Source: a virus. From it: a stretch of 57,600 bases of DNA. Every line of letters begins with the position of its first letter. Position 1 is the stretch's first letter. Both the position numbers and the translations under genes were made by a program. This document shows positions 1-57,600 of the stretch, in pieces. The notes under the pieces are model-generated. The model worked only from the letters and a program-made list of their open reading frames with translations. It ran no database searches and was not told the origin of the DNA. The stretch is taken from positions 1 to 57,600 of the IMG/VR virus record IMGVR_UViG_3300044490_000059. The stretch is one strand, 5' to 3'.

Positions 1-134
1 AGCAAACCACGGGAGCTTCTGCGGCGACGTTTGTGCAGAATAGCGGCAATGCCGTCAACGATGCGAGTACGTTCGACGGTTACACGATTGCTCAAATGGC
101 GAAGATCATTCGAACTTTAGGATTGGCAGCATAA
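1..134 (+). CDS. C-terminal end of a probable tail-fibre/virion protein (partial)
   Basis: Open from the left edge and reads to a TAA at 132-134, leaving about 43 visible residues. They contain a TTGASAATFVQNSG-like stretch and a DASTFDGYTIAQ segment. The Ser/Thr/Asn/Gly-rich composition and the short helical ending are typical of the C-termini of phage fibre or neck proteins. The stop overlaps the next start (TAATG), so the two genes are translationally coupled. The start is outside the window; it may be the gene that begins at 57380 if the genome is circular. Confidence 0.5.
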   Translation, partial: QTTGASAATFVQNSGNAVNDASTFDGYTIAQMAKIIRTLGLAA

Positions 135-595
135 TGGCAATCTCACTCTTACAGCACGGCGGCGTGGTGGCTCTGGGTTACGACTCCGTGACCAACGAGC
201 GCGGCTTCCTGTTGAAGATGATTAACAGGACCGGACACTCCTCGGTCAAAGGGGAACTCGTCGCACCATACGGAACGACTGACCGCGAGGTCATCTTGCA
301 AGCCAGCGAATATGATACCATCGGCATCGTGCAGGAGGCTGGGATTGCCGAGGGTTCTGAGATGTGGGTTTGGCAGGTGGGATCGGTCTGCCAAGCGCTA
401 CTGAAGAATAGCGTGACGGCGGCGCGTGGTGAACTGGCTTTAGCCGCCGATACCGATGGGCGAATGGATCGCACAACGAATCCCGGCACTGGATTGCCGG
501 GAACCGATACGCACTTCAAGGAGGTAGGCCACGTCCTTTCCAATGCCGGTCCTGGCACTGACGTGCTCTGCTTAATTTCCTTCCATCTTAACTGA
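134..595 (+). CDS. Virion structural protein, head-decoration/cement-like
   Basis: 153 aa. The middle holds a pattern like GIVQEAGIAEGSEMWVWQVG, followed by ALLKNSVTAARGELALAAD and HFKEVGHVL, ending in ISFHLN. This layout (small beta-rich domain, replaceable-label region, HF-x-E-x-GH, terminal F-H-x-N) resembles a broad group of small phage capsid or neck decoration proteins that I recognise only by pattern. Start ATG overlaps the preceding stop. No membrane segment or signal peptide. Base use is more even at third codon positions than in the genes after 1258, matching the right end of the window. Confidence 0.45.
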   Translation: MAISLLQHGGVVALGYDSVTNERGFLLKMINRTGHSSVKGELVAPYGTTDREVILQASEYDTIGIVQEAGIAEGSEMWVWQVGSVCQALLKNSVTAARGELALAADTDGRMDRTTNPGTGLPGTDTHFKEVGHVLSNAGPGTDVLCLISFHLN

Positions 596-606
596 GGAGT
601 TCAACT

Positions 607-930
607 ATGGCGTCGATTACCGTTACGTTTCTGGACCGCACCTTCACGGTCGAGTATCCCGACGCGGTGAAGGGTGTGATTCTGGACGACCTGTGTGAGC
701 GGTACGGGTATCAGTTCTTTGTACCCAACCCCAACCAAGGCCCCACTGAACCGCCGATGATCGTCAACCCGGAGGACAGAACAACATTCGTGGTCAATCG
801 GATCGTGACCGAACTGTTGCAGCCGAGCAAGAACAAGCTGCGCCAAGCGGCGATTCAGCAGGCTGAGGCGGCGGTTCAAAAGAAAATCGAGGAGGCGTTC
901 GGAGGTATCAGTATCAACGAGGTGGAGTGA
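607..930 (+). CDS. Small virion-associated protein, unknown function
   Basis: 107 aa, preceded by a strong ribosome site (GAGGAG, 8 nt before ATG). The N-terminal half is beta-rich (ASITVTFLDRTFTVEYP); the C-terminal half is helical and Gln/Ala/Lys-rich with a short amphipathic repeat. It ends in a TGA that overlaps the next start. Its place between a decoration-like protein and tail genes suggests a virion or assembly role. I recognise no family. Confidence 0.5.
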   Translation: MASITVTFLDRTFTVEYPDAVKGVILDDLCERYGYQFFVPNPNQGPTEPPMIVNPEDRTTFVVNRIVTELLQPSKNKLRQAAIQQAEAAVQKKIEEAFGGISINEVE

Positions 931-1256
931 TGAAGGTTGATTTCTCACAAGCGATTCTCGATCTCCAGGGTAAGCCCATCAAATCCAAGGAAGACGAAGT
1001 TGAGCTGACCCTAACCCTGGAGCGCGTGGCGGTCAGCGCTCTGTTGCAGCCCTCCAAGGATGAGACGGGCGAGGACAAGTACAAGAAGTACGGCTTCATG
1101 AAGCGCATTCATGAGGCAAAGGAGCCGGTGGAGCTGAAGTCCGAGGAGGTCAGCTTCATCAAAAAGGCCATTGGTGACTCGGCTTTCACGGCTCTGGTGG
1201 TGGGGCAGGCATGGGATCTGCTCGAAGGTAAGCAGGTAGAAGCCAAGGTGGAGTAA
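930..1256 (+). CDS. Small helical protein, unknown function
   Basis: 108 aa starting at the ATG that overlaps the previous stop (TGATG); a GTG three bases upstream is an alternative. Charged, mostly helical, no Cys. Shares with its upstream neighbour a LLQPSK segment (residues 36-41 here) in similar contexts, which may mean distant duplication or a common partner. Translationally coupled to 607-930, so the two products are probably made in similar amounts. A chaperone or scaffold-type role is possible but not shown. Confidence 0.5.
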   Translation: MKVDFSQAILDLQGKPIKSKEDEVELTLTLERVAVSALLQPSKDETGEDKYKKYGFMKRIHEAKEPVELKSEEVSFIKKAIGDSAFTALVVGQAWDLLEGKQVEAKVE

Positions 1257-1257
1257 C

Positions 1258-2040
1258 ATGCCCAACAACGTCGTGTCCATCCCCTATCTGGTAACTGGTG
1301 CCAAGCTGTACGCTACCATTCGTGACCGGAATGGTAAGGTCTGGAACGGGTCATCCTTTGAGGTCTACGCAACGGCCAACCTCGCCAACTACGACGTAGC
1401 GCTGACCGAACAGGGCACGGCCAGCAAGATCTACGCCTTCACGTTTCCAGCCGGGATCACCACGGTTGGGGATTACAAGTGTGCGATTTACGTGTATGCC
1501 GTAGATGGTATTCCCGCCGAGACTGACGCGGGACCCGTCTGGTTGGAAGACCTCTATTGGGACGGGGACTCCCTGGCCTCCGGCGCTGAGGAAGTCTGGT
1601 CCTACGGCACTCGCACGCTGACCCAGACCGGAGCCTCCCTGGCAGCTGTAGTTGATGGCACCAGCCTCACCCTCCACCGAGGAGATACCCTTTCCCTCTC
1701 CCTGACGGGGGTGGGTAACATTTCCTCCAGAAACAAGCTCTGGTGGGCGTGGAAGGATTCCCCCAACCGTCCCGATTCCGAGTCCCAGCTCTACGTGGAG
1801 GAAACTCTGGGTCTGGTCTACGTGGGAGGTTCCACCCCCACCACCGGCCAAAGCGCTTCCATCACCGTCACCAACGCCACCACCGGGAACTTGACCATCA
1901 CAGTTTCCGCTGCCGCCATGGCTGCCCTTTCGGCTGCCAGTGGCACCTGGGAGCTGCAAATGCTTTCCGGCAGTACCGTCACTACGCTACAATCAGGAAC
2001 CGTGGAAGTCACCTCCGATGTGGTCCTAGCTACCTCCTGA
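1258..2040 (+). CDS. Baseplate/tail-fibre-type structural protein with Ig-like and BppU-N-like parts
   Basis: 260 aa. Residues 1-115 form a beta-sandwich-like region seen in phage fibre adaptors (KLYATIRDRNGKVWNG, then an EEVWSYGTRTLT motif at about residue 118, common at the end of such domains). Residues 135-255 carry a RGDTLSLSLTG-to-W-W-x-K pattern with a DSESQLYVEE segment, like the N-terminal domain of baseplate upper proteins, and a threonine-rich end. A short dispersed repeat (CTCCAGA type) lies inside the coding sequence at 1721-1733. Confidence 0.5.
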   Translation: MPNNVVSIPYLVTGAKLYATIRDRNGKVWNGSSFEVYATANLANYDVALTEQGTASKIYAFTFPAGITTVGDYKCAIYVYAVDGIPAETDAGPVWLEDLYWDGDSLASGAEEVWSYGTRTLTQTGASLAAVVDGTSLTLHRGDTLSLSLTGVGNISSRNKLWWAWKDSPNRPDSESQLYVEETLGLVYVGGSTPTTGQSASITVTNATTGNLTITVSAAAMAALSAASGTWELQMLSGSTVTTLQSGTVEVTSDVVLATS

Positions 2041-2050
2041 GGGAGATCTC

Positions 2051-2551
2051 ATGGAAACCATCTCCTATACCTATACCTCCCGTGCCGACATCGAAGGCGT
2101 GTTCTCTGCCGTAGGGGTCTCCCTGCGCGTGGACGACCTGACCAGCACGACTGCCCTGACCGCTTTCTGGAACGACCTGATCTACGAAGCCACGGACATC
2201 ATCAACCAATACTGCGAGATGTACTATGCTCCCGCTGACCTTGCCACCTCCTACTGGGTGAAGGTTCGTACCAAGTGGATCGGGGCCTACCTGCTTTCCC
2301 AGAGAAGAGCCAACCCGGCTCTCTTTCTCCAGCGCTACGAGGAGATCATTGAGGAGCTGATCCAGGTTTCCCAGGGAATGCTCATCATCCCCCGTCTCCC
2401 TACCCGCTCCGACCTCGTACCCTCCCTGTCCAACCTCATCGTGGATGACCGCTACCGGATCCGTAAGCTCCGCGTCCACCCGGAAATCAGCACCGGTCGC
2501 ACCTCCAGCCGACAAGAGCTGTCTGTGGAACCAGTCACTGACATCATGTGA
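2051..2551 (+). CDS. Head-tail connector/adaptor protein (DUF1320/gp6-like)
   Basis: 166 aa. Opens with the Y-x-S-R-A-D-I-E-G-V-F pattern and continues with a helical bundle in which an A-T-D-I-I-N-Q-Y-C segment is followed by a long amphipathic helix (VKVRTKWIGAYLLSQRR). This is the plan of small head-completion adaptors such as Mu gp36-like proteins that bind the portal. Length fits the family. The next genes (tail completion, terminator, tube) are in the order expected downstream of an adaptor, which supports the call. Ribosome site GAGGGAGA 6 nt upstream. Confidence 0.55.
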   Translation: METISYTYTSRADIEGVFSAVGVSLRVDDLTSTTALTAFWNDLIYEATDIINQYCEMYYAPADLATSYWVKVRTKWIGAYLLSQRRANPALFLQRYEEIIEELIQVSQGMLIIPRLPTRSDLVPSLSNLIVDDRYRIRKLRVHPEISTGRTSSRQELSVEPVTDIM

Positions 2552-2576
2552 TTGTTTCCACACTATGAGTAGTGAC

Positions 2577-3335
2577 ATGCCCACTCCCGTCAAGAGCGTG
2601 AACCAGCTACGTCTGGTGGAGAAAGCCACCCGGCTGATCCAGCAACTGACGGGCGACAAACCCACTCCGGGAGAGGTGGATCAGTCGGGCTCCTTCTGGG
2701 CCCATTTCGCCCAGGAGTTCTTCTCCCTGGTGCATCGCTCCTACTTGGTGCGCAGCCGAGGTAGCAGTGACGACCTGGGCCAATCCTGGCAGCCCTTGAA
2801 ACCCAAGACCATCCGCCGCAAGCTCAAGCTCGCCAAGCGCCACAAGCGGGTGCCTGCGTCCCAGCGGAAATTCCTCAAGTCCCGGCTGCGTTCGGGGGAA
2901 CGGATCTGGGGCTTCATTTACTCCCGGGCCTTTTCCCGCCTGTCAGCCACCATGGGCCAGCGTGCCGCCCATCTGGAAGCTACCCGCATCGCCTGGGGTG
3001 TGGTGCAGTCCCTCGGCCACACGCCCGCCATCGACCCGCCCACCCGGGGCCAGTCCGTGCCCATCATGATCGACAGTGGGCGACTGATCCGCTCCTACTC
3101 CCCAGGCCGGGCGCGCGGCAACGTCTACGACCACCCCCAAGAGCAAGTCTTCCGGCATGAAGGGCAACTGGTGACCGTAGGCACCATGGTGCCCTACGCC
3201 GAATACGCGGAAAAAACCCGCCCCGTGCTCACCCAGGACTGTGGACCCTGGATCTCGCGGGCCTTGCGGAAGGCAGTCAGCTCCCTGGCGGGCAGGCTCA
3301 ACGGCACCGGACGACTGCGAGCCCGCGTGGGCTAG
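2577..3335 (+). CDS. Tail completion/virion morphogenesis protein (HK97 gp10- or Mu gpG-like)
   Basis: 252 aa from the ATG at 2577; an in-frame ATG at 2565 lies inside the dispersed U-rich motif (2552-2566), so the later start is preferred. Very basic, with WQPLKPKTIRRKLKLAKRH near residue 75 and IMIDSGRLIRS near residue 167, followed by VGTMVPYAEYAEK. The S-G-x-L-x-x-S then pYA-x-x-x-E arrangement is typical of phage proteins that cap head or tail during joining. Synteny with the adaptor upstream agrees. Family membership was not tested by search. Confidence 0.5.
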   Translation: MPTPVKSVNQLRLVEKATRLIQQLTGDKPTPGEVDQSGSFWAHFAQEFFSLVHRSYLVRSRGSSDDLGQSWQPLKPKTIRRKLKLAKRHKRVPASQRKFLKSRLRSGERIWGFIYSRAFSRLSATMGQRAAHLEATRIAWGVVQSLGHTPAIDPPTRGQSVPIMIDSGRLIRSYSPGRARGNVYDHPQEQVFRHEGQLVTVGTMVPYAEYAEKTRPVLTQDCGPWISRALRKAVSSLAGRLNGTGRLRARVG

Positions 3336-3366
3336 TTTTCCCCAGAGAAAGGGGTGGAGGGGTGGT

Positions 3367-3930
3367 ATGAGTCTGGGAAGGTTGCTGGTGGCCGTGCGGG
3401 ATACCTTGCGTACTGAACTGGTGGACTGGGACCAGCCCTTTGCCCCGCAGGACATCCTGGTCATGCCGGGCCCGGAACCGGCTCCCTATTGCGGGCAGCA
3501 CTTCATCTCTGTCTACGGCCTATCGTGGATTGCGGGAGGGGAGAGCGACAACCACCGGGGCCTGGATGAGCTGTACGGCATTTCCTGCGCCCTGAGTAGC
3601 CGTTCCCCGGTCTACCCCCCGGATCGTCGGGGAGACGAACTGTACGTCAAGCTCTACACGGGCATGGAGGACATCTGCCGGAAGATCATGATTGCCGTCC
3701 ACCAGTCCATAGTGGTGCAGCAAGCCTGGGATGCCCTGCTAATTGGCAAAACCCGCCAAACCAGCTACCACCTGAGCACCGAGTACCTGCGCTGGCAGGA
3801 CACCGACGCTGCTCCCCAGGTGGTGGATGGGACTTGGTTCAGTGCCGCCCCGGACGAAGCTGCGGGTTTGGTGATGGAGGTACGCTTCAGCAAAGCTCGG
3901 CGCATGCAAGCCCTCGACCGCCTGGAGTGA
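3367..3930 (+). CDS. Probable tail terminator or minor neck protein
   Basis: 187 aa from ATG 3367; the open frame extends further upstream but a GGAGG ribosome site lies just before this ATG, right after the hairpin-like TTTTCCCCAGAGAAAGGGG element at 3336-3354. The protein has a mixed alpha/beta pattern with a central FISVYGLSW beta strand and a C-terminal strand (GLVMEVRFSKARR). Position between a tail-completion protein and the tail tube suggests tail terminator, but sequence alone does not prove it. Confidence 0.4.
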   Translation: MSLGRLLVAVRDTLRTELVDWDQPFAPQDILVMPGPEPAPYCGQHFISVYGLSWIAGGESDNHRGLDELYGISCALSSRSPVYPPDRRGDELYVKLYTGMEDICRKIMIAVHQSIVVQQAWDALLIGKTRQTSYHLSTEYLRWQDTDAAPQVVDGTWFSAAPDEAAGLVMEVRFSKARRMQALDRLE

Positions 3931-3932
3931 GC

Positions 3933-3943
3933 GGGAATTTCCC
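3933..3943 (+). repeat. GGGAATTTCCC palindrome, representative copy
   Basis: One of at least eight exact GGGAAWTTCCC sites in the window: 3933, 13222, 19243, 32371, 32409, 38000, 38869 and 51987, plus several single-base variants. They lie in both coding and non-coding DNA. Confidence 0.55.
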
Positions 3944-3984
3944 TGTTGGATACATCTGTGTCATCTGTGTCAGAAGGAGTGAAC

Positions 3985-4368
3985 GTGTCTTCTCCCCTAC
4001 CCTACATCTGCGGCAGCCCACCCTGCCAGCAACGCCGCTGGCTGGAGCCCGACACCATCATCGCCTACTACGAAGGGCCGGATGAGCCCTGCGTCTACTG
4101 TGGACAGAAGGGCTTCCTCCGTTTGGGGGTGGTGACACATTTGATTCAACCCGATCCAAACGGTATCATACACGGCGTTGACATTGGCGGTGTTCCGACC
4201 GGCGTGCGTTGGGAGTTCCTCTGTGAGCGCTCCTATCGAGGCTACAGAGCCGCCCCCAACTCACCCCAGCATCCCAAGAGTTTCACGGCAGTTCCCAGCT
4301 CGGCTACCTGCCACGAGTGCTTGTTGGAGTTTGGTAAGCGAACCATTAGCTCGCGCCTCACGGCCTAA
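3985..4368 (+). CDS. Small Cys-rich zinc-ribbon-like protein
   Basis: 127 aa from a GTG at 3985, chosen because AAGGAGTG stands 4 nt upstream and matches the ribosome sites of neighbours; an ATG at 3946 in the same frame has none. Contains C-x4-C near residue 9, C-x2-C (CVYC) near residue 37 and C-x2-C (CHEC) near residue 110, so a structural zinc site is likely. Lies between terminator-like and tail-tube genes. Function unknown. A GGGAATTTCCC palindrome (3933-3943) lies between the upstream stop and this gene. Confidence 0.45.
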   Translation: MSSPLPYICGSPPCQQRRWLEPDTIIAYYEGPDEPCVYCGQKGFLRLGVVTHLIQPDPNGIIHGVDIGGVPTGVRWEFLCERSYRGYRAAPNSPQHPKSFTAVPSSATCHECLLEFGKRTISSRLTA

Positions 4369-4382
4369 CCGAGGAGAAAATC

Positions 4383-4916
4383 ATGTTCGTAGCTGGTCCT
4401 TACACGGGCGCGTACGGTGGTACGGATCTGGGAGTCATCGAGCGGGGATTCGAGCTGGAACTCACCTCCTCTGCCGATCCCATTGTGGGTGACAACATGG
4501 GGGATGCCGTCCAGGATGAGGTCTACACGGGCGGCAACTGCTTCGTGAACTTCACCCTCCAGGAATACAACCACACTACCCTCCTCCCGGTTTTCTGGCC
4601 CTTCCATGCCACTCCGGGCTGTATGGGTTTGGTAGGGCGCATGAAGTGGGACTTGGTTCCCAGTCCGGGTCTGGTACTCAGCGCCGTGAACGGCACCCGG
4701 GCCTACAATACCGCCGCCAACTACAATGGTCCGGTGACCATCACCTTTGGCAAGGCGATCCTGGCAGCCGATCACACGATCCGCTTGCTCTATGCTGCCC
4801 GGCACCGGCAGATCCCCATTCGGATGCGGGCCTTTCCCTACTACGGCAGCTCCTACCCTACCCCCATTGCCAATGGCTCGACTGCCGCTGCTGCTACCCT
4901 GTTCGTGGTGGTGTGA
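4383..4916 (+). CDS. Major tail tube protein (probable)
   Basis: 177 aa. Begins FVAGPYTGAYGGTDLGVIERGF and is rich in beta strands, with conserved-looking V-G-D and TVTITFGKAIL-like parts. This start and size are those of many phage tail-tube subunits, and the gene lies directly before a tape-measure candidate, the usual order. No membrane segment. GAGGAG ribosome site 7 nt before ATG. The alternative is a minor tube cap; the position favours the main tube subunit. Confidence 0.55.
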   Translation: MFVAGPYTGAYGGTDLGVIERGFELELTSSADPIVGDNMGDAVQDEVYTGGNCFVNFTLQEYNHTTLLPVFWPFHATPGCMGLVGRMKWDLVPSPGLVLSAVNGTRAYNTAANYNGPVTITFGKAILAADHTIRLLYAARHRQIPIRMRAFPYYGSSYPTPIANGSTAAAATLFVVV

Positions 4917-4951
4917 TTTTCCCGCGTTATCGCTAGTAAGGCTATCCATGA

Positions 4952-6649
4952 ATGGCCGACGAACACACCATCAGCTTTCGGTTGGAATCTGAGGGACCCG
5001 ACCCCAGCCCTTCTCCCGTTCGTCCTGCCACTCCCGAACAACTCGCCCAAGCCCTGGAGAGTCTTCGTCGTAACCAACCCGGGTCTCCTTCTACCCCCTC
5101 TGCATCCAGACGGGAGTCTCCCGCTCCTGCTCGCCGTTCGGAAGAAGGTTCGGCCAACATCCTGGGCTCAGTCACCGGACTCCTACACAGCCTGGGCGGC
5201 TCCTACGGACAGGTAGCCTCCATCCTGACCAGGATTACCTACATCCTGGAAGACGTACAACGGCAGCGGGAACGCGAGATCGAGGAGGCCAACCAGAGGG
5301 TTGTTCGGCAAATGGAGCGGGCTCCCGCTCCAGTAGAATCTCCCAGGCTACCAGTGCTCCCCCCACACCCCGATACCACTCCTGGGGGAGGACAATCACC
5401 GGAAGACTTCCAGAAGCAGGCTCGAGGATCCTTTTCCCGCCCGGTATCCGCTCCCCTGCCCCCACACCCGGACCTCCTACCCGGAGGACAGCCCGCTGGC
5501 GCAAACGGCGCTGGGTCTACAGCTGGATCCGGCGCTGGAACAGGGGCTGGAGGTGCTGGAGGACCATCCGGCTCTGGCGCATCGGGAAGTGGCTCAGGGA
5601 GTGGCACTGGCGGCGGTAGCGGAGGTGGTGGTGCTGGAGGAGGCGGGGGTTCTGGAGGAGGTGGAGGTAGTGGCGGCGGGGGTGGTGGCTCCGGTGGAGG
5701 TGGAGGCTCCGGTGGTGGGGGTGCTGGAGGTGGAGGCGGGGGAGGTGCCGGTGGTGGAGGCATGGGAGGTGGTGGTGGCAGCTGGGCCGCTACCGCTGCC
5801 ACGGTAACCGCTACGGCAGCGCTCGTCTCGGCAATCGGGTTCATGGCTAACCGGGTGGTAGCGCTGATCGTCGGCCTGGAACGTACAGCCGGAGAGGCAC
5901 TCCGTACTGCCACTAGGGCTATCTTCTCGGACTTTACCGATCCCACACTACTGGAGGGTTACTCCAAGATGGTTGTGGGCGGGATGCGCATGAGCACTGC
6001 GATAGGGCCCCAAGCACAGGCTTTAGAGCCCCTGATCGTGGCTGCCGAAGAGTCCTTGGGGGTCTTGCAGGAGATCAACAAGGGCATCATAGGGATGGCG
6101 CAGTCCGTGGAGGGTCTTTCCCCGGAAGTCACTGCTGCCACTGCCGAAACTCAGGTACGCCTCCTCATGGCTCGTTTCGGAAGGGCAGCCGAAATTGGCG
6201 ACCGGTTGGGCAAGATCACCGAACTACGGGGAGAAATGGCAACTACCCTGACGGAGATCAGCACCAACCTCGCCAAGGGCTTCTTGCCTATCGCGGAGGA
6301 ACTCTTGGAGAAGGTGGTTTCCATCCTCTCCTGGATCAAGTGGATGACGGACAACCTACCGCTGGAGACTGTGGGCACCTTCATTGCCAGTTACCCCGAC
6401 ATCCTGTATCACGTTATCACCGGCAGTCCTCTCCTGGCGATCAAGGACATCAAGGACTTGTTGGATAACATCGACAAGAATACCCGACCGGAAGACCAGC
6501 AGGATCAGACAGTTCTGGATGACATCCACAAGTTCTTGACTTCGGAAATTCCCACTGGCCCGGAATACGGAGGACCTCCGGCACCTCGTAAGGGTGGTGG
6601 CAAAGGTGGTGGCAAGGACGAGGCAGCAGCTGGAGGAGGAGGCCCGTAA
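4952..6649 (+). CDS. Tape-measure-like tail protein with ~100-residue glycine linker
   Basis: 565 aa. Residues 1-130 are helical and charged; 130-180 Pro-rich; about 180-278 an extreme Gly/Ser run with blocks of GGGG; then a long hydrophobic stretch (about 278-310) and helices to residue 530, ending in a Gly/Lys tail. A hydrophobic segment within a helical rod fits a tape measure that crosses the host membrane. It is short for a tape measure, and the tail-chaperone pair lies downstream instead of upstream, so a different tail-lumen protein is possible. Stop overlaps next ATG (TAATG). The ATTTTCCCGCGTTAT element is at 4916-4930. Confidence 0.45.
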   Translation: MADEHTISFRLESEGPDPSPSPVRPATPEQLAQALESLRRNQPGSPSTPSASRRESPAPARRSEEGSANILGSVTGLLHSLGGSYGQVASILTRITYILEDVQRQREREIEEANQRVVRQMERAPAPVESPRLPVLPPHPDTTPGGGQSPEDFQKQARGSFSRPVSAPLPPHPDLLPGGQPAGANGAGSTAGSGAGTGAGGAGGPSGSGASGSGSGSGTGGGSGGGGAGGGGGSGGGGGSGGGGGGSGGGGGSGGGGAGGGGGGGAGGGGMGGGGGSWAATAATVTATAALVSAIGFMANRVVALIVGLERTAGEALRTATRAIFSDFTDPTLLEGYSKMVVGGMRMSTAIGPQAQALEPLIVAAEESLGVLQEINKGIIGMAQSVEGLSPEVTAATAETQVRLLMARFGRAAEIGDRLGKITELRGEMATTLTEISTNLAKGFLPIAEELLEKVVSILSWIKWMTDNLPLETVGTFIASYPDILYHVITGSPLLAIKDIKDLLDNIDKNTRPEDQQDQTVLDDIHKFLTSEIPTGPEYGGPPAPRKGGGKGGGKDEAAAGGGGP

Positions 6650-8607
6650 TGGCCGGTCAAGAGTTCGGACGTATCGGACGGGTAGCCTATAACGGCTTTG
6701 TGTTTCCACCCGCCATCAGCTCCAAGGTGGTAGCAGAACCGCAGTACGACAGCGCCCAGCGGGCTGTGAAGTACACCTCCTACACCCTCTCCCTGGAGTG
6801 TGTCATCACCCCCGGGGATTTTCCCTTGCGGGAGAAAGGGGATGGCAACACCGTCCTGAGTGCCGATGGCAACCTGGAGTTGATCCGTCAGAAGTTGACC
6901 AAGCCCGGCCAGCGCCTCAACTTTGCCCTGCAAGGACTGGGTTACGACTTCAAGATCAACTACAGCACCGACAACTGGGTCAATGGCACCGTGGATGCCC
7001 TGTTCGGTCCCAAGCCGGATCTGCTGGTCTGGGAGCCGTTAGGGTCCAACATGGCTGTCCGGGTGGTCTGGACTTGCGAGGTCCATCTGTATGCCGGGGC
7101 GGAAGGTTCCTCGGCTCCCTTCACTTCCCATCTGTGTGAGTACACCTACGAGATCGGCTGGTCGATCAATGAGGATGGGATGTCGGTGCGCACGATCAAC
7201 GGCACGCTCGGCATCCTGGGCAACAAGCAGATCCTGACCACCAACCCGGGAGCGGGTGAGGAAGAAACCAACACGGATGAGAGTGCCATCATCATTGCCC
7301 AGGCTGACACGCATCGTAAGCAGATCATCGACCACACCCCACCCATCCCTGGCTTCCTGCGTAACCAGGAGTTCAACCTTAACCGCCAGAAGAACGAGCT
7401 GCGCTGGCGGATCCAGGACACGGAGATTGCCAGCGATAACGTCTACCCGCAGTACATCCTGGACATGGACATCGAGCATGAAGCTAGCACTGGTTTCGGC
7501 AAGTCCGGGATCTTCGAGGGTAAAGGGTTCATCACTTGGAAGAGCAGTCTCTCTGGGACGATCAAATTGGCTCCGGGGGCCCAGCGTAATCTGGCCTGGA
7601 ACGCCTTTGTGATGGTGGTCAAGGATCGGCTCCAGAACCTGGAGGTCCGCAATCTCAAGGCCAAGATCGAGGAACAAACGGTAGCTCAGAGTGATAACGA
7701 CCGGGAGAACAAGGGAGCTGTCCGCAAGGGCTGGTACATGCCCGTCCACCTGGGTATCCGGGAGAAGATCTTCCGCCGCGAGTTCCACTTCGACTTCCAG
7801 TACCTGATGCTCTGTGACTTGGCCGAGTTCTGGAAGACCAGCCGGTTGTTCTACCTCCTGAGCGACACCAAGGACGGCAAGAAGACCTGGGTGCAGCACG
7901 CGGCTTCCCTGGCTGTTAGTGTGACCAATGCGCGCGGTTATGCCGAGCTAGGTCTTTGCGCTGGGAATGCTGGGGCTTTCGATCTGATCGTGGATGTGGA
8001 ATCCTACAACACCAACGGCCTGCTACCTACGATTTGCAACGACCGCTCCGGCAACGTGTATGACCCCCAGGCGGAAGATCCCAATACGGATCAGGCGATC
8101 TTCAACCGCAAACCTCCCAGCGCCGACCAGAGCTGGGTGGATTACCAGAACGACATCTACATTGAGGAAATTCCCAACGCCTTGCAGTACGGCAGACTCA
8201 GTGCCGCTGACCAGAGTTACTACCAGAGCGCTTATGATGGTCAGGGTGGCTACCATACCGTTACCCCGTCCTCCCAAGGGTTCAACATTTTGGGGCGCAC
8301 GGAGGCTCCCCGGACTACTTACCAGCACACAGTCCAGATCCGAGGCATCCCCCAGTACATCATCACCATGCGGGGCTACGGCATCCGGGCCAACTACTCT
8401 GTCCCCGCCCCTCCCCTAAGGCAGATCTGTGGTCAGCAGACCACCCGCCTGGGAGGACGTTGGACCCACAAACAGCTGGTCAAGAGCAGCTTCTCTCCCC
8501 TTTACTGCGGAGCTTGGGTAGAATCGTATCGGATTCCTACGGAGGTCGCCGGGAAATTCCTGACCGGAGATGCTTTGTGGGATGGTATTCCGGCCCAGTA
8601 TGCGTGA
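6649..8607 (+). CDS. Large tail/baseplate protein
   Basis: 652 aa, ATG overlapping the tape-measure stop. The first 120 residues (GRVAYNGFVFPPAISSKV, then VKYTSYTLSLECVITPGDF) look like a distal-tail-type beta domain; the rest is long, beta-rich, with Tyr/Asn-rich parts near the C-terminus (PQYIITMRGYGIRANYS). No Cys-rich or enzymatic motif. Coupled translation with the tape-measure gene and the tail proteins that follow suggest a structural tail part, perhaps distal tail or hub. Exact role unknown. Confidence 0.4.
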   Translation: MAGQEFGRIGRVAYNGFVFPPAISSKVVAEPQYDSAQRAVKYTSYTLSLECVITPGDFPLREKGDGNTVLSADGNLELIRQKLTKPGQRLNFALQGLGYDFKINYSTDNWVNGTVDALFGPKPDLLVWEPLGSNMAVRVVWTCEVHLYAGAEGSSAPFTSHLCEYTYEIGWSINEDGMSVRTINGTLGILGNKQILTTNPGAGEEETNTDESAIIIAQADTHRKQIIDHTPPIPGFLRNQEFNLNRQKNELRWRIQDTEIASDNVYPQYILDMDIEHEASTGFGKSGIFEGKGFITWKSSLSGTIKLAPGAQRNLAWNAFVMVVKDRLQNLEVRNLKAKIEEQTVAQSDNDRENKGAVRKGWYMPVHLGIREKIFRREFHFDFQYLMLCDLAEFWKTSRLFYLLSDTKDGKKTWVQHAASLAVSVTNARGYAELGLCAGNAGAFDLIVDVESYNTNGLLPTICNDRSGNVYDPQAEDPNTDQAIFNRKPPSADQSWVDYQNDIYIEEIPNALQYGRLSAADQSYYQSAYDGQGGYHTVTPSSQGFNILGRTEAPRTTYQHTVQIRGIPQYIITMRGYGIRANYSVPAPPLRQICGQQTTRLGGRWTHKQLVKSSFSPLYCGAWVESYRIPTEVAGKFLTGDALWDGIPAQYA

Positions 8608-8608
8608 G

Positions 8609-8623
8609 TTTTTCCCACCTTAT
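8609..8623 (+). repeat. U-rich stop-to-start element, representative copy
   Basis: TTTTTCCCACCTTAT. Similar copies (consensus WTTTTYCCCRCRCTAT) at 2552, 4916, 11771, 15431, 17768, 22111, 28752, 30875, 33763, 35396, 37108, 40962, 43021, 50692, 50846, 52980 and 56690. Most lie just after a stop codon and 5-20 bases before a ribosome site; three are inside genes. Confidence 0.55.
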
Positions 8624-8635
8624 CAGGAGTGAGAC

Positions 8636-8929
8636 ATGTCAGAACTTACCTTCCAAGTCCCCGAATCCACCCAGATCCGGGTTACCACCACCGGCCCCAC
8701 AGGAGAAGAGCAGCTGCTCTTCGTGGACGACTTGATCTCCCTGGATCAGGAACTCTCAGCCAGCCAGGAGAACATCACCAACGACCAGCTGGTAGCCAAG
8801 CGCGAGATCTGGACAGGCCGTTTCGCGGCTGCCCTGTCGGCCAAGCATGGAGTGGAAATCTCCCCCGGCAAAGCCTACTTCCTGGCGGCGCATGTCAGCC
8901 GGGAAATGCGGAGAATACTGGGAAACTGA
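8636..8929 (+). CDS. Tail assembly chaperone, short form (gpG-like)
   Basis: 97 aa. Small acidic protein rich in Glu/Gln/Ser, starting ELTFQVPESTQIRV. It ends at a TGA (8927-8929) right after G-GGA-AAC (8920-8926), a canonical X-XXY-YYZ minus-one slippery heptamer close to the GGGAAAG of lambda G/GT. A 263-nt open frame in the minus-one frame begins across this point. This is the classic arrangement of tail chaperone pairs. A U-rich element (8609-8623) and CAGGAGTGAG ribosome site precede the ATG. Confidence 0.65.
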   Translation: MSELTFQVPESTQIRVTTTGPTGEEQLLFVDDLISLDQELSASQENITNDQLVAKREIWTGRFAAALSAKHGVEISPGKAYFLAAHVSREMRRILGN

Positions 8930-9192
8930 TCGGTCTCGCCCGCGTCTGGCGGGCCTTCGGCGGGAATGTTTCGCAGTTCTCGCCAGCCGTGTTATACTAC
9001 CTCCACTGCCTGCTACCCCGCCTGGAGGCTGAGGAGGAGTTGCGGGCGAGACGGACTCAGGGCCAGTTATCGCCGGAACGGCTGTATCACCTAGTCCTGG
9101 TAACCACTGGTGACGAGAAGCTGGCTGCCCAAGCCCAGGCCGACTTCTTGCTGGAGATCATGAAGCAGCGCCCAGCTGACCGCTCTCCGTAA
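8636..9192 (+). CDS. Tail assembly chaperone, frameshifted long form (gpGT-like)
   Basis: Predicted product of minus-one slippage at 8920-8926: the short chaperone joined after Gly-Lys to about 88 residues in the minus-one frame (LIGLARVWRAFGG, ending KQRPADRSP at 9192). The added part has helices and a VLYYLHCLLPRLEAEEELR stretch, similar in size to the T domain of lambda GT that binds the tape measure. The extension has no ribosome site or good start of its own, which favours frameshifting. Location after, not before, the tape-measure candidate is unusual. The frameshift is inferred from sequence only. Confidence 0.6.
8920..8926 (+). promoter_or_regulatory. Minus-one ribosomal frameshift site
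   Basis: G GGA AAC in the zero frame, immediately followed by the TGA stop of the short chaperone. Both tRNAs can re-pair as GGG-AAA after slipping back one base. The stop codon just 3' would slow the ribosome and aid slippage. Confidence 0.6.
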
Positions 9193-9234
9193 CCAGTCCC
9201 CCTAGCGGTTGGCTGGGCCTTCAAGGAGCAAGGC

Positions 9235-11769
9235 ATGAGCACGGATTTCCGGCCCGAAGAACTCCTGGGTCCTCCGTTGACCAAGGACTACATGCCGAGC
9301 TTCCTGCCCAGCCACTTCCAGATCCACCGGCACCGTCCTCCTTTCTCGGCGCTGGTGGTGCGGGAGATGCTCACCGACCCCCGCATCCTCTTCGGGCTCT
9401 GGCTCATCAAGGGCCCCATCCTGACCAACGCCAAGTTCGAGATCCAAGCCGCAGGTCCCGTGCAGCAGTTCATCCAGGCCAACCTGACCCGGTTCTGGAG
9501 GAACTCCGCTGCCCGGGCCTTGAAGGCCATCGAGTGGGGCTACTCTGGCAGCGAGGTCCTCTACCGCTCCCTGCGCGGCCAGATCCACTTCGATGTCCTC
9601 AAGGACCTGGAGCCCCTGGATTGCCGGGCGGCTACCTACGAGGGTGACTTCGTGGGCATGTGGGTGCAGCACATCCCCTTCATCACCCCCGGCACTACCG
9701 TTACCGCTCCCCAGCAGCGCCTGTACCTGGGAGGTCCGAAAGCCTTCTGGCATGTGCACTCCCGCGAGAAGCATCCCTGGTACGGCATGAGCCGCCTGCA
9801 CGGAGCCCACGTTCCCTGGTGGGAGCAGTGGTCGGATGGGGGCTACCGCGACATCCGCCGCCTATGGTTCTACAAGAACTCCTTCGAGGGTGGTGTGATC
9901 TACCACCCCCCGGGAGTGACCCGTACCGTCGAGGGTCTGATCGTCTCTTACCGGGATCTCGCCCGGGAGCTGATGGAGAAGAAGCGGACGGGTGGGACGT
10001 TGGCCTTCCCCAACCAGATGCAGGAGACCAAGCGCTCCTGGGAATATGAGCCCCCGACAGCCAACCCTGTCCCAGCGGGCTTGCTGGAGTACGGAGAACT
10101 CCTGCGCAAGGAAGTCTTCGAAGGCATGGGGATTCCCGTAGAGGTCATCGAATCCCAAGGTGAGCAGGGCTTCGGCAGCGCCTCTGGACGGCAGGTGCCG
10201 CAGTTGGCTTTCTTCTCCACGTTGCAGGAGATTGTTCAATGGCTGGTGACGGACTTCTGCAAGCAGATCATCGACCCCCTGCTGGAGGTCAACGGTTTCG
10301 GGGAAGAGGTGGAGTACGATGTGATCGTGCTGCCCATGACGGAGAGTACGGAGAGTGCTGCTCCTCAGCAACCCGGCAAGCCCGGGCAACCCGGTGAGAA
10401 GGAGTTTCCTCCAGAAGAAGGGGAGGGGGGAACCCCACCTGAGGAAACCCCTGAGCAGAATCCTCCTGGGCAGCCTCAGACTGGCGGGAATCCGCTGTTC
10501 CCCAGTCAGCAGACCGCTCGTTCCCAGTCGGCGTCCTATGAAGCTCGCCGGAGTCAGGCGCTGCGTCGGAGAACTCCGCTGCGAATGTCCCAGCGCCCGG
10601 CCACCTTCCAGGAGCTTTACATGCGGCAGGTGAGCCGGGTTTCCGGTACGGGACGGCAGGAGAGTGGCACGGAGAAGTGGGTTACGATTGGTGGCAGTCC
10701 TGGCAGGGGAGCCGGTGGTGAGCAAGTCCAACACAAGGGTGGGATGCGCGTACTCCTCAGCAAGGATGGGAAAGTCCTGGCTGGTGGACCGCGTGCGCTA
10801 CAGGGCAAACACATTTCTCAGGCTGACGAGGTTTTTGCTCGGCTGGGGCAACGTCAGCCGCCTACTCCTGAGGAACGACAGGCAGCAGCTACTCCTGCAC
10901 CCCCTCCCAAACCGGGTGCTCCCCCCGAACCACCATTGCAATATCAAGCGGGGGATCTTCCCCCGGAGGAAAATCCCGTGAGTGCCGTACTGGAAGACGC
11001 TGTAGGTTCCGACCCCGAAGATCAGCTGGGTTTCCTGGAGTACCTGCGTGAGGCGCATGATGAACTGCGCCAGGAGGGGGAGAAACAGCAGCAGCTGTCG
11101 GCTGCCGCCGAGAAGCTCCTGGGCAGCCTGGATCGGGAAACCACCACGACCATCAAGAATCGTCGGACGGGGATCGGCAAGGAGCGCAAGGTGGTGCGCC
11201 GGGATCTGAAGTACGCTGCGGACTGGCCCGGTGTGGTCCGCAAGGCGCAGAAGGAAGTTCCCCAGTTGGATCCTCAGGAGTTCCTGGCAACTGCCAAGAA
11301 GCTCTGGGAGGAGGAGTACCGGTTCCAGTATGAGAACCAGCAAGTCCAGAATCAGATCCGGCAGAAGTTCTACCAGCAGTTCAGTCTGACTCCAGCCAAG
11401 GTGCAGAGCCTCATGGATCGGGGTTACGACTATGCCTCCAAGCTCAAGACTACCGGCCAAGCCGTTCTCCCTGGTTTCGACGAGATGGCGCGTTCGGCAG
11501 CCCATGAGTTCCCGGAGTACAGTTGGACTAACCGGGACGATGAGCAGCAGATTGGGGAGGATGTCTGGAACATCGTCAGCTCGACCCGAGAACAGCCCCT
11601 GAGTTTCACCGACAAGCGCTTTGTGGCCCAGGTGTTCCAGGAGCTGGCTTCCCGGGGAAATGAGTTGCCGGATACCAGCACCATGCCCCTGCACCACCCG
11701 GCTGTGGTGCGCCAAGCCCTCAGCAAGTGGGAACGTGACACACGCTTCTTCGAGGACGATGAGTTCTGA
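9235..11769 (+). CDS. Portal protein with long C-terminal extension
   Basis: 844 aa. Residues 1-375 match the plan of DUF935/Mu gp29-type portals: helical clip and stem, a PILTNAKFEIQA start, WGYSGSEVLYR, and an E-G-M-G-I-P-V-E-V-I segment near residue 300 with phage-portal-like context. Then a Pro/Glu/Gly-rich linker (about 380-440) and a 400-residue extension, largely helical and charged (coiled-coil-like near 600-640, with LGFLEYLREAHDELRQEGE). Usual portals are 400-550 aa. The extension could be an internal or scaffold-linked module. The gene lies far from the large terminase in this window but could be near if the genome is circular. Confidence 0.6.
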   Translation: MSTDFRPEELLGPPLTKDYMPSFLPSHFQIHRHRPPFSALVVREMLTDPRILFGLWLIKGPILTNAKFEIQAAGPVQQFIQANLTRFWRNSAARALKAIEWGYSGSEVLYRSLRGQIHFDVLKDLEPLDCRAATYEGDFVGMWVQHIPFITPGTTVTAPQQRLYLGGPKAFWHVHSREKHPWYGMSRLHGAHVPWWEQWSDGGYRDIRRLWFYKNSFEGGVIYHPPGVTRTVEGLIVSYRDLARELMEKKRTGGTLAFPNQMQETKRSWEYEPPTANPVPAGLLEYGELLRKEVFEGMGIPVEVIESQGEQGFGSASGRQVPQLAFFSTLQEIVQWLVTDFCKQIIDPLLEVNGFGEEVEYDVIVLPMTESTESAAPQQPGKPGQPGEKEFPPEEGEGGTPPEETPEQNPPGQPQTGGNPLFPSQQTARSQSASYEARRSQALRRRTPLRMSQRPATFQELYMRQVSRVSGTGRQESGTEKWVTIGGSPGRGAGGEQVQHKGGMRVLLSKDGKVLAGGPRALQGKHISQADEVFARLGQRQPPTPEERQAAATPAPPPKPGAPPEPPLQYQAGDLPPEENPVSAVLEDAVGSDPEDQLGFLEYLREAHDELRQEGEKQQQLSAAAEKLLGSLDRETTTTIKNRRTGIGKERKVVRRDLKYAADWPGVVRKAQKEVPQLDPQEFLATAKKLWEEEYRFQYENQQVQNQIRQKFYQQFSLTPAKVQSLMDRGYDYASKLKTTGQAVLPGFDEMARSAAHEFPEYSWTNRDDEQQIGEDVWNIVSSTREQPLSFTDKRFVAQVFQELASRGNELPDTSTMPLHHPAVVRQALSKWERDTRFFEDDEF

Positions 11770-11803
11770 GTTTTTCCCGCGCTAGAGTGAGTGAGGCAAT
11801 TCC

Positions 11804-14479
11804 GTGACCATCTACTCCGTCAGTTTCCGCTGTGATGGTATCGACGTAATTGACCCTCAGTACCTGCTAACCTACTTCCAACAGCGGAACCTCTCTACCG
11901 AGCACTTCTCCGGGTTAGCCAACTCCGTGCGGGTTCCGGTGGGCAAGGCTGCCACCCGGGCCTACGTGCTGGTGTCCCGAGGCAACATCAGCACCATCCT
12001 GGCAAACCATGCCGCTGGTTCCCTGGCTGCCGTGGGCTACACCGTCTCCATTACGCTCTACGATGGTGTCTTGGGCACCCGGACCATTGCCGCGCTGGCT
12101 CCCATCTCGGCCCAGTCTATCCTATCCTCGGATGACACGGCTGGCCCCAGTAACGACCCGGACGATGTGTACCTGCTGGAGTTGGCTGATGCACGTTACA
12201 CCGCCCACTACAGCGCTGTCAACAAAGCCTACAACCTGACCCTCCCGGAGCATGACGGCACCATCTATACGAACACCTCGGATGGTGGTACTCCCTGGAC
12301 CTGGACAACTCTGCTCCAGGACCTGTGGAGCAGCTTGCCAACCAGCATGGGAGCCATCAACCTAGCCGGGGCCTCCCTGCCCAGTGAATACCCCACCGAG
12401 TATGACTTCCAAGGCTGGAATGCCTGGGATGCGATCCATCAAGTCCTGGCCGACATCCAGCATCACATCGTCTCGGACCTGGATGGCACCTTCTCCATCG
12501 AACCGGATTCTGCCACGACAGCCGGGCTAGCAACCGCGATCACCGCTCTGCAAACCTCAGGCCGGGTGGTGGATCGTTCCCACTACCTGGACGGCATCAT
12601 CCTGCCTGCCACGGTGCGCGTCTTCTTCCCGCGCAAGGATGACGCCTTCCAACTCAGCGCCACCGCAGACGCCAGGACTTCCAAGGAATACTGGTGCAGC
12701 CGCGCCTTCTACACGGTGGACGTAGCCACCACCTCCATCATCCCCGGAGCCGTAACGGTCGCCAACGGAGTCCAGACCCTGCACTCCAGCAAGCAGGCTG
12801 AGTACACCACAGCCGGAGTTCTTAGCAACTCTGGCGACTTGAATACTGCCGCCACTTCCCTGGCGACCTTGTACCTGAACAGCCTGGACAAGGATCGCTA
12901 CGAAGAGAGCTTCCAAGGTTACGCGGACTTCTCCCCCCGAGGCTCCCTGAGTGGGGTCTTCTGGCATGACCTGGGCCGGGGAGCGGAGACGGTGATCTAC
13001 TACCAGGACCCGGCTGATCGGGTAACCTCCCCCGTCTCCTCCAGCGCCCCCGCGCGCTCCCGCAGCAACAATGCTCTTTCCCAAAGAGAGGGTCCAGGAC
13101 CGGCTGACCAGTCTCGTCAGCACTTACCCCCCGACTACCTGATCCTGGTGGAACTGACTGGAGTGCTGAACGCGGGCTACTCGGCTCCCGCCGCTATCCA
13201 ATACGGCACAGTGGGTGGTGGGGGAATTTCCCTGAGCGACTCCCATGCCGTCGTGGTCTATGAAGTCAATGGGCTGACCTATCCCATCGGTACGGTCCTC
13301 TTTGCCTACTTCCACCCCCAGACCCGGAAGTGGATCGTCTGGCCTTGGAGCCCCGGCACAGAGGGTGACCTGCGCTTGGTGCAGTCCAACTACTGCTTCA
13401 CTCCGGGAGATGTGGACTACTTCAGTCTCTGGGAGTGGAATGGGTCTGCCTGGGTGGACACGGGTACGGATGTGGAAGTTGTGGACCTGGGCAAATGGAA
13501 TTTCCTGCTGCCGGGAGAGTTCGCCTGGGCGCGCTATTACCCCAACGGGAACCGCTATCAGCTGGTGGGGAGTCACGGGCTGCACCGGACAGCCAAGATC
13601 ACCCAGCACGACATCGACTGTTACGCTCGAGGTCATGCCAAGATCCACTACTGGACGGCCTACGCTAACTGCACTTCGGGAGAGTCCGACTGCGAGGTGG
13701 AGGTCTGCAACAAGTGGGCTTTCCCTCGGGACGTAAGGCAGAACGAGGAAGTGTTCATCCAGTTCTACGAGGAAGAGTGGCTGATTATCTCTGGTCGCCG
13801 GGCGCTGATGGCTTATGCCGAGCTGTACCAGGATATGTGCCCTACGGACTATCTGGACATCGCCGTTCAGAATGCTCGTTACCTGGATGGCTGTGCCGAT
13901 GATGAGTGGTCAGGTGTGGTGCGCAATACCTACTCCCTGGCTGGGTTGAATGGAGACCGTCTGTTCCTGGTTTATGATTCGGAAGAGGGTTGCTGGCATA
14001 TCGTCCAGGTCCAGCATCACCAGGAGAATGTGGCTGTAGAGGATGAAGCTGAGGGGAAATTTCTCCTCTTTGACGAGACTGGTGGTTCTGGTGGTGGCTG
14101 CGCTATCCTGGGCAACGTCCAGAAGAAAGTCGCCTTGATGTACTGCGACGAGCAGGAATGGAAGATTCAGATTCCACTCTTCGATTTGACCCTCATTTCT
14201 GATGTTAGTTCGATAGTTGTGGATGGCTGTCCCCAACTAACCTACTCCAGTACCAGGATCTGCTCCTTTACAGGTGGTGATCCGGCAGGATCGGGAGCCT
14301 TCTTCGCCTTCAGTCAAGTTGCCTTGGTAACCGACATCTACGATGACGGTACGTGTGTTTGGGCTGAGTATCAGGCGATTTGTGTAGGTGGTGCCGTAGC
14401 TGGGTTTGATTTAGAGATGGTTCTCTGTGGCTCGGACTGCGAAGGCAGCGGTTCAGGGTCCGGCAGTGGGATCACATAA
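11804..14479 (+). CDS. Large tail/baseplate hub-type protein
   Basis: 891 aa starting at GTG 11804, 33 bases after the motif TTTTTCCCGCGCTAG and its GAGTGAGTGAG ribosome-site region. First 400 residues resemble a tail hub or phage late-control-type protein (MTIYSVSFRCDGIDVIDPQ, with insertion of a virion-type beta domain). The C-terminal third is Cys-rich with repeated W-x-I-V/Y-x-E blocks (CEVEVCNKWAFPRDV, DGCADDEWSGVVRN), ending in a Gly/Ser repeat. Such repeats suggest receptor contact or structural cross-linking. Family call is by layout, not by search. Confidence 0.4.
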   Translation: MTIYSVSFRCDGIDVIDPQYLLTYFQQRNLSTEHFSGLANSVRVPVGKAATRAYVLVSRGNISTILANHAAGSLAAVGYTVSITLYDGVLGTRTIAALAPISAQSILSSDDTAGPSNDPDDVYLLELADARYTAHYSAVNKAYNLTLPEHDGTIYTNTSDGGTPWTWTTLLQDLWSSLPTSMGAINLAGASLPSEYPTEYDFQGWNAWDAIHQVLADIQHHIVSDLDGTFSIEPDSATTAGLATAITALQTSGRVVDRSHYLDGIILPATVRVFFPRKDDAFQLSATADARTSKEYWCSRAFYTVDVATTSIIPGAVTVANGVQTLHSSKQAEYTTAGVLSNSGDLNTAATSLATLYLNSLDKDRYEESFQGYADFSPRGSLSGVFWHDLGRGAETVIYYQDPADRVTSPVSSSAPARSRSNNALSQREGPGPADQSRQHLPPDYLILVELTGVLNAGYSAPAAIQYGTVGGGGISLSDSHAVVVYEVNGLTYPIGTVLFAYFHPQTRKWIVWPWSPGTEGDLRLVQSNYCFTPGDVDYFSLWEWNGSAWVDTGTDVEVVDLGKWNFLLPGEFAWARYYPNGNRYQLVGSHGLHRTAKITQHDIDCYARGHAKIHYWTAYANCTSGESDCEVEVCNKWAFPRDVRQNEEVFIQFYEEEWLIISGRRALMAYAELYQDMCPTDYLDIAVQNARYLDGCADDEWSGVVRNTYSLAGLNGDRLFLVYDSEEGCWHIVQVQHHQENVAVEDEAEGKFLLFDETGGSGGGCAILGNVQKKVALMYCDEQEWKIQIPLFDLTLISDVSSIVVDGCPQLTYSSTRICSFTGGDPAGSGAFFAFSQVALVTDIYDDGTCVWAEYQAICVGGAVAGFDLEMVLCGSDCEGSGSGSGSGIT

Positions 14480-14482
14480 CCC

Positions 14483-15028
14483 ATGGTTTTAATCATCAAG
14501 AAGTGGGATGGTAACTGGCTACGTCGAGCCCAGTTCGGAGGGCTCTGGGCTTTAAGCCAAGAATGCTGCTGCAATCTCTGCGGCTGTCCAGGATTAGTCC
14601 CTGAGCCTTTGGCAGTCACTATCTACACCTCCGAGGACTGCTTGGGGTTGCCGAACGGCTATGAGTTTGTGCTGGACTACACCAACCCCGATCCTACTCC
14701 ACCAGAAGGCGATGCTATCTGGTCGGGGAATTTTCCAGGGGACATTTGCCTGTATGGATCCTTGTCTATCAGTTGCCGAAGAAACCCCGATAAGATTTAC
14801 GACTGGGAAGACTACTGGTTAGAGGGGGGTCTGACCGTCAGTGGTTGTAAAACAACGCTCCTCTTTAACAGGCCAAATTCCGGGGATTGTGACACCCTAA
14901 ACAACGGCGTCAATTTCTATATCAGGTTTGATGATGTTATCAAAATCGAGGAGTTTTCTCCTGGCTCCTGTCCTTGTGACTGTGAAAACTACCCTGTGTA
15001 CCTGACCCTTCTATTTCGAGTGAACTAG
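14483..15028 (+). CDS. Cysteine-rich small tail-associated protein
   Basis: 181 aa with about 14 Cys, including a CCCNLCGC cluster near residue 29 and a CPCDC cluster near residue 165. Follows the hub-type protein with only a 3-base gap, so it is probably co-translated. Cys-rich beta proteins of this sort occur next to tail genes in planctomycete-type phages by my recollection; they may be disulfide- or metal-stabilised receptor-binding parts. No catalytic motif is visible. Confidence 0.4.
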   Translation: MVLIIKKWDGNWLRRAQFGGLWALSQECCCNLCGCPGLVPEPLAVTIYTSEDCLGLPNGYEFVLDYTNPDPTPPEGDAIWSGNFPGDICLYGSLSISCRRNPDKIYDWEDYWLEGGLTVSGCKTTLLFNRPNSGDCDTLNNGVNFYIRFDDVIKIEEFSPGSCPCDCENYPVYLTLLFRVN

Positions 15029-15030
15029 GC

Positions 15031-15498
15031 GTGGGTATTCGTGAATTGCGCGAGGAAAAGCGACGACGCCGCATAGCCTCTCCGGCACCGGAAGCACCGA
15101 CCCCTGAAGTCCCTGGAGTGGGAACTTCCCTGAAGCGCATCTTGGGTTGGCTCTCCCTAGGGCTGACCGGAGGCTGTAAGTGCAAGGAGCGCTCAGCATC
15201 CCTGAATGAGCGGGGACCGGACTGGGCCAGACAGAACGTGAGCCTGATTGTGGACTGGCTCTGGGAGGAGAAGCAGCGGCAGCATCTGTCCTCTTGGGAG
15301 ATAGCCCGTGCTGCTTGCAGTGGCTGGTGTAGCTACCTCTGGAGAGTTTTGCGGGAGCGCTCCCACCAGCTGGGTTTGCTGATCCTGCCCCTACCCGCCA
15401 GGAACAAGCTGGATCTCTGGACCTTCCGGGTATTTTCCCGCGCTATCGTGCGCCTAGCCATCTTCCTGGCACGGAGGAACAAGAGTGGACATTCATGA
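15031..15498 (+). CDS. Conserved planctomycete/planctophage-type small protein with CxC motif
   Basis: 155 aa from GTG 15031. N-terminus MGIRELREEKRRRR is like the start of the next gene (MDIHELRARKVQQR), an unusual shared element. The centre has GCKCKERS then GPDWARQNVSLIVDWLWEE, a pattern I have seen in small planctomycete and phage proteins of unknown function. The 3' end of the gene contains TATTTTCCCGCGCTAT (15431-15446), here coding. Overlaps the next gene by 14 bases. Confidence 0.4.
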   Translation: MGIRELREEKRRRRIASPAPEAPTPEVPGVGTSLKRILGWLSLGLTGGCKCKERSASLNERGPDWARQNVSLIVDWLWEEKQRQHLSSWEIARAACSGWCSYLWRVLRERSHQLGLLILPLPARNKLDLWTFRVFSRAIVRLAIFLARRNKSGHS

Positions 15499-17122
15499 AC
15501 TCCGGGCCCGGAAGGTCCAGCAGCGCATAGGGGAATATCAGGCCCGTTTAGCAGAGGAGGTCCAATTCCACAAGGAATTGATCCAGGAACAACTGAACTC
15601 CCTGGAGGAATTTCCCACCCACAAGTTTCAGTCTCAGGGCATCGTGACTTTGGCCGGAGGTGACCGTTACTTCCCCGGAGGGTATGTACTCTGTAGGCAC
15701 CTCCGTCACCTCGGCTGCCAACTGCCCATCCAGGTTTGGTTTTTAGGGAGGGAAGAAATGACCCTCCAGATGCAGTTGCTGTTGGAGGCCATTCCGAAAG
15801 TATCCTGTGTTGATGCGCGTGATGTCTTAGGTGACCGGCCCAGGCGTTTAGGTGGCTGGGAAGCCAAAGTCTGGGCGATCATGGAGTGCCCCTTCCAAGA
15901 GGTTCTCTTCCTGGACAGCGATCAGATACCGCTGGCCGACCCCAGCCCCCTCTTTTCCCACCAGAAATATCTGGACACAGGTGCTGTTCTCTGGCAGGAC
16001 TTTCCTTCCAGCGGAGGTTGGGATGTGGGGCCAGAAGCCTTTACGGCCTGTGGACTGGAGGTTCCTCCGGGGGAAATCTTCCATGACCCTAGACACAGGC
16101 GATACAAAGTGCGCGGGGGCTACATCCCAGTCGAATCTGGACAGATCCTGGTTGACAAGTCACGACAGTGGGCACCGCTCCAGCTTTGCAGGCATCTGAA
16201 CGACCACAGTGATTTCTGGTATCGGCACATCTATGGGGACAAGTCCACCTTCCTGCTCTCCTGGTTGCGAACCAATAGTCCCTACGCCGTCCCCGCCGCC
16301 CCGACTTGGTTTGGTACTCAACTGGGTGGGGGGTTCCTCCAACCAGACCTGGACGGAAACCCCCTGTTCCAGCACCGCTGTCAACCCACCACCAAGTTGC
16401 GCTTGGAGGGAAATCGTTTCAGTTCGGACTTCGTAGGCGCGGAACAAGTCCGGTCCTACCTCCAAGAGTTGTCCGTCCTCTGGAAAAAGAACCCGCCAGT
16501 TCCTCCAGATTCCTGGAGGATGCGCCGGGCTCCCATGGAGTTGGGCATCTGGCAGGACATCATGTGCAGCAACGACTACCGCCTACCAAACCAGTTTCCT
16601 CCCAACTCCACAGTACTAGACATTGGGGGGCACGTCGGGATCTTTGCCAAAGCCTGTCTGACTCGTGGGGCTCGGGTGGTTTCCGTAGAACCTCACCCCC
16701 AGAACTTTGCCGACCTCTGTGCCAACCTGTCAGACAACGGAAACTGGGAAGCCTACCCGGTAGCAGCTTGGGATCGAAATGGGCCTCTCTGGTTCCGCTC
16801 TGGCAGCCACACTGGAGAGGGTTCGGTACACAGCGACAGCGGTGAGCTGCGCTGCTGGGGAGTTCCCCTAGCAGATCTGATCGACCTCTGTGGAGGATCC
16901 GTCTTCCTACTCAAGTTGGACTGTGAGGCCAGCGAGTGGGTGCTGCTCCGACAGGATCTCTCACAAGTCCAGCATGTCTGCGGAGAGTACCACCTGCATC
17001 ACACGCCGTTCGTACTAGAAGACCTATCTCCCTTGCTCAGCGCCCAGGGATTTTCCGGGATTGAGGTGCTACCCAATCCAAGGGATCCGAAGGTGGGTCT
17101 ATTCTTCGCCCACCGCGCATAA
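15485..17122 (+). CDS. Glycosyltransferase (mannosyltransferase-like) fused to FkbM-type methyltransferase
   Basis: 545 aa from GTG 15485. Residues 45-320 look like an alpha-mannosyltransferase-type GT: GDRYFPGGYVL, D-S-D at 144-146 (EVLFLDSDQIPLADP), then DTGAVLWQDF and GGYIPVESGQILVDK. Residues 345-545 are an FkbM-type SAM methyltransferase: VLDIGGHVGIFAKA with Asp379, VSVEPHP, and FLLKLDCEASEWVLL. Both catalytic halves look intact. The pair could transfer and methylate a sugar on virion proteins or host glycans. It lies after tail genes, which favours virion glycan modification. An inverted repeat at 17126-17153 follows the stop. Confidence 0.6.
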   Translation: MDIHELRARKVQQRIGEYQARLAEEVQFHKELIQEQLNSLEEFPTHKFQSQGIVTLAGGDRYFPGGYVLCRHLRHLGCQLPIQVWFLGREEMTLQMQLLLEAIPKVSCVDARDVLGDRPRRLGGWEAKVWAIMECPFQEVLFLDSDQIPLADPSPLFSHQKYLDTGAVLWQDFPSSGGWDVGPEAFTACGLEVPPGEIFHDPRHRRYKVRGGYIPVESGQILVDKSRQWAPLQLCRHLNDHSDFWYRHIYGDKSTFLLSWLRTNSPYAVPAAPTWFGTQLGGGFLQPDLDGNPLFQHRCQPTTKLRLEGNRFSSDFVGAEQVRSYLQELSVLWKKNPPVPPDSWRMRRAPMELGIWQDIMCSNDYRLPNQFPPNSTVLDIGGHVGIFAKACLTRGARVVSVEPHPQNFADLCANLSDNGNWEAYPVAAWDRNGPLWFRSGSHTGEGSVHSDSGELRCWGVPLADLIDLCGGSVFLLKLDCEASEWVLLRQDLSQVQHVCGEYHLHHTPFVLEDLSPLLSAQGFSGIEVLPNPRDPKVGLFFAHRA

Positions 17123-17153
17123 AAAACCCGGCCAGCATGGGGTCTGGCCGGGT
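17121..17153 (-). terminator. Hairpin with flanking A-run; terminator for leftward transcription
   Basis: Ten-base arms ACCCGGCCAG (17126-17135) and CTGGCCGGGT (17144-17153). The only homopolymer is six A on the left, inside and after the stop codon, which would be a U-run on the minus strand. No T-run follows on the plus strand. It could stop antisense transcription or protect the 3' end of the upstream message. Confidence 0.4.
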
Positions 17154-17220
17154 CACCCTCAGAGCGCCTTCCCTCAAAGGCTCTACACCCTACGAGTATC
17201 ATACCCACCCCCCAACTCTA

Positions 17221-17262
17221 GTCAAGTCCTTCCTTGACGACCTAGACAATATCTGGTAATAT
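17221..17262 (+). promoter_or_regulatory. Sigma70-type promoter for the replication block, with operator-like inverted repeat
   Basis: TTGACG (17234-17239), 17-base spacer, TAATAT (17257-17262). An inverted repeat GTCAAG (17221-17226) / CTTGAC (17233-17238) overlaps the -35. The first gene begins about 22 bases after the predicted start site. Good agreement with consensus. Confidence 0.6.
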
Positions 17263-17290
17263 ACCTGTAACTGCACAGAGGAGTGAAACC

Positions 17291-17767
17291 ATGGTTCGCA
17301 AGAAGAAAGTGATGACACCCGCCGAAGTTCAACAGCAGGGAATCGAAGCCTTCCTGGATCTGACGCCCCTCCCCGATCCACCCAGCGCCACCTCCAATCG
17401 CGTGCGAGGTTGCCGCTCCGGCCTGGGGGTGCGCAGCTACATCTGGCACTTGCTGGCTGCCAACGAACGGCTACCCAAGTCCAAGAAGATGACCAACATC
17501 ATGATCGAGAAGAACGTCCGGGACGAGTATCCCGACCGAACGGAGTTGCACAAGTCCCTGGAGCAGGGACTGCAATCGGTCAACTGGTGGCGGCATCTGT
17601 TCAACACCCAGAAGCTGATCTCCACTCTGAGGACGGCCATCATCAGCCTGCGCTACGATCACCACGGGGACCCGGTGGATTCGCGTACCGGGAGCAAGGT
17701 GCTCTCCGAATCCCAGATCCACGACCTGTGCCGGAAGTATGATCTGGAAGATCCTCGGTTCACCTGA
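17291..17767 (+). CDS. Early-region hypothetical protein
   Basis: 158 aa, first gene of the replication block, with a consensus ribosome site (AGAGGAGTGAAACC) and a strong promoter just upstream. N-terminus is very basic (MVRKKKVMTP). Contains an ALEQ-like helix and the segment NRVRGCRSGLGVRSYIWHLLAANERLPKSKK; the rest is helical. A DNA-associated or regulatory role would fit the position and charge, but I recognise no family. Followed by a U-rich motif (17768-17781). Confidence 0.5.
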   Translation: MVRKKKVMTPAEVQQQGIEAFLDLTPLPDPPSATSNRVRGCRSGLGVRSYIWHLLAANERLPKSKKMTNIMIEKNVRDEYPDRTELHKSLEQGLQSVNWWRHLFNTQKLISTLRTAIISLRYDHHGDPVDSRTGSKVLSESQIHDLCRKYDLEDPRFT

Positions 17768-17797
17768 TTTTTCCACCTTAACCGAGGGTTAGTACGG

Positions 17798-18226
17798 ATG
17801 CCCAATCGCACCTGGAAGCAAGCTGAACGGAGGGGAGCGCGGGAGTTTGGCACGCAGCGCAACTCCCTGTCGGGAGGAAACTCCAAGGTCACGCGCTCTG
17901 ACAGCCTGCACCCCACGCTTTACATCGAGCAGAAGTACGCCCGGAAGCACGCCGTTTGGACGCTGTATGACGAAACCCTGCCCAAGGCGCGCGCCGAACA
18001 GAAGACGCCCGTACTCCTCCTGCATCGGAAAGGTTCTCCCGGTTTCTTGGTGGTGTGCCACACCCAGGACCTGGAGGAGGTCTGCCGCGCGTGGCTCGGA
18101 GCCCACCAGGGCCTGCCTCGTATCCTGGCCGGATCCCTGGACATCTCCGACCACACCCCGTTTCCTCCAGAGAAGGAGGTGCCGGAGGGGTTACCTCGTA
18201 GACGGAGAAAGAAGAAACTGGTCTGA
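17798..18226 (+). CDS. Putative Holliday junction resolvase-type PD-(D/E)XK nuclease
   Basis: 142 aa. Basic N-terminus (NRTWKQAERRGAREFGTQRNSLSGG) followed by RSDSLHPTLYIEQKYARKHAV, in which the S-D and the E-Q-K could form the metal site of a small PD-(D/E)XK nuclease; the strand and helix order fits. The C-terminus is a Lys/Arg tail. A dispersed repeat (18161-18188) codes for the linker PFPPEKEVPE before this tail. Location among recombination genes agrees. Fold not tested. Confidence 0.5.
   Translation: MPNRTWKQAERRGAREFGTQRNSLSGGNSKVTRSDSLHPTLYIEQKYARKHAVWTLYDETLPKARAEQKTPVLLLHRKGSPGFLVVCHTQDLEEVCRAWLGAHQGLPRILAGSLDISDHTPFPPEKEVPEGLPRRRRKKKLV
18161..18188 (+). repeat. Dispersed CCTCC-AGAGAA-GGAGG hairpin repeat, copy in putative resolvase gene
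   Basis: TTTCCTCCAGAGAAGGAGGT then GCCGGAGG. The same string recurs at 29615-29644 (ParB fusion gene) and 53626-53656 (protease gene), each in a linker and in another reading frame, and in shorter form at many other places. Confidence 0.5.
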
Positions 18227-18249
18227 TACACCCATCCTCGGAGTGAACC

Positions 18250-18915
18250 ATGACTACCTACCTACCGGTACAACTGCGCATCGTGGGCGCAGAGCTACGT
18301 CGCGTGTGGCGGCTGTATGCCACAACCTGGAAGAAGTGTCAAGCCTGCCCTCTGGGTGACTTGGCTACCCACCATGTTTTGGCCCGGGGCACCATCCCTT
18401 GCCGAGTCTTGTTTCTAGGGGAAGCTCCCGGTAAGACAGAGGATGCTTCTGGCTATCCCTTTGTGGGTCCTGCTGGAGCTGTTCTGGAACAGCTGATTAT
18501 CCAGTGCCCTACGCTGCACCTGCCAGCCCTGCCTTCGTTTGCTGGTAGGTCTGGTCTTACCTGGGCTATCGTCAATGCCCTGGTCTGTGCCCCTTGGGAA
18601 TTGGAAATGCCCCACGTAGTAGACCCCCGCAAGCGTTCCCTGCGGCAGAGTCTGCGCACACCCAACTTGCCAGAGATCAAAGCCTGTGCGCCGCATGTTA
18701 ATCAACTGCTGGATCTCGCCCAGCCGGAGTTTCTGGTGCTCTTAGGCAAGGTAGCCCAAGAGGCTACAAATCACTGTCCCGCCATCAAGGAGGTGCCTCA
18801 CGTTCTACATCTCCAACACCCGGCCTTCATCCTCCGCAGAGGTGGAGCTTCTTCCGTGGAGTTCCAACGTAACCTGCACTTGCTTCGACGGACCCTTCAG
18901 GAACACAAGTCATGA
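18250..18915 (+). CDS. Uracil-DNA glycosylase, family 4-like (Fe-S type)
   Basis: 221 aa. GEAPGKTED at residues 57-65 and PFVGPAG after it form the uracil-binding and water-activating loops. Cys30 and Cys33 (CQAC), Cys113 (NALVC) and Cys146 (IKAC) have the spacing expected for a [4Fe-4S] cluster. HPAFILR near the C-terminus matches the DNA-intercalating motif. Removes uracil from DNA, so it suits a phage that avoids uracil in its genome. Overlaps the next gene by 4 bases (ATGA). Confidence 0.7.
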   Translation: MTTYLPVQLRIVGAELRRVWRLYATTWKKCQACPLGDLATHHVLARGTIPCRVLFLGEAPGKTEDASGYPFVGPAGAVLEQLIIQCPTLHLPALPSFAGRSGLTWAIVNALVCAPWELEMPHVVDPRKRSLRQSLRTPNLPEIKACAPHVNQLLDLAQPEFLVLLGKVAQEATNHCPAIKEVPHVLHLQHPAFILRRGGASSVEFQRNLHLLRRTLQEHKS

Positions 18916-20090
18916 GGAAGAAACGCAAGATCGGCTTGCGCAAGTCCGAGTTCAGGACCCGGAAGAACTCCTCTCGGACCCGCGCCAAAACCAGTCGTAA
19001 GCGGAAGTATCCCCGCACGCAGTTCCAGCCTTCGCGTCCCTTGCCCCGGAGCAAGGAGCCTGTCTGGGACCTGGATCGGGATGGGATCACCTATAGCTCC
19101 CTCTCCCGCTTCCTGGTCTGCCCGGAACGGTTTCGCATGAGCATGGTGGAAGGTTGGTCGGAAACCGGACTCAGCGCCCCGCTGGAGTTTGGCACGGCCT
19201 TCCACCTCTGTCTGGAGTACATGGCTGCCGGGCACACGCTCCGGGAAATTCCCACCCTGCTCAGTGGCTACGTGCCCCAGCGCGCTGCGGCCAGTAAGTT
19301 GACCCCAGAGCAGATCCAGGAACTGGAGACGCTGGTGGGCATGGTGGTCGCCGTCCATGCGGGCTACGTGTCCTACTGGCAGAAGTCCGACCAATCCAAG
19401 CAGTACGTGGCGCAGGAGGAGAAGTTCGAGATCCCCTACCGGTTGCCGTCAGGGCGCACCATTAAGCTCCGAGGGCGCTGGGACGAAGCCTTCCGGGACC
19501 TGGAACAGGGTGGACTCTGGCTCCAGGAGAACAAGACCAAGGGGCAGATCGACGAGACGGGCCTGCAAGCTATGCTCAGTCAGGATCTGCAATCCATGTT
19601 CTACTGCGTAGCCCTGGCCTGCAAGTTCGGGGAGTCTCCCCAAGGCATCCTCTACAACGTCATCCGCCGACCCCAACTGCGGCAGAAGAAAGGCGAGTCC
19701 CTCGGTCAGTTTCAGGACCGGGTACAAGAGGATGTGTCCTCCCGCCCCAGTTGGTACTACATGCGGTGGCAGACTTCCCTGGAACCGGGAGACTTGGCAT
19801 ATTGGTGTTCCCGTTCCTTGCATCCCATCCTGGAAAGGTTGGTAACGTGGTGGGAAGACCTGAAGCAACACCCTTTCGATCCGTGGGGAGCCAATACCGT
19901 GGAGTGGCAAGTGCCCTGGACGGGCGAGACGATTCAGGTTCCCCGCCTGGACAATCACTTTCAGCGGCCCTTCGGGGTCTACGACTCCTTGAGCCAGGGA
20001 CAGCGCGGAGATTTCTTCGAGTTCCTGACCCGGGGCAGTCTGTACGGACTGACTCGTCGGGGAGAACCCTTCCCGGAACTGAGCGAATAA
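18912..20090 (+). CDS. RecB-like PD-(D/E)XK exonuclease (Cas4-type fold)
   Basis: 392 aa. Short basic N-terminal tail (about 50 residues of K/R/S/T), then YSSLSRFLVCPERFR, GTAFH at about residue 95, D191 in RGRWDEAF, E206-N-K208 in LQENKTKG, and a Q/Y motif further on (SQDLQSMFYCVAL), the full pattern of the RecB nuclease domain. No helicase domain. Likely processes DNA ends for recombination or replication with the ATPase encoded next. ATGA overlap with the glycosylase gene. Confidence 0.65.
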   Translation: MRKKRKIGLRKSEFRTRKNSSRTRAKTSRKRKYPRTQFQPSRPLPRSKEPVWDLDRDGITYSSLSRFLVCPERFRMSMVEGWSETGLSAPLEFGTAFHLCLEYMAAGHTLREIPTLLSGYVPQRAAASKLTPEQIQELETLVGMVVAVHAGYVSYWQKSDQSKQYVAQEEKFEIPYRLPSGRTIKLRGRWDEAFRDLEQGGLWLQENKTKGQIDETGLQAMLSQDLQSMFYCVALACKFGESPQGILYNVIRRPQLRQKKGESLGQFQDRVQEDVSSRPSWYYMRWQTSLEPGDLAYWCSRSLHPILERLVTWWEDLKQHPFDPWGANTVEWQVPWTGETIQVPRLDNHFQRPFGVYDSLSQGQRGDFFEFLTRGSLYGLTRRGEPFPELSE

Positions 20091-20104
20091 TTTGGCTCTA
20101 GCCC

Positions 20105-20132
20105 TTGACAAGAGTACCTGGGTCGATATGAT
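20105..20132 (+). promoter_or_regulatory. Sigma70-type promoter (AGTAC type)
   Basis: TTGACA (20105-20110), 16-base spacer beginning AGAGTACCT, TATGAT (20127-20132). GTACCT in the spacer is matched by AGGTAC just after the -10, an operator-like inverted repeat. Lies in the 78-base gap before the ATPase gene. Confidence 0.6.
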
Positions 20133-20168
20133 CTAGGTACAGTAATCACCTGCCCTCAGGAGTGACCC

Positions 20169-21092
20169 ATGGCTACCACCCACAAGCTGAACCGTACCGT
20201 CCGACAACGACGGAACGACTCAGCCGACCAGAAGCCCCGTCGTGAACTATCCCTACCCACCCTGGAAGACCTCAACGAAGTTTCACCGAGTTTCTTTTCC
20301 TACAACGTCTGCATTTTCGGGGAGAAGGGGGTGGGCAAGACCAGCCTCGCCTCCCAGTTTCCCCAGTCGCTGGTGTTCCAGTTTGAGCGTGGTCGCAGGA
20401 ACCTTCCCATCCGGCAGATCCCACGCCGGTTGTCGGACGGGACTCTGGAGCCACCGCTTTCCTGGGACGAAATCGACAAGCCCTGCACACCTTTCCTGCC
20501 CCTCCTCTTGATGGCAATAGAAGAACCTACCATCCAGACCATCGTGGTGGACACGGTTGACAGGATGTACGAAGCGTGTTTCGACTACTGCTGTTGGGAG
20601 GAGGGGGTTAAACACCCCAGTGCTGCTGACGAAGGGCATCAGGTCTGGAACAAGATCAAGCAACAATTTGAAGGTGCGCTGGGCATGGTGCAGGACGCAG
20701 GCAAGCAACTGGTCCTGATCTCCCATGCCCGAGAGAAGGAGATCATCTCCCGTCTGGGTGCCGAGTACACCATCGTCTGTGCCACCTGCACCCCGACTGC
20801 CTGGAAGACCATCCAGACCATCTGCGACTTCGTGTTCTACTACGGGTTCTACGGTTCCCGTCGCGCCCTGAAAGTCCAAGGGGACGATCAGATCGTGTGC
20901 AGCAATCAGGTCCCGGGGCATTTCTGCTCCCCAGAGGGAGAGCCTCTGGAACTGCTGGACATGGGACACAATCCCGAAGAAGCCTTCCAGTCCTTGCTGG
21001 CGGGCTTCAACAACCACTGTTACGACTTGCAAGGTAAGCAATCGAGTACCACCACACCTACCCCCAAGAGGAGAAAGAAGAGCCATGGCTAA
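20169..21092 (+). CDS. RecA-like recombination ATPase (Sak4-type)
   Basis: 307 aa. Walker A GEKGVGKT at residues 51-58, Walker B-type TIVVDTVD near residue 125, and a sensor-like segment LVLISHAREKE. Phage Sak4 proteins have this size and are found beside SSB-like and exonuclease genes, exactly as here. Probable role: single-strand annealing or strand exchange with the exonuclease. C-terminal Lys/Arg tail. Last 8 bases overlap the next gene. Confidence 0.55.
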   Translation: MATTHKLNRTVRQRRNDSADQKPRRELSLPTLEDLNEVSPSFFSYNVCIFGEKGVGKTSLASQFPQSLVFQFERGRRNLPIRQIPRRLSDGTLEPPLSWDEIDKPCTPFLPLLLMAIEEPTIQTIVVDTVDRMYEACFDYCCWEEGVKHPSAADEGHQVWNKIKQQFEGALGMVQDAGKQLVLISHAREKEIISRLGAEYTIVCATCTPTAWKTIQTICDFVFYYGFYGSRRALKVQGDDQIVCSNQVPGHFCSPEGEPLELLDMGHNPEEAFQSLLAGFNNHCYDLQGKQSSTTTPTPKRRKKSHG

Positions 21093-22110
21093 GACCAATC
21101 AGAGTGGCAAGTCCCAGACTGGCACCACCCGTAAGGACTTCCTCAATGCCGCCAAGCGCCTCCGGGAAGCCTGGAACAAGGCCCGGAAGGTCAAGGACAG
21201 CGGAGGTGCCGCCAATACCCGTAAGATCATCGAGGTCCTGGACCTGGGTGACGGGGATCGCCTGAACATCGTAGCGCGCCTCCACGAGGTGCGCTGTGGC
21301 AAGGACAAGAAGAACAACCCCTACGTCTCCTTCGCCTTCACCGGCACCCGAGGCAAGTCCAAGGGTCTCAAGTTCGACATCTTTCGCGGCCTGGGCGAGC
21401 GCAAGTTCAAGTCCGGGGATACGGTTTCCGCCGAGGAAGCCATGGAGCGTTTGTTTGTGGACCTCCAACGGCTGGACTATGATACGGACGGCCTGGAGCT
21501 GGACGAGGAGTTCTTCGACATCCTGGACGAACTTACCAAGGAGAAGCCCTTGGTACAGCTCTCCGTGGGTCGCTCCGGGGAGTTTGTGAACACGTACCTC
21601 AACAAACGACTGGAGGCAGACGGTGAGCCGGAAACATCGGAGACGACAGAAGAGGCGGGAGACGATGACGAGGATGGACCCGATGTGCCTGCTGACGAGG
21701 AGGACGATGACGACGGCGACTCTGAGGCCGACGACGACTCCGCAGACGATCAGCCTGTTTCTGCGCGGGGGCGAAAAGCTGCTGCCGGAGCAGGAAAGGG
21801 CGCTGCTGGAGCTGAAAAGCGAGGTGCTCCAGTAGACCCGGACGATGATGATGACGATGATTCCGACGACTCCGACTCCGACGACGATGATGACGACGCC
21901 GATGACAGCGGCGAGTCGGAAGAGTCGGAGGATCCGGCCAAGGACGACGCGGTGATGTACCAGCCCAAGGGCTCCAAGTCCCCTGTGGAGTGCCAAGTGG
22001 TTTCCGTCAACAAGGCTGCCCGGACGGCCTCTGTACGTCGGCTGGAAGACGGCAAAGAGTTCAAAGGTGTCTCCTGGGACAAGCTGGAGGTGATCTTCGA
22101 GGAGGACTGA
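21085..22110 (+). CDS. Acidic single-strand-binding-like protein with C-terminal SH3/Tudor-like domain
   Basis: 341 aa. N-terminal part (about 1-170) has an OB-type strand pattern (VLDLGDGDRLNIVARLHEVRC) like phage SSB-family proteins next to recombination ATPases. Residues 175-290 are an acidic, Asp/Ser/Glu-rich linker with a small basic Ala/Gly/Lys patch. Residues 290-341 form a small beta domain (VMYQPKGSKSPVECQVVSV) similar to a Tudor or SH3 fold. The layout suits a hub for replication proteins. A U-rich element (22111-22125) follows the stop. Confidence 0.45.
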   Translation: MAKTNQSGKSQTGTTRKDFLNAAKRLREAWNKARKVKDSGGAANTRKIIEVLDLGDGDRLNIVARLHEVRCGKDKKNNPYVSFAFTGTRGKSKGLKFDIFRGLGERKFKSGDTVSAEEAMERLFVDLQRLDYDTDGLELDEEFFDILDELTKEKPLVQLSVGRSGEFVNTYLNKRLEADGEPETSETTEEAGDDDEDGPDVPADEEDDDDGDSEADDDSADDQPVSARGRKAAAGAGKGAAGAEKRGAPVDPDDDDDDDSDDSDSDDDDDDADDSGESEESEDPAKDDAVMYQPKGSKSPVECQVVSVNKAARTASVRRLEDGKEFKGVSWDKLEVIFEED

Positions 22111-22150
22111 TTTTTCCCACGCTATCGTAGGTGTTGTGGCCTTCCGTGAG

Positions 22151-22187
22151 ACCCTACCCGGTTGTCAGTGGCCGGGTAGGGTTTTTT
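22151..22187 (+). terminator. Rho-independent terminator
   Basis: ACCCTACCCGG (22151-22161) pairs perfectly with CCGGGTAGGGT (22172-22182), followed by a T-run to 22187. Separates the SSB-like gene from the DNA polymerase gene. Confidence 0.75.
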
Positions 22188-22216
22188 CACTTCCCTCAGA
22201 TGCAGGAAGCTACGCC

Positions 22217-24226
22217 ATGCCTCACCCGGAGTTTATTGCCCTGGACACAGAATGTACGGGGCCCGACTTTGTTCACGGCTGCCAACCCTTCTTCGTCTCC
22301 ACCATGGACTCCGATGGTTGCCAGGAATGGTGGCGATTCGATGTCAACCCTTACACCCGCCTCATAGAGCACTACCACAAGAGCGCAGTGCGTCTGATCC
22401 GCAAGCGACTACAGAACGCGGGCAAGATCGTCTTTCACAACGCTACCTTCGACATCCAGGCGCTCAACTGCCTGGGTATCACTTGGACCCAGGATCTCTG
22501 GGACAAAACCCACGACACGCTACTCTCGGCGCATGTCCTGGACTCCAGTGAACCGCACGGCCTGAAGTACCTGGGCAAGAAATACCTGGGCATCTCCACC
22601 GAGGATGAACAGATACTCCTCAGAGAGGTTGCTAAGGCGCGTGCTATCGCCAAGAAGCGTGGCTATCGTCGGGCGGAAGTGGGTGACCCTCACTTCCCCA
22701 CCCAGTCCTCGGGGTTCCTGAAGATGGACTCCTGGCTGCCAGCCACGATTGCTCGCCTGAATTTCCAGGAGTATCCGCCCACCCATCTCTGGCACACTGT
22801 CCTGGACAAGTACGCCTGCTTGGACGCCGAACGCACAGCGCTCCTGTTCTATCTCCACCAGGAAACCCTGCTCGATGAGGGTTTGCTGGAACAGTACGAG
22901 CGGGAGCGACAGCTATTGTCTGCCGTCTACTCCCTGGAACTGCGCGGGGTGTCTCTGCGCCGCAGAGCCTGCCGCCGCGAACGCCACCGTTATCGCAAGA
23001 TCGTGCTCCGTTCCGAACTGGGGTGCCAGCAGATCGCGCGCTCCGTGGGCAAGCCTCAGCTGAATGTCCGCAGCCACCCTCAGATCCGGGAGTTTCTCTA
23101 CCAAACCCTGAAGCTCCCGGAGATTTCCTGGACTGACTCCGGCGCTCCCTCCACGGACGCCAAGGTTCTGCAAGAGCTGTTCGAGGACAAATGCTCTTCG
23201 CACAGTCTGGCGCACGACTTCTTGCAGGAGCTGATTAACTTCCGCAAGTACACCACTGCCGAGAACTACCTGCGCAACTACGTGCATAGTGCCTGCTACG
23301 AGCATCCCGGCTGGGTGCTGCACCCCAACTTCAATCAGGTGGGCACCCGCACCACCCGCTTCAGCTGCTCCAATCCCAATGCCCATAACGTCGGCAAGGG
23401 AGAGTCTTGGGGTGACGGTGACCCAGAAGCATCCCAGTCCTCACAGAAGGAGTTTCAGCTCCGCAAGGTTTTCGGACCCCACCCCGGCAGAGTCTGGGTT
23501 TCCATGGACTATTCCAACCAGGAGCTGCGCATCGCGGCCTACTCAGCCCAGGAGCAGGAACTGATCCAGGCGTTCGAGAGTGGAGTTTCCGTCCACCTGA
23601 TTATCGCCCAGGAGCTGTTTGGCAGTTGGGTGACCAAGGAGTCCGAAGTCTATGACCGGGTGAAGTCGGGCAACTTTGCCATGATCTACGGAGCCACCGT
23701 GGGCACCGTGGACGCCACCTACGGTCTGGAAGGCGGCTATCAGAAGGTGATGTCCCGCTTCCAGAATTTATCCCGCAGTATGGAGGAGAAAGTACTACTG
23801 GCGGAACAGTACGGCTACATCACCACCTTAGGAGGCTATCACTTGGGGGTGGACCTGAGTGACCGCACCTGGAAGCAGAAGCCCTACAACTACTTCATCC
23901 AGGGTAGTGCTGGCGAGATGATGAAGGAGGCTATCCGCAGCTGCCATGCCTACCTGGAGCAGGAGTTCAACGAACCCTCTCGGTATCCCCTGCCCCGACC
24001 TCCAGCCTTCATCACCATGACCATTCACGATGAACTGGTCTTTGACCTGGATGTCCACCTCCTGCAAGATCGTCCCCAGACCGTGGACTGTCTCCGACAA
24101 CTGATGGAATCCGCTGCCCAATGGCTGGGAATCCCTGTCCCAGTCTCCGTGTCCCTCATTACCCACGACTGGTCGCAGAAAACACCCTGGCAACCTACCC
24201 AAGGAGTCCAAAATGCCTCGACGTAA
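22217..24226 (+). CDS. polA: Family A DNA polymerase with 3'-5' exonuclease
   Basis: 669 aa from ATG 22217; an upstream in-frame start (22136) would put a terminator inside the gene. Exo motif I D10-T-E12, exo II HNATFDIQAL, exo III YACLDAERTALLF. Polymerase motif A VSMDYSNQELR with Asp431, O-helix K483-SGN-F487-AMI-Y491, motif C H604-D605-E606. No 5'-nuclease domain. The residue four before the O-helix Lys is Tyr479 where Arg is usual; an Arg lies at -2. Replicates the phage genome. Overlaps the primase gene by 14 bases. Confidence 0.75.
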   Translation: MPHPEFIALDTECTGPDFVHGCQPFFVSTMDSDGCQEWWRFDVNPYTRLIEHYHKSAVRLIRKRLQNAGKIVFHNATFDIQALNCLGITWTQDLWDKTHDTLLSAHVLDSSEPHGLKYLGKKYLGISTEDEQILLREVAKARAIAKKRGYRRAEVGDPHFPTQSSGFLKMDSWLPATIARLNFQEYPPTHLWHTVLDKYACLDAERTALLFYLHQETLLDEGLLEQYERERQLLSAVYSLELRGVSLRRRACRRERHRYRKIVLRSELGCQQIARSVGKPQLNVRSHPQIREFLYQTLKLPEISWTDSGAPSTDAKVLQELFEDKCSSHSLAHDFLQELINFRKYTTAENYLRNYVHSACYEHPGWVLHPNFNQVGTRTTRFSCSNPNAHNVGKGESWGDGDPEASQSSQKEFQLRKVFGPHPGRVWVSMDYSNQELRIAAYSAQEQELIQAFESGVSVHLIIAQELFGSWVTKESEVYDRVKSGNFAMIYGATVGTVDATYGLEGGYQKVMSRFQNLSRSMEEKVLLAEQYGYITTLGGYHLGVDLSDRTWKQKPYNYFIQGSAGEMMKEAIRSCHAYLEQEFNEPSRYPLPRPPAFITMTIHDELVFDLDVHLLQDRPQTVDCLRQLMESAAQWLGIPVPVSVSLITHDWSQKTPWQPTQGVQNAST

Positions 24227-26549
24227 GGAACAACCGGATCGTTCCCCCCTCGAAGTCCTGCGATTCCACGGTGTCATTTTCTCCAGAGAAGACCAGCACC
24301 AGTGGCAAGGTCATTGCCCCTTTTGCCTGTCAGAGGAGCACTTCTTCGCCAACCCGGAAACCGGCCAGTGGGATTGCAAGGTCTGCCAGGAGTCGGGTAA
24401 CGCCTACAGCTTCCTGGAGAAGCACTACCTACGGTGCCTGGAAGCTACCACCGAGGAGAACTATCGCCAGCTGTCCGCATTGCGGGATCTTCCCTGGAAG
24501 GTCTTCCTGCGTCAGGCACTAGCCTGGGATCCCATCCAGGAGCGCTGGCTGATCCCGGTTCGCAATGGTGGGGGCAGGCTGGTCAACTTGAGAGTCTGGG
24601 ACCCGTCCCCGGAGTCGGAGATCCACCACCAGGGGCGGAAGCTCCTGGGGACCACGGGCTGCAAACTCCACCTGTTCCAAGCCTATCCCACTCCAGTAAC
24701 GGACCCCTTACAGCCCGTTTCTGACTCCAACCCAGCCATTCCTTGGAATACCAAGGGACCCGTCTACCTCTGCGAGGGGGAATGGGACGCTATGGCCTGG
24801 GACTACCTCCTGCGTGGCGCAATTTCTGCTGATCCTACGTGCCATCCCGGCGCATACACGATCCTGGGCGTCCCAGGAGCCGGTTTTCTCTCCAGCAAGA
24901 AAATCTCTGAGCTACGGACTGCGTTCGCGGGCTTGGATGTCATATTTCTGTTCGACCATGACCAGCCACGGGAGGTCTCACCGGCTACGGACTCTCGACC
25001 GGCGAGGATTGTGCAACCTGGGAAAGATGGGATGACTAAAGCCTGTGAGTTGTTATCCAGCACGGCTCCCTCTCCCAGCAAGCTCCGGTGGTTGGATTGG
25101 GACCCAGAGAAGCATCCTCTGATCGGGGAGGAGAAATGCGACATCCGGGATTACATTTCCCGTTGGGCGCAGGAGTACGGGAAGGACTCCAAGCCGGATT
25201 GTCTGAAGACCATCCAGCAGCAGTTGGCTTTCTGGAAGATCCCGGAAGACAACCTGCCTCGTGCCACCGAAGCCTACCGTCCCACGGTCATCCGTACCAA
25301 ACTGCCGGAAGTGCTTCAGGATTTCCGGGAACAGCTCTACACTGACTCGTCCTTCACTGATGCCATCCGACTGGCAACGGCCTGCGTGTTCTCCATCGAG
25401 ATTCCGGGAGATCCCATCTGGATGTTCCTGGTAGGTTCCCCTGGTTCTGGCAAGACCACGCTGGTGGAAGGTTTTGGGCGTTCCAACCAGCATGTGGAGG
25501 CGCTCTCCAAGGTCACCAGCAAGAGTTTGGTTTCCGGCTGGCGTACTGATGATGGGGAGGATGTCTCCTTCCTGCCGCTCTTGGATCGCAAGACACTGGT
25601 GGTCAAGGATTACACAGCCGTGCTCTCCCTACCCACCCAGGTCCAGGAGGAGTTGTACGGGATGCTGCGGGACATCTACGACGGGGTGGTGAGGGTGCCC
25701 TACGGCAACAACCAGATGCGGTTCTATCCCGACCTGACCTTCTCTTGCCTGTTCGCGGTTACCGATGAGATTCACCGGGATAACCGCAGTACGCTGGGAG
25801 AGCGCTTCCTCAAGGTGGAACTGCTAGGATCAGGCCACAATGAAGCTGCCCACATCGCCTCAGCCATCGAGGGATTTTCCCGCAAGAAGGATCGAGGCAA
25901 GATCCTCATGGATTCCCTGGTCAGCTTCCTGGATCACACCAAGGAGCGTTTCCGTAGTCACCCGGAGCGTCTGCCAGAAGTCCCAGAACATCTGAAACAA
26001 CGCTTGATTGCCCTGGTACGGATTATTTCCGCACTACGCACAGGGATAGCACGGGAACGGGATGGTGGGTTGCTCTACCGCACCCGTCCTGAGATTGGTT
26101 CCCGGTTGGCTACCCAGCTGGTGAAGCTGGGAATGTCCTTGGCGATCATGGACGATGTGCCGGAGATCACCGCAGAGCACTACCGTCTGCTCCAGAAGGT
26201 AGCCTTCGACACAGCTTGTGGGTTTCCCCTGGAGATTGCCAGAGAGCTGTCCCAGGTGGAATACCTGCTTACGGAAGACCTTCTGCATCGGCTACAGATC
26301 CCCATGAGCAGCTTGTCCCGTCGTCTGACGGACATGCAGACGTTGGGAGTGCTGGAGCAGCGCCGAGTGGATCGAGCGGGGAGGGGACGCAAGCCGGATT
26401 CCTGGAGACTGTCCGACAAGGTGCGCAGTCTCTGGGAGGCTGCCCAGATCAATGAGGAGGTGGTGGCTCAGGCTCCCCATCCTCCAGAGGGTCCCCGGAG
26501 GGTGCGCAGGCATCACCGACGCAAGTTGGGAGTCTACAGCCGAGGGTAG
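24213..26549 (+). CDS. Primase-helicase fusion (CHC2 zinc finger, Toprim, AAA+ ATPase)
   Basis: 778 aa. N-terminal CHC2-type zinc finger (HCPFC, then CKVC), Toprim domain with CEGEWDAMAW and LFDHD, then an AAA+ ATPase with GSPGSGKTT (residues about 410-418) and a LLDRKTLVVKD Walker-B region, finishing in a helical part like a winged helix and a basic tail. The ATPase is AAA+-like rather than a DnaB/RecA-like helicase. Makes primers and unwinds DNA at the fork. A short dispersed repeat (24277-24292) lies in the zinc-finger region. Confidence 0.65.
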   Translation: MPRRKEQPDRSPLEVLRFHGVIFSREDQHQWQGHCPFCLSEEHFFANPETGQWDCKVCQESGNAYSFLEKHYLRCLEATTEENYRQLSALRDLPWKVFLRQALAWDPIQERWLIPVRNGGGRLVNLRVWDPSPESEIHHQGRKLLGTTGCKLHLFQAYPTPVTDPLQPVSDSNPAIPWNTKGPVYLCEGEWDAMAWDYLLRGAISADPTCHPGAYTILGVPGAGFLSSKKISELRTAFAGLDVIFLFDHDQPREVSPATDSRPARIVQPGKDGMTKACELLSSTAPSPSKLRWLDWDPEKHPLIGEEKCDIRDYISRWAQEYGKDSKPDCLKTIQQQLAFWKIPEDNLPRATEAYRPTVIRTKLPEVLQDFREQLYTDSSFTDAIRLATACVFSIEIPGDPIWMFLVGSPGSGKTTLVEGFGRSNQHVEALSKVTSKSLVSGWRTDDGEDVSFLPLLDRKTLVVKDYTAVLSLPTQVQEELYGMLRDIYDGVVRVPYGNNQMRFYPDLTFSCLFAVTDEIHRDNRSTLGERFLKVELLGSGHNEAAHIASAIEGFSRKKDRGKILMDSLVSFLDHTKERFRSHPERLPEVPEHLKQRLIALVRIISALRTGIARERDGGLLYRTRPEIGSRLATQLVKLGMSLAIMDDVPEITAEHYRLLQKVAFDTACGFPLEIARELSQVEYLLTEDLLHRLQIPMSSLSRRLTDMQTLGVLEQRRVDRAGRGRKPDSWRLSDKVRSLWEAAQINEEVVAQAPHPPEGPRRVRRHHRRKLGVYSRG

Positions 26550-26555
26550 TCCAGA

Positions 26556-26584
26556 TTGACAAGGAGTTGCTCCAGGATTATACT
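26556..26584 (+). promoter_or_regulatory. Sigma70-type promoter of the lysis block
   Basis: TTGACA (26556-26561), 17-base spacer, TATACT (26579-26584). Near-consensus. Lies just after the primase stop codon and 55 bases before the holin-like gene. Confidence 0.6.
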
Positions 26585-26638
26585 CCGGTGGCACACACGA
26601 GCCCCCAGTCCTACCAACTAATTTCAAGTGAGGAGCCC

Positions 26639-27556
26639 ATGGAACCTACCCCCAAGCCCTGGTACACCAGCAAGCTCATCTGGGTCAATCTGATTACTGC
26701 CGCGATTTCCATGTTGGCAGCACTGCAAGGAGCGGAACTCATCAAGGAGTTTCCCCATTCCGTGGCGGTAGTGGGCTTCATTATCGCCTTCCTGAATATC
26801 ATACTCCGGCTCATTACCAACCAACCAGTTACCCTGAGAACACCACCGGCTCCACTGGTCTTGCCGGTCCTGCTCTGTGTCATCTTGGGGGCCGATACCT
26901 GCTGGGCCCAGAGGGCTAAGGCTACCCTGACGGGGCCTAAGGAGGTGATTTCGGGAGACATCATCAAAATTGATGGCTCCCAAAGCGAAGGCACCTCCTT
27001 CGCCTGGAAACTGGTGAATCCTGACCGGCCTGACCGGGCTTTTTTTCCCGGTGAGCGTAACACGTACATTCTGTTCAGCGCCGGGGTCTTGCAAGAGCGG
27101 GTGTTCACCTTCTGCTTCGTCGCAGCGGGGGTCAACCCGAACGGAGGTGCGGAAAGCGACATCGCCTTCCACGACTTGCTCGTCAAGCCCTTGTACGCAC
27201 CAGCACCGGTCACTCCGGTTACCCCTGTTACGCCGCCTGTTACGCCGGTAAACCCTCCTCAACCCCCGGCAGGGAAGGTCACGGGGGTAGTGTTGCTGTG
27301 GGAGACAGCGGATTCGACTCAGCAGCAGCAAGCCCTGTTACTGGCTCTCCGGGGGGACGAACGGATCAGCAAGGTAGTGACAGCGCTGGACAAGGACGCC
27401 GAGAATCGACCGCTAGTGGACAAGCTCACCAAGTTTCTCGGCGGAAAACCACTACCACGACTAATCGCTCTCGGAGAATCTGGCCCCGTCTTTTCCGTTG
27501 AAGTGCCTTCCAACCTGGAAGACCTGCGCACACTCCTCCAGACCTGGGGACTCTGA
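26639..27556 (+). CDS. Holin-like membrane protein fused to an extracytoplasmic beta domain
   Basis: 305 aa from ATG 26639 (GAGGAG site upstream). Residues 8-60 are two hydrophobic helices of the holin type (LIWVNLITAAISMLAALQ, then FIIAFLNIILRL), a third hydrophobic stretch follows near 80-95, then an Ig- or PKD-like domain (KATLTGPKEVISGDIIKID), a Pro/Thr/Val repeat linker (about 205-225) and a C-terminal alpha/beta region. Holins are rarely fused to such domains. Probably places the domain in the periplasm. Neighbours are lysis-type genes. Confidence 0.5.
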   Translation: MEPTPKPWYTSKLIWVNLITAAISMLAALQGAELIKEFPHSVAVVGFIIAFLNIILRLITNQPVTLRTPPAPLVLPVLLCVILGADTCWAQRAKATLTGPKEVISGDIIKIDGSQSEGTSFAWKLVNPDRPDRAFFPGERNTYILFSAGVLQERVFTFCFVAAGVNPNGGAESDIAFHDLLVKPLYAPAPVTPVTPVTPPVTPVNPPQPPAGKVTGVVLLWETADSTQQQQALLLALRGDERISKVVTALDKDAENRPLVDKLTKFLGGKPLPRLIALGESGPVFSVEVPSNLEDLRTLLQTWGL

Positions 27557-27557
27557 C

Positions 27558-28457
27558 ATGCCCGTGGATCACGACTACACCAGCCCGGACTTTGCTCGGT
27601 TCCCCAGTGAGTTTCTGGATGTCCCCGATTTCAGCGTCATGGCTGAGGAGGGTGGCTTCGAGTGTGGCATGATCCCCGACCCTGATGAGTTGGAGCAGCT
27701 GATATTAGCCCGTCCCTTCCGGGAGCGCATGGCACTCATCCCAGAGGATGAATGGCCGGAGCGGATCGCAGACATCGACAACTCGCCCCATGGCTGGCTG
27801 GAGCGTCTGATCCGCAAGATCAAAGCCCAGTTGAGGGAAGGCTCCTGTGTCTATAACGCTGCTGGGCAGGGCTTGGAGCTGGCCTCCATCAAGACCATGG
27901 GAGCGGATTACTGGGTAGAGCTGAGCGCCATCAGCGGTTACCGCTGGAATGCCGCTGGTCCTCGTACCGGCTCCAATGTCGGGCAGTCCCTGAACCACAT
28001 CCGGGAAGTGGGCTTGCTGCCCGTCAACAGCGAACGTAACAAGGAGCTGCTCCAGCAAGGGAAATTCCAGCATACCCATCCTGCGACTGGCTATTACAAC
28101 AAGTTCCAGCCGGGTTGGCAGACCACTGCCAAGATGTTCCGGGTCCGGGAGTGGTTGAAGCTGGGTTCCGTGGAGGAGTGGGTTTCCGCTCAGTTGCAAG
28201 GGTTGCCTTGCATCGGTGGGCGGGACCGGCATTGCATTTGTCATGTCCGACCCCTGATGAAGTCTGGTCGCCCCAACAGCCTGTATGTCAACAGCTGGGG
28301 TGTCCAGTGGGGTCTGACTTACCGGATTGCCACGGGTGAGTCCCGTGGTTTTGGTGTGGATTCCCTCAGCAAGATCGCCACCATGGTGGGACGAGGGGCC
28401 TACGCCATTCGAGATGTGTACCTGCTGCCCTGGCACCCGTTGTACTTGGCAGTCTAA
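27558..28457 (+). CDS. Papain-fold cysteine peptidase/amidase, putative endolysin
   Basis: 299 aa from ATG 27558. Cys97 in GSCVYNAAGQ, His225 in RDRHCI and Asn245 in N-SWG (residues 245-248) are in the order and spacing of the C1 papain triad. Upstream part is acidic and helical and might be a pro-region. Placed right after a holin-like gene and before a small hydrophobic gene, so lysis of the host envelope is likely; a virion-maturation role is the alternative. Stop of the holin-like gene is one base before the start. Confidence 0.5.
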   Translation: MPVDHDYTSPDFARFPSEFLDVPDFSVMAEEGGFECGMIPDPDELEQLILARPFRERMALIPEDEWPERIADIDNSPHGWLERLIRKIKAQLREGSCVYNAAGQGLELASIKTMGADYWVELSAISGYRWNAAGPRTGSNVGQSLNHIREVGLLPVNSERNKELLQQGKFQHTHPATGYYNKFQPGWQTTAKMFRVREWLKLGSVEEWVSAQLQGLPCIGGRDRHCICHVRPLMKSGRPNSLYVNSWGVQWGLTYRIATGESRGFGVDSLSKIATMVGRGAYAIRDVYLLPWHPLYLAV

Positions 28458-28478
28458 CCACCTATCAGGAGTTAAGTC

Positions 28479-28718
28479 ATGAACGTAGCCAAGAGGATCC
28501 GGTTGGGGATTACCCTCCCCAACCTCATCGCCAAAGCCCAAGAGCTGAAGGCCGATAACAAGGAAGTAACCCCCGAATCCTTGTTGAGTGCCATGCTGGA
28601 TGACCCCCAGGTTTCCGGTGCCCTCAAGGGTGACCTGGATGGCCTGGATTGGGAAGCACTCCTGGACTTCGTAATCAAGTTCCTGCCCCTGATCCTGAAG
28701 ATCGTGGCCTTGATCTGA
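28479..28718 (+). CDS. Small hydrophobic lysis-region protein
   Basis: 79 aa. Basic N-terminus followed by a helical region and a very hydrophobic C-terminal 20 residues (LLDFVIKFLPLILKIVAL-type). Good ribosome site (CAGGAG). It could be a second holin, antiholin or spanin-like helper. Position directly after the peptidase supports a lysis role. No signal peptide. Confidence 0.45.
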   Translation: MNVAKRIRLGITLPNLIAKAQELKADNKEVTPESLLSAMLDDPQVSGALKGDLDGLDWEALLDFVIKFLPLILKIVALI

Positions 28719-28781
28719 ACTTGCCCCACCCTCCCTCGAAACCACCACCGATTTTTTCCGCCTTAAACAGGGGTAGGTATC

Positions 28782-29000
28782 ATGATTCTGGTCTATCAGG
28801 ACGAGGACAAGCACTGGCGTTGGCAGGTGACTGCCAAGAACAAGCGGGTACTGGCTAACAGCGCCGAAGGCTACAAGCGCCGCATCGACTGCGTACGCGC
28901 GCTCCAGTCAGTACGGCTCCTGCTCAACAACCACTTGGCGCAGGTGGAGGAGCAGTTACGGGAGAGTTCCCGCAGCCGCAAAGCCTCTTCCAAGAGCTGA
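28782..29000 (+). CDS. YegP/DUF1508-like small protein
   Basis: 72 aa. Starts MILVYQDEDKHWRWQVTAKN and holds the W-R-W-x-V-x-A-x-N then LANSAEGYKRRIDC pattern of DUF1508 (YegP) domains, with a basic Arg/Ser-rich C-terminal tail instead of a second repeat. Usual role unknown. Preceded by a U-rich element (28752-28766). Confidence 0.5.
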   Translation: MILVYQDEDKHWRWQVTAKNKRVLANSAEGYKRRIDCVRALQSVRLLLNNHLAQVEEQLRESSRSRKASSKS

Positions 29001-29067
29001 CTACCCATTCCGGGCTTCAGTTCGCAGTTAGCGAACATCTGGAAGAACATCCTCATCAGTTAGCAGC

Positions 29068-30528
29068 ATGGGCAAGCGCAAGAAGCTCCTCCGGCGACCC
29101 TCTGTACCACCAGCCTTGTCGGCACGGGGACTGGAGTTGCGGTGGATGCGCCCGGAGGAGCTGGCTGCCAACCCCTTGAACTGGCGCATCCACAACCAGC
29201 GCCAGCGTCAAGCCTACCAAGCCCTGCGGCAGAAGGTGGGCTGGGCCGGAGCCCTACTCTACAACCTGCGCACGCAGCGGATCATCGACGGGCACATGCG
29301 GCTCGATGAGGCCGAACGGAATGCCGAGGGGGAAGTTCCCGTCCTGGTAGGCGAGTGGTCTCCCGAGGATGAGCAGATCATCCTGGCCTCCCTGGATCCC
29401 ATCGGAGCCATGGCTGTCACGGACCATGCGGCCCTCAAGAGCCTCTCCCAGGCCAACCGTGCCACGCTGACCGGTCAGCAGACCCAAGCCGCCTCCCGTC
29501 TGCGGAAGCTCACCAAGGACCTGGAGCACTACGCCAACTCCGTGGAATCCGGGGACGCTCCCAGCTCCCTGCTGCACTCGGAGTTGACGGGCCGCGCCCG
29601 GGACCACGCAGCCCTTTCCTCCAGAGAACAGGAGGTGCCGGAGGATGACTCGTCCCCTCCCGAAACCGGCTATCGTCCTCAGGAAGAGGAGGACACCGAA
29701 GTCTACTCCCGCCCGGAGATCAAAGACGAGGTATTCTTCCCGACGCTGAACTCTTGGGGGATCCCAGAGCTGCTCCCGGAACTCCTGGCTACCCCGGAGC
29801 AAGCCCCGGAGCTGACCTGGGATCGCACGGAACGGACCCTGACTGACAAGTCCTACTTCTGCCAGTCGGGACGGAGGTTCCTCTTCAAGCCCCCCTATGC
29901 CACTGGCCGGGATGTCTTCCCGGGTGGCTGCCTGGGGTTCTTCACCGAGGACTGGAGATTCGAGCACGTTTACGAGTACCCTTCCGACTATGCCCAGCAA
30001 CTGCTGGACGAGGACTGGACCTGCGTAGTCGCGCCCGACTTCTCCATGTATTCCGACTACCCCTTCCCCATGCGCCTGTGGAACCTGTACCGCAGTCGCT
30101 GGTGTGCCCGTTACTGGCAGGAGCTGGGGATCCGCGTGATCCCTGCTGTCCAGAACCTGGAGCCGGGCCCTTCTGGCCTACTCTCCGAGGAAGCCTCTCT
30201 GGTGCTGGATACCCTGCCTGTTCCCTGCCCGGTCCTGGCAATGCAATCCCGGACCCTGCATCGGGGCTGCACCTATGAAGGCTTCGCAGCGCTGGTCAAC
30301 ACTGCCGTGGAACGCCTGCAACCCCAGCTGGTGATGATCTACGGCGGCTATGAGCATCAGCGGAAGTTCCATGGGTATTTGACGCGAGGACCGGAATACC
30401 GGATGTTGGAGTCCTACACGGGAGCCCGGAAGCGCAAACGGAGGGTGGTGGAGTCCAAGACCGTCCCAGCTCTGGGAACATCCCGTCCCAATAACCGGGC
30501 TCGGAAGGTGATCCGCACTGGAGGTTGA
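29068..30528 (+). CDS. ParB-like N-terminal domain fused to DUF4417
   Basis: 486 aa. Residues 10-115 match the ParB/Srx nuclease-fold domain: MRPEELAANPLNWRIH, then a G-H-M-R-L-D-E-A box and PVLVGEWSPEDEQ. Residues about 230-470 are DUF4417 (FLFKPPYATGRDVFPGG-type start, FEHVYEYPSD, MIYGGYEHQRKFHG). DUF4417 alone occurs in many phages; the fusion to ParB is unusual. A dispersed repeat (29615-29644) codes for the linker between domains (LSSREQEVPED). No promoter seen just upstream. Confidence 0.6.
   Translation: MGKRKKLLRRPSVPPALSARGLELRWMRPEELAANPLNWRIHNQRQRQAYQALRQKVGWAGALLYNLRTQRIIDGHMRLDEAERNAEGEVPVLVGEWSPEDEQIILASLDPIGAMAVTDHAALKSLSQANRATLTGQQTQAASRLRKLTKDLEHYANSVESGDAPSSLLHSELTGRARDHAALSSREQEVPEDDSSPPETGYRPQEEEDTEVYSRPEIKDEVFFPTLNSWGIPELLPELLATPEQAPELTWDRTERTLTDKSYFCQSGRRFLFKPPYATGRDVFPGGCLGFFTEDWRFEHVYEYPSDYAQQLLDEDWTCVVAPDFSMYSDYPFPMRLWNLYRSRWCARYWQELGIRVIPAVQNLEPGPSGLLSEEASLVLDTLPVPCPVLAMQSRTLHRGCTYEGFAALVNTAVERLQPQLVMIYGGYEHQRKFHGYLTRGPEYRMLESYTGARKRKRRVVESKTVPALGTSRPNNRARKVIRTGG
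29615..29644 (+). repeat. Dispersed hairpin repeat, copy in ParB-DUF4417 gene
   Basis: TTTCCTCCAGAGAACAGGAG then GTGCCGGAGG. Reads SSREQEVPE, whereas copy 1 reads PPEKEVPE, so nucleotides rather than residues are kept. Confidence 0.5.
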
Positions 30529-30530
30529 CC

Positions 30531-30851
30531 ATGGCTAAGAAGCGTACCCGTATCCCTGGATTTGATGCCCCCCGAGCCAAGCCCGGTCGCAAGCGGAAGA
30601 AGATCACGGGTCTGGATGTCAGCACCCGCAAGAAGCGCCGGGAAGCCAAGTCCCAGCGCACCAAGTCCAGTCAGACCCCTGGACGGGCCAAGCAGCGCAA
30701 GGCAGCCGCCAAGGCGCGCCGGGGGGCTGCCGCTGCTTCCAAGGCCGCTCGTGCTGCCAGTGGCCGGAAGCGCAAAGCTAACCCTGCCAAGCCTGCCAAG
30801 CGTACGCGCCGGGTCGCCAAGAAGGCTACCCGCAAGCGGCGGCGCTTCTGA
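30531..30851 (+). CDS. Very basic histone-like protein
   Basis: 106 aa from ATG 30531. About half of the residues are Lys, Arg or Ala, with KRKK, TRKKRREAKS and AKKATRKRRR blocks and a long Ala/Arg repeat. Resembles histone H1 tails or eukaryote-type basic proteins. Probably binds DNA or packages inside the virion. No fold predicted. One of three basic proteins in 1.6 kb. Confidence 0.55.
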   Translation: MAKKRTRIPGFDAPRAKPGRKRKKITGLDVSTRKKRREAKSQRTKSSQTPGRAKQRKAAAKARRGAAAASKAARAASGRKRKANPAKPAKRTRRVAKKATRKRRRF

Positions 30852-30865
30852 TTCCGGTCCCTGTT

Positions 30866-30894
30866 TTGACACGGAATTAAATCCACACTAAACT
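30866..30894 (+). promoter_or_regulatory. Sigma70-type promoter, with operator-like palindrome over the start site
   Basis: TTGACA (30866-30871), 17-base spacer, TAAACT (30889-30894). The hairpin-like CTACCA-GAAA-TGGTAG (30893-30908) overlaps the -10/+1 region and could be an operator. The U-rich dispersed motif variant AATTAAATCCACACTAA (30875-30891) also falls here. Confidence 0.5.
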
Positions 30895-30900
30895 ACCAGA

Positions 30901-31001
30901 AATGGTAGCCATGTGTCCCCGGTTTCCGGGGTTACCCGATAGGCCCATCCGAGAGCTACCATCAGGGTGGGTGGAACTTCCACGTAAAAGGGTGGGAAGT
31001 C
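30901..31001 (+). promoter_or_regulatory. Structured 5' leader
   Basis: About 100 bases between predicted start site and ATG. ATGGTAGC (30902-30909) pairs with GCTACCAT (30955-30962), enclosing CCCCGG-ttt-CCGGGG (30917-30931). The 5'-terminal strand also belongs to the CTACCA palindrome at the start site. Could regulate the virion protein or stabilise its message. No known riboswitch class recognised. Confidence 0.35.
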
Positions 31002-31676
31002 ATGATTAGCCTGGACATCAACGGCACGTTCCATCTCTCGTCCAAGACTGAAAGCGCGGGCACGGTCATCACGGCCCTGGTGGCTCCCAAGAAGCGATCC
31101 ATTACTCGTATTACGGAGCTGCTTTACACCAGCGGCACCACGGCGCACACGCTGACCATTCTGCGCCCCGTAGCGCGAACCACCATTGCCTCGGCGGTCA
31201 CGGCTTCGGCCAACACCATCACCCTGACCTCGGTGGGTGTGGCTCTCAATCCCTCGTCTGGTGCCGTCGAGAATCTGGCAGCCAACGACTACATTGCCTG
31301 GGAACAGGACGACGGGACTTTTGACTACGACATTATCAGCGCCATCAACACCACTACCAAAGTGGTCACGCTGACCGGCACAGCTGCCTCGGCAGCCGCT
31401 GCTGGCAGGTACGTCTGGCAGTTCATGGAAGTGGGTCGAGCCAGCCATGTGATCTTGACTCCGCAGGTAGCCTTGGCGACCTACTACACCTCGTTCACGA
31501 CCCGGTTTGCCAACGAGACTGCCGGGGTCTGCACGTCGGGGATTCCCAAGGATGTGGACCCCTACAACTACAGCCAGTCGGGTATCCAACGCTACGCTCC
31601 GCTACTGTTGCATTCCACCAATGCCACGGCGGCAGGCAAGATCGTGGCGGTCAACGGCTACTACGCCCGGAAATGA
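31002..31676 (+). CDS. Virion-type structural protein
   Basis: 224 aa, beta-rich, Thr/Ala/Ser-rich, single short Cys-containing segment. N-terminus ISLDINGTFHLSSKTESAGT resembles other small capsid-decoration or fibre proteins. Has its own promoter and structured leader, and sits apart from the main head and tail genes. Possibly a decoration or head-fibre protein, by composition only. Confidence 0.4.
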   Translation: MISLDINGTFHLSSKTESAGTVITALVAPKKRSITRITELLYTSGTTAHTLTILRPVARTTIASAVTASANTITLTSVGVALNPSSGAVENLAANDYIAWEQDDGTFDYDIISAINTTTKVVTLTGTAASAAAAGRYVWQFMEVGRASHVILTPQVALATYYTSFTTRFANETAGVCTSGIPKDVDPYNYSQSGIQRYAPLLLHSTNATAAGKIVAVNGYYARK

Positions 31677-31719
31677 GGGCAGCTGACAATCTTCGCAGGA
31701 CAGTGCTTTGTCGTCGCGG

Positions 31720-31757
31720 ACCTCCTGGAGAGTGACCGCGCTTTCTCTCCAGGAGGT
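31720..31757 (+). repeat. 13-bp perfect inverted repeat
   Basis: ACCTCCTGGAGAG (31720-31732) and CTCTCCAGGAGGT (31745-31757) with a 12-base loop. No T-run after it. It lies 30 bases before the next ATG. It contains the CTCCAGGAGG core of the dispersed hairpin repeats and may control translation of 31788-32024. Confidence 0.55.
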
Positions 31758-31787
31758 ACTTATCACCACCTCAGTTAGAGATCTGCC

Positions 31788-32024
31788 ATGGCTACTCGCC
31801 TTCGTCGCCGTCATCAACTGAAGCGCTCCGGGGGCAAGCTCTCGGCAGCTGTGACTCTGGGACGCCGAGGAGGCTTGCGAGGCGGCCCTGCTCGCGCCCG
31901 GTCCCTGACCCCTGGAGAGCGGACCAAGATCGCTCGCATGGGGGCCCGAGCCAAGAACTCTGCCGCCACTCCTCGCCGCAAGTACCGCCGGGGCACCTAT
32001 GGAGCTGGTGGCAAGAAAGGCTGA
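31788..32024 (+). CDS. Small highly basic protein
   Basis: 78 aa, about 30 % Arg/Lys, with RLRRRHQLKRS, GRRGGLRGG and RRKYRRGTYG blocks; Gly/Arg/Ser-rich like a protamine or ribosomal tail. Follows the inverted repeat at 31720-31757. Probably binds nucleic acid. Not a known family. Confidence 0.5.
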   Translation: MATRLRRRHQLKRSGGKLSAAVTLGRRGGLRGGPARARSLTPGERTKIARMGARAKNSAATPRRKYRRGTYGAGGKKG

Positions 32025-32066
32025 TCCTGCCCACGAAACCCTACTTTGCCTGAAAGGGGGTGACCA

Positions 32067-32147
32067 ATGTGCGGCTCTTCTTGTGGGGCTCCCAAGACCA
32101 AGAAGCGGAAGCTCAAGCCCCGCCCCAAACCACGTCGCGTAGGGTAG
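32067..32147 (+). CDS. 26-residue basic peptide
   Basis: Reads MCGSSCGAPKTKKRKLKPRP and ends KPRRVG before TAG. Preceded by a strong ribosome site (AAGGGGG, 7 bases upstream). Small but in the same basic style as its two neighbours, with two Cys four residues apart and a Lys/Arg/Pro tail. It is followed by a terminator, so it closes a transcript. Confidence 0.4.
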   Translation: MCGSSCGAPKTKKRKLKPRPKPRRVG

Positions 32148-32186
32148 GTGGTTTCGAGGTCCAGGCTTCACTCCCCTGGTAACCTC

Positions 32187-32227
32187 AACCCCGGTGCCAC
32201 TTCACCTTTCCTGGCACCGGGGTTTTT
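32187..32227 (+). terminator. Rho-independent terminator
   Basis: 13-base arms AACCCCGGTGCCA (32187-32199) and TGGCACCGGGGTT (32212-32224), then T-run to 32227. Ends the block of basic proteins. Confidence 0.75.
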
Positions 32228-32239
32228 CTTGCGCTGGTG

Positions 32240-32253
32240 CTTGAGCGCTCAAG
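32240..32253 (+). repeat. CTTGAGCGCTCAAG palindrome, copy 1
   Basis: Perfect 14-base palindrome. Same palindrome at 37491-37504, each followed by CGCG, then a TTCCTCC-x-TGGCC segment and a GGGCGGGAA... segment, making a 90-base composite element in two copies about 5.2 kb apart. Confidence 0.55.
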
Positions 32254-32487
32254 CGCGCAGCCGCGATCTCCGCTTTCCTCCTGGCCCTGGCGGCTAAAAA
32301 ACACCGGCCCATTCGGGGGGCGGGAAAATCCCACTGCCCGCCTCGAGGAAATTCCCCGCCGCCCACGTCAGGGAAATTCCCGGCCATCCGCGCCCTAGCT
32401 TGGTCACCGGGAAATTCCCGGTCATGACCACCCACGTCTACTGCCAAGATATTTTGCAGATTCTTCCTATTTCTGCCGATAGTAGTC

Positions 32488-32515
32488 TTGACGCGAGTAT
32501 TCCTGGCGATAGACT
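32488..32515 (+). promoter_or_regulatory. Sigma70-type promoter (AGTAC type)
   Basis: TTGACG (32488-32493), 16-base spacer containing CGAGTATTCC, TAGACT (32510-32515). Drives the DUF932 gene 45 bases downstream. Lies just after the GGGAAWTTCCC array, which could regulate it. Confidence 0.55.
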
Positions 32516-32559
32516 TATGGCAGAGTCGCAAACGTCCTTCCCTCAGAGGAGTCGAAACC

Positions 32560-33579
32560 ATGACCGCCGACATCAGCTTTGTGAATGGCCGCGCCGAAGC
32601 GTTCACCTCCTTGCGTCCCGCTTGGTGGGACCGGGACTCCGAGTACGTCACCGACCACCACCTGACCTCGGAAGAGATCTGGGGCGACCGAGGCTTGTTC
32701 AACTTCACCTACGAAAAGCGCCCCGTCTACGATGAGCACGGCAACCCTGTCCCGGGCTTCTTCCGCACCGTCCGCGCCGACACGAACCACACTGTCGGGT
32801 GCGGTGTCACCGACCGCTACACCATCGTGCAGCCCCGCGCTGCCCTCGGGTGGATGGACTCCCTGATGATGGACGGCGTGATGCGCTACGCCTCGGCTGG
32901 GGTGCTCAAAGGTGGGCGGGACCTGTGGATTCTGGGCGTCATCCCAGACGCGGAAAGATCCCCTATCGCTGGTGAAACCCACCACCATTACGTGCTCTGG
33001 ACTGACCGTTTCGACGGTGGTGGCACGCTGAAGTGGTTCCCCTGCTCCACCCGCGTGGAGTGTGCCAATACCCTGTCCCTGGCACTGGGCGAACGTCAGG
33101 CCGACTTCAAGCCCTTACGCCACACTAGCTCCATTGGTTCCCGCTTGGCCGACGCTCGAGACGCCATCCTGGCTGCCAAGGAGACGTTCCGGCGCTACAA
33201 CGCTGGTTGCTTGAAGCTGATTTCGTCCAAGTACACCCGGGACACCTGCCGCGAGTACATCGCCCAGTTGTTCCCTGCACCCCTGGACCCCACCACCAAA
33301 CGGCCCTTGGAGAAGGGGCGCGCCCATACCTCCTGGCAGAACAAGATTCAGGAAGTCCGCACGGCCTTTGTCCATCCCGCCAATACCCGCGCGGACATGG
33401 TGGGCACCTACTACCAGTTGTTCAATGCCATCACCATGGCAGTGGATCACGGGCGGATTTTCCACAGTCGCGGTGAGTCCCAGGACCGGGCCGACAACCG
33501 GTTCCTGAACCTGATGTCCGGGCCCGGTGCCGAACTGAAGAGCCAAGCCTTCGAGCTGGCTTTGCAGATGGCAAGCTAA
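32560..33579 (+). CDS. DUF932 / phage-plasmid-like protein
   Basis: 339 aa from ATG 32560 (site GAGGAG upstream). N-terminal VTDRYTIVQPRAALGWMDSLMMDG and central STRVECANTLSLALG match the DUF932 family (TIGR03299-type), found in phages and plasmids, with unknown role in DNA maintenance or replication. Length is normal. One of the best family matches in this accessory region. Confidence 0.6.
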   Translation: MTADISFVNGRAEAFTSLRPAWWDRDSEYVTDHHLTSEEIWGDRGLFNFTYEKRPVYDEHGNPVPGFFRTVRADTNHTVGCGVTDRYTIVQPRAALGWMDSLMMDGVMRYASAGVLKGGRDLWILGVIPDAERSPIAGETHHHYVLWTDRFDGGGTLKWFPCSTRVECANTLSLALGERQADFKPLRHTSSIGSRLADARDAILAAKETFRRYNAGCLKLISSKYTRDTCREYIAQLFPAPLDPTTKRPLEKGRAHTSWQNKIQEVRTAFVHPANTRADMVGTYYQLFNAITMAVDHGRIFHSRGESQDRADNRFLNLMSGPGAELKSQAFELALQMAS

Positions 33580-33802
33580 CCCGTCAGAGGAAGTAACGCC
33601 TAACCTATAAGGAACCCAAGCCATGTTCTGAGCTGTCGCAGGCGGGCAGGCTCATCCCGCCGAGTCTGGACCTGGGGATTAGCTACCCCCAGAGAAAGGC
33701 GACCAGCGATGCCCTCGAGTGCCCCCGGGCGCGGACGACCCGGGGGCCTACGCTCCTCCGAGTTTTTCCCGCCCTATCACACCCTCAATAGGAACCACCC
33801 TC
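33580..33802 (+). other. Non-coding gap with two hairpins
   Basis: No convincing gene. GGCGGG (33641-33646)/CCCGCC (33656-33661) and GCCCCCGGG (33721-33729)/CCCGGGGGC (33739-33747) form stable hairpins; a CCAGAGAAAGG repeat is at 33685-33699, and a U-rich motif at 33763-33777. A site for ribosomes precedes ATG-TTC-TGA (33623), a two-codon frame. May hold a small RNA. Confidence 0.35.
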
Positions 33803-34126
33803 ATGGCTACCAAGTACAGCAAACGCCACTACCAGCACCTCGCCCGCTTCCTGAAGTCCCAGCAACCCGAGAACCCGTACCGACTGCCCGAGCTGTCCTC
33901 GGAAGCGTCCCGCGCTCGCTATCGCTACTGGGAGCAACTGGTATTCAGCCTTGCAGACGAGTTGACCGAAGACAGCCAGCGCTTCAACCGCCTGCGTTTC
34001 CTAGCTGCCTGTGGTGTAGTCAAAACCCTGGCTGAGGTCTTCGCAGAGCATGAACACCCTGCCCAAGGTCTGCCTCGATTAACTGTTTCCGACCTGCCTG
34101 CCCTCGAACGCTTTCTCCAGGAGTGA
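33803..34126 (+). CDS. Small basic hypothetical protein
   Basis: 107 aa from ATG 33803; the open frame extends upstream but there is no ribosome site there. Helical and basic with KYSKRHYQHLARFLKSQQ and a C-terminal leucine-rich end. Nothing catalytic. Translation overlaps with the next gene (ribosome site CAGGAG at the stop). Confidence 0.4.
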   Translation: MATKYSKRHYQHLARFLKSQQPENPYRLPELSSEASRARYRYWEQLVFSLADELTEDSQRFNRLRFLAACGVVKTLAEVFAEHEHPAQGLPRLTVSDLPALERFLQE

Positions 34127-34131
34127 TCGCC

Positions 34132-34794
34132 ATGACCATCAGCAGCTTTATCTGTGCCGAACCTGCAATCTCCTGCCCCTGGTCCTGTGGTTTCGAGGAC
34201 GACTGCGAGCACGGTTGGCACTTGGCCGACTACTACCACGTAACCTCAGAGTCCTGGCGCGTATCGAGGTACAGCGATGGCACCTGTGAACTCATCGACA
34301 CCGAAGACGTTCCTGACTTTGACGCCTGCAACAAGGCATGGCAGGAATACTTCGCCTACGTGGTGGATACTGGGAAAGACCCGCTGAGTCAGTTCTATCT
34401 ACCCCCGGCAGCTTACGGAGTCGTCCGCTCCCGTCTCTGGCAGGCCCAGATTCGGGCGCATATCGGGATGTCCAAGTCCGGGCCCCTGGTCAATGGCTTG
34501 CGCCGCAATGGCCGAGGTCCCTGGCTCCGTCCCGACGACGTACCTCGAGCAGTCCGCGACTACCTCGAACTGCTCCCGGAGCACAAAAACCGACTCTACA
34601 ACTTTCGCGGCACCAAGGAGCACTCTTTCGCCACCCTGGAAGCATCCTCCATCGTGCGCAGTCGCAGGCCGGATAGCCTGACCCTGCTCATCTGGTTCCG
34701 CGTGGATGAACGGGGCCCCGCTTGGACCCCAGAGAAAATCCGGGCCTACTTGAAGAAAGTTGCCCGCAGAAACTTCAGGAGAAACCGCAGATGA
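34132..34794 (+). CDS. Hypothetical protein with Cys-rich N-terminus
   Basis: 220 aa from ATG 34132 (CAGGAG site 5 bases into the preceding gene's end). Cys-containing start CPWSCGFEDDCEHGWHLADYY, then helical and aromatic segments, a central WLRPDDVPRAVRDYLELLPEHKN helix and a basic C-terminal tail (KKVARRNFRRNRR). Might bind metal and DNA. No family recognised. ATGA overlap with next gene. Confidence 0.4.
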   Translation: MTISSFICAEPAISCPWSCGFEDDCEHGWHLADYYHVTSESWRVSRYSDGTCELIDTEDVPDFDACNKAWQEYFAYVVDTGKDPLSQFYLPPAAYGVVRSRLWQAQIRAHIGMSKSGPLVNGLRRNGRGPWLRPDDVPRAVRDYLELLPEHKNRLYNFRGTKEHSFATLEASSIVRSRRPDSLTLLIWFRVDERGPAWTPEKIRAYLKKVARRNFRRNRR

Positions 34795-35015
34795 CTTCCC
34801 GACGACGCCTACACCCACCCCAGGCCAAGACCAAGCCCGACCAGCCGCCTCGAGAGCCCAAAGTTTACAGCGTCCCTGTGGGCTTCTGCGCAGTCACCAC
34901 TGCGCACAGTCCCCAGGACGCCTATCGGCGCGTGCGTAGTGCCCTGGAGAAGTTCGAGGCGATCACCGACATGCGCATTCAGTTCGTGGGCTTTGAGCCC
35001 CTGTACCGACTGTGA
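34791..35015 (+). CDS. Small basic/Pro-rich protein
   Basis: 74 aa. Basic, Pro-rich first 30 residues followed by a compact alpha/beta end (VPVGFCAVTTAHSPQDAYRR). Overlaps its upstream neighbour by ATGA, so likely translationally coupled. The alpha/beta end has no known match by eye. Confidence 0.4.
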   Translation: MTSRRRLHPPQAKTKPDQPPREPKVYSVPVGFCAVTTAHSPQDAYRRVRSALEKFEAITDMRIQFVGFEPLYRL

Positions 35016-35053
35016 CCTTACACCCCACCTTTACCCCAGAGAAAGACTGCACC

Positions 35054-35392
35054 ATGTCTGCTCGCACCGGTCGCTACAAGCTGCCTGCCGTATTCCTGCC
35101 CCCTAGCCCTGGTCGCCCTGTGAGTGGTCCCATCCGCCTCGGTGTCAACCAATGGGCAGTGCTCCAACGGTTGGTGCGATATGGTGTCTACCCTCGTGGG
35201 TGGCACTATGGCACCCGTTCCCGTACCGAAAACACCCTGGAAACTCTCTGCCACCATCAGCCACCCCTGGCTAAGAGAGAGCTTGTCCAGAACCCTGAGA
35301 GCATCTACTACGGGCAGACCATTACCCTGCCTACACTAGACGGGAGGGATGTCTACCAACTCCTGCGGAAGCTCTGCCAAGACAACCCCTGA
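35054..35392 (+). CDS. Small hypothetical protein
   Basis: 112 aa from ATG 35054, just after the element TTTACCCCAGAGAAAG (35030-35045), which may also serve as ribosome site. GTG 35012 overlapping the previous stop is another start. Basic and aromatic with a helix WAVLQRLVRYGVYPRGWHYG. A U-rich element follows the stop (35396-35411). Unknown function. Confidence 0.4.
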   Translation: MSARTGRYKLPAVFLPPSPGRPVSGPIRLGVNQWAVLQRLVRYGVYPRGWHYGTRSRTENTLETLCHHQPPLAKRELVQNPESIYYGQTITLPTLDGRDVYQLLRKLCQDNP

Positions 35393-35425
35393 CGGTATTT
35401 TCCCACACTATTCGAGGTGACATAC

Positions 35426-35698
35426 ATGACTACCGAACCCGACCCTGATACCCTAACCGGCCTGACTCCGCTGAAAGCCATCCGGGCCAAGTGCCTCGAC
35501 TGTTGCTGCTTCAGTGCCCATGAGGTGAAACTGTGCCCAGTCGTGAAATGCCCCTTGCACCACCTCAGACTCGGCATCCGCCCCTCAACCATTGCCAAGC
35601 GGTTAGCCGATAAGGAGTCAGCTACCCCCAGAAAGAAGGGCACACAACCTTTGCACCTCAGGAGGAAACCACCCCAGACCCCAAACATCGAATCCTAG
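35426..35698 (+). CDS. Small zinc-finger protein (CLDC-type)
   Basis: 90 aa from ATG 35426. LTPLKAIRAKCLDCCCFSAHEVK then CPVVKCPLHHLRLG is a Cys motif (C-x2-C, then C-x4-CPL) common in small phage proteins; it probably binds one zinc. Basic tail. Likely a DNA- or RNA-binding regulator. Gene follows a U-rich element (35396-35411) by 15 bases. Confidence 0.5.
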   Translation: MTTEPDPDTLTGLTPLKAIRAKCLDCCCFSAHEVKLCPVVKCPLHHLRLGIRPSTIAKRLADKESATPRKKGTQPLHLRRKPPQTPNIES

Positions 35699-35773
35699 CC
35701 TTCTAAGGCCATCGTAGGCCCGTGCGCAATCACGAAACCATCCCCCTAGCCACTTTGTACCAGGAACCATGTC

Positions 35774-36343
35774 ATGAGCGCCAAGCCCAGCGTAGAACGC
35801 CACAAACGAGATTCCCAGTCATCACCCCCCAAAGGTGTATCCCCCACCTCTCAACCCCACATCACCCCCTTAGCGGACGATACCCTGCGCCCTCGTCGGG
35901 TGCAGTACCTGCTACAGATTCCCTCATCGGACTCAGACCGTCCGACGTTCCTGTTCGCCGTGGATCCGCCTATGCCCCTGGTCTGCGTGCTCTCTGGTTA
36001 CCGGGCAGTGGACAAGCGAGACCTTGAAACCGGGAAGGAGGATCCCCTACGGGGTGGCATCGTAGCCCAGTACCGGCATACCACCGAGGCTACGAAGTAC
36101 GTGCTCTGGACGGTGGACCTGGACAAAGGCGGGGCCATTTTCTGGGCAGCTGACCGAGAGGGAAAACCCCTGCTCCGAGGTCCCAAACCAGATCAACAGG
36201 TGCCGGTAGCCCTGGCTTGCCACACAGACCTACCGCATACCCTGACTGCCGCTGCCCAGGAGTCCTGGACCCGGCTGAATTACCGGGTCCATGTCAACTT
36301 CAATCCACTCCAGGGATGGCGCACTGCCCGGAAGCTGGAATAA
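35774..36343 (+). CDS. Hypothetical protein
   Basis: 189 aa. Low-complexity first 40 residues (Ser/Pro/Lys) followed by a beta-rich domain (VQYLLQIPSSDSDRPTFLFAV, then YVLWTVDLDKGGAIFWAADREG). No cysteine ligands or catalytic motif; the beta repeats resemble a small fibre or binding domain. Followed by a terminator, so it ends this transcript. Confidence 0.4.
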   Translation: MSAKPSVERHKRDSQSSPPKGVSPTSQPHITPLADDTLRPRRVQYLLQIPSSDSDRPTFLFAVDPPMPLVCVLSGYRAVDKRDLETGKEDPLRGGIVAQYRHTTEATKYVLWTVDLDKGGAIFWAADREGKPLLRGPKPDQQVPVALACHTDLPHTLTAAAQESWTRLNYRVHVNFNPLQGWRTARKLE

Positions 36344-36362
36344 CCCTACTTTCTACCCTACG

Positions 36363-36389
36363 AACCCCGGCTAAGTCCGGGGTTTTTTA
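36363..36389 (+). terminator. Rho-independent terminator
   Basis: AACCCCGG (36363-36370), loop CTAAGT, CCGGGGTT (36377-36384), then T-run to 36389. It sits between the accessory block and the promoter for the terminase small subunit. Confidence 0.7.
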
Positions 36390-36418
36390 TTGCACTGGGA
36401 CTTTCCGGCCCCTATACT
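36390..36418 (+). promoter_or_regulatory. Sigma70-type promoter giving a leaderless message
   Basis: TTGCAC (36390-36395), 17-base spacer, TATACT (36413-36418). The predicted start base falls at the A of ATG 36425, seven bases after the -10, and there is no ribosome site. Would give a leaderless mRNA. Confidence 0.5.
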
Positions 36419-36424
36419 GCCGGG

Positions 36425-37387
36425 ATGAAGCGCAAGAAAATACTACCTCCTGATGTAATCCCTATCGGTACACCAGCCGGGAAATCTACCAATGGTAAAC
36501 CTCGTGGACGGGGAATTTCCGGCAAGCTACCCGGCAGTGCTGTAGCCCAGGATTGCCTGCCGGATGTCCCCCCACCTCCCCCAGGGAAGGGTGGGCGCGG
36601 CAGACCTTGGGGAGTCGGGAAACTCTCACATATCCTGCTCTACGAAGAGCACCGCTACCAGGAAGCGCTCATGAATCTGCGCCTCGGCGCAACCATGACT
36701 ACGGTAGCCGCCATCTTGGGTGTTAAGTACGACACCCTGACCACTTGGCTCCGACGAGGTAGAACCACCAAGCGCAACCCTTACCGTAAATTCTGGGGGG
36801 ATGTCGTCCAAGCCATAGGTAACGCGCGTCTCCTGGCCGAGGCTGAGGTCAAGAGCCGGGACCCGTTCAAATGGCTGAGGTATTCAGCCAGTTCCCGACT
36901 CCTGGGTGATGAATGGCGTGAGGACCCGGAACAGTCCCAAACGGTGAATCTCCAAGGCCCAGCTGCCAATCAATCCCAGCTGACCCAGCAGGATGTGATG
37001 GAAGCGCTCATCGAGTTACGCCGATCAGGCATTGACCTGAATGCGCTGGTAGACACCGGGGCCAAGTCCTTAACCCTGGCTGCCCCCGTCCAAGTCACCA
37101 CTCCGGGAATTGTTCCCGCACTATCGCAGGATGTATCTATCCCAGAGAACGGGGGCGCAGGGGGTAGCTTAACCGGTCAAGCTGAATCTGGGAGCGACGA
37201 CGTAGCCTACGATGACGATGAGGAGGGCGAGACTACCGAGGGTGAGCACTGGGGTGAAGGGGTGACTCCCTCCCTGCCACCGGGCTTTCTCCAGCACATC
37301 CAGACCATGCCCCCGGCTGGTAACCCTTCAGCCCTGCCACCCATCCAGATCCCTGGCAATCGAGCGCTGCCCTACCATGCCCGGTAG
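36425..37387 (+). CDS. Terminase small subunit-like protein
   Basis: 320 aa. Helix-turn-helix LRLGATMTTVAAILGVKYDTLTTWLRRG at about residues 80-110, followed by YRKFWGDVVQAIGNARLLAEAEV and a DPFKWLRYSASSRLLGDEWRE helix, the architecture of phage small terminases. Then a long acidic and Gly/Pro-rich tail to residue 320. Recognises DNA for packaging. It lies far from the large terminase (50873), so the pair is split. Contains a coding copy of AATTGTTCCCGCACTAT (37108-37124). Confidence 0.5.
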   Translation: MKRKKILPPDVIPIGTPAGKSTNGKPRGRGISGKLPGSAVAQDCLPDVPPPPPGKGGRGRPWGVGKLSHILLYEEHRYQEALMNLRLGATMTTVAAILGVKYDTLTTWLRRGRTTKRNPYRKFWGDVVQAIGNARLLAEAEVKSRDPFKWLRYSASSRLLGDEWREDPEQSQTVNLQGPAANQSQLTQQDVMEALIELRRSGIDLNALVDTGAKSLTLAAPVQVTTPGIVPALSQDVSIPENGGAGGSLTGQAESGSDDVAYDDDEEGETTEGEHWGEGVTPSLPPGFLQHIQTMPPAGNPSALPPIQIPGNRALPYHAR

Positions 37388-37490
37388 GGGTGCGGGTCCC
37401 ATCCCCTAGCGCCCCCCCTTACCCTTCCGCTTGAGCGCGCAGTCCAAGGCTGGGAGCGTTTCCTGGCACTCACCCGTAGGGGACCCTCCG

Positions 37491-37504
37491 CTTGAGCGCT
37501 CAAG
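37491..37504 (+). repeat. CTTGAGCGCTCAAG palindrome, copy 2
   Basis: Second copy of the palindrome, with a partial CTTGAGCGCGC site at 37430-37440. Lies upstream of the terminator at 37538-37567 and the two CGGCAAAATTGCCG sites. Confidence 0.55.
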
Positions 37505-37537
37505 CGCGTGGGCGTGTTTTCGCGTTCCTCCCTGGCC

Positions 37538-37567
37538 TTGGGGCTTTTTCGCCCCAAAATTTTTTTT
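37538..37567 (+). terminator. Rho-independent terminator
   Basis: TTGGGGC (37538-37544), loop TTTTTC, GCCCCAA (37551-37557), AA, then eight T (37560-37567). Ends the small-terminase transcript. Confidence 0.6.
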
Positions 37568-37703
37568 GCGCGGGGCGGGAATTTCCACGGACCAGCCCGT
37601 CCCGAGAAAACTACCTCTTTCGGGGGGGTATCCCCCGGTCGAGGGACCCCTAAGGTGGTACTGCCTACGTCCTACGCAAGGCTTGCCTAAAGTCTACTCA
37701 CTC

Positions 37704-37750
37704 CGGCAAAATTGCCGATCTACCGCCACCATATCGGCAAAATTGCCGAT
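37704..37750 (+). repeat. Pair of CGGCAAAATTGCCG operator-like sites
   Basis: Copy 1 37704-37717 and copy 2 37735-37748, the second extended to ATCGGCAA-AA-TTGCCGAT (37733-37750). Centre spacing 31 bases, close to three helical turns, which suits cooperative binding of a dimeric regulator. Confidence 0.5.
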
Positions 37751-38039
37751 AAATACCTAATTCCTACCTATCAGGTATGCTCACCAGATCGCACAGGATT
37801 GCGCAGGACGAGCGCGCGCCTCGGACGTACCTACACCCGCATCGGGCCGCGCGCGTCGATTCTGAGCCATTTAGATATTCATCGAAATACGCCTTAATCT
37901 CCCCCGAAAGTATGGGTCCTGGAAAGCGTCTCGGAACAGGCGTGGCGCTGGTCGAGTACAAAGGATTTTGTGGTCTTCCGGGCTGTCCGGGTCCCTTCCG
38001 GGAATTTCCCGGAATCTTGGGATTTTCCCTCAAGTCTAC

Positions 38040-38097
38040 TTGCAATCTACTTACACGCTATATATCCTGTGTTTTGTTGGCTTGCACGGTGCAAGCC
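38040..38097 (+). promoter_or_regulatory. Weak promoter with downstream operator palindrome
   Basis: TTGCAA (38040-38045), 17-base spacer, TATCCT (38063-38068). Palindrome GGCTTGCAC-G-GTGCAAGCC (38079-38097) lies between the predicted start and the ribosome site, ideal for a repressor. Confidence 0.4.
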
Positions 38098-38132
38098 GGG
38101 GGAAGCCTGAAAGGGAAAGGAAAGGTGGAACG

Positions 38133-38999
38133 ATGGCAACGAAGTGTGCGAGTCGCGGGTGCTTTGGCGTGGGGGTGACTGCTGCGGGCTTGTGCGAGGA
38201 TTGCTGGGAGCAATCTCCTGCATACCTCCAGCGCAGGTGCATGGACGACTATAGCGCTACGCCTCGTCTGTTGTCTCCTCGGAAAGTCCCTCATGCTGTT
38301 CTCAGCTACGAACTAGAGACCGAACCCCGTGAGGGTGCCAACTACCGCGAAGCGTTGGCGGTAGCCGTCCACGGGTGTGCGTGTCGGGATGGGAGCGTCT
38401 CGGGACCCGAGTACAAGATCTCGGGCACGTGCTGCGGTACTCACAGTGTCGGCTACAAGCTGGTGTCCGTCGCGGAGCGGGCCCGTGCGGTCGGCCTGCG
38501 GGTCAATCGCAAAACGGGTCTCCACGTTCACATGGATCGCCGGGAGACTTCTTGCGCTCGTCTGCGAGAGTTGGCGATCTGGTTGGTGCGCAGTCAAGAC
38601 CAGTTCGCGCGGGCCTGCCCGGCATCGCGCTGGGGCTCGCATTACGTGCAAGCCGTGTCGTCGCCTACTACGGTGATTGAGTATCTCCGTGAGGGCGTGC
38701 ACTGGGGTAGTGTCGGGCTGGACCAGCACTATCGGTGGTTCAACATCTCCCGTCGCCACACGACGGTGGAGTTCCGTTGGCACCCGGGCACCATGTCCGA
38801 GTGGAAGTTGCGCGGGTATCACGATTACATGACTCACCTTGCGCACTGGTTCCGCGCTGAAGACCAACGGGAATTTCCCGAGAGCATCTTGGACGTCTGC
38901 CCGAGAGACTCGTTGGGTCATGAGTACATGTCTGCCCGGATAAGTTCCGGGGGATCCCTGCGGCCCGGGCGTCGTTCACAGGAAACTGACGGGGAGTAA
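38133..38999 (+). CDS. Amidoligase (COOH-NH2 ligase, Amidoligase_2-like) with N-terminal zinc knuckle
   Basis: 288 aa from ATG 38133. Zinc knuckle CASRGCFG...LCEDCW at residues 5-24. Then YELETE with Glu60 and Glu62, DGSVSGPEYKI, GLHVHMDR and RRHTTVEFRWHPGT, the ordered motifs of the amidoligase_2 family, a glutamine-synthetase-related fold that joins an amine to a carboxylate using ATP. In a phage with a class II GATase next to it, the amine is probably ammonia from glutamine. Peptide or cell-wall modification is the likely target; the substrate is not known. Codon use differs from surrounding genes. Confidence 0.65.
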   Translation: MATKCASRGCFGVGVTAAGLCEDCWEQSPAYLQRRCMDDYSATPRLLSPRKVPHAVLSYELETEPREGANYREALAVAVHGCACRDGSVSGPEYKISGTCCGTHSVGYKLVSVAERARAVGLRVNRKTGLHVHMDRRETSCARLRELAIWLVRSQDQFARACPASRWGSHYVQAVSSPTTVIEYLREGVHWGSVGLDQHYRWFNISRRHTTVEFRWHPGTMSEWKLRGYHDYMTHLAHWFRAEDQREFPESILDVCPRDSLGHEYMSARISSGGSLRPGRRSQETDGE

Positions 39000-39002
39000 G
39001 CT

Positions 39003-39314
39003 ATGCTGCCTGATCTCGAACTAGCGCGGGAAGTTAAGGCACTGGGTCGGCTCATCCGGCCCGCATGGGTCGTCTCGCCGCGTGGCGTGGCGTTGGTGTT
39101 CGATCTGACGGGGCGGTCGGGCTGGGAGTGGTACGGCGACGATGTACGGGCGCTGCTGTCCGCATTGGGCCCGTTGCCGGTCTCCCTGGTGCGCGATGGT
39201 GGCAGGGTCTGCGGTCTGTCGGCCAAGTCTCTGCTCGGTGGTGATTTCGCCGGTCTGCGCTGGTTGTCTGCGCGGGAACCGGGGTGCGGTCTTTGGGTTT
39301 GTGTCGATCTGTAA
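39003..39314 (+). CDS. Unknown protein of the amidoligase cassette
   Basis: 103 aa. Compact alpha/beta pattern (AREVKALGRLIRPAWVVSPRGVALVF) with a central strand and a final CGLWVCVDL strand; two Cys. Lies between amidoligase and amidotransferase, 3 bases after the amidoligase stop. Shares the T/G-rich coding style of these genes. May act as specificity or carrier subunit; no family seen. Confidence 0.4.
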   Translation: MLPDLELAREVKALGRLIRPAWVVSPRGVALVFDLTGRSGWEWYGDDVRALLSALGPLPVSLVRDGGRVCGLSAKSLLGGDFAGLRWLSAREPGCGLWVCVDL

Positions 39315-39332
39315 CGGAAAGGTGGGTGTGGC

Positions 39333-40283
39333 ATGTGTCGTTTGGCGTTTCTTCCGGCGTCTCATGGGTTGTCTGCGAGCACGTTGGAATCGTTCTTTGC
39401 GGCGTTGGAAAGGTCCTGCGGTGGGCAGGGTATGGGGTTGAGTGCGCACGATCAGGAGGGCAACTGTGTTCACTTGTGCAAGGGCTTGCGGGTGAGTGCG
39501 AGGGGCAGCTCTAAGCGTGCGGTGGCGTGGGCTCGTGAGGGTTTGCACTGTCTGTTTCATACTCGGCTGGTCTCTGTCGGTCACCAGAGCGATGGGCAGT
39601 GTCATCCCTTTCACTGCTCTGGGCGCTTCACGGCGTGCACTGTGGCGCACAATGGAACGTGGCGCGAAGGCGAGATCGGCTCGCGCTTCATGCGTCTGCA
39701 AGGGTGGCAGGACTTGTCGGATAGCAAGCTGTTCGCGCTGCTGTATGCCGATTACGGGCCCTCCAGGATGCGGGAATTGCGTCTGTGGCCCGGTAGTGGC
39801 GTGTGGATGGTGATTACGGCGCTGAAAGGCAGATTCACGGTCTACCATGAGTCGGGAGACTTGAGGTATCACGCCGAGTCGGGCATCTACGCCTCGGAAT
39901 TTCCCGGCTCCTTCGGTGCTACGGTCAATGTCGGTCTCGGAAAGCATGGTCTCCTCAAGCCGCCTCGGTCGGTGCAAGCCGATCCCGTGTGGCGTTCTAC
40001 GGTCCAGGTGGGAACTTCCGCCTGGGCCACTGGCGTCTGCTGGGCTGCCGGGTGCAGCAAGCCTCGGATTGCGGGTGGCAGCTACTGTCAGGAGCATGCG
40101 AAGGAATCCGGCGGTCGGATGTGCATTCATCACCAGTGCACGCAACCCGCTGTGAGGTCGAATCCGGCGTACTGCGCGGCTCATGCGGTCGAGTGGTTGA
40201 AGTGCCGCGATGAGGACCTACCGCCCGAGTACAGGCTTCCCGAAGCCTACCGCGTGGCATGGTCTGATCGCACGGTGTACTAG
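39333..40283 (+). CDS. Class II glutamine amidotransferase with C-terminal zinc knuckles
   Basis: 316 aa. Starts MCRLAF with Cys2 as nucleophile after loss of Met; HTRLVSVGHQSDGQCHPF and AHNGTW (Asn107-Gly108) form the glutamine site and oxyanion hole of the GATase-II (Ntn) fold. C-terminal residues 230-295 contain two C-x4-C...YC-x2-H zinc knuckles (CWAAGCSKP, then CIHHQCTQP) similar to the amidoligase N-terminus. Likely supplies ammonia to the ligase. Ribosome site GGAAAGG. Same coding style as neighbours. Confidence 0.65.
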   Translation: MCRLAFLPASHGLSASTLESFFAALERSCGGQGMGLSAHDQEGNCVHLCKGLRVSARGSSKRAVAWAREGLHCLFHTRLVSVGHQSDGQCHPFHCSGRFTACTVAHNGTWREGEIGSRFMRLQGWQDLSDSKLFALLYADYGPSRMRELRLWPGSGVWMVITALKGRFTVYHESGDLRYHAESGIYASEFPGSFGATVNVGLGKHGLLKPPRSVQADPVWRSTVQVGTSAWATGVCWAAGCSKPRIAGGSYCQEHAKESGGRMCIHHQCTQPAVRSNPAYCAAHAVEWLKCRDEDLPPEYRLPEAYRVAWSDRTVY

Positions 40284-40313
40284 GTCTGTCTGTCTGGAAA
40301 GGTGAGGTGAGGT

Positions 40314-40556
40314 ATGAAATCCGTTGATGTCATGGTGGCGCGGGGCGACGAGTTGGAGTTCTCCGGGGATATTCCCGAGTGGTGCGTGCCTGAAGCGTGG
40401 TATGTGGTCATCCGGCGTGCGCCTAGTGGTGCGTGGCGCGTCTGTCCGCTGACGGCTGAATCGCGGGATGATGCGCTGCTGATGTGGCCTCTGGCGATTG
40501 CCTTGTTCCAGGTGATGGAACGGAAGGAACGCCGCGCGGCCGCCGCTTGGAACTAG
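40314..40556 (+). CDS. Small protein ending the amidoligase cassette
   Basis: 80 aa. Mixed alpha/beta, with WYVVIRRAPSGAWRVCPLTAE in the centre and a basic Arg/Ala end. Coding style and ribosome site (GGTGAGGTGAGGT) match its cassette neighbours, and a terminator follows. Function unknown. Confidence 0.4.
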   Translation: MKSVDVMVARGDELEFSGDIPEWCVPEAWYVVIRRAPSGAWRVCPLTAESRDDALLMWPLAIALFQVMERKERRAAAAWN

Positions 40557-40586
40557 GCCCGTCTGTCTGGCAAGGTGGTCCTAGCA

Positions 40587-40613
40587 GGCCGGAGTAACTT
40601 CCGGCCTTTCTTT
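40587..40613 (+). terminator. Rho-independent terminator
   Basis: GGCCGGA (40587-40593), loop GTAACT, TCCGGCC (40600-40606), then TTTCTTT. Closes the amidoligase cassette. Confidence 0.65.
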
Positions 40614-41011
40614 ATGCGCGGTAGGTCGTAGGTGAGTGGAGACGTAGGAAGGAGAGGGAGGACAGGCAGCCCCCGCTCCCCTGCGTCTCGCTCTCTCTGC
40701 CGACCAGCTACCGAGCCCCCTCGTCCCTCGACCAGGACGGGAGGGGCCGGACGGGCAGTGGACGCTGCGGCCAGTCGCAGGGGTTCGGTAGTCCGGGGGG
40801 TCCCCAATGGGAATCCTGTTCCTCCGTTCCCCTCAATCCTGTTCCTCCCCTCTCCCTACATACTATGGACCCTCCTTCTCCCTCGGAGTACGGCCTCCCT
40901 CCGGTTACCATTACCCTCCCTACTACTAAGTACAGTCTCCATACACTCTCCTTACCTTATGAATTATTCCCGCATTATTTACCCCATGGTTTGATCTTTT
41001 ATTCTCTGGAG

Positions 41012-41039
41012 GGTAATAGGAGGTAATAGGAGGTAATAC
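41012..41039 (+). repeat. Tandem GGTAATAGGA repeats
   Basis: Two complete 10-base units and a partial third (ending GGTAATAC). Lies in the pyrimidine-rich non-coding region before the 41096 promoter. Might bind a replication or regulatory protein. Confidence 0.4.
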
Positions 41040-41095
41040 ATACCCCCGACCCCTACCCCCTTTCCTCCCTCCCAGTGGATCCCTCTACCCTCCCC

Positions 41096-41123
41096 TTGAC
41101 ATCCAGTACCCTCTAAGTAGAAT
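41096..41123 (+). promoter_or_regulatory. Sigma70-type promoter (AGTAC type)
   Basis: TTGACA (41096-41101), 16-base spacer TCCAGTACCCTCTAAG, TAGAAT (41118-41123). Starts the 41158-41972 transcript, 35 bases from the ATG. Confidence 0.6.
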
Positions 41124-41157
41124 ATCCATACACTTACTACCTCCCCTGGAGTCTCCC

Positions 41158-41700
41158 ATGTACGCCTACGTCATCTGTGGACCGGAATCCTCTGGCAACC
41201 GTTACCTCTACCGTCTCCTCTGCACCACTGGCCTCCACCCCTGCCATGGAGTCCCCCTCTCCTTTGCCACTACCACCTTCCTCGATCCCCCTGCCCCCTG
41301 TGTCGTAGTCCGTACTCTCCCCCATGCCGAGAGCTGGTCGAAGTTGGGGGAGACGGTGTACTACCTGCTCCAGCAGAAATACCAACCTTTCCTCCTCTTC
41401 CCTGTCCGTGACCCGCGCATCGTGGAACTCTCCCAGGTAGCCAATGGACATGTCCCCGACCACGCCACTGCCCGTGTTCACCTCCAACGAGCCTGGAATG
41501 TTTTCTTGGATGTCGTAGATGATGCCTACCGTCCTCTGGACTACCTGATCTTCCCCTACCAATCCCTCCAGTCCCCGGAGTTCCTGCTCTACCTCCGAGT
41601 CTACTGTTCCCTCCCCCAGATCCCCGACCTCCTCTCCTGTCCCTTCGAGGACGGGGACGCCAAGTACCATCCCACCTTCCCCGGGAGTACCACACCATGA
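41158..41700 (+). CDS. Sulfotransferase-like P-loop protein
   Basis: 180 aa. GPESSGNR at residues 8-15 is a P-loop like that of PAPS sulfotransferases and related kinases; FPVRDPRIVELSQV near residue 80 resembles the 3'-phosphate-binding segment. The rest fits the small sulfotransferase family I know from planctomycetes and phages. Sulfates an unknown acceptor, possibly a sugar. Codons almost always end in C, giving a pyrimidine-rich strand. ATGA overlap with next. Confidence 0.45.
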   Translation: MYAYVICGPESSGNRYLYRLLCTTGLHPCHGVPLSFATTTFLDPPAPCVVVRTLPHAESWSKLGETVYYLLQQKYQPFLLFPVRDPRIVELSQVANGHVPDHATARVHLQRAWNVFLDVVDDAYRPLDYLIFPYQSLQSPEFLLYLRVYCSLPQIPDLLSCPFEDGDAKYHPTFPGSTTP

Positions 41701-41972
41701 GAGGTCGCGTAGTCCACTGCCGACAGGAACCCTATGACGTTTACATCGGACGGCCCAGCAAATGGGGTAACCCCTTCCGTATCGGTCCCGATGGCAACCG
41801 TTCCGAGGTCCTCCACAAGTACGCTCTCTACCTCCTCCAGCAACCGGACCTCCTGGCAGCCCTCCCCGAACTGCGCGGGAAGGTCCTAGGTTGCTGGTGT
41901 GCCCCCCTCCCCTGCCATGGAGACATCCTCGTAGACTTCGCCCATCGTCGTCGAAAGAAGTGGATCTCTTGA
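41697..41972 (+). CDS. DUF4326 protein
   Basis: 91 aa. MRGRVVHCRQEPYDVYIGRPSKWGNPF start, CWCAPLPCHGDIL near residue 66, which is the C-x-C...C-H-G-D motif of DUF4326. Widespread in phages, function unknown. Stop TGA lies within the -35 of the next promoter. Overlaps the upstream gene by ATGA. Confidence 0.6.
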   Translation: MRGRVVHCRQEPYDVYIGRPSKWGNPFRIGPDGNRSEVLHKYALYLLQQPDLLAALPELRGKVLGCWCAPLPCHGDILVDFAHRRRKKWIS

Positions 41973-41996
41973 CAGGAGTACACTCTCCCGTATAAT
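41969..41996 (+). promoter_or_regulatory. Consensus sigma70 promoter (AGTAC type)
   Basis: TTGACA (41969-41974), 16-base spacer GGAGTACACTCTCCCG, TATAAT (41991-41996). Perfect hexamers; the -35 includes the stop codon of the DUF4326 gene. Drives 42029-43606. Confidence 0.7.
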
Positions 41997-42028
41997 ACCC
42001 GTAGACCCCTACCCTGGAGACCTCCCTC

Positions 42029-43024
42029 ATGTCCCAGTTCCACCCTTACCGTACCGCCTTCGACTACGAACGCACCACCATCTCCCAGACCCCTGAGCTA
42101 GCCCACTGCACTCAGGAGCAGTATTACCAGACAGCCCTGGCCCTCTCCCTGGCAGCCCAGAAACCCACTTCCACTCCCCTGCACCCTGATCTCCAAGCCT
42201 GTGGTTCCCACCACTTCCAGTCCTACTACTATGCCGAATACCTCTGGCTCCATTCCCACCAACCCACCTACAAACTCTACCCCGATCTCTTCCTGGCCCT
42301 CCTCCACACTTCCCTGGACATCCCCTGCCCAGCCCTCCATGCCCCCTACCCCCAATTCGTCATCCAACTCCCCGTCCTCGACCATCCCCTCTGCCAGGAA
42401 TTTCCCGCGCTCCTCATCAACCACCTGGATACCTCGCTCCCCGACCATCCCCGTCTGATCGACGTTCGCTCTGACAAGTCCCACCCTGTCTGCGGACAGT
42501 TGAACATCTTCTGGCACCCTCTGGGCTCTGGTGAGTATTCCTTCTCCCTGCATCCCCTCTGCTCCGACCTGACCCTCCAGCAATCCCTGAAGGTCCGGGT
42601 GGCAGAATCCGGCCAGACCCACCCCTACCTCTACGACCTCTACCGCATCGTCATCAGCACCATGCTCTTCGCCATCCATCAGCATGAGCTGGTCCTGCCC
42701 GAAGTCCCCTACCCCACCATCCAGCGCCAGGGTCGAGGGTCCAGGATCCTCCAGGCGCAATCAGACGCGGCGCACGCTAAGAAAAACTATCGCTGGACGG
42801 TGGGCAAGGAGATTCACCTCCCCCGACCCTTGCGTGAATCCCTCTCAGGCGCTGCTGAGGGAAATCGCCACCTGAGCCATTCCCACCTCCGTTCCGGTCA
42901 CATGCGTCGTCAGGCCCATGGGCCCGGCTACTCCCAGCACAAGCTGATCTTCATTGCCCCTACTCTCGTCCGTGCTGACTTGGCTCCCTCCACTGCGCAG
43001 CGTACCTATGGCATCCACCAATAA
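42029..43024 (+). CDS. Unknown protein with His/Arg-rich C-terminal motif
   Basis: 331 aa. Mostly helical first half with His-rich parts (FQSYYYAEYLWLHSHQP). Residues 275-331 hold HLSHSHLRSGHMRRQAHGPGYS and KLIFIAPTLVRAD, similar to a short domain found at the ends of several uncharacterised phage proteins. No catalytic motif. Coding strand is strongly C/T-rich, as in the two preceding genes. Function unknown. Confidence 0.4.
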   Translation: MSQFHPYRTAFDYERTTISQTPELAHCTQEQYYQTALALSLAAQKPTSTPLHPDLQACGSHHFQSYYYAEYLWLHSHQPTYKLYPDLFLALLHTSLDIPCPALHAPYPQFVIQLPVLDHPLCQEFPALLINHLDTSLPDHPRLIDVRSDKSHPVCGQLNIFWHPLGSGEYSFSLHPLCSDLTLQQSLKVRVAESGQTHPYLYDLYRIVISTMLFAIHQHELVLPEVPYPTIQRQGRGSRILQAQSDAAHAKKNYRWTVGKEIHLPRPLRESLSGAAEGNRHLSHSHLRSGHMRRQAHGPGYSQHKLIFIAPTLVRADLAPSTAQRTYGIHQ

Positions 43025-43048
43025 TTCCCACACTAAAAGGAGTGACCT

Positions 43049-43606
43049 ATGAGTCCCCACTTGGTTGTCTGTCCTCACTGTGGCCTATCCCAGTCCATCC
43101 ACAACCGGGATTGTGTCTCCTGTAACTGCCACTTAGGTCAGGCTAAGGCGCTGGAGGGCTATGCGCAGGTCTCCCCGGATCTGGGGCACCAACCCACCAT
43201 CCTCGAGGAGGCGCTGGAGATCCGACCCATCTCCGGTCCCTTTGGCCCTGCTACTCATATCCCCCAAGCCCTGGCACCCGACTGTCCAGCCTGTGATGCC
43301 GGGGGCTGTATGGCGGAAGAGATCGTCCATGCGGGGAAGGTTAACCCTCTCCCCCCCATACCTCCTCCCCCACCCATTGACCCCCAGGCTCCCCTGTCAC
43401 CCTATACCAGGAGCTATGCCACCTGTGTCTTCCCTACTCCGACAGTCTCCGTGCACCAGCCCCAGTACCGGCAGGAAGTCTACGGGAAGCTGATCTTCGC
43501 TATCGCCCGGATGATCGAACTGGATGCCCAGACCTCCACGGAACCCCTGTCGCTCCAGAAGGTGCCAGCGGGTTACCTGCTGGTTTACCGGGACACTAGC
43601 CCTTGA
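43049..43606 (+). CDS. Zinc-ribbon hypothetical protein
   Basis: 185 aa. CPHCGL...CVSCNC near residue 8 is a zinc ribbon; a second pair CPACDAGGC is near residue 77; a Pro-rich linker (PPIPPPPPIDPQ) separates it from the C-terminal helical part. Preceded by AATAATTCCCACACTAA and a good ribosome site. Stop TGA lies within the -35 of the next promoter. Confidence 0.45.
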   Translation: MSPHLVVCPHCGLSQSIHNRDCVSCNCHLGQAKALEGYAQVSPDLGHQPTILEEALEIRPISGPFGPATHIPQALAPDCPACDAGGCMAEEIVHAGKVNPLPPIPPPPPIDPQAPLSPYTRSYATCVFPTPTVSVHQPQYRQEVYGKLIFAIARMIELDAQTSTEPLSLQKVPAGYLLVYRDTSP

Positions 43607-43630
43607 CACTGGATAGCGTCTGAGTATGCT
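43603..43630 (+). promoter_or_regulatory. Sigma70-type promoter
   Basis: TTGACA (43603-43608), 16-base spacer, TATGCT (43625-43630). The -35 contains the stop codon of the upstream gene. TAGCCC before the -35 is the same as before the 20105 promoter. Confidence 0.55.
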
Positions 43631-43684
43631 ATGGGTATTGAACTACCTCGTATCGGAGTGAATACGGTGGTAATAATTCCTGGG

Positions 43685-43742
43685 AGCCGAGGGTTTGGGA
43701 GGGTTGACTCAGACCTCCCTCTCAAGCCAATGCGCCTCGGCT
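43685..43742 (+). promoter_or_regulatory. Nested hairpin in a long leader
   Basis: AGCCGAGG (43685-43692) pairs with CCTCGGCT (43735-43742), enclosing GGGAGG (43697-43702)/CCTCCC (43714-43719). Lies in a leader of about 150 bases between promoter and gene. A TTTTCTCCAGAGAAAGAGG repeat (43752-43770) follows. Not a known riboswitch by eye. Confidence 0.35.
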
Positions 43743-43786
43743 TCCAGGTCATTTTCTCCAGAGAAAGAGGTCGGTAGGAGGTTGTC

Positions 43787-44746
43787 ATGAACTTGCGAGT
43801 CCCTTTCACTTGGACGGAAACTACCCTCGCTAGTCCGGGAGCCCCCGGTAACCTGCATTCCTATGTGGTCCCAGGAGTGCCTCATCCCCTGTACGTTCGT
43901 CCTGAGACTACGGACCTGTACTCCTTGGCCCAAGTCTTCCGGTCTCAGATCTATGCCCAGTTAGCTCCTGGCAGTTTGCTGGACCTGTACGCCCAGACTC
44001 CCCTCCCGGGACCTCTCCACCCGGAGAACCCTTCCCTGGCCCATGACTGGCATCCCTGGTGGAACTACGGTCCCTGCCAGTCTTCTGAGTACCTACATCA
44101 ACAAGGCGGCTGCCCCGACCAAGCCTTTTCCTTCCAGAGAATCCTGGACTGTGGGGCCTATGTGGGCTTCAGCGCCATCTACCTGTCCCTGTTACACCCC
44201 CAGGCCCAGATCCTGTGCGTTGAACCGGACCCGGACAACTTTGTGGTCCTGGAACGGAATATCTGGCCTTACCGGAACATTACCGCTGTCAGGGGGGCTG
44301 TCTCCCAGTACCTAGGACGTGGTTCCCTGACGCGAATCAACCAGCAGGGACTGAAGAAGGGGTTCTGGGCCACTCGCTTCCTGCCCGATGCTCCCGGGGC
44401 CTTCCTGGCTGGGCCTGGAGAGCGCCAACGCGATGTTTCCGGCCCTGTCCCCTCTGAGTCCCCCTTCCGGCCCATGGGTAGGCCCTTGGAGATGTACCTG
44501 GATGGGGAGCATTGGTCGGATGTGGACTTGGTGAAACTGGACATCGAGGGTTCCGAAGCGGAAGTCCTGGGTGACCCTCAAGCCGGGCTCTGGCTTTCCC
44601 GAACCAAGGCGCTGGTCTTGGAGCTACACGAAGACCTGCGCCCCGGGACAACAGAGATTGCCCGGGGAGTCCTAGCGCATGATTTCCACATCTTCCCTCA
44701 TCAGGAAGGTGCGCTGTACTTACGAAAAACCGTGTGGGAGGAGTGA
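43787..44746 (+). CDS. FkbM-type SAM methyltransferase
   Basis: 319 aa. ILDCGAYVGFSAIYLSLL (about residue 120) is motif I, CVEPDPDNF the adenosine-binding segment, and VDLVKLDIEGSEAEVLG (about 246) the catalytic region of FkbM methyltransferases. First 100 residues are an unrelated lead. Probably O-methylates sugars. The window has another FkbM domain at the end of 15485-17122. Leader with nested hairpin may regulate it. Confidence 0.65.
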   Translation: MNLRVPFTWTETTLASPGAPGNLHSYVVPGVPHPLYVRPETTDLYSLAQVFRSQIYAQLAPGSLLDLYAQTPLPGPLHPENPSLAHDWHPWWNYGPCQSSEYLHQQGGCPDQAFSFQRILDCGAYVGFSAIYLSLLHPQAQILCVEPDPDNFVVLERNIWPYRNITAVRGAVSQYLGRGSLTRINQQGLKKGFWATRFLPDAPGAFLAGPGERQRDVSGPVPSESPFRPMGRPLEMYLDGEHWSDVDLVKLDIEGSEAEVLGDPQAGLWLSRTKALVLELHEDLRPGTTEIARGVLAHDFHIFPHQEGALYLRKTVWEE

Positions 44747-44749
44747 CTT

Positions 44750-45085
44750 ATGGACCTGCCAAAACTCGAAGATCTGATTCGGCAATCGACCGAGTACAAC
44801 GGCTTCACGCTCGACTACGTCCGTGTCGCGGACGCCCAGAAGCTGCTGGAGGAGTGCCAACGACTCCAGCGCATCGAGAAGATGTGCCAGGAGAAAACCG
44901 AACACATTGCCGACCAGTCGGAAGAAATCGAGCAACTGACAGAGGAGGTGGAAGCGTTACAGCTAGATCTCGCTGAAGCTCGTGAGGCAGCTCGGTGGTT
45001 GGCTTCGCGCGTGCCTGACGCTAATGCCCGTGACTGGGCACGTAGTCGTTGGCCTTGGCTAGGGGAGGAGCTGAAGCATGAGTGA
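44750..45085 (+). CDS. Small coiled-coil protein
   Basis: 111 aa. Residues 30-85 are a strong coiled coil with heptads of Leu/Ile and many Glu (EKTEHIADQSEEIEQLTEEVEA). Ends in WARSRWPWLGEELKHE. First of five small coupled genes whose coding style is less C-rich than the phage average. Function unknown; the overlap with the next gene is 8 bases. Confidence 0.4.
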   Translation: MDLPKLEDLIRQSTEYNGFTLDYVRVADAQKLLEECQRLQRIEKMCQEKTEHIADQSEEIEQLTEEVEALQLDLAEAREAARWLASRVPDANARDWARSRWPWLGEELKHE

Positions 45086-45440
45086 GACATTGGTGATCCG
45101 CCTACGCCGTGCCAATGAGTTCATACGAGCCTTATGGGCTGGAGACCTACCGCCCGACAAAGACTCGGCTTGCGAACTCTGCGCCGAAGCCGCCACAGAA
45201 CTCGAACGACTCCAACGCATCGTCCGCGAACTACGCACCGCCTGGTTCGAACACCACCTGCGGTTCAACGCACCAGAACGCGAGTGGGAGGATGATCGGG
45301 ATTTGTCGCGGAGAATGATGCAAAACAACCATATCATGAAACGATTCAACGACCAGACCGAACGGATCCTCCAAGGAGAACAACTGAACCTGATACCAGA
45401 CTGCCTAGCGGATCTGTATGCCGGGGAGAAACGGAAATGA
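45078..45440 (+). CDS. Small helical/coiled-coil protein
   Basis: 120 aa. CELCAEAATELERLQRIVRELR helical core, single C-x2-C pair, then a charged end. Overlaps both neighbours (8 and 4 bases). Shares a -LERLQRI- helix with the upstream protein, hinting at a common origin. No function known. Confidence 0.4.
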   Translation: MSETLVIRLRRANEFIRALWAGDLPPDKDSACELCAEAATELERLQRIVRELRTAWFEHHLRFNAPEREWEDDRDLSRRMMQNNHIMKRFNDQTERILQGEQLNLIPDCLADLYAGEKRK

Positions 45441-45772
45441 GTGAGGCATCTGAAACACTAGGAGAAAGATTGCCGCTCGCGTTGGAACGGATTGGACGCT
45501 GGCTGGGAACCGCCGACCATTCCAAGATTCGAGAGTTCGCCGCTGACGTAATGTCTCTGCACGCTGCGGCGTCACAATATATCAAACTGACGATGGAAGC
45601 GGAGCGATTGCGGAAAGCGCTAGAACATTACGCCAACCACGATTTGTGGTGGAAACACAACTGTCAGCAGGCTGATGAACCATTCGACTGGTGGCAGGGT
45701 GAAAATGACGAAGACCACTCAGACGGCTGGCGAATTGCCGAGGAGGCGCTGAAACATGACGACGCTCATTAA
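45437..45772 (+). CDS. Small coiled-coil protein with HYA...EEALK end
   Basis: 111 aa. Helical, ending LRKALEHYANHDLWW then GWRIAEEALKHDD. The same LRK-x-L-x-HYA-x(n)-W then GW-x-x-AEEALK pattern ends the next protein, so they are paralogues. ATGA-type overlap with the upstream gene. Confidence 0.4.
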   Translation: MSEASETLGERLPLALERIGRWLGTADHSKIREFAADVMSLHAAASQYIKLTMEAERLRKALEHYANHDLWWKHNCQQADEPFDWWQGENDEDHSDGWRIAEEALKHDDAH

Positions 45773-46091
45773 CTCCGCCTGCCCTGTCTGCCTCAATTAC
45801 TGGTGGATGCCAGAATCGGAAACCGGGCAACCGTGCAAATGTTGCCGTGCGAGGATTGAACGACTCGCAGTCTATTCACACTTAAACGAGGATGTAAAGC
45901 GACTAACGGCGGAAGTGGAGCGACTGCGGACAGAATCTGACCGCTTCCGCGTGGTGCTGATGCACTACGCGGAACGCAACTATTGGGGCTACTCGGAGCC
46001 TCTGTCTCCCAACAAGATCGAGGACTTGTTCATACCGAGCAGGGCCACGGGTGAGCCGGGGTGGCAGAGGGCCGAGGAGGCGTTGAAATGA
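45756..46091 (+). CDS. Small zinc-ribbon/coiled-coil protein, paralogue of the previous gene
   Basis: 111 aa. N-terminal C-x2-C and C-x2-C (CPVCLNYWW, CKCC) form a zinc ribbon, followed by a coiled coil (EDVKRLTAEVERLRTESDRF) and the HYAERNYWGY / GWQRAEEALK end shared with the preceding protein. Overlaps it by 17 bases. Unknown role. Confidence 0.4.
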   Translation: MTTLINSACPVCLNYWWMPESETGQPCKCCRARIERLAVYSHLNEDVKRLTAEVERLRTESDRFRVVLMHYAERNYWGYSEPLSPNKIEDLFIPSRATGEPGWQRAEEALK

Positions 46092-46438
46092 ACCTGCCGG
46101 AACTAACGCCCACAGAACTCAAGGCGCTGGATTCGATTGACATGACTCCAGTGCTGGGTACGGTGGAAGAACAGTTGCAGGTAGCACATCGTGCTGCACT
46201 GCGGTTCTTCCGCGAGCGGAATGATTACCGGGCACGCCACGAGACTTCACTGGAGGTGATTCGCGCTCGTGAGCAGCATGTGGAAATCTTGCGACTGGAA
46301 GTGAAACGGTTGCGGAAAGCGTTACTGTGCCCACGCTGCAACGGCACCGGTATTACTTGGGATGGAACAAATCCATTTGTGAACATCGACTGCCCCGACT
46401 GTGAGGCAGCGCAGATTCGAAAGGAAGCACAGAAATGA
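46088..46438 (+). CDS. Small coiled-coil/zinc-ribbon protein
   Basis: 116 aa from ATG 46088 (ATGA overlap). Coiled coil (EQHVEILRLEVKRLRKALL) leads directly into a DnaJ-type zinc ribbon: CPRCNGTG and CPDC. Last of the five small genes before the exported protein; its stop overlaps that gene's start. May act as partner or regulator of the module. Confidence 0.45.
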   Translation: MNLPELTPTELKALDSIDMTPVLGTVEEQLQVAHRAALRFFRERNDYRARHETSLEVIRAREQHVEILRLEVKRLRKALLCPRCNGTGITWDGTNPFVNIDCPDCEAAQIRKEAQK

Positions 46439-49116
46439 GTAAGACCAGAAAGTTGCAGTTCGAGTGTTTGGAAGCACGTCTGGTTCTATCGGCTGATTTA
46501 TGGCCGAAAGGCGCGGGGCTGAAGGCTGATGTCTTCGTGGATGGCGGTGCTGAGTTGTCGAAGGTGGGGCTGGAAAAGCCCGCCAACCTTGCTGGACTAA
46601 CACGCGAGGTGTTCTTCACCCGTAGTTCCGCTACGACGCGCGCTGTTATCGGTGGAAATGCCAACGATACCAACGGTGCACTGCTGTACCCCGATGGTCA
46701 GCCGAGATACTCCGTGCTCTACGTCAACGGCGGGTCAGGCACTCACGCCAGCGCGATGGGAGCAGCGGGACGCCAAGCGGTTGAGGCTTTCCATGCGAAC
46801 GGTGGCAGCTACACCGGCTCGTGTGCCGGTGAATTTGTGGCATCACGTCGCATCCCGGCGCTGTGGGGTGGGCAGGTCGGCAATCCTGGGCGAACCGGAA
46901 AACAAACGGTGGTCTTCGACGAAGTAGACCATCCCCTCGTGCAATACCTCGTGGGCTGGAACAACGGCAGCAATGTCGTCACGGGCATTCCGCACTATTG
47001 GGGTCCGCGTAACAGCGAAAGCTACCGTCACCCGGACGGGACCGAGTTCCTGGGTACGATCACTCGCGGGTTGTACACCGGGACTGACTTCCTGATCGAG
47101 TATCAGAAGTCGGCTGAGTCGGGAGGGACAGTCTTGAGTCCATCCCACCCGGAGTACAACCGAAACGCCGGTAATACGGCGTTGATGGCGGCGATCTTAA
47201 AGCGGGCCGACGATCTGTCGAAGGTGGAACCGGACATTAAAGGCACGCTGACCACGGATCAGTCCGTGGTCATGAGTGACCCGACGCAGAGAGTTGGTGA
47301 CGGTCAATATCACAGATACCTGGTCGAGGTGGCAGAGGGGACGAGCGTGCTGCACGTCGGGATCACCGGGCTCACGGGCAACGCGGATCTGTTTGTGCAG
47401 CGGGACGGCGTGGCACATGCCGGGGCGTACCTAGCGAAATCCACGGAGACCGGCGTGGCTGATGACACGATCACGCTCCTGAATCCACAGCCCGGTGTGT
47501 ACGAGATCAGCGTCTTCGGGGCGCATACGATCCTCAACGGTGCAGCTTACACTTTGTCGGTGCAGGCTCAGGCAGTGGATGCGGTGTTGGCAGAAGGCGA
47601 GTTTACTCGTGATCTCCCGGCGACTGCTTGGCCGAAAGGAGTGGGCTTGCGCGCCGACATCTTCGTGGACGGCGGGGACTATACCTCCAAGAAGTCTCTG
47701 GCAGCGCCCGCCAATCTCGCGGGCCTGACACGCGAAGTGTATTTCTCCTATAGTGCCGCTACGACGCGCCGCCTGATCGGCGGAAATCCTGACGATCTCA
47801 ATGGGGTGCTGCTGTTCCCCGATGGACAACCCCGGTTTAGCAGCATCTTTGTCAACGGCAAAAACTCGCCCCTCCACTCCCGGGCGCTGGGTGAAACCGG
47901 ACGCCAAGCGATTGCCGATTTCTATTCAGCGGGTGGCAGCTACACTGGAAGCTGTGGCGGCGAGTTCCTGGCCGCCTACTACATCCCGTCGATCTGGGGC
48001 GGGGAGGTCTATCGACACAGCACAACCGGACGGCAAACAGTGACGTTCGACGAGGATCATCCTATCGTGGACTATCTGAAGGCGTGGAATGGCGACAGCA
48101 ACATCGTCTCGAACATTCCGTACTACTGGGGACCAGTGAATCGTGAGTCCTTCCGCCATCCCGATGGAACACAGTTTCTCGGAACTGTGACGGGCGGGCT
48201 GTATAAAGGCGCTGACTTTCTGGTCGAGTACCAGAGAGACAGCGAATCGGGGGTTGCGGTTCTCAGTCCAGCACATCCTGAATACAACCGCAACGCCAGT
48301 AATACGGCGTTGATGGCTGCAATTCTGAAGCGAGCTAACGATTTGTCTCGCGTGACGCCGGACATTAAGGGGGTGCTGACACCCGATCAATCCGTGGTCA
48401 TGGATGGCCCGACACAGAAAATCGGTGATGGTCAGTACCATAGATACACGGTTGAGGTTCCAGCGGGGGTGAGTACCTTGCACGTTGGTCTGAGTGGTTT
48501 GACAGCTAACGTCGATCTCTTTCTCCAGAGAGAAGGTCCAGCACACACTGGCAGCTACCTAGTGAAGTCTGCGGTCACCGGTACTGCTGACGATACAATC
48601 ACGATTCCCAGCCCGGAACCCGGCAGGTACGAGATCAGTGTGTATGGGAACCATGCGGTGTTGAATGGTGCCGCCTACACGCTGTCGGTCAAGGCGCAGG
48701 CTGTGGACATGGTGTTAGCGGAAGCAGAACTGGGAGGTTGGAACATGGGCGACGAATTGAAAGTTAGTGATCCGTACCGGCCACAGGGAAACCCTGAAGT
48801 ACGACTGGAGATCAAGGCTACCAATGGTGACGTGGTAAAGATCGACGGTCCGTACAACTTTGGGTATAGCCCTGATGCCAAGTTGGAAATCAAGGGCACT
48901 GAAGACCCGGAAGCTGCTAACTTGCGGTTGACCAAAGAGGGCGATGAGGTCCACGAGTTGTTGGCGGCAGCGTTGCGGCTGTTGAAGAATCGTGGCTACT
49001 ACTGGGGTTGGGACATGGCGTTGCAGCAGTACGGCTACTTCAGCCAGGGTCAGTATGTGGGCCCCGAGTTGATGGATCTGGTGAAACTGGAGGTTCGACA
49101 ATATGCCCAGCAATGA
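46435..49116 (+). CDS. Exported duplicated GATase-1-like/PPC protein with planctomycete sorting motif
   Basis: 893 aa. N-terminus (FECLEARLVLS at residues 9-19) is the LE-x-LE-x-R...LLS-type motif of planctomycete exported proteins. Two tandem units of about 377 residues follow: a BPL_N-like class I GATase fold with GGSYTGSC-AG (Cys130) and GGSYTGSC-GG (Cys507), then a PPC-like beta domain (DGQYHRYLVEVAEGTS). A 110-residue C-terminal part is separate. Both Cys are kept. Not a usual phage protein; it may alter the host surface or act on peptides. Base use matches its neighbours more than head genes. Confidence 0.55.
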   Translation: MSKTRKLQFECLEARLVLSADLWPKGAGLKADVFVDGGAELSKVGLEKPANLAGLTREVFFTRSSATTRAVIGGNANDTNGALLYPDGQPRYSVLYVNGGSGTHASAMGAAGRQAVEAFHANGGSYTGSCAGEFVASRRIPALWGGQVGNPGRTGKQTVVFDEVDHPLVQYLVGWNNGSNVVTGIPHYWGPRNSESYRHPDGTEFLGTITRGLYTGTDFLIEYQKSAESGGTVLSPSHPEYNRNAGNTALMAAILKRADDLSKVEPDIKGTLTTDQSVVMSDPTQRVGDGQYHRYLVEVAEGTSVLHVGITGLTGNADLFVQRDGVAHAGAYLAKSTETGVADDTITLLNPQPGVYEISVFGAHTILNGAAYTLSVQAQAVDAVLAEGEFTRDLPATAWPKGVGLRADIFVDGGDYTSKKSLAAPANLAGLTREVYFSYSAATTRRLIGGNPDDLNGVLLFPDGQPRFSSIFVNGKNSPLHSRALGETGRQAIADFYSAGGSYTGSCGGEFLAAYYIPSIWGGEVYRHSTTGRQTVTFDEDHPIVDYLKAWNGDSNIVSNIPYYWGPVNRESFRHPDGTQFLGTVTGGLYKGADFLVEYQRDSESGVAVLSPAHPEYNRNASNTALMAAILKRANDLSRVTPDIKGVLTPDQSVVMDGPTQKIGDGQYHRYTVEVPAGVSTLHVGLSGLTANVDLFLQREGPAHTGSYLVKSAVTGTADDTITIPSPEPGRYEISVYGNHAVLNGAAYTLSVKAQAVDMVLAEAELGGWNMGDELKVSDPYRPQGNPEVRLEIKATNGDVVKIDGPYNFGYSPDAKLEIKGTEDPEAANLRLTKEGDEVHELLAAALRLLKNRGYYWGWDMALQQYGYFSQGQYVGPELMDLVKLEVRQYAQQ

Positions 49117-49315
49117 GGCTTGGATTGCTACGTTGCCCCGTGTCATAGCTATCGCCACTCGTAGTGGCTATCGCTGGGACTGTCCGCATTGTGGAGGTTA
49201 CCACCTGCGCCTGGGGTTGGGCCCACGACGGAAGCTGGGTGCTGCCCGCTGCAAGGCGACTGGCAGACGATTACATCGCTGGGTCAACGTCGTGGGGATT
49301 ATCGAGAGGAGGTAA
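49103..49315 (+). CDS. Small zinc-ribbon protein
   Basis: 70 aa overlapping the end of the exported protein. CPHCGGYHLRLG and a later single Cys within GAARCKATGRRLHRWV; basic. The arrangement resembles a small DNA- or RNA-binding zinc ribbon. The N-terminal end (MPSNEAWIATLPRVIA) is helical. Unknown function. Confidence 0.4.
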   Translation: MPSNEAWIATLPRVIAIATRSGYRWDCPHCGGYHLRLGLGPRRKLGAARCKATGRRLHRWVNVVGIIERR

Positions 49316-49318
49316 AAC

Positions 49319-49561
49319 ATGGCTAAGCGCAAGCGGAAGTCGGATTCCACTACCCGTGTGGTGCTTATCGAAATTGGTCTGCCCATGACCATGGAGAAAC
49401 TCCTGGAGGTAGTGGAGACTTTCAGGAGCTGGGTCTTCCAGGAACTTCTGGCTTTGCAGGAGGACTGTGATTGTGAGCATTGCCCCAATCCCTGCACTCC
49501 AGAGAAGCGGGCTACCCAGTTTCGTCACCGGGTTTACCGGGAGGAGGAACAACAGAACTAG
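49319..49561 (+). CDS. Small Cys-containing protein
   Basis: 80 aa. Strong GAGGAGG ribosome site before ATG. Basic start (MAKRKRKSD), then a hydrophobic helix and CDCEHCPNPCTPEKRA. Four close Cys suggest a metal site. A CTCCAGAGAAG repeat is in its coding sequence near 49498. No family. Confidence 0.4.
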   Translation: MAKRKRKSDSTTRVVLIEIGLPMTMEKLLEVVETFRSWVFQELLALQEDCDCEHCPNPCTPEKRATQFRHRVYREEEQQN

Positions 49562-49635
49562 GTCTTGCCGTGGAGGAGCTAGTCTTGGAAACTACTCCTA
49601 GTCAATGTTCGTTCGTGACCAGCAAGGAGACTGTT

Positions 49636-49935
49636 ATGCCGCGCAAGAAAAACCTACCTACCCTGGATCGTGGAACTTCCCTGGCCGTCCCGGAGGAGTT
49701 GACCCCTGAGGAAGTCTTCAAGGCTGCCTTGATCGGAGCCACCATTGCCGCCTTCCAACCGGGGAGCAGTCTGCATCAGAACTCCCGCAAGGACCGGCTG
49801 ATGGAGACCTATGTGGAGAATGTCCTCTCCTTCTCGCACTTGCTCTCCCAACGGGCTGCGCAGTTGTTGAAGCAACCGCTGGCTCCCCACCGGTTGCCGG
49901 AAGAGGAGGAGGAAGATCTTCCTGAGTCAGCGTGA
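49636..49935 (+). CDS. Small acidic hypothetical protein
   Basis: 99 aa from ATG 49636. Helical with LTPEEVFKAALIGATIAAFQPG, a second helix (METYVENVLSFSHLLSQRAAQLL) and a Glu-rich tail. No catalytic motif. The upstream gap has the ribosome-site-like AAGGAGA. It precedes the glycosyltransferase gene. Function not known. Confidence 0.35.
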   Translation: MPRKKNLPTLDRGTSLAVPEELTPEEVFKAALIGATIAAFQPGSSLHQNSRKDRLMETYVENVLSFSHLLSQRAAQLLKQPLAPHRLPEEEEEDLPESA

Positions 49936-49965
49936 CCCTTCCGTTTCGTTCCCTGGAGTGAACCC

Positions 49966-50850
49966 ATGAAACGCTTGTTGCTGTCCCTACCCTGTTACGG
50001 AGGAGGCTTGCGGCATGAGGTGGCAGCCGCCTTCTTCACGAATAGCCTGAACGGCTACACCTCAACCCTGGACCCGGAGGGAGTCCAGGTGGATCGCCGG
50101 ATCTTCGAGTGTTCCCTCCTGGCCCGAGGTTTCAATCAGGCTTGGTGTACGGCGCTATCTGCCGAGTACGACTACTTCGTGATGCTTCATGCGGACATCG
50201 TGCCTCAGCCCGGTTGGCTGGAGAAGCTGATCGAGCTGATCGAAACCACCTCGTACCGCATGATCTCGGCGGTAGTCCCGCTGAAGTCCCCGCTGGGGAT
50301 TACCTCCACGGGAGTGGGCTTCCTGGATAACTGGTACGGGATCCGTAAGCGGTTGACCATGCAGGAGGTCTTCCGGCTCCCGGAGACTTTCGACATCACC
50401 CACCTGTATGCAGCCGGGATTTTACCGCCTGCCGAAAACCCTGCCGTGGAGGATGTGCTGCTGGTCAATACCGGCTGTTTCATTGCCAATCTGACTGCCT
50501 CTTACGCCTTCCATACCCTGGATGGAGACGGGGCTCTGATCCATCACTTCCGCATTGAGGATCGGGTGCTGGTACGTTCCGCCCAGGAAGTCTGGAAGGA
50601 AACCCGTCTGCGGGGGGTTCCCATGGAGACTATTGCCAACTCTCAGGACTCGCGGCAGCAATACCTCGTGGAGACGATCCCTGAAGACTGGGGATTTTCC
50701 CGCACTATGGCAGCCTATAACATCCCCTATGCTGCCACTCGAGCTGTCCGTGTGAATCACTTGGGTACCACTTCTTTCCACAACTTCGCTCCTTGGGGAG
50801 TGGAGCGGGAGTTTGACCCCGTGCCCAATCAACTGGTGGTGGCTAAATAA
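49966..50850 (+). CDS. GT-A-type glycosyltransferase
   Basis: 294 aa. N-terminal LLLSLPCYGGGL and CTALSAEYDYFVMLHADIVPQPGWLEKLI give the strand-helix order of GT-A enzymes, with HAD (D in DxD-like position) for metal and nucleotide sugar. Later part has TGCFIANLTASYAF and helices. Third sugar-modifying enzyme of the window. Codes for GFSRTMAAYN from a GGATTTTCCCGCACTAT copy (50692-50708). The stop is followed by AATAATTCCCGCACTAA (50846-50862). Confidence 0.5.
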   Translation: MKRLLLSLPCYGGGLRHEVAAAFFTNSLNGYTSTLDPEGVQVDRRIFECSLLARGFNQAWCTALSAEYDYFVMLHADIVPQPGWLEKLIELIETTSYRMISAVVPLKSPLGITSTGVGFLDNWYGIRKRLTMQEVFRLPETFDITHLYAAGILPPAENPAVEDVLLVNTGCFIANLTASYAFHTLDGDGALIHHFRIEDRVLVRSAQEVWKETRLRGVPMETIANSQDSRQQYLVETIPEDWGFSRTMAAYNIPYAATRAVRVNHLGTTSFHNFAPWGVEREFDPVPNQLVVAK

Positions 50851-50872
50851 TTCCCGCACTAAAGAGGGTGCT

Positions 50873-52450
50873 ATGCCGTCCCTGCCCACCCTGAAATGGA
50901 CGGGCTTCATACCGCACCAGCCCACCGTCAAACAGCTGGCCTTCCTGCTCCTGCCGCATGGGGAGGCGCTGTTTGGCGGTGCTGCGGGTGGTGGTAAGAG
51001 TGATGCCCTCTTAATGGCTGCCCTGCAATACGTGGACATTCCCGGCTATGCGAGTATAATCTTCCGTAAGACGCTCTCAGACCTCAAACAACCCGGAGCC
51101 CTGATCGACCGCTCCCACCAATGGCTCTACTCCACAGACGCTAAATGGGTCGGTGGTGAGCACGCTTGGTATTTCCCCACCGTGGATGAAAACGGTCACG
51201 AATCCCACCCCTCCAAGCTGGTCTTTGGGTATGTGGGAGAACAACGGGGGGATGCCTCCAATGTCCTACGCTATCAGGGTATCGAGGTCCAATACGTCGC
51301 CTGGGACGAACTCACGCAACACGACGAGAGTGACTACCGCTACCTCTTCTCGCGCCGCCGTCGTCTCGCCTGCCCAGTGCATCGCGTTGATGCGCAGGGT
51401 AGTCCCGTCTACGTCCCGGACTGTCCTACTTGTGAAAGATACCGACGTTTACCCTTGCGGGTGCGGGCCGCCACTAATCCAGGAGGTCCAGGTGCCGTCT
51501 GGGTGAAGCGCCGCTTCCGCATCGGACCCCACCTAGACCCCCGAGAAGCTGATCGGCTCGGAGTCCAGGTCCGCTGGGTGGGCAAGCATCCCCGGCGTCC
51601 CTTCATCCCCTCCTTCCTGGAAGACAATCCCTTCCTGGACCAGACCGCCTACGATGACGGCCTGCGCCAACTGGATCCCGTCACCCGCGAACAGCTCCGA
51701 CGCGGCAACTGGGGCATCTCCCCTGACTCCCGTTTCAAGCGCGCCTGGGCCCGCTACTTCTCCCGCCGAGGGGATTACATCGTCCTGGGCCTGAATGGCT
51801 GTGGTCCCGAGCATCACCTGTCTACCCTCCAGAAAATCTTCTGCACCGTGGACCCGGCTGGTTCCGTCAAGGAATCTCCGGGGGCTCCGCAGATCTGGCG
51901 GCAGGCTGCCAGCTACACCGTGATCTCCGTTTGGGGATTGACCAACGACTTCAATCTCCTCTGGTTGGACATGATCCGCTTTCGGCGGGAAATTCCCGAC
52001 ATCGTAGACCAGCTCCGCGCCACGTATCGCAAGTGGCGTCCCGCCTACTTCACCATCGAAGCCAATGGTCTGGGCCGGGGAATCTACCAGTACGCCGTCC
52101 GTTCCGGCCTGCCCGTCCGCGCTGTCTCCAAAACCACGGACAAGCTCATCAATGCCACCGATGCCATGGTGCGCATGAAGGAGGGTAAGGTCTGGCTGCC
52201 GGAGGAGGCTTCCTGGCTGGAAACCTGCGAGGACGAGTTGTTCACCTGGACCGGCCATCCCCATGCCGAGTCGGACGACATCATCGACACTCTCTCCGAC
52301 GCGGCTCGAGAAGTTTCCTGGGAGGCAGCCGGTAACGAACAGGTTACCTCCCTGGACCTGGACTTGGCCCTGGCTCCCCAGGACATACCTACTGTCCTGC
52401 CCCACCATCTCACCGGTTTACGGCAGGGCTACGATCCCTACTCGTTCTGA
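50873..52450 (+). CDS. terL: Terminase large subunit
   Basis: 525 aa from ATG 50873. ATPase: Walker A GGAAGGGKS (residues 35-43), Walker B VQYVAWDE, coupling TNPGG. RNase H-type nuclease: Asp327 in CTVDPAGS and a second acidic cluster HAESDDIID near 462. Packages DNA. Full length for Terminase_6-type. Preceded by a U-rich element (50846-50862) and ribosome site GAGGGTG; it is at the head of a head-gene block. Confidence 0.75.
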   Translation: MPSLPTLKWTGFIPHQPTVKQLAFLLLPHGEALFGGAAGGGKSDALLMAALQYVDIPGYASIIFRKTLSDLKQPGALIDRSHQWLYSTDAKWVGGEHAWYFPTVDENGHESHPSKLVFGYVGEQRGDASNVLRYQGIEVQYVAWDELTQHDESDYRYLFSRRRRLACPVHRVDAQGSPVYVPDCPTCERYRRLPLRVRAATNPGGPGAVWVKRRFRIGPHLDPREADRLGVQVRWVGKHPRRPFIPSFLEDNPFLDQTAYDDGLRQLDPVTREQLRRGNWGISPDSRFKRAWARYFSRRGDYIVLGLNGCGPEHHLSTLQKIFCTVDPAGSVKESPGAPQIWRQAASYTVISVWGLTNDFNLLWLDMIRFRREIPDIVDQLRATYRKWRPAYFTIEANGLGRGIYQYAVRSGLPVRAVSKTTDKLINATDAMVRMKEGKVWLPEEASWLETCEDELFTWTGHPHAESDDIIDTLSDAAREVSWEAAGNEQVTSLDLDLALAPQDIPTVLPHHLTGLRQGYDPYSF

Positions 52451-52467
52451 GGGGTTCCGGTCCAAAG

Positions 52468-52496
52468 TTGACCCCCGCCTCGGAATGCGGTACTCT
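52468..52496 (+). promoter_or_regulatory. Possible sigma70-type promoter for capsid genes
   Basis: TTGACC (52468-52473), 17-base spacer, TACTCT (52491-52496). Weak -10. It is placed just after the large terminase stop and before the decoration gene. Confidence 0.4.
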
Positions 52497-52536
52497 ATGG
52501 GCTGATCCCCCTTCCTGCCCTGTGAGGAGCATTCTC

Positions 52537-52971
52537 ATGGCTGACTTGAGTATCACCGCTGCCAATGTGGTGAAGGGTTCCGACGCCAATTTCGAGACCG
52601 GCACTTCCGGTGATACCCTGACAGCGGGCATGTCCGTTTACAAGGACACTGCCGATAGCAACAAGTGGAAGAAAGCCAGCGCCGCCTCCACGGCAGCTCT
52701 CGCCGGTTCAGGAGGCATTGGCATCGCCCTGCACGCTGCCTCTTCCGGCCAACCCATCGTCGTGCAGACGGGCGGCACCATCACCATCGGAGCCACCATT
52801 GCCGTGGGTCAGGTGTACGTGGTTTCTCCTACCGCAGCCGGTGGGATCGCACCCTTCACCGACCTGAACACCAACAACTACGTGACCTACCTGGGCTACG
52901 GCTCCACGACTGCCATCCTCAAGATGCTGTCGATTGCCACCGGCCTCCAGGCTGGCACCGATTTGGCCTGA
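52537..52971 (+). CDS. Head decoration protein-like (small capsid protein)
   Basis: 144 aa from ATG 52537 (GAGGAG site). Repeated Ala/Thr/Gly beta strands (TAANVVKGSDANFETGTSG, then AAGGIAPFTDLN and YLGYGSTTAILKM) resemble small decoration proteins of DUF2190 type. Lies between terminase and protease, the common position for such a gene. U-rich element follows at 52980-52996. Confidence 0.5.
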   Translation: MADLSITAANVVKGSDANFETGTSGDTLTAGMSVYKDTADSNKWKKASAASTAALAGSGGIGIALHAASSGQPIVVQTGGTITIGATIAVGQVYVVSPTAAGGIAPFTDLNTNNYVTYLGYGSTTAILKMLSIATGLQAGTDLA

Positions 52972-53012
52972 TCCGCTGGAATTATTCCCGCACTAACGGC
53001 AGGTAAGCAGTC

Positions 53013-54533
53013 ATGGCGAAGTTCAAGAAGCGGATCGTGCTGGCGGGGATGTATGAGATTCCCCAGCCGGATGGCAGCTATCGGCGGGAGTTCATCGACC
53101 CGGAGCGCCTGGAACACTGGGCGGATACCGCCCGCACCATGCTCCAGCGCGGCTTCCGCATCCCGGCTCCCTGGAACCACGATGGAGCTGCTCTGCCCGT
53201 CCAGGTAGGTGTAGACGGTACACTCTCCAGTGCCCTGGACAACGGGGGCTGGTGGACCGGCTTTACTGTGGAGGAGGAGCTTGACGGCACGCCTGCCTTG
53301 TACGGCGTACTGGAAATTCCCGGAGAGATTGCCGATCCCCACTCCCTCGCCAGCAAGATCGGGCAGACCATCAAGGACACCAGCGTCTATGTGCGGCCCG
53401 AATTTCGGGATTCCAGCGGGCAAGCCTGGACGGATGCCCTGATGCACGTTGCCCTGGTGACGCATCCCATCGAGCACAATCAGCCCAACTTCACCCCTCT
53501 GGACACCGCCACCGGCCAGCGTTCCGCCACGGATCCCGGACTGCTCCCCGCAGGTTCCCTGGCTCTGTGCATGAACTACTGCCGCTACCCGGTGCGGATG
53601 GCCCTCCCGGCAGCCACAGGTTCCGTTTCCTCCAGAAAAACCGGAGGTGCCGGAGGTCCGGGAATGCCGGGTACCCCTGGCAAGGGAAAATCCCCGGCTG
53701 CCAGCTCTGCCGACAAGTCCCTCCAAAGCAGCTTGGGACAGGAAGGCGGGGACGCCCAGATCAACAGCTTCCAGGAATTGTTGCTTCGATTACGAGAAGT
53801 TGCTAAGATTGCACTTCCAGAGGACACCTCACCGGAGAACTTGATTGAGCGACTGCGTGTGGCGCTCTTGCAGAAAGCAGCTTCCGAGGAGGAAGAGGAT
53901 CAAGGTTCGATAACTACTCCACCGGAGGGGGCGACGGAACAACCGGCCCCGGTACTCATGAGCTTCAACCCCAAGCAAATCGCCAGTATCCTCGCCTCGA
54001 AGGTTGTCAACCCGGACACCGGACAGCCCTTCACGGAGGCTGAACTCAAAGCTGTGGGCAGCACTCCCGCTCCCGCCCCCGTCACGCCTCCCGCAGACGA
54101 AGTGGTGATGTCACATCCCCGCTATCAGGAGCTGGAGAAGTCGGCGGGGTTCCTGGCGGCACGTTTGAACGAACAGGCGCTGGCGGGGCTCCGCACGCGC
54201 ATCAAGGGGCTCATCTCTGGTCCCAAGGCCAAGATCACGCAGGAGTACGCCCAGAAGCACCTGGAGCCGCATCTGGCGGGCTTCAAGATGTCCTTCAATG
54301 CGGATGGTACGGTGCGCCCGCATCAGGTGGAGGTCATTCTGGATGCTCTGGAGGCCGTACCCACGGTGCTCGGTCCCTCGCGTTTGCTGCCGGGCACGGC
54401 CATGAGTCTGCCCGCTGCTCCGCAGGGAGTGGGGGCGGCTGTGGAACCCCTGCCTCCGGGATTTGAGGGTTCCCAGGTTTCCGAACAACAGGCGGCGGAA
54501 ATCGCCAATGAGTTTCTGAAAAACACGGTTTGA
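53013..54533 (+). CDS. Prohead protease fused to scaffold-like region
   Basis: 506 aa. Residues 1-165 look like a Mu gpI-type or S49-like prohead protease: AGMYEIPQPDGSYRREFID, PWNHDGAALPVQ, then YVRPEFRDSSGQAWTDALMHVALVTHP. After 190, a Gly/Pro linker containing a dispersed repeat (53626-53656) leads into a helical, Glu/Lys/Ala-rich region (250-500) like an internal scaffold. The fusion of protease and scaffold is common. Catalytic residues cannot be assigned by eye. Confidence 0.6.
   Translation: MAKFKKRIVLAGMYEIPQPDGSYRREFIDPERLEHWADTARTMLQRGFRIPAPWNHDGAALPVQVGVDGTLSSALDNGGWWTGFTVEEELDGTPALYGVLEIPGEIADPHSLASKIGQTIKDTSVYVRPEFRDSSGQAWTDALMHVALVTHPIEHNQPNFTPLDTATGQRSATDPGLLPAGSLALCMNYCRYPVRMALPAATGSVSSRKTGGAGGPGMPGTPGKGKSPAASSADKSLQSSLGQEGGDAQINSFQELLLRLREVAKIALPEDTSPENLIERLRVALLQKAASEEEEDQGSITTPPEGATEQPAPVLMSFNPKQIASILASKVVNPDTGQPFTEAELKAVGSTPAPAPVTPPADEVVMSHPRYQELEKSAGFLAARLNEQALAGLRTRIKGLISGPKAKITQEYAQKHLEPHLAGFKMSFNADGTVRPHQVEVILDALEAVPTVLGPSRLLPGTAMSLPAAPQGVGAAVEPLPPGFEGSQVSEQQAAEIANEFLKNTV
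53626..53656 (+). repeat. Dispersed hairpin repeat, copy in protease/scaffold gene
   Basis: TTTCCTCCAGAAAAACCGGA then GGTGCCGGAGG. Reads SSRKTGGAGG. The Gly/Pro-rich linker around it may have been built by insertion of the repeat. Confidence 0.45.
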
Positions 54534-54599
54534 GGAGCTACCGGTGCTCCCGGTTTCAGCGCACAAGTAGACCACTCCAGGAACGATTAGGAGCCAGCC

Positions 54600-55424
54600 A
54601 TGAGTTTCGAGTTCACCGGGGCGTTTGCCGTCCCTTCGATCCAGACGTACCTGGAGACCTACGAGAATCAGTTCTGGTTTGATCGGTACGAGAACCAGAT
54701 CTGGACGGGAGTGATTATCGACGGCGCTTCGGTCGATACCGGCAACACCAACTATACGGACATTCTCCGTCCGGGCCTCCTGTTGGGCCGGGTTACCTCT
54801 ACCGAGAAGTTGAAGCAGTGGAGCCCCACGGCGACCGATGGGACACAGGAGGTTTTCGGCATCCTGGGCCTGGGCTCCAAGATGCACCGGCTGGGCACCG
54901 ACACTGACCGTTGGCTGGGTCAGGTGATGGTGGCGGGCTATGTGAAGGCCGACCGGCTGTTGATTCCGGGAAATTCCTCGCTGGGAATCGCCAGCGATGC
55001 CAACGAGTGGCTGATCCGGTCCCAGATGTTCCGGCGCTTCGTCTTCTCCGACATGCTGTTCGGTCTGGGTCATGCCTTCGGTGGCTGGCGGAAGATTACT
55101 GCCAAGACCGCTGACTACACGGTGGTGGATGCGGACAACAACACCTTCTTCACCACCGAAGGTGCCACGGGGGCGGTCATCTTCACACTGCCCACAACCC
55201 CCAAGCTGGGGTTGCGGTACATGTTCTACAACTCCGAAGACCAGGACATGACCGTGGCGGCAGCTGCCAACACTGCCATCACCTATAACGATGTGACTGC
55301 CACCAGCGTCAAGGTGGGCACTGCCAATCAGAAGGCGGGCAGTGGTTTTGAGGCGATTGGTGACGGGACCAAGTGGATCATCGTGTGTCACTGTGCGCCC
55401 GCCGCGACTGTGACTGTGACCTGA
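54600..55424 (+). CDS. Head decoration protein with fibre-like C-terminal domain
   Basis: 274 aa. First 120 residues look like a lambda D-type head decoration protein (TDILRPGLLLGRVTSTEKL, then VMVAGYVKADRLL). Residues 175-274 form a separate beta-rich, Thr/Ala-rich domain (YTVVDADNNTFFTTEGATGAVIF, then GSGFEAIGDGTKWIIV) like those on fibre tips. Sits between protease and major capsid genes, as expected. The C-terminal domain could bind host or stabilise the shell. Confidence 0.55.
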   Translation: MSFEFTGAFAVPSIQTYLETYENQFWFDRYENQIWTGVIIDGASVDTGNTNYTDILRPGLLLGRVTSTEKLKQWSPTATDGTQEVFGILGLGSKMHRLGTDTDRWLGQVMVAGYVKADRLLIPGNSSLGIASDANEWLIRSQMFRRFVFSDMLFGLGHAFGGWRKITAKTADYTVVDADNNTFFTTEGATGAVIFTLPTTPKLGLRYMFYNSEDQDMTVAAAANTAITYNDVTATSVKVGTANQKAGSGFEAIGDGTKWIIVCHCAPAATVTVT

Positions 55425-55494
55425 TTCAAACTCCGAGGGTTGTCCCGAATCGTAAGCCGGGAACTCCTTAGACCTGATGTAGAAGGATCAAGAA

Positions 55495-56688
55495 ATGGCA
55501 GGCGAGATCACGATTCAACAACTCTTCCAGACCCCCACGATCACGAAGGTCATTTCGCAGATCGGGTCTCCCCTTTCCTTGCTCCAACGCTTCTATGGCG
55601 TGGGTCCCGGCAAAGGGGTGACACAGAGCATGTCCGGTCGCTATGTCGGCTGGGACCTGTTCAATGCCACGCGCAGTGTCGCCAAGGGCCGTCCTCCGGC
55701 TACCGGCCCGGCGACCGTCAGCCGCAAGCCCATTGGGCACAATATGGCCCAGGTCTATCGGATGCACGAGAAGACGCTCATCAATCAGGAGGAGGTCTTC
55801 CGTACCCGTCCGTTGGGAGCTGCCATCGGCACCGTGGACTTGCGCGGTCAGCAGTATGTGCGTCGGCAACTGGAGTTCCTGACCCAGCGCTTTACCAACG
55901 CCCGGGAGTTCATGGTCTCCCGCATGTTCCGGGGCGGCTGGAGTGTGAGCATCGAGGGTGAGGATTGGGTGCCGGGCGAGATGTCTCAATCTGGCTATGC
56001 CTTCAACGTGGACATGCAACTGCCGTCCACGCACAAGACCCAGCTGACTGCTGGCACCAGTGCCAACATCATCGAGGATTCCTGGGATGATCCCAGCGCC
56101 GATGTGATCGGCCAGCTGTTGACCCTGGACATGGCTGCCGAGCGGGAGAACGGTCGTCCCATCCGGCACATCTGGATCAACGGCAACACGTTCAAGTACC
56201 TGTTGGACAACACCGGCTTACAGTCCACGGGCGGCACGGCCTTCCGCATCTTCGAGTCCTTGCGAGCCCGTACAGCCACTGCCGAACTGAATGGGGAACG
56301 CTTCCCGGACACGGGCTTCGATGTGGTGTTCCGGGCGCTGCCGTTGCACACCTTCCACATTTACAACGGCGGCTTGACCCTGCCTGCTGCCGGGACTTCG
56401 GAGGTGGGTGAGGACCTGACCACGCAGCTCTCTGCCACCTACTTCAGCTTGTTCCTCCCGGACAACTACGCCATCCTGACCCCCGATCCCGGAAACTGGA
56501 TGGGCTGGATCGAGGGCAGCGAGATCGTGGCGGAAAACCTGCTGGACGAAGGCCGGGAAGCCTTTGGGTTCACCAGCTGGACAACCCGGGTGATTGACCC
56601 CCCGGGTTGGGAGCTGAAGGCCCTGGACAACGGGTTGCCGGTGCTGTACGAACCCCGCGCGATCTACTATGGCACCGTGATCTTCTGA
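55495..56688 (+). CDS. Major capsid protein (phage E-type)
   Basis: 397 aa. Typical features of the gpE-type capsid family: N-terminal ITIQQLFQTPTITKVISQI, MHEKTLINQEEVF, QLEFLTQRFTNAREFMVSRM (E-loop region) and HIWINGNTFKYLL. Length fits HK97-fold subunits. Preceded by decoration genes and followed by U-rich element plus terminator (56690-56751), so it is the last gene of the head block. Confidence 0.7.
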   Translation: MAGEITIQQLFQTPTITKVISQIGSPLSLLQRFYGVGPGKGVTQSMSGRYVGWDLFNATRSVAKGRPPATGPATVSRKPIGHNMAQVYRMHEKTLINQEEVFRTRPLGAAIGTVDLRGQQYVRRQLEFLTQRFTNAREFMVSRMFRGGWSVSIEGEDWVPGEMSQSGYAFNVDMQLPSTHKTQLTAGTSANIIEDSWDDPSADVIGQLLTLDMAAERENGRPIRHIWINGNTFKYLLDNTGLQSTGGTAFRIFESLRARTATAELNGERFPDTGFDVVFRALPLHTFHIYNGGLTLPAAGTSEVGEDLTTQLSATYFSLFLPDNYAILTPDPGNWMGWIEGSEIVAENLLDEGREAFGFTSWTTRVIDPPGWELKALDNGLPVLYEPRAIYYGTVIF

Positions 56689-56723
56689 GAATTATTCCCA
56701 CACTATCTGTGGGGGAGACTAAG

Positions 56724-56751
56724 ACCCGGGGAGTCTTCCCCGGGTTTTTTT
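56724..56751 (+). terminator. Rho-independent terminator
   Basis: ACCCGGGGA (56724-56732), loop GTCT, TCCCCGGGT (56737-56745), then T-run to 56751. Placed directly after the AATTATTCCCACACTAT motif (56690-56706) and the capsid stop. Confidence 0.75.
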
Positions 56752-56779
56752 ATGGAATTTTGCCCCTAGTGAGGATCTC

Positions 56780-57370
56780 ATGAACCCTAGACGAGCCGAC
56801 GCCTCTCGACACGACGCCGACCCGCCCCAAATGGAGAACGTAGCTGTGTTCAAGGGCACGGTGGATTGGGTGCTGCAAAAGGTTGACAAGCACGGAGTCG
56901 CTGTTGTGGGCTTGGTGGTCATTACGTCGATCTTGTGGTTCGGCTTCGTTGTGCCGCAGAACGCGGATCGCACGGCGGTGCGCACCGAACGTGAAACGCT
57001 GATGAAGTCGATGGTCACCACCAACGAGAACTTGAACAAGAATAATGATCGGATAGCTGAAGTCTTGGCCGAACTCAAATCGGCCTTTGATCGCTACAGT
57101 CAAGACACGCGGGATTCCGTGGAGGCTGGCTTTGAGGTAGTGCAGAGTAACGCCAACATCCTGGTGGGGGTGCAGCGTACTCATGAGCTTCAGACGCAGC
57201 AGTTAAATGAACTGAAAGATCTCAGCAAGACTACTAATACACTGATGGAGAACGCTTCGGTCATGATGGCCCCAGCCGGTCCTGATCGCAAGGAGATGAT
57301 CGCCCTCCTCAAAGAACTGACTGAGGAGAGTAAGCGTAAGTCTAGGAGTGGGTCGTCAGCCAATCCGTGA
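56780..57370 (+). CDS. Single-pass membrane protein with coiled coil
   Basis: 196 aa. One transmembrane helix (GVAVVGLVVITSILWFGFVV, about residues 39-58) after a basic N-terminus, then a long coiled coil (TNENLNKNNDRIAEVLAELK, TQQLNELKDLSKTTNTLMEN) ending in a Lys/Arg/Ser tail. Could be a spanin or adaptor, or a lysis or entry factor. Codon use is more even than in the capsid genes, as at the left end of the window. GAGGATCT ribosome site. Confidence 0.5.
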   Translation: MNPRRADASRHDADPPQMENVAVFKGTVDWVLQKVDKHGVAVVGLVVITSILWFGFVVPQNADRTAVRTERETLMKSMVTTNENLNKNNDRIAEVLAELKSAFDRYSQDTRDSVEAGFEVVQSNANILVGVQRTHELQTQQLNELKDLSKTTNTLMENASVMMAPAGPDRKEMIALLKELTEESKRKSRSGSSANP

Positions 57371-57379
57371 GGCAGCAGC

Positions 57380-57600
57380 ATGAACTCTGGAGCACCATAC
57401 GCAGCCATCGTGGGCGCACCGTTCCTGGGGACCACCCACGGCGGTTACGTCCACCGTAACGCCACCTCCGGCTTGCAAGAGGTCAAGAAGTCAAACCTCG
57501 TGGCCACGACCGATCCGACGGTGGGCGATGATGTCGATGATGGCTACGCGGTGGGCTCGCAATGGGTCAACGCGAGTTCGGGCTCAGTCTTCACCTGCAC
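57380..57600 (+). CDS. N-terminal part of a tail-fibre protein (partial)
   Basis: Starts ATG 57380 and runs off the window (73 residues seen). Contains TDPTVGDDVDDGYAVGSQWVN and a final SGSVFTC, a small module widely found at the start of phage fibre proteins. May be the same gene that ends at 134 if the genome is circular; the reading frames at the two edges do not match when joined directly, so some bases are missing or the contig is longer. Confidence 0.5.
   Translation, partial: MNSGAPYAAIVGAPFLGTTHGGYVHRNATSGLQEVKKSNLVATTDPTVGDDVDDGYAVGSQWVNASSGSVFTC

Follow-up and report, generated by a model that had tools for sequence, protein, structure and literature searches.

The four genes considered here lie within a 57,600-nucleotide stretch of viral DNA, positions 1 to 57,600 of the IMG/VR record IMGVR_UViG_3300044490_000059, which we refer to as the window. 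An IMG/VR contig (L010) is 100% identical to the window over positions 47363-57600 and extends 1471 bp past its end into sequence that does not match the window start, so that the window probably does not represent a closed genome. The genes occupy positions 38133-40556, all on the + strand, and the features discussed below are as follows.

37489, no strand assigned: 18-bp palindrome CGCTTGAGCGCTCAAGCG, with a second site at 32238 (one mismatch) before a DUF932 gene
37538-37557, + strand: terminator-like hairpin followed by a T run, the upstream boundary of the unit
37702-37750, no strand assigned: operator-like palindrome CGGCAAAATTGCCG(AT), two copies 31 bp apart; 3 matches including its own reverse strand, 0.01 expected
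37996 (TTCCGGGAATTTCCCGGAA) and 37999-38011 (CGGGAATTTCCCG), no strand assigned: palindrome, one of 30 dispersed near-copies
38079-38097, no strand assigned: perfect, operator-like palindrome GGCTTGCACGGTGCAAGCC, that is, GGCTTGCAC-G-GTGCAAGCC, unique in the window and about 35 bp 5' of the ligase start
38133-38999, + strand: ORF1, ligase of the Amidoligase_2 family (PF12224), 288 aa, by profile match and conserved residues
38145-38204, + strand: N-terminal Cys4 zinc-like module of the ligase, CX4C-X10-CX2C (CASRGC...CEDC), by motif match
39003-39314, + strand: ORF2, 103 aa, an orphan between ligase and GATase, by codon profile and position
39333-40283, + strand: ORF3, class II glutamine amidotransferase (GATase), 316 aa, with Cys2, Arg78, Asn107-Gly108 and Asp130
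40038-40184, + strand: C-terminal tandem Cys3His zinc-like modules of the GATase (CWAAGC...CQEH and CIHHQC...CAAH), by motif match
40314-40556, + strand: ORF4, 80 aa, an orphan ORF call without a family match
40586-40607, + strand: intrinsic-terminator-like hairpin with a 9-bp stem, followed by TTTCTTT, which closes the unit

The two enzymes are encoded on the same strand, and the 333-nt gap between them is occupied by the 103-aa ORF. A preliminary description of the DNA had presented the region as a self-contained amidoligase and amidotransferase cassette with a promoter, an operator-like palindrome and a terminator of its own, and with a codon use different from that of the flanking genes. 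The four ORFs are present in the ORF list where it had placed them, the terminator is there with its 9-bp stem at 40586-40607 and the TTTCTTT behind it, terminator-like sites enclose the unit on both sides (37538-37557 and 40586-40607), and the enzyme pair can be said to sit in a self-contained transcription unit. The four genes also have a common third-position composition (A 6-8%, G 34-42%, C 27-36%), from which the next downstream genes clearly differ (C 53-57%, G 14-18%). This homogeneity is matched by 2% of random gene quartets; the contrast in codon use thus holds against the downstream neighbors, but the unit is not an outlier phage-wide. The promoter fared less well, as no site 5' of the ligase passed a scan for sigma70-like promoters; the one strong sigma70-like match, at 41096, is that of the following gene.

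A 26-bp direct repeat (CTAGG..GTCTGTCTGG.AAGGTG) is found at 40279-40304 and 40552-40577, 3' of the stop codons of the GATase and the 80-aa ORF. The 80-aa ORF has its ribosome-binding site in the first copy, and the second is directly followed by the terminator, an arrangement that would fit the loss of another gene.

Two divergent enzymes and their zinc-like modules

The ligase matches Amidoligase_2 (PF12224) in a profile search with an E-value of 1e-5 and 26 bits, over a cut-off of 22 bits, and PHROG 2443, "amidoligase enzyme", with an E-value of 2.7e-9. It keeps 12 of the 12 residues that are invariant in an alignment of eight phage amidoligases (E60, E62, D86, S88, E93, H131, H133, R166, Y200, N204, E213 and R215), and with them the invariant motifs of the family, namely ExE, D.S, HxH, R, YxxxN and ExR. 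The identification as an Amidoligase_2-like protein in the preliminary description is borne out both by this score and by the invariance of Glu60/Glu62, His131/His133 and Glu213/Arg215.

ORF3 is, judging from its sequence, a very divergent class II GATase. Its match to the GATase_6 profile (E-value 8e-5, 23 bits) falls just under the 27-bit cut-off, and a six-frame GATase_6 scan of the whole record missed it. Residues 1-168 align end to end with the GATases of the Marvin type, to be described below, with an hhalign probability of 88% and an E-value of 2.8e-6; against a wider GATase profile the probability is 79%, compared with at most 0.5% for shuffled controls. The GATase of phage Marvin (gp106), like ORF3, scores below the Pfam cut-offs. 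ORF3 retains Cys2, HTR (76-78), CHPF (90-93), HNG (106-108) and Ser129-Asp130, so the residues that define class II, among them the Cys2 and Asn107-Gly108 named in the preliminary description, are intact, and the profile comparison agrees with the assignment.

Both enzymes are only about 25% identical to every relative, and searches with exact peptide patterns found no close relatives of the ligase, the GATase or the 103-aa protein in IMG/VR. PDB sequence searches gave no matches, and thus neither an Amidoligase_2 structure nor a relative of the ligase. The single-sequence structure models, that of the ligase with a pLDDT of 36, are too poor for use.

What is new at this locus is that, at the level of primary structure, the same Cys4/Cys3His module is carried once by the ligase and twice by the GATase. 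The pattern C-X4-C-X10/11-C-X2-[HC] is absent from the other annotated genes of the window. In residue shuffles the observed number of modules was reached in 0.2% of cases for the ligase and in 0 of 20,000 for the GATase. The preliminary description had overlooked this common module. Since a phage HNH protein (L009) has the same tandem motif, the module is probably a metal-binding phage module. The resemblance to the HNH protein would fit nucleic-acid binding equally well, a point against the reading preferred below.

The pair in other genomes

The ligase-GATase pair as such is an already known phage module. Profiles for both enzymes, applied to 96 phage and viral ligase loci, found a GATase in 30, and in 29 of these 30 the two genes are adjacent and on the same strand, with the GATase usually just downstream; an IMG/VR scan with a ligase alignment from four phages had contributed 80 loci. 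The other 66 loci have no GATase within the fetched flank, and ammonia supplied by a GATase is therefore not universal in the amidoligase family. Among bacterial loci, collected with an alignment of zinc-type ligases, 74 of 80 have a GATase, which mostly adjoins the ligase. The linkage of amidoligases to class II GATases that the preliminary description had stated is borne out. Across 104 pairs the distance matrices of ligase and GATase correlate with an r of 0.96, a value that no permutation reaches and that is explained in part by shared descent.

Several named phages illustrate the arrangement. Ottawa gp65/gp66 (Arthrobacter), StenR_269 (Stenotrophomonas) and MEP402 gp06/gp07 (Methylophilales) encode, on one strand, an amidoligase and directly behind it a class II GATase; unlike the window GATase, theirs are without a zinc tail. 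StenR_269 has additional ligase-type genes nearby, and Ottawa gp64 resembles a gamma-glutamylcyclotransferase by eye. Further adjacent pairs occur in podovirus ctgrD200 and Acinetobacter phage vB_AciJM_313, and in the LUZ24-like phage UFV-P2 an HNH endonuclease gene lies between amidoligase and GATase (PMC3890496). The "peptidoglycan modification cassette" of RIO-1, PSA-HP1, phiEco32, LUZ24, tf and UFV-P2 resembles the window in combining an Amidoligase_2 protein with a class II GATase. It comprises about seven genes, lies amid early genes and also encodes a second COOH-NH2 ligase, an ATP-grasp enzyme and a gamma-glutamylcyclotransferase. A search of the record, which may be incomplete, for PF14395 (COOH-NH2_lig), PF06094 (gamma-glutamylcyclotransferase) and PF14398 (the YheCD type, one of several ATP-grasp families) gave no match.

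A close counterpart in layout is gp105/gp106 of Mycobacterium phage Marvin, where an Amidoligase_2 protein with one or more N-terminal zinc ribbons is adjacent to a GATase with a C-terminal zinc ribbon. The same layout is seen in Marvin-like phage records, in the viral contigs L013 and L095, and in the chromosomes of Mycolicibacterium, Nocardia, Actinokineospora and related actinobacterial genomes. The Marvin-type GATases share H[ST]R....G......CHPF and HNG with ORF3, the CHPF being present in Marvin and L095. By its motifs the window pair follows the Marvin-type layout, the ligase having a module at its N-terminus and the GATase at its C-terminus, but the type of module differs: the Marvin-type ribbons are CX2C and multiple, whereas those of the window are CX4C, one Cys4 in the ligase and two Cys3His in the GATase. 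Identity is only about 23-25%, and, unlike the window, the Marvin-type loci lack counterparts of the 103-aa and 80-aa proteins. The ligase of the Marvin-like mycobacteriophages, gp105 in Marvin, carries the label "glutamine amidotransferase domain protein" in several deposited records (L005 2560-3921 and others related to it); from the sequences, gp105 is the amidoligase partner, and gp106 is the true GATase.

A GATase adjoins the ligase in 84 of 89 loci with ribbon-bearing ligases, compared with 18 of 72 without ribbons. In the phage and viral loci alone the figures are 5 of 6 and 16 of 70, with a p-value of 0.005 that, like the others of this comparison, is indicative only, as the loci are related and come from two different sampling queries. 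The ribbon-bearing ligases of Ruminococcus flavefaciens adjoin GATases as well, which by the same test are without a ribbon tail. The R. flavefaciens genomes (L113-L181) have several zinc-ribbon ligase-GATase loci each, commonly near DUF960, relaxase, resolvase and phage-type integrase genes, and from the relaxase, resolvase and integrase neighbors these pairs are taken to be cargo of mobile elements. Two Nocardia loci (L106 and L108) have three zinc-ribbon amidoligase-GATase pairs in tandem.

The control region and the two small ORFs

The 745-bp gap 5' of the ligase contains several perfect palindromes, and an Rfam search of this control region gave no family. The operator-like palindrome claimed in the preliminary description does exist: it is GGCTTGCAC-G-GTGCAAGCC at 38079-38097, and it is unique in the window. 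The control region is, however, not specific to the cassette. Sites that match GGGAAWTTCCC with up to one mismatch number 30 in the window, compared with 1.3 expected and a largest count of 3 in shuffles (e.g., at 3933, 13222, 19243, 32371, 32409, 38000, 38869 and 51987); they are dispersed, often inside genes, and have unconserved flanks. A related contig (L011) has one such site. GGGAAWTTCCC has the look of a stoperator-like element or of another protein-binding site scattered over this phage, and since it is phage-wide, these sites of the control region are a feature of the whole phage. The palindrome CGCTTGAGCGCTCAAGCG is likewise found before the DUF932 gene.

The intergenic regions 32150-32490, before the DUF932 gene, and 37430-37720, before the cassette, share CGCTTGAGCGCTCAAGCG and similar GGGCGGGAAWWTCC stretches; from this resemblance they are possibly duplicated control regions.

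The 103-aa and 80-aa ORFs had been put forward as a potential part of an undescribed system. Their status as genes is supported by the third-position profile, which matches that of both enzymes; for the 103-aa ORF the support consists of the codon profile and the position. Profile searches gave no family match for either, and neither phage records nor the full set of ORFs from the phage and viral loci contained a relative; for the 103-aa protein, IMG/VR also gave none. A likeness of the 103-aa protein to Marvin gp107, noted by eye, was dropped because phmmer gives no support for it. These searches lend no support to the proposal that the two small proteins belong to a conserved system. When the four genes are looked for together, the two-enzyme core recurs, but the four-gene order was found nowhere else, and the small ORFs may be lineage-specific accessories.

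What the enzyme pair may do

Amidoligases of this family are glutamine-synthetase-like, amide-forming enzymes, and class II GATases are glutamine amidotransferases. From the known chemistry of both families, the simplest reading is that the GATase would supply ammonia with which the ligase amidates a carboxylate. Starting from the two homologies, the conserved catalytic residues, the common module, and the adjacency and recurrence of the pair, we infer a reaction, zinc binding, a docking step, a class of substrate and a benefit along the following lines. The GATase would hydrolyze glutamine by means of its N-terminal Cys and release ammonia; the ligase, presumably ATP-dependent and with a glutamine-synthetase fold, would take up the ammonia, or a small amine, and amidate a carboxylate; and the matching zinc modules would dock ligase and GATase on one target or on each other. 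Because the modules would bring both enzymes to the same place, a macromolecule, such as a host protein or a nascent peptide, seems a likelier substrate than a free metabolite. This would give the phage or mobile element an advantage in conflicts with the host or with competing phages. To this reading as a whole, an accessory cassette that amidates a macromolecular target, we give a probability of about 0.45. A search of the literature found no measured reaction for Amidoligase_2.

The family is widespread in phages, and the role proposed for it rests on gene neighborhoods. Published proposals for phages have the pair modify the cell wall or peptides and exclude superinfecting phages (PMC10580990, PMC5498523, PMC11318856). 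The functional idea of the preliminary description, in which the pair forms an amide bond on a peptide, cell-wall or protein substrate to help infection or defense evasion, is essentially this published hypothesis, which came earlier. In its peptidoglycan form the pair would alter peptide side chains of the host wall so that competing phages fail to adsorb, as suggested for phiEco32, RIO-1, LUZ24-like and OM43 phages with cassettes of Amidoligase_2 and GATase (PMC5498523, PMC10580990, PMC11318856, PMC3890496). We hold this to be rather unlikely for the window, since the partner families PF14395, PF06094 and PF14398 are unmatched there, with the reservation that the record may be incomplete, and since zinc modules on cytosolic enzymes would sooner be expected with a macromolecular partner than with a wall precursor. 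The two enzymes might instead write and erase one modification, the ligase attaching an amine or amino acid that the Ntn-fold GATase removes as an amidase, with no supply of ammonia. The listing of a phage GATase under degradation genes and of amidoligases under synthesis genes (PMC5498523) agrees with such a division, and the adjacency data fit it and ammonia supply equally, but ORF3 keeps the glutamine-handling residues Arg78, Asn107-Gly108 and Asp130, which favor glutamine as its substrate and make an eraser quite unlikely.

A role in small-molecule metabolism, where the pair makes an amide metabolite or feeds nitrogen into a host pool, has been proposed for a planctomycete phage that has an amidoligase, a GATase, a glutathione synthase and a gamma-glutamylcyclotransferase (PMC10945688). 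Here it appears very unlikely: no further gene of an amino-acid or cofactor pathway was found among the scanned window proteins, the zinc modules on both enzymes are left unexplained, and the Ruminococcus pairs are multicopy per genome on mobile elements, unlike a metabolic pathway. That the pair is degenerate or inactive cargo might be suspected from a GATase that scores under the Pfam cut-off and escapes the GATase_6 scan of the record. The catalytic residues of both enzymes are, however, all kept at about 25% identity to their relatives, which indicates selection on the pair and renders inactivity highly improbable.

An ammonia-fed amidation of a macromolecule thus remains our preferred reading. 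It could be carried further, in that ligase-GATase pairs with matching zinc modules may constitute a class of their own among the effectors of phages and mobile elements, one that amidates a host macromolecule, with the modules as interchangeable parts for target recognition and the 103-aa and 80-aa proteins as adaptors or regulators; this extension we regard as doubtful. Zinc-armed pairs in mycobacteriophages, in actinobacterial chromosomes and in Ruminococcus mobile elements (where the ligase only is zinc-armed) point to conflict-related cargo. It should be said that the gain from this window alone is modest, because the pair was already known; the analysis adds that the two enzymes have zinc-like modules in common and that zinc-armed pairs recur, and it downgrades both orphans and the claim of operators specific to the cassette. 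The common modules offer a concrete handle, as they suggest that both enzymes meet on one target, for which the modules could serve as bait.

As for the phage that carries the cassette, the best relatives of the window terminase are about 26-39% identical and scattered across unrelated hosts. The window also contains a putative mannosyltransferase-FkbM methyltransferase fusion, a second FkbM methyltransferase and a weak glycosyltransferase-2 match, at 15485-17122, 43787-44746 and 49966-50850.
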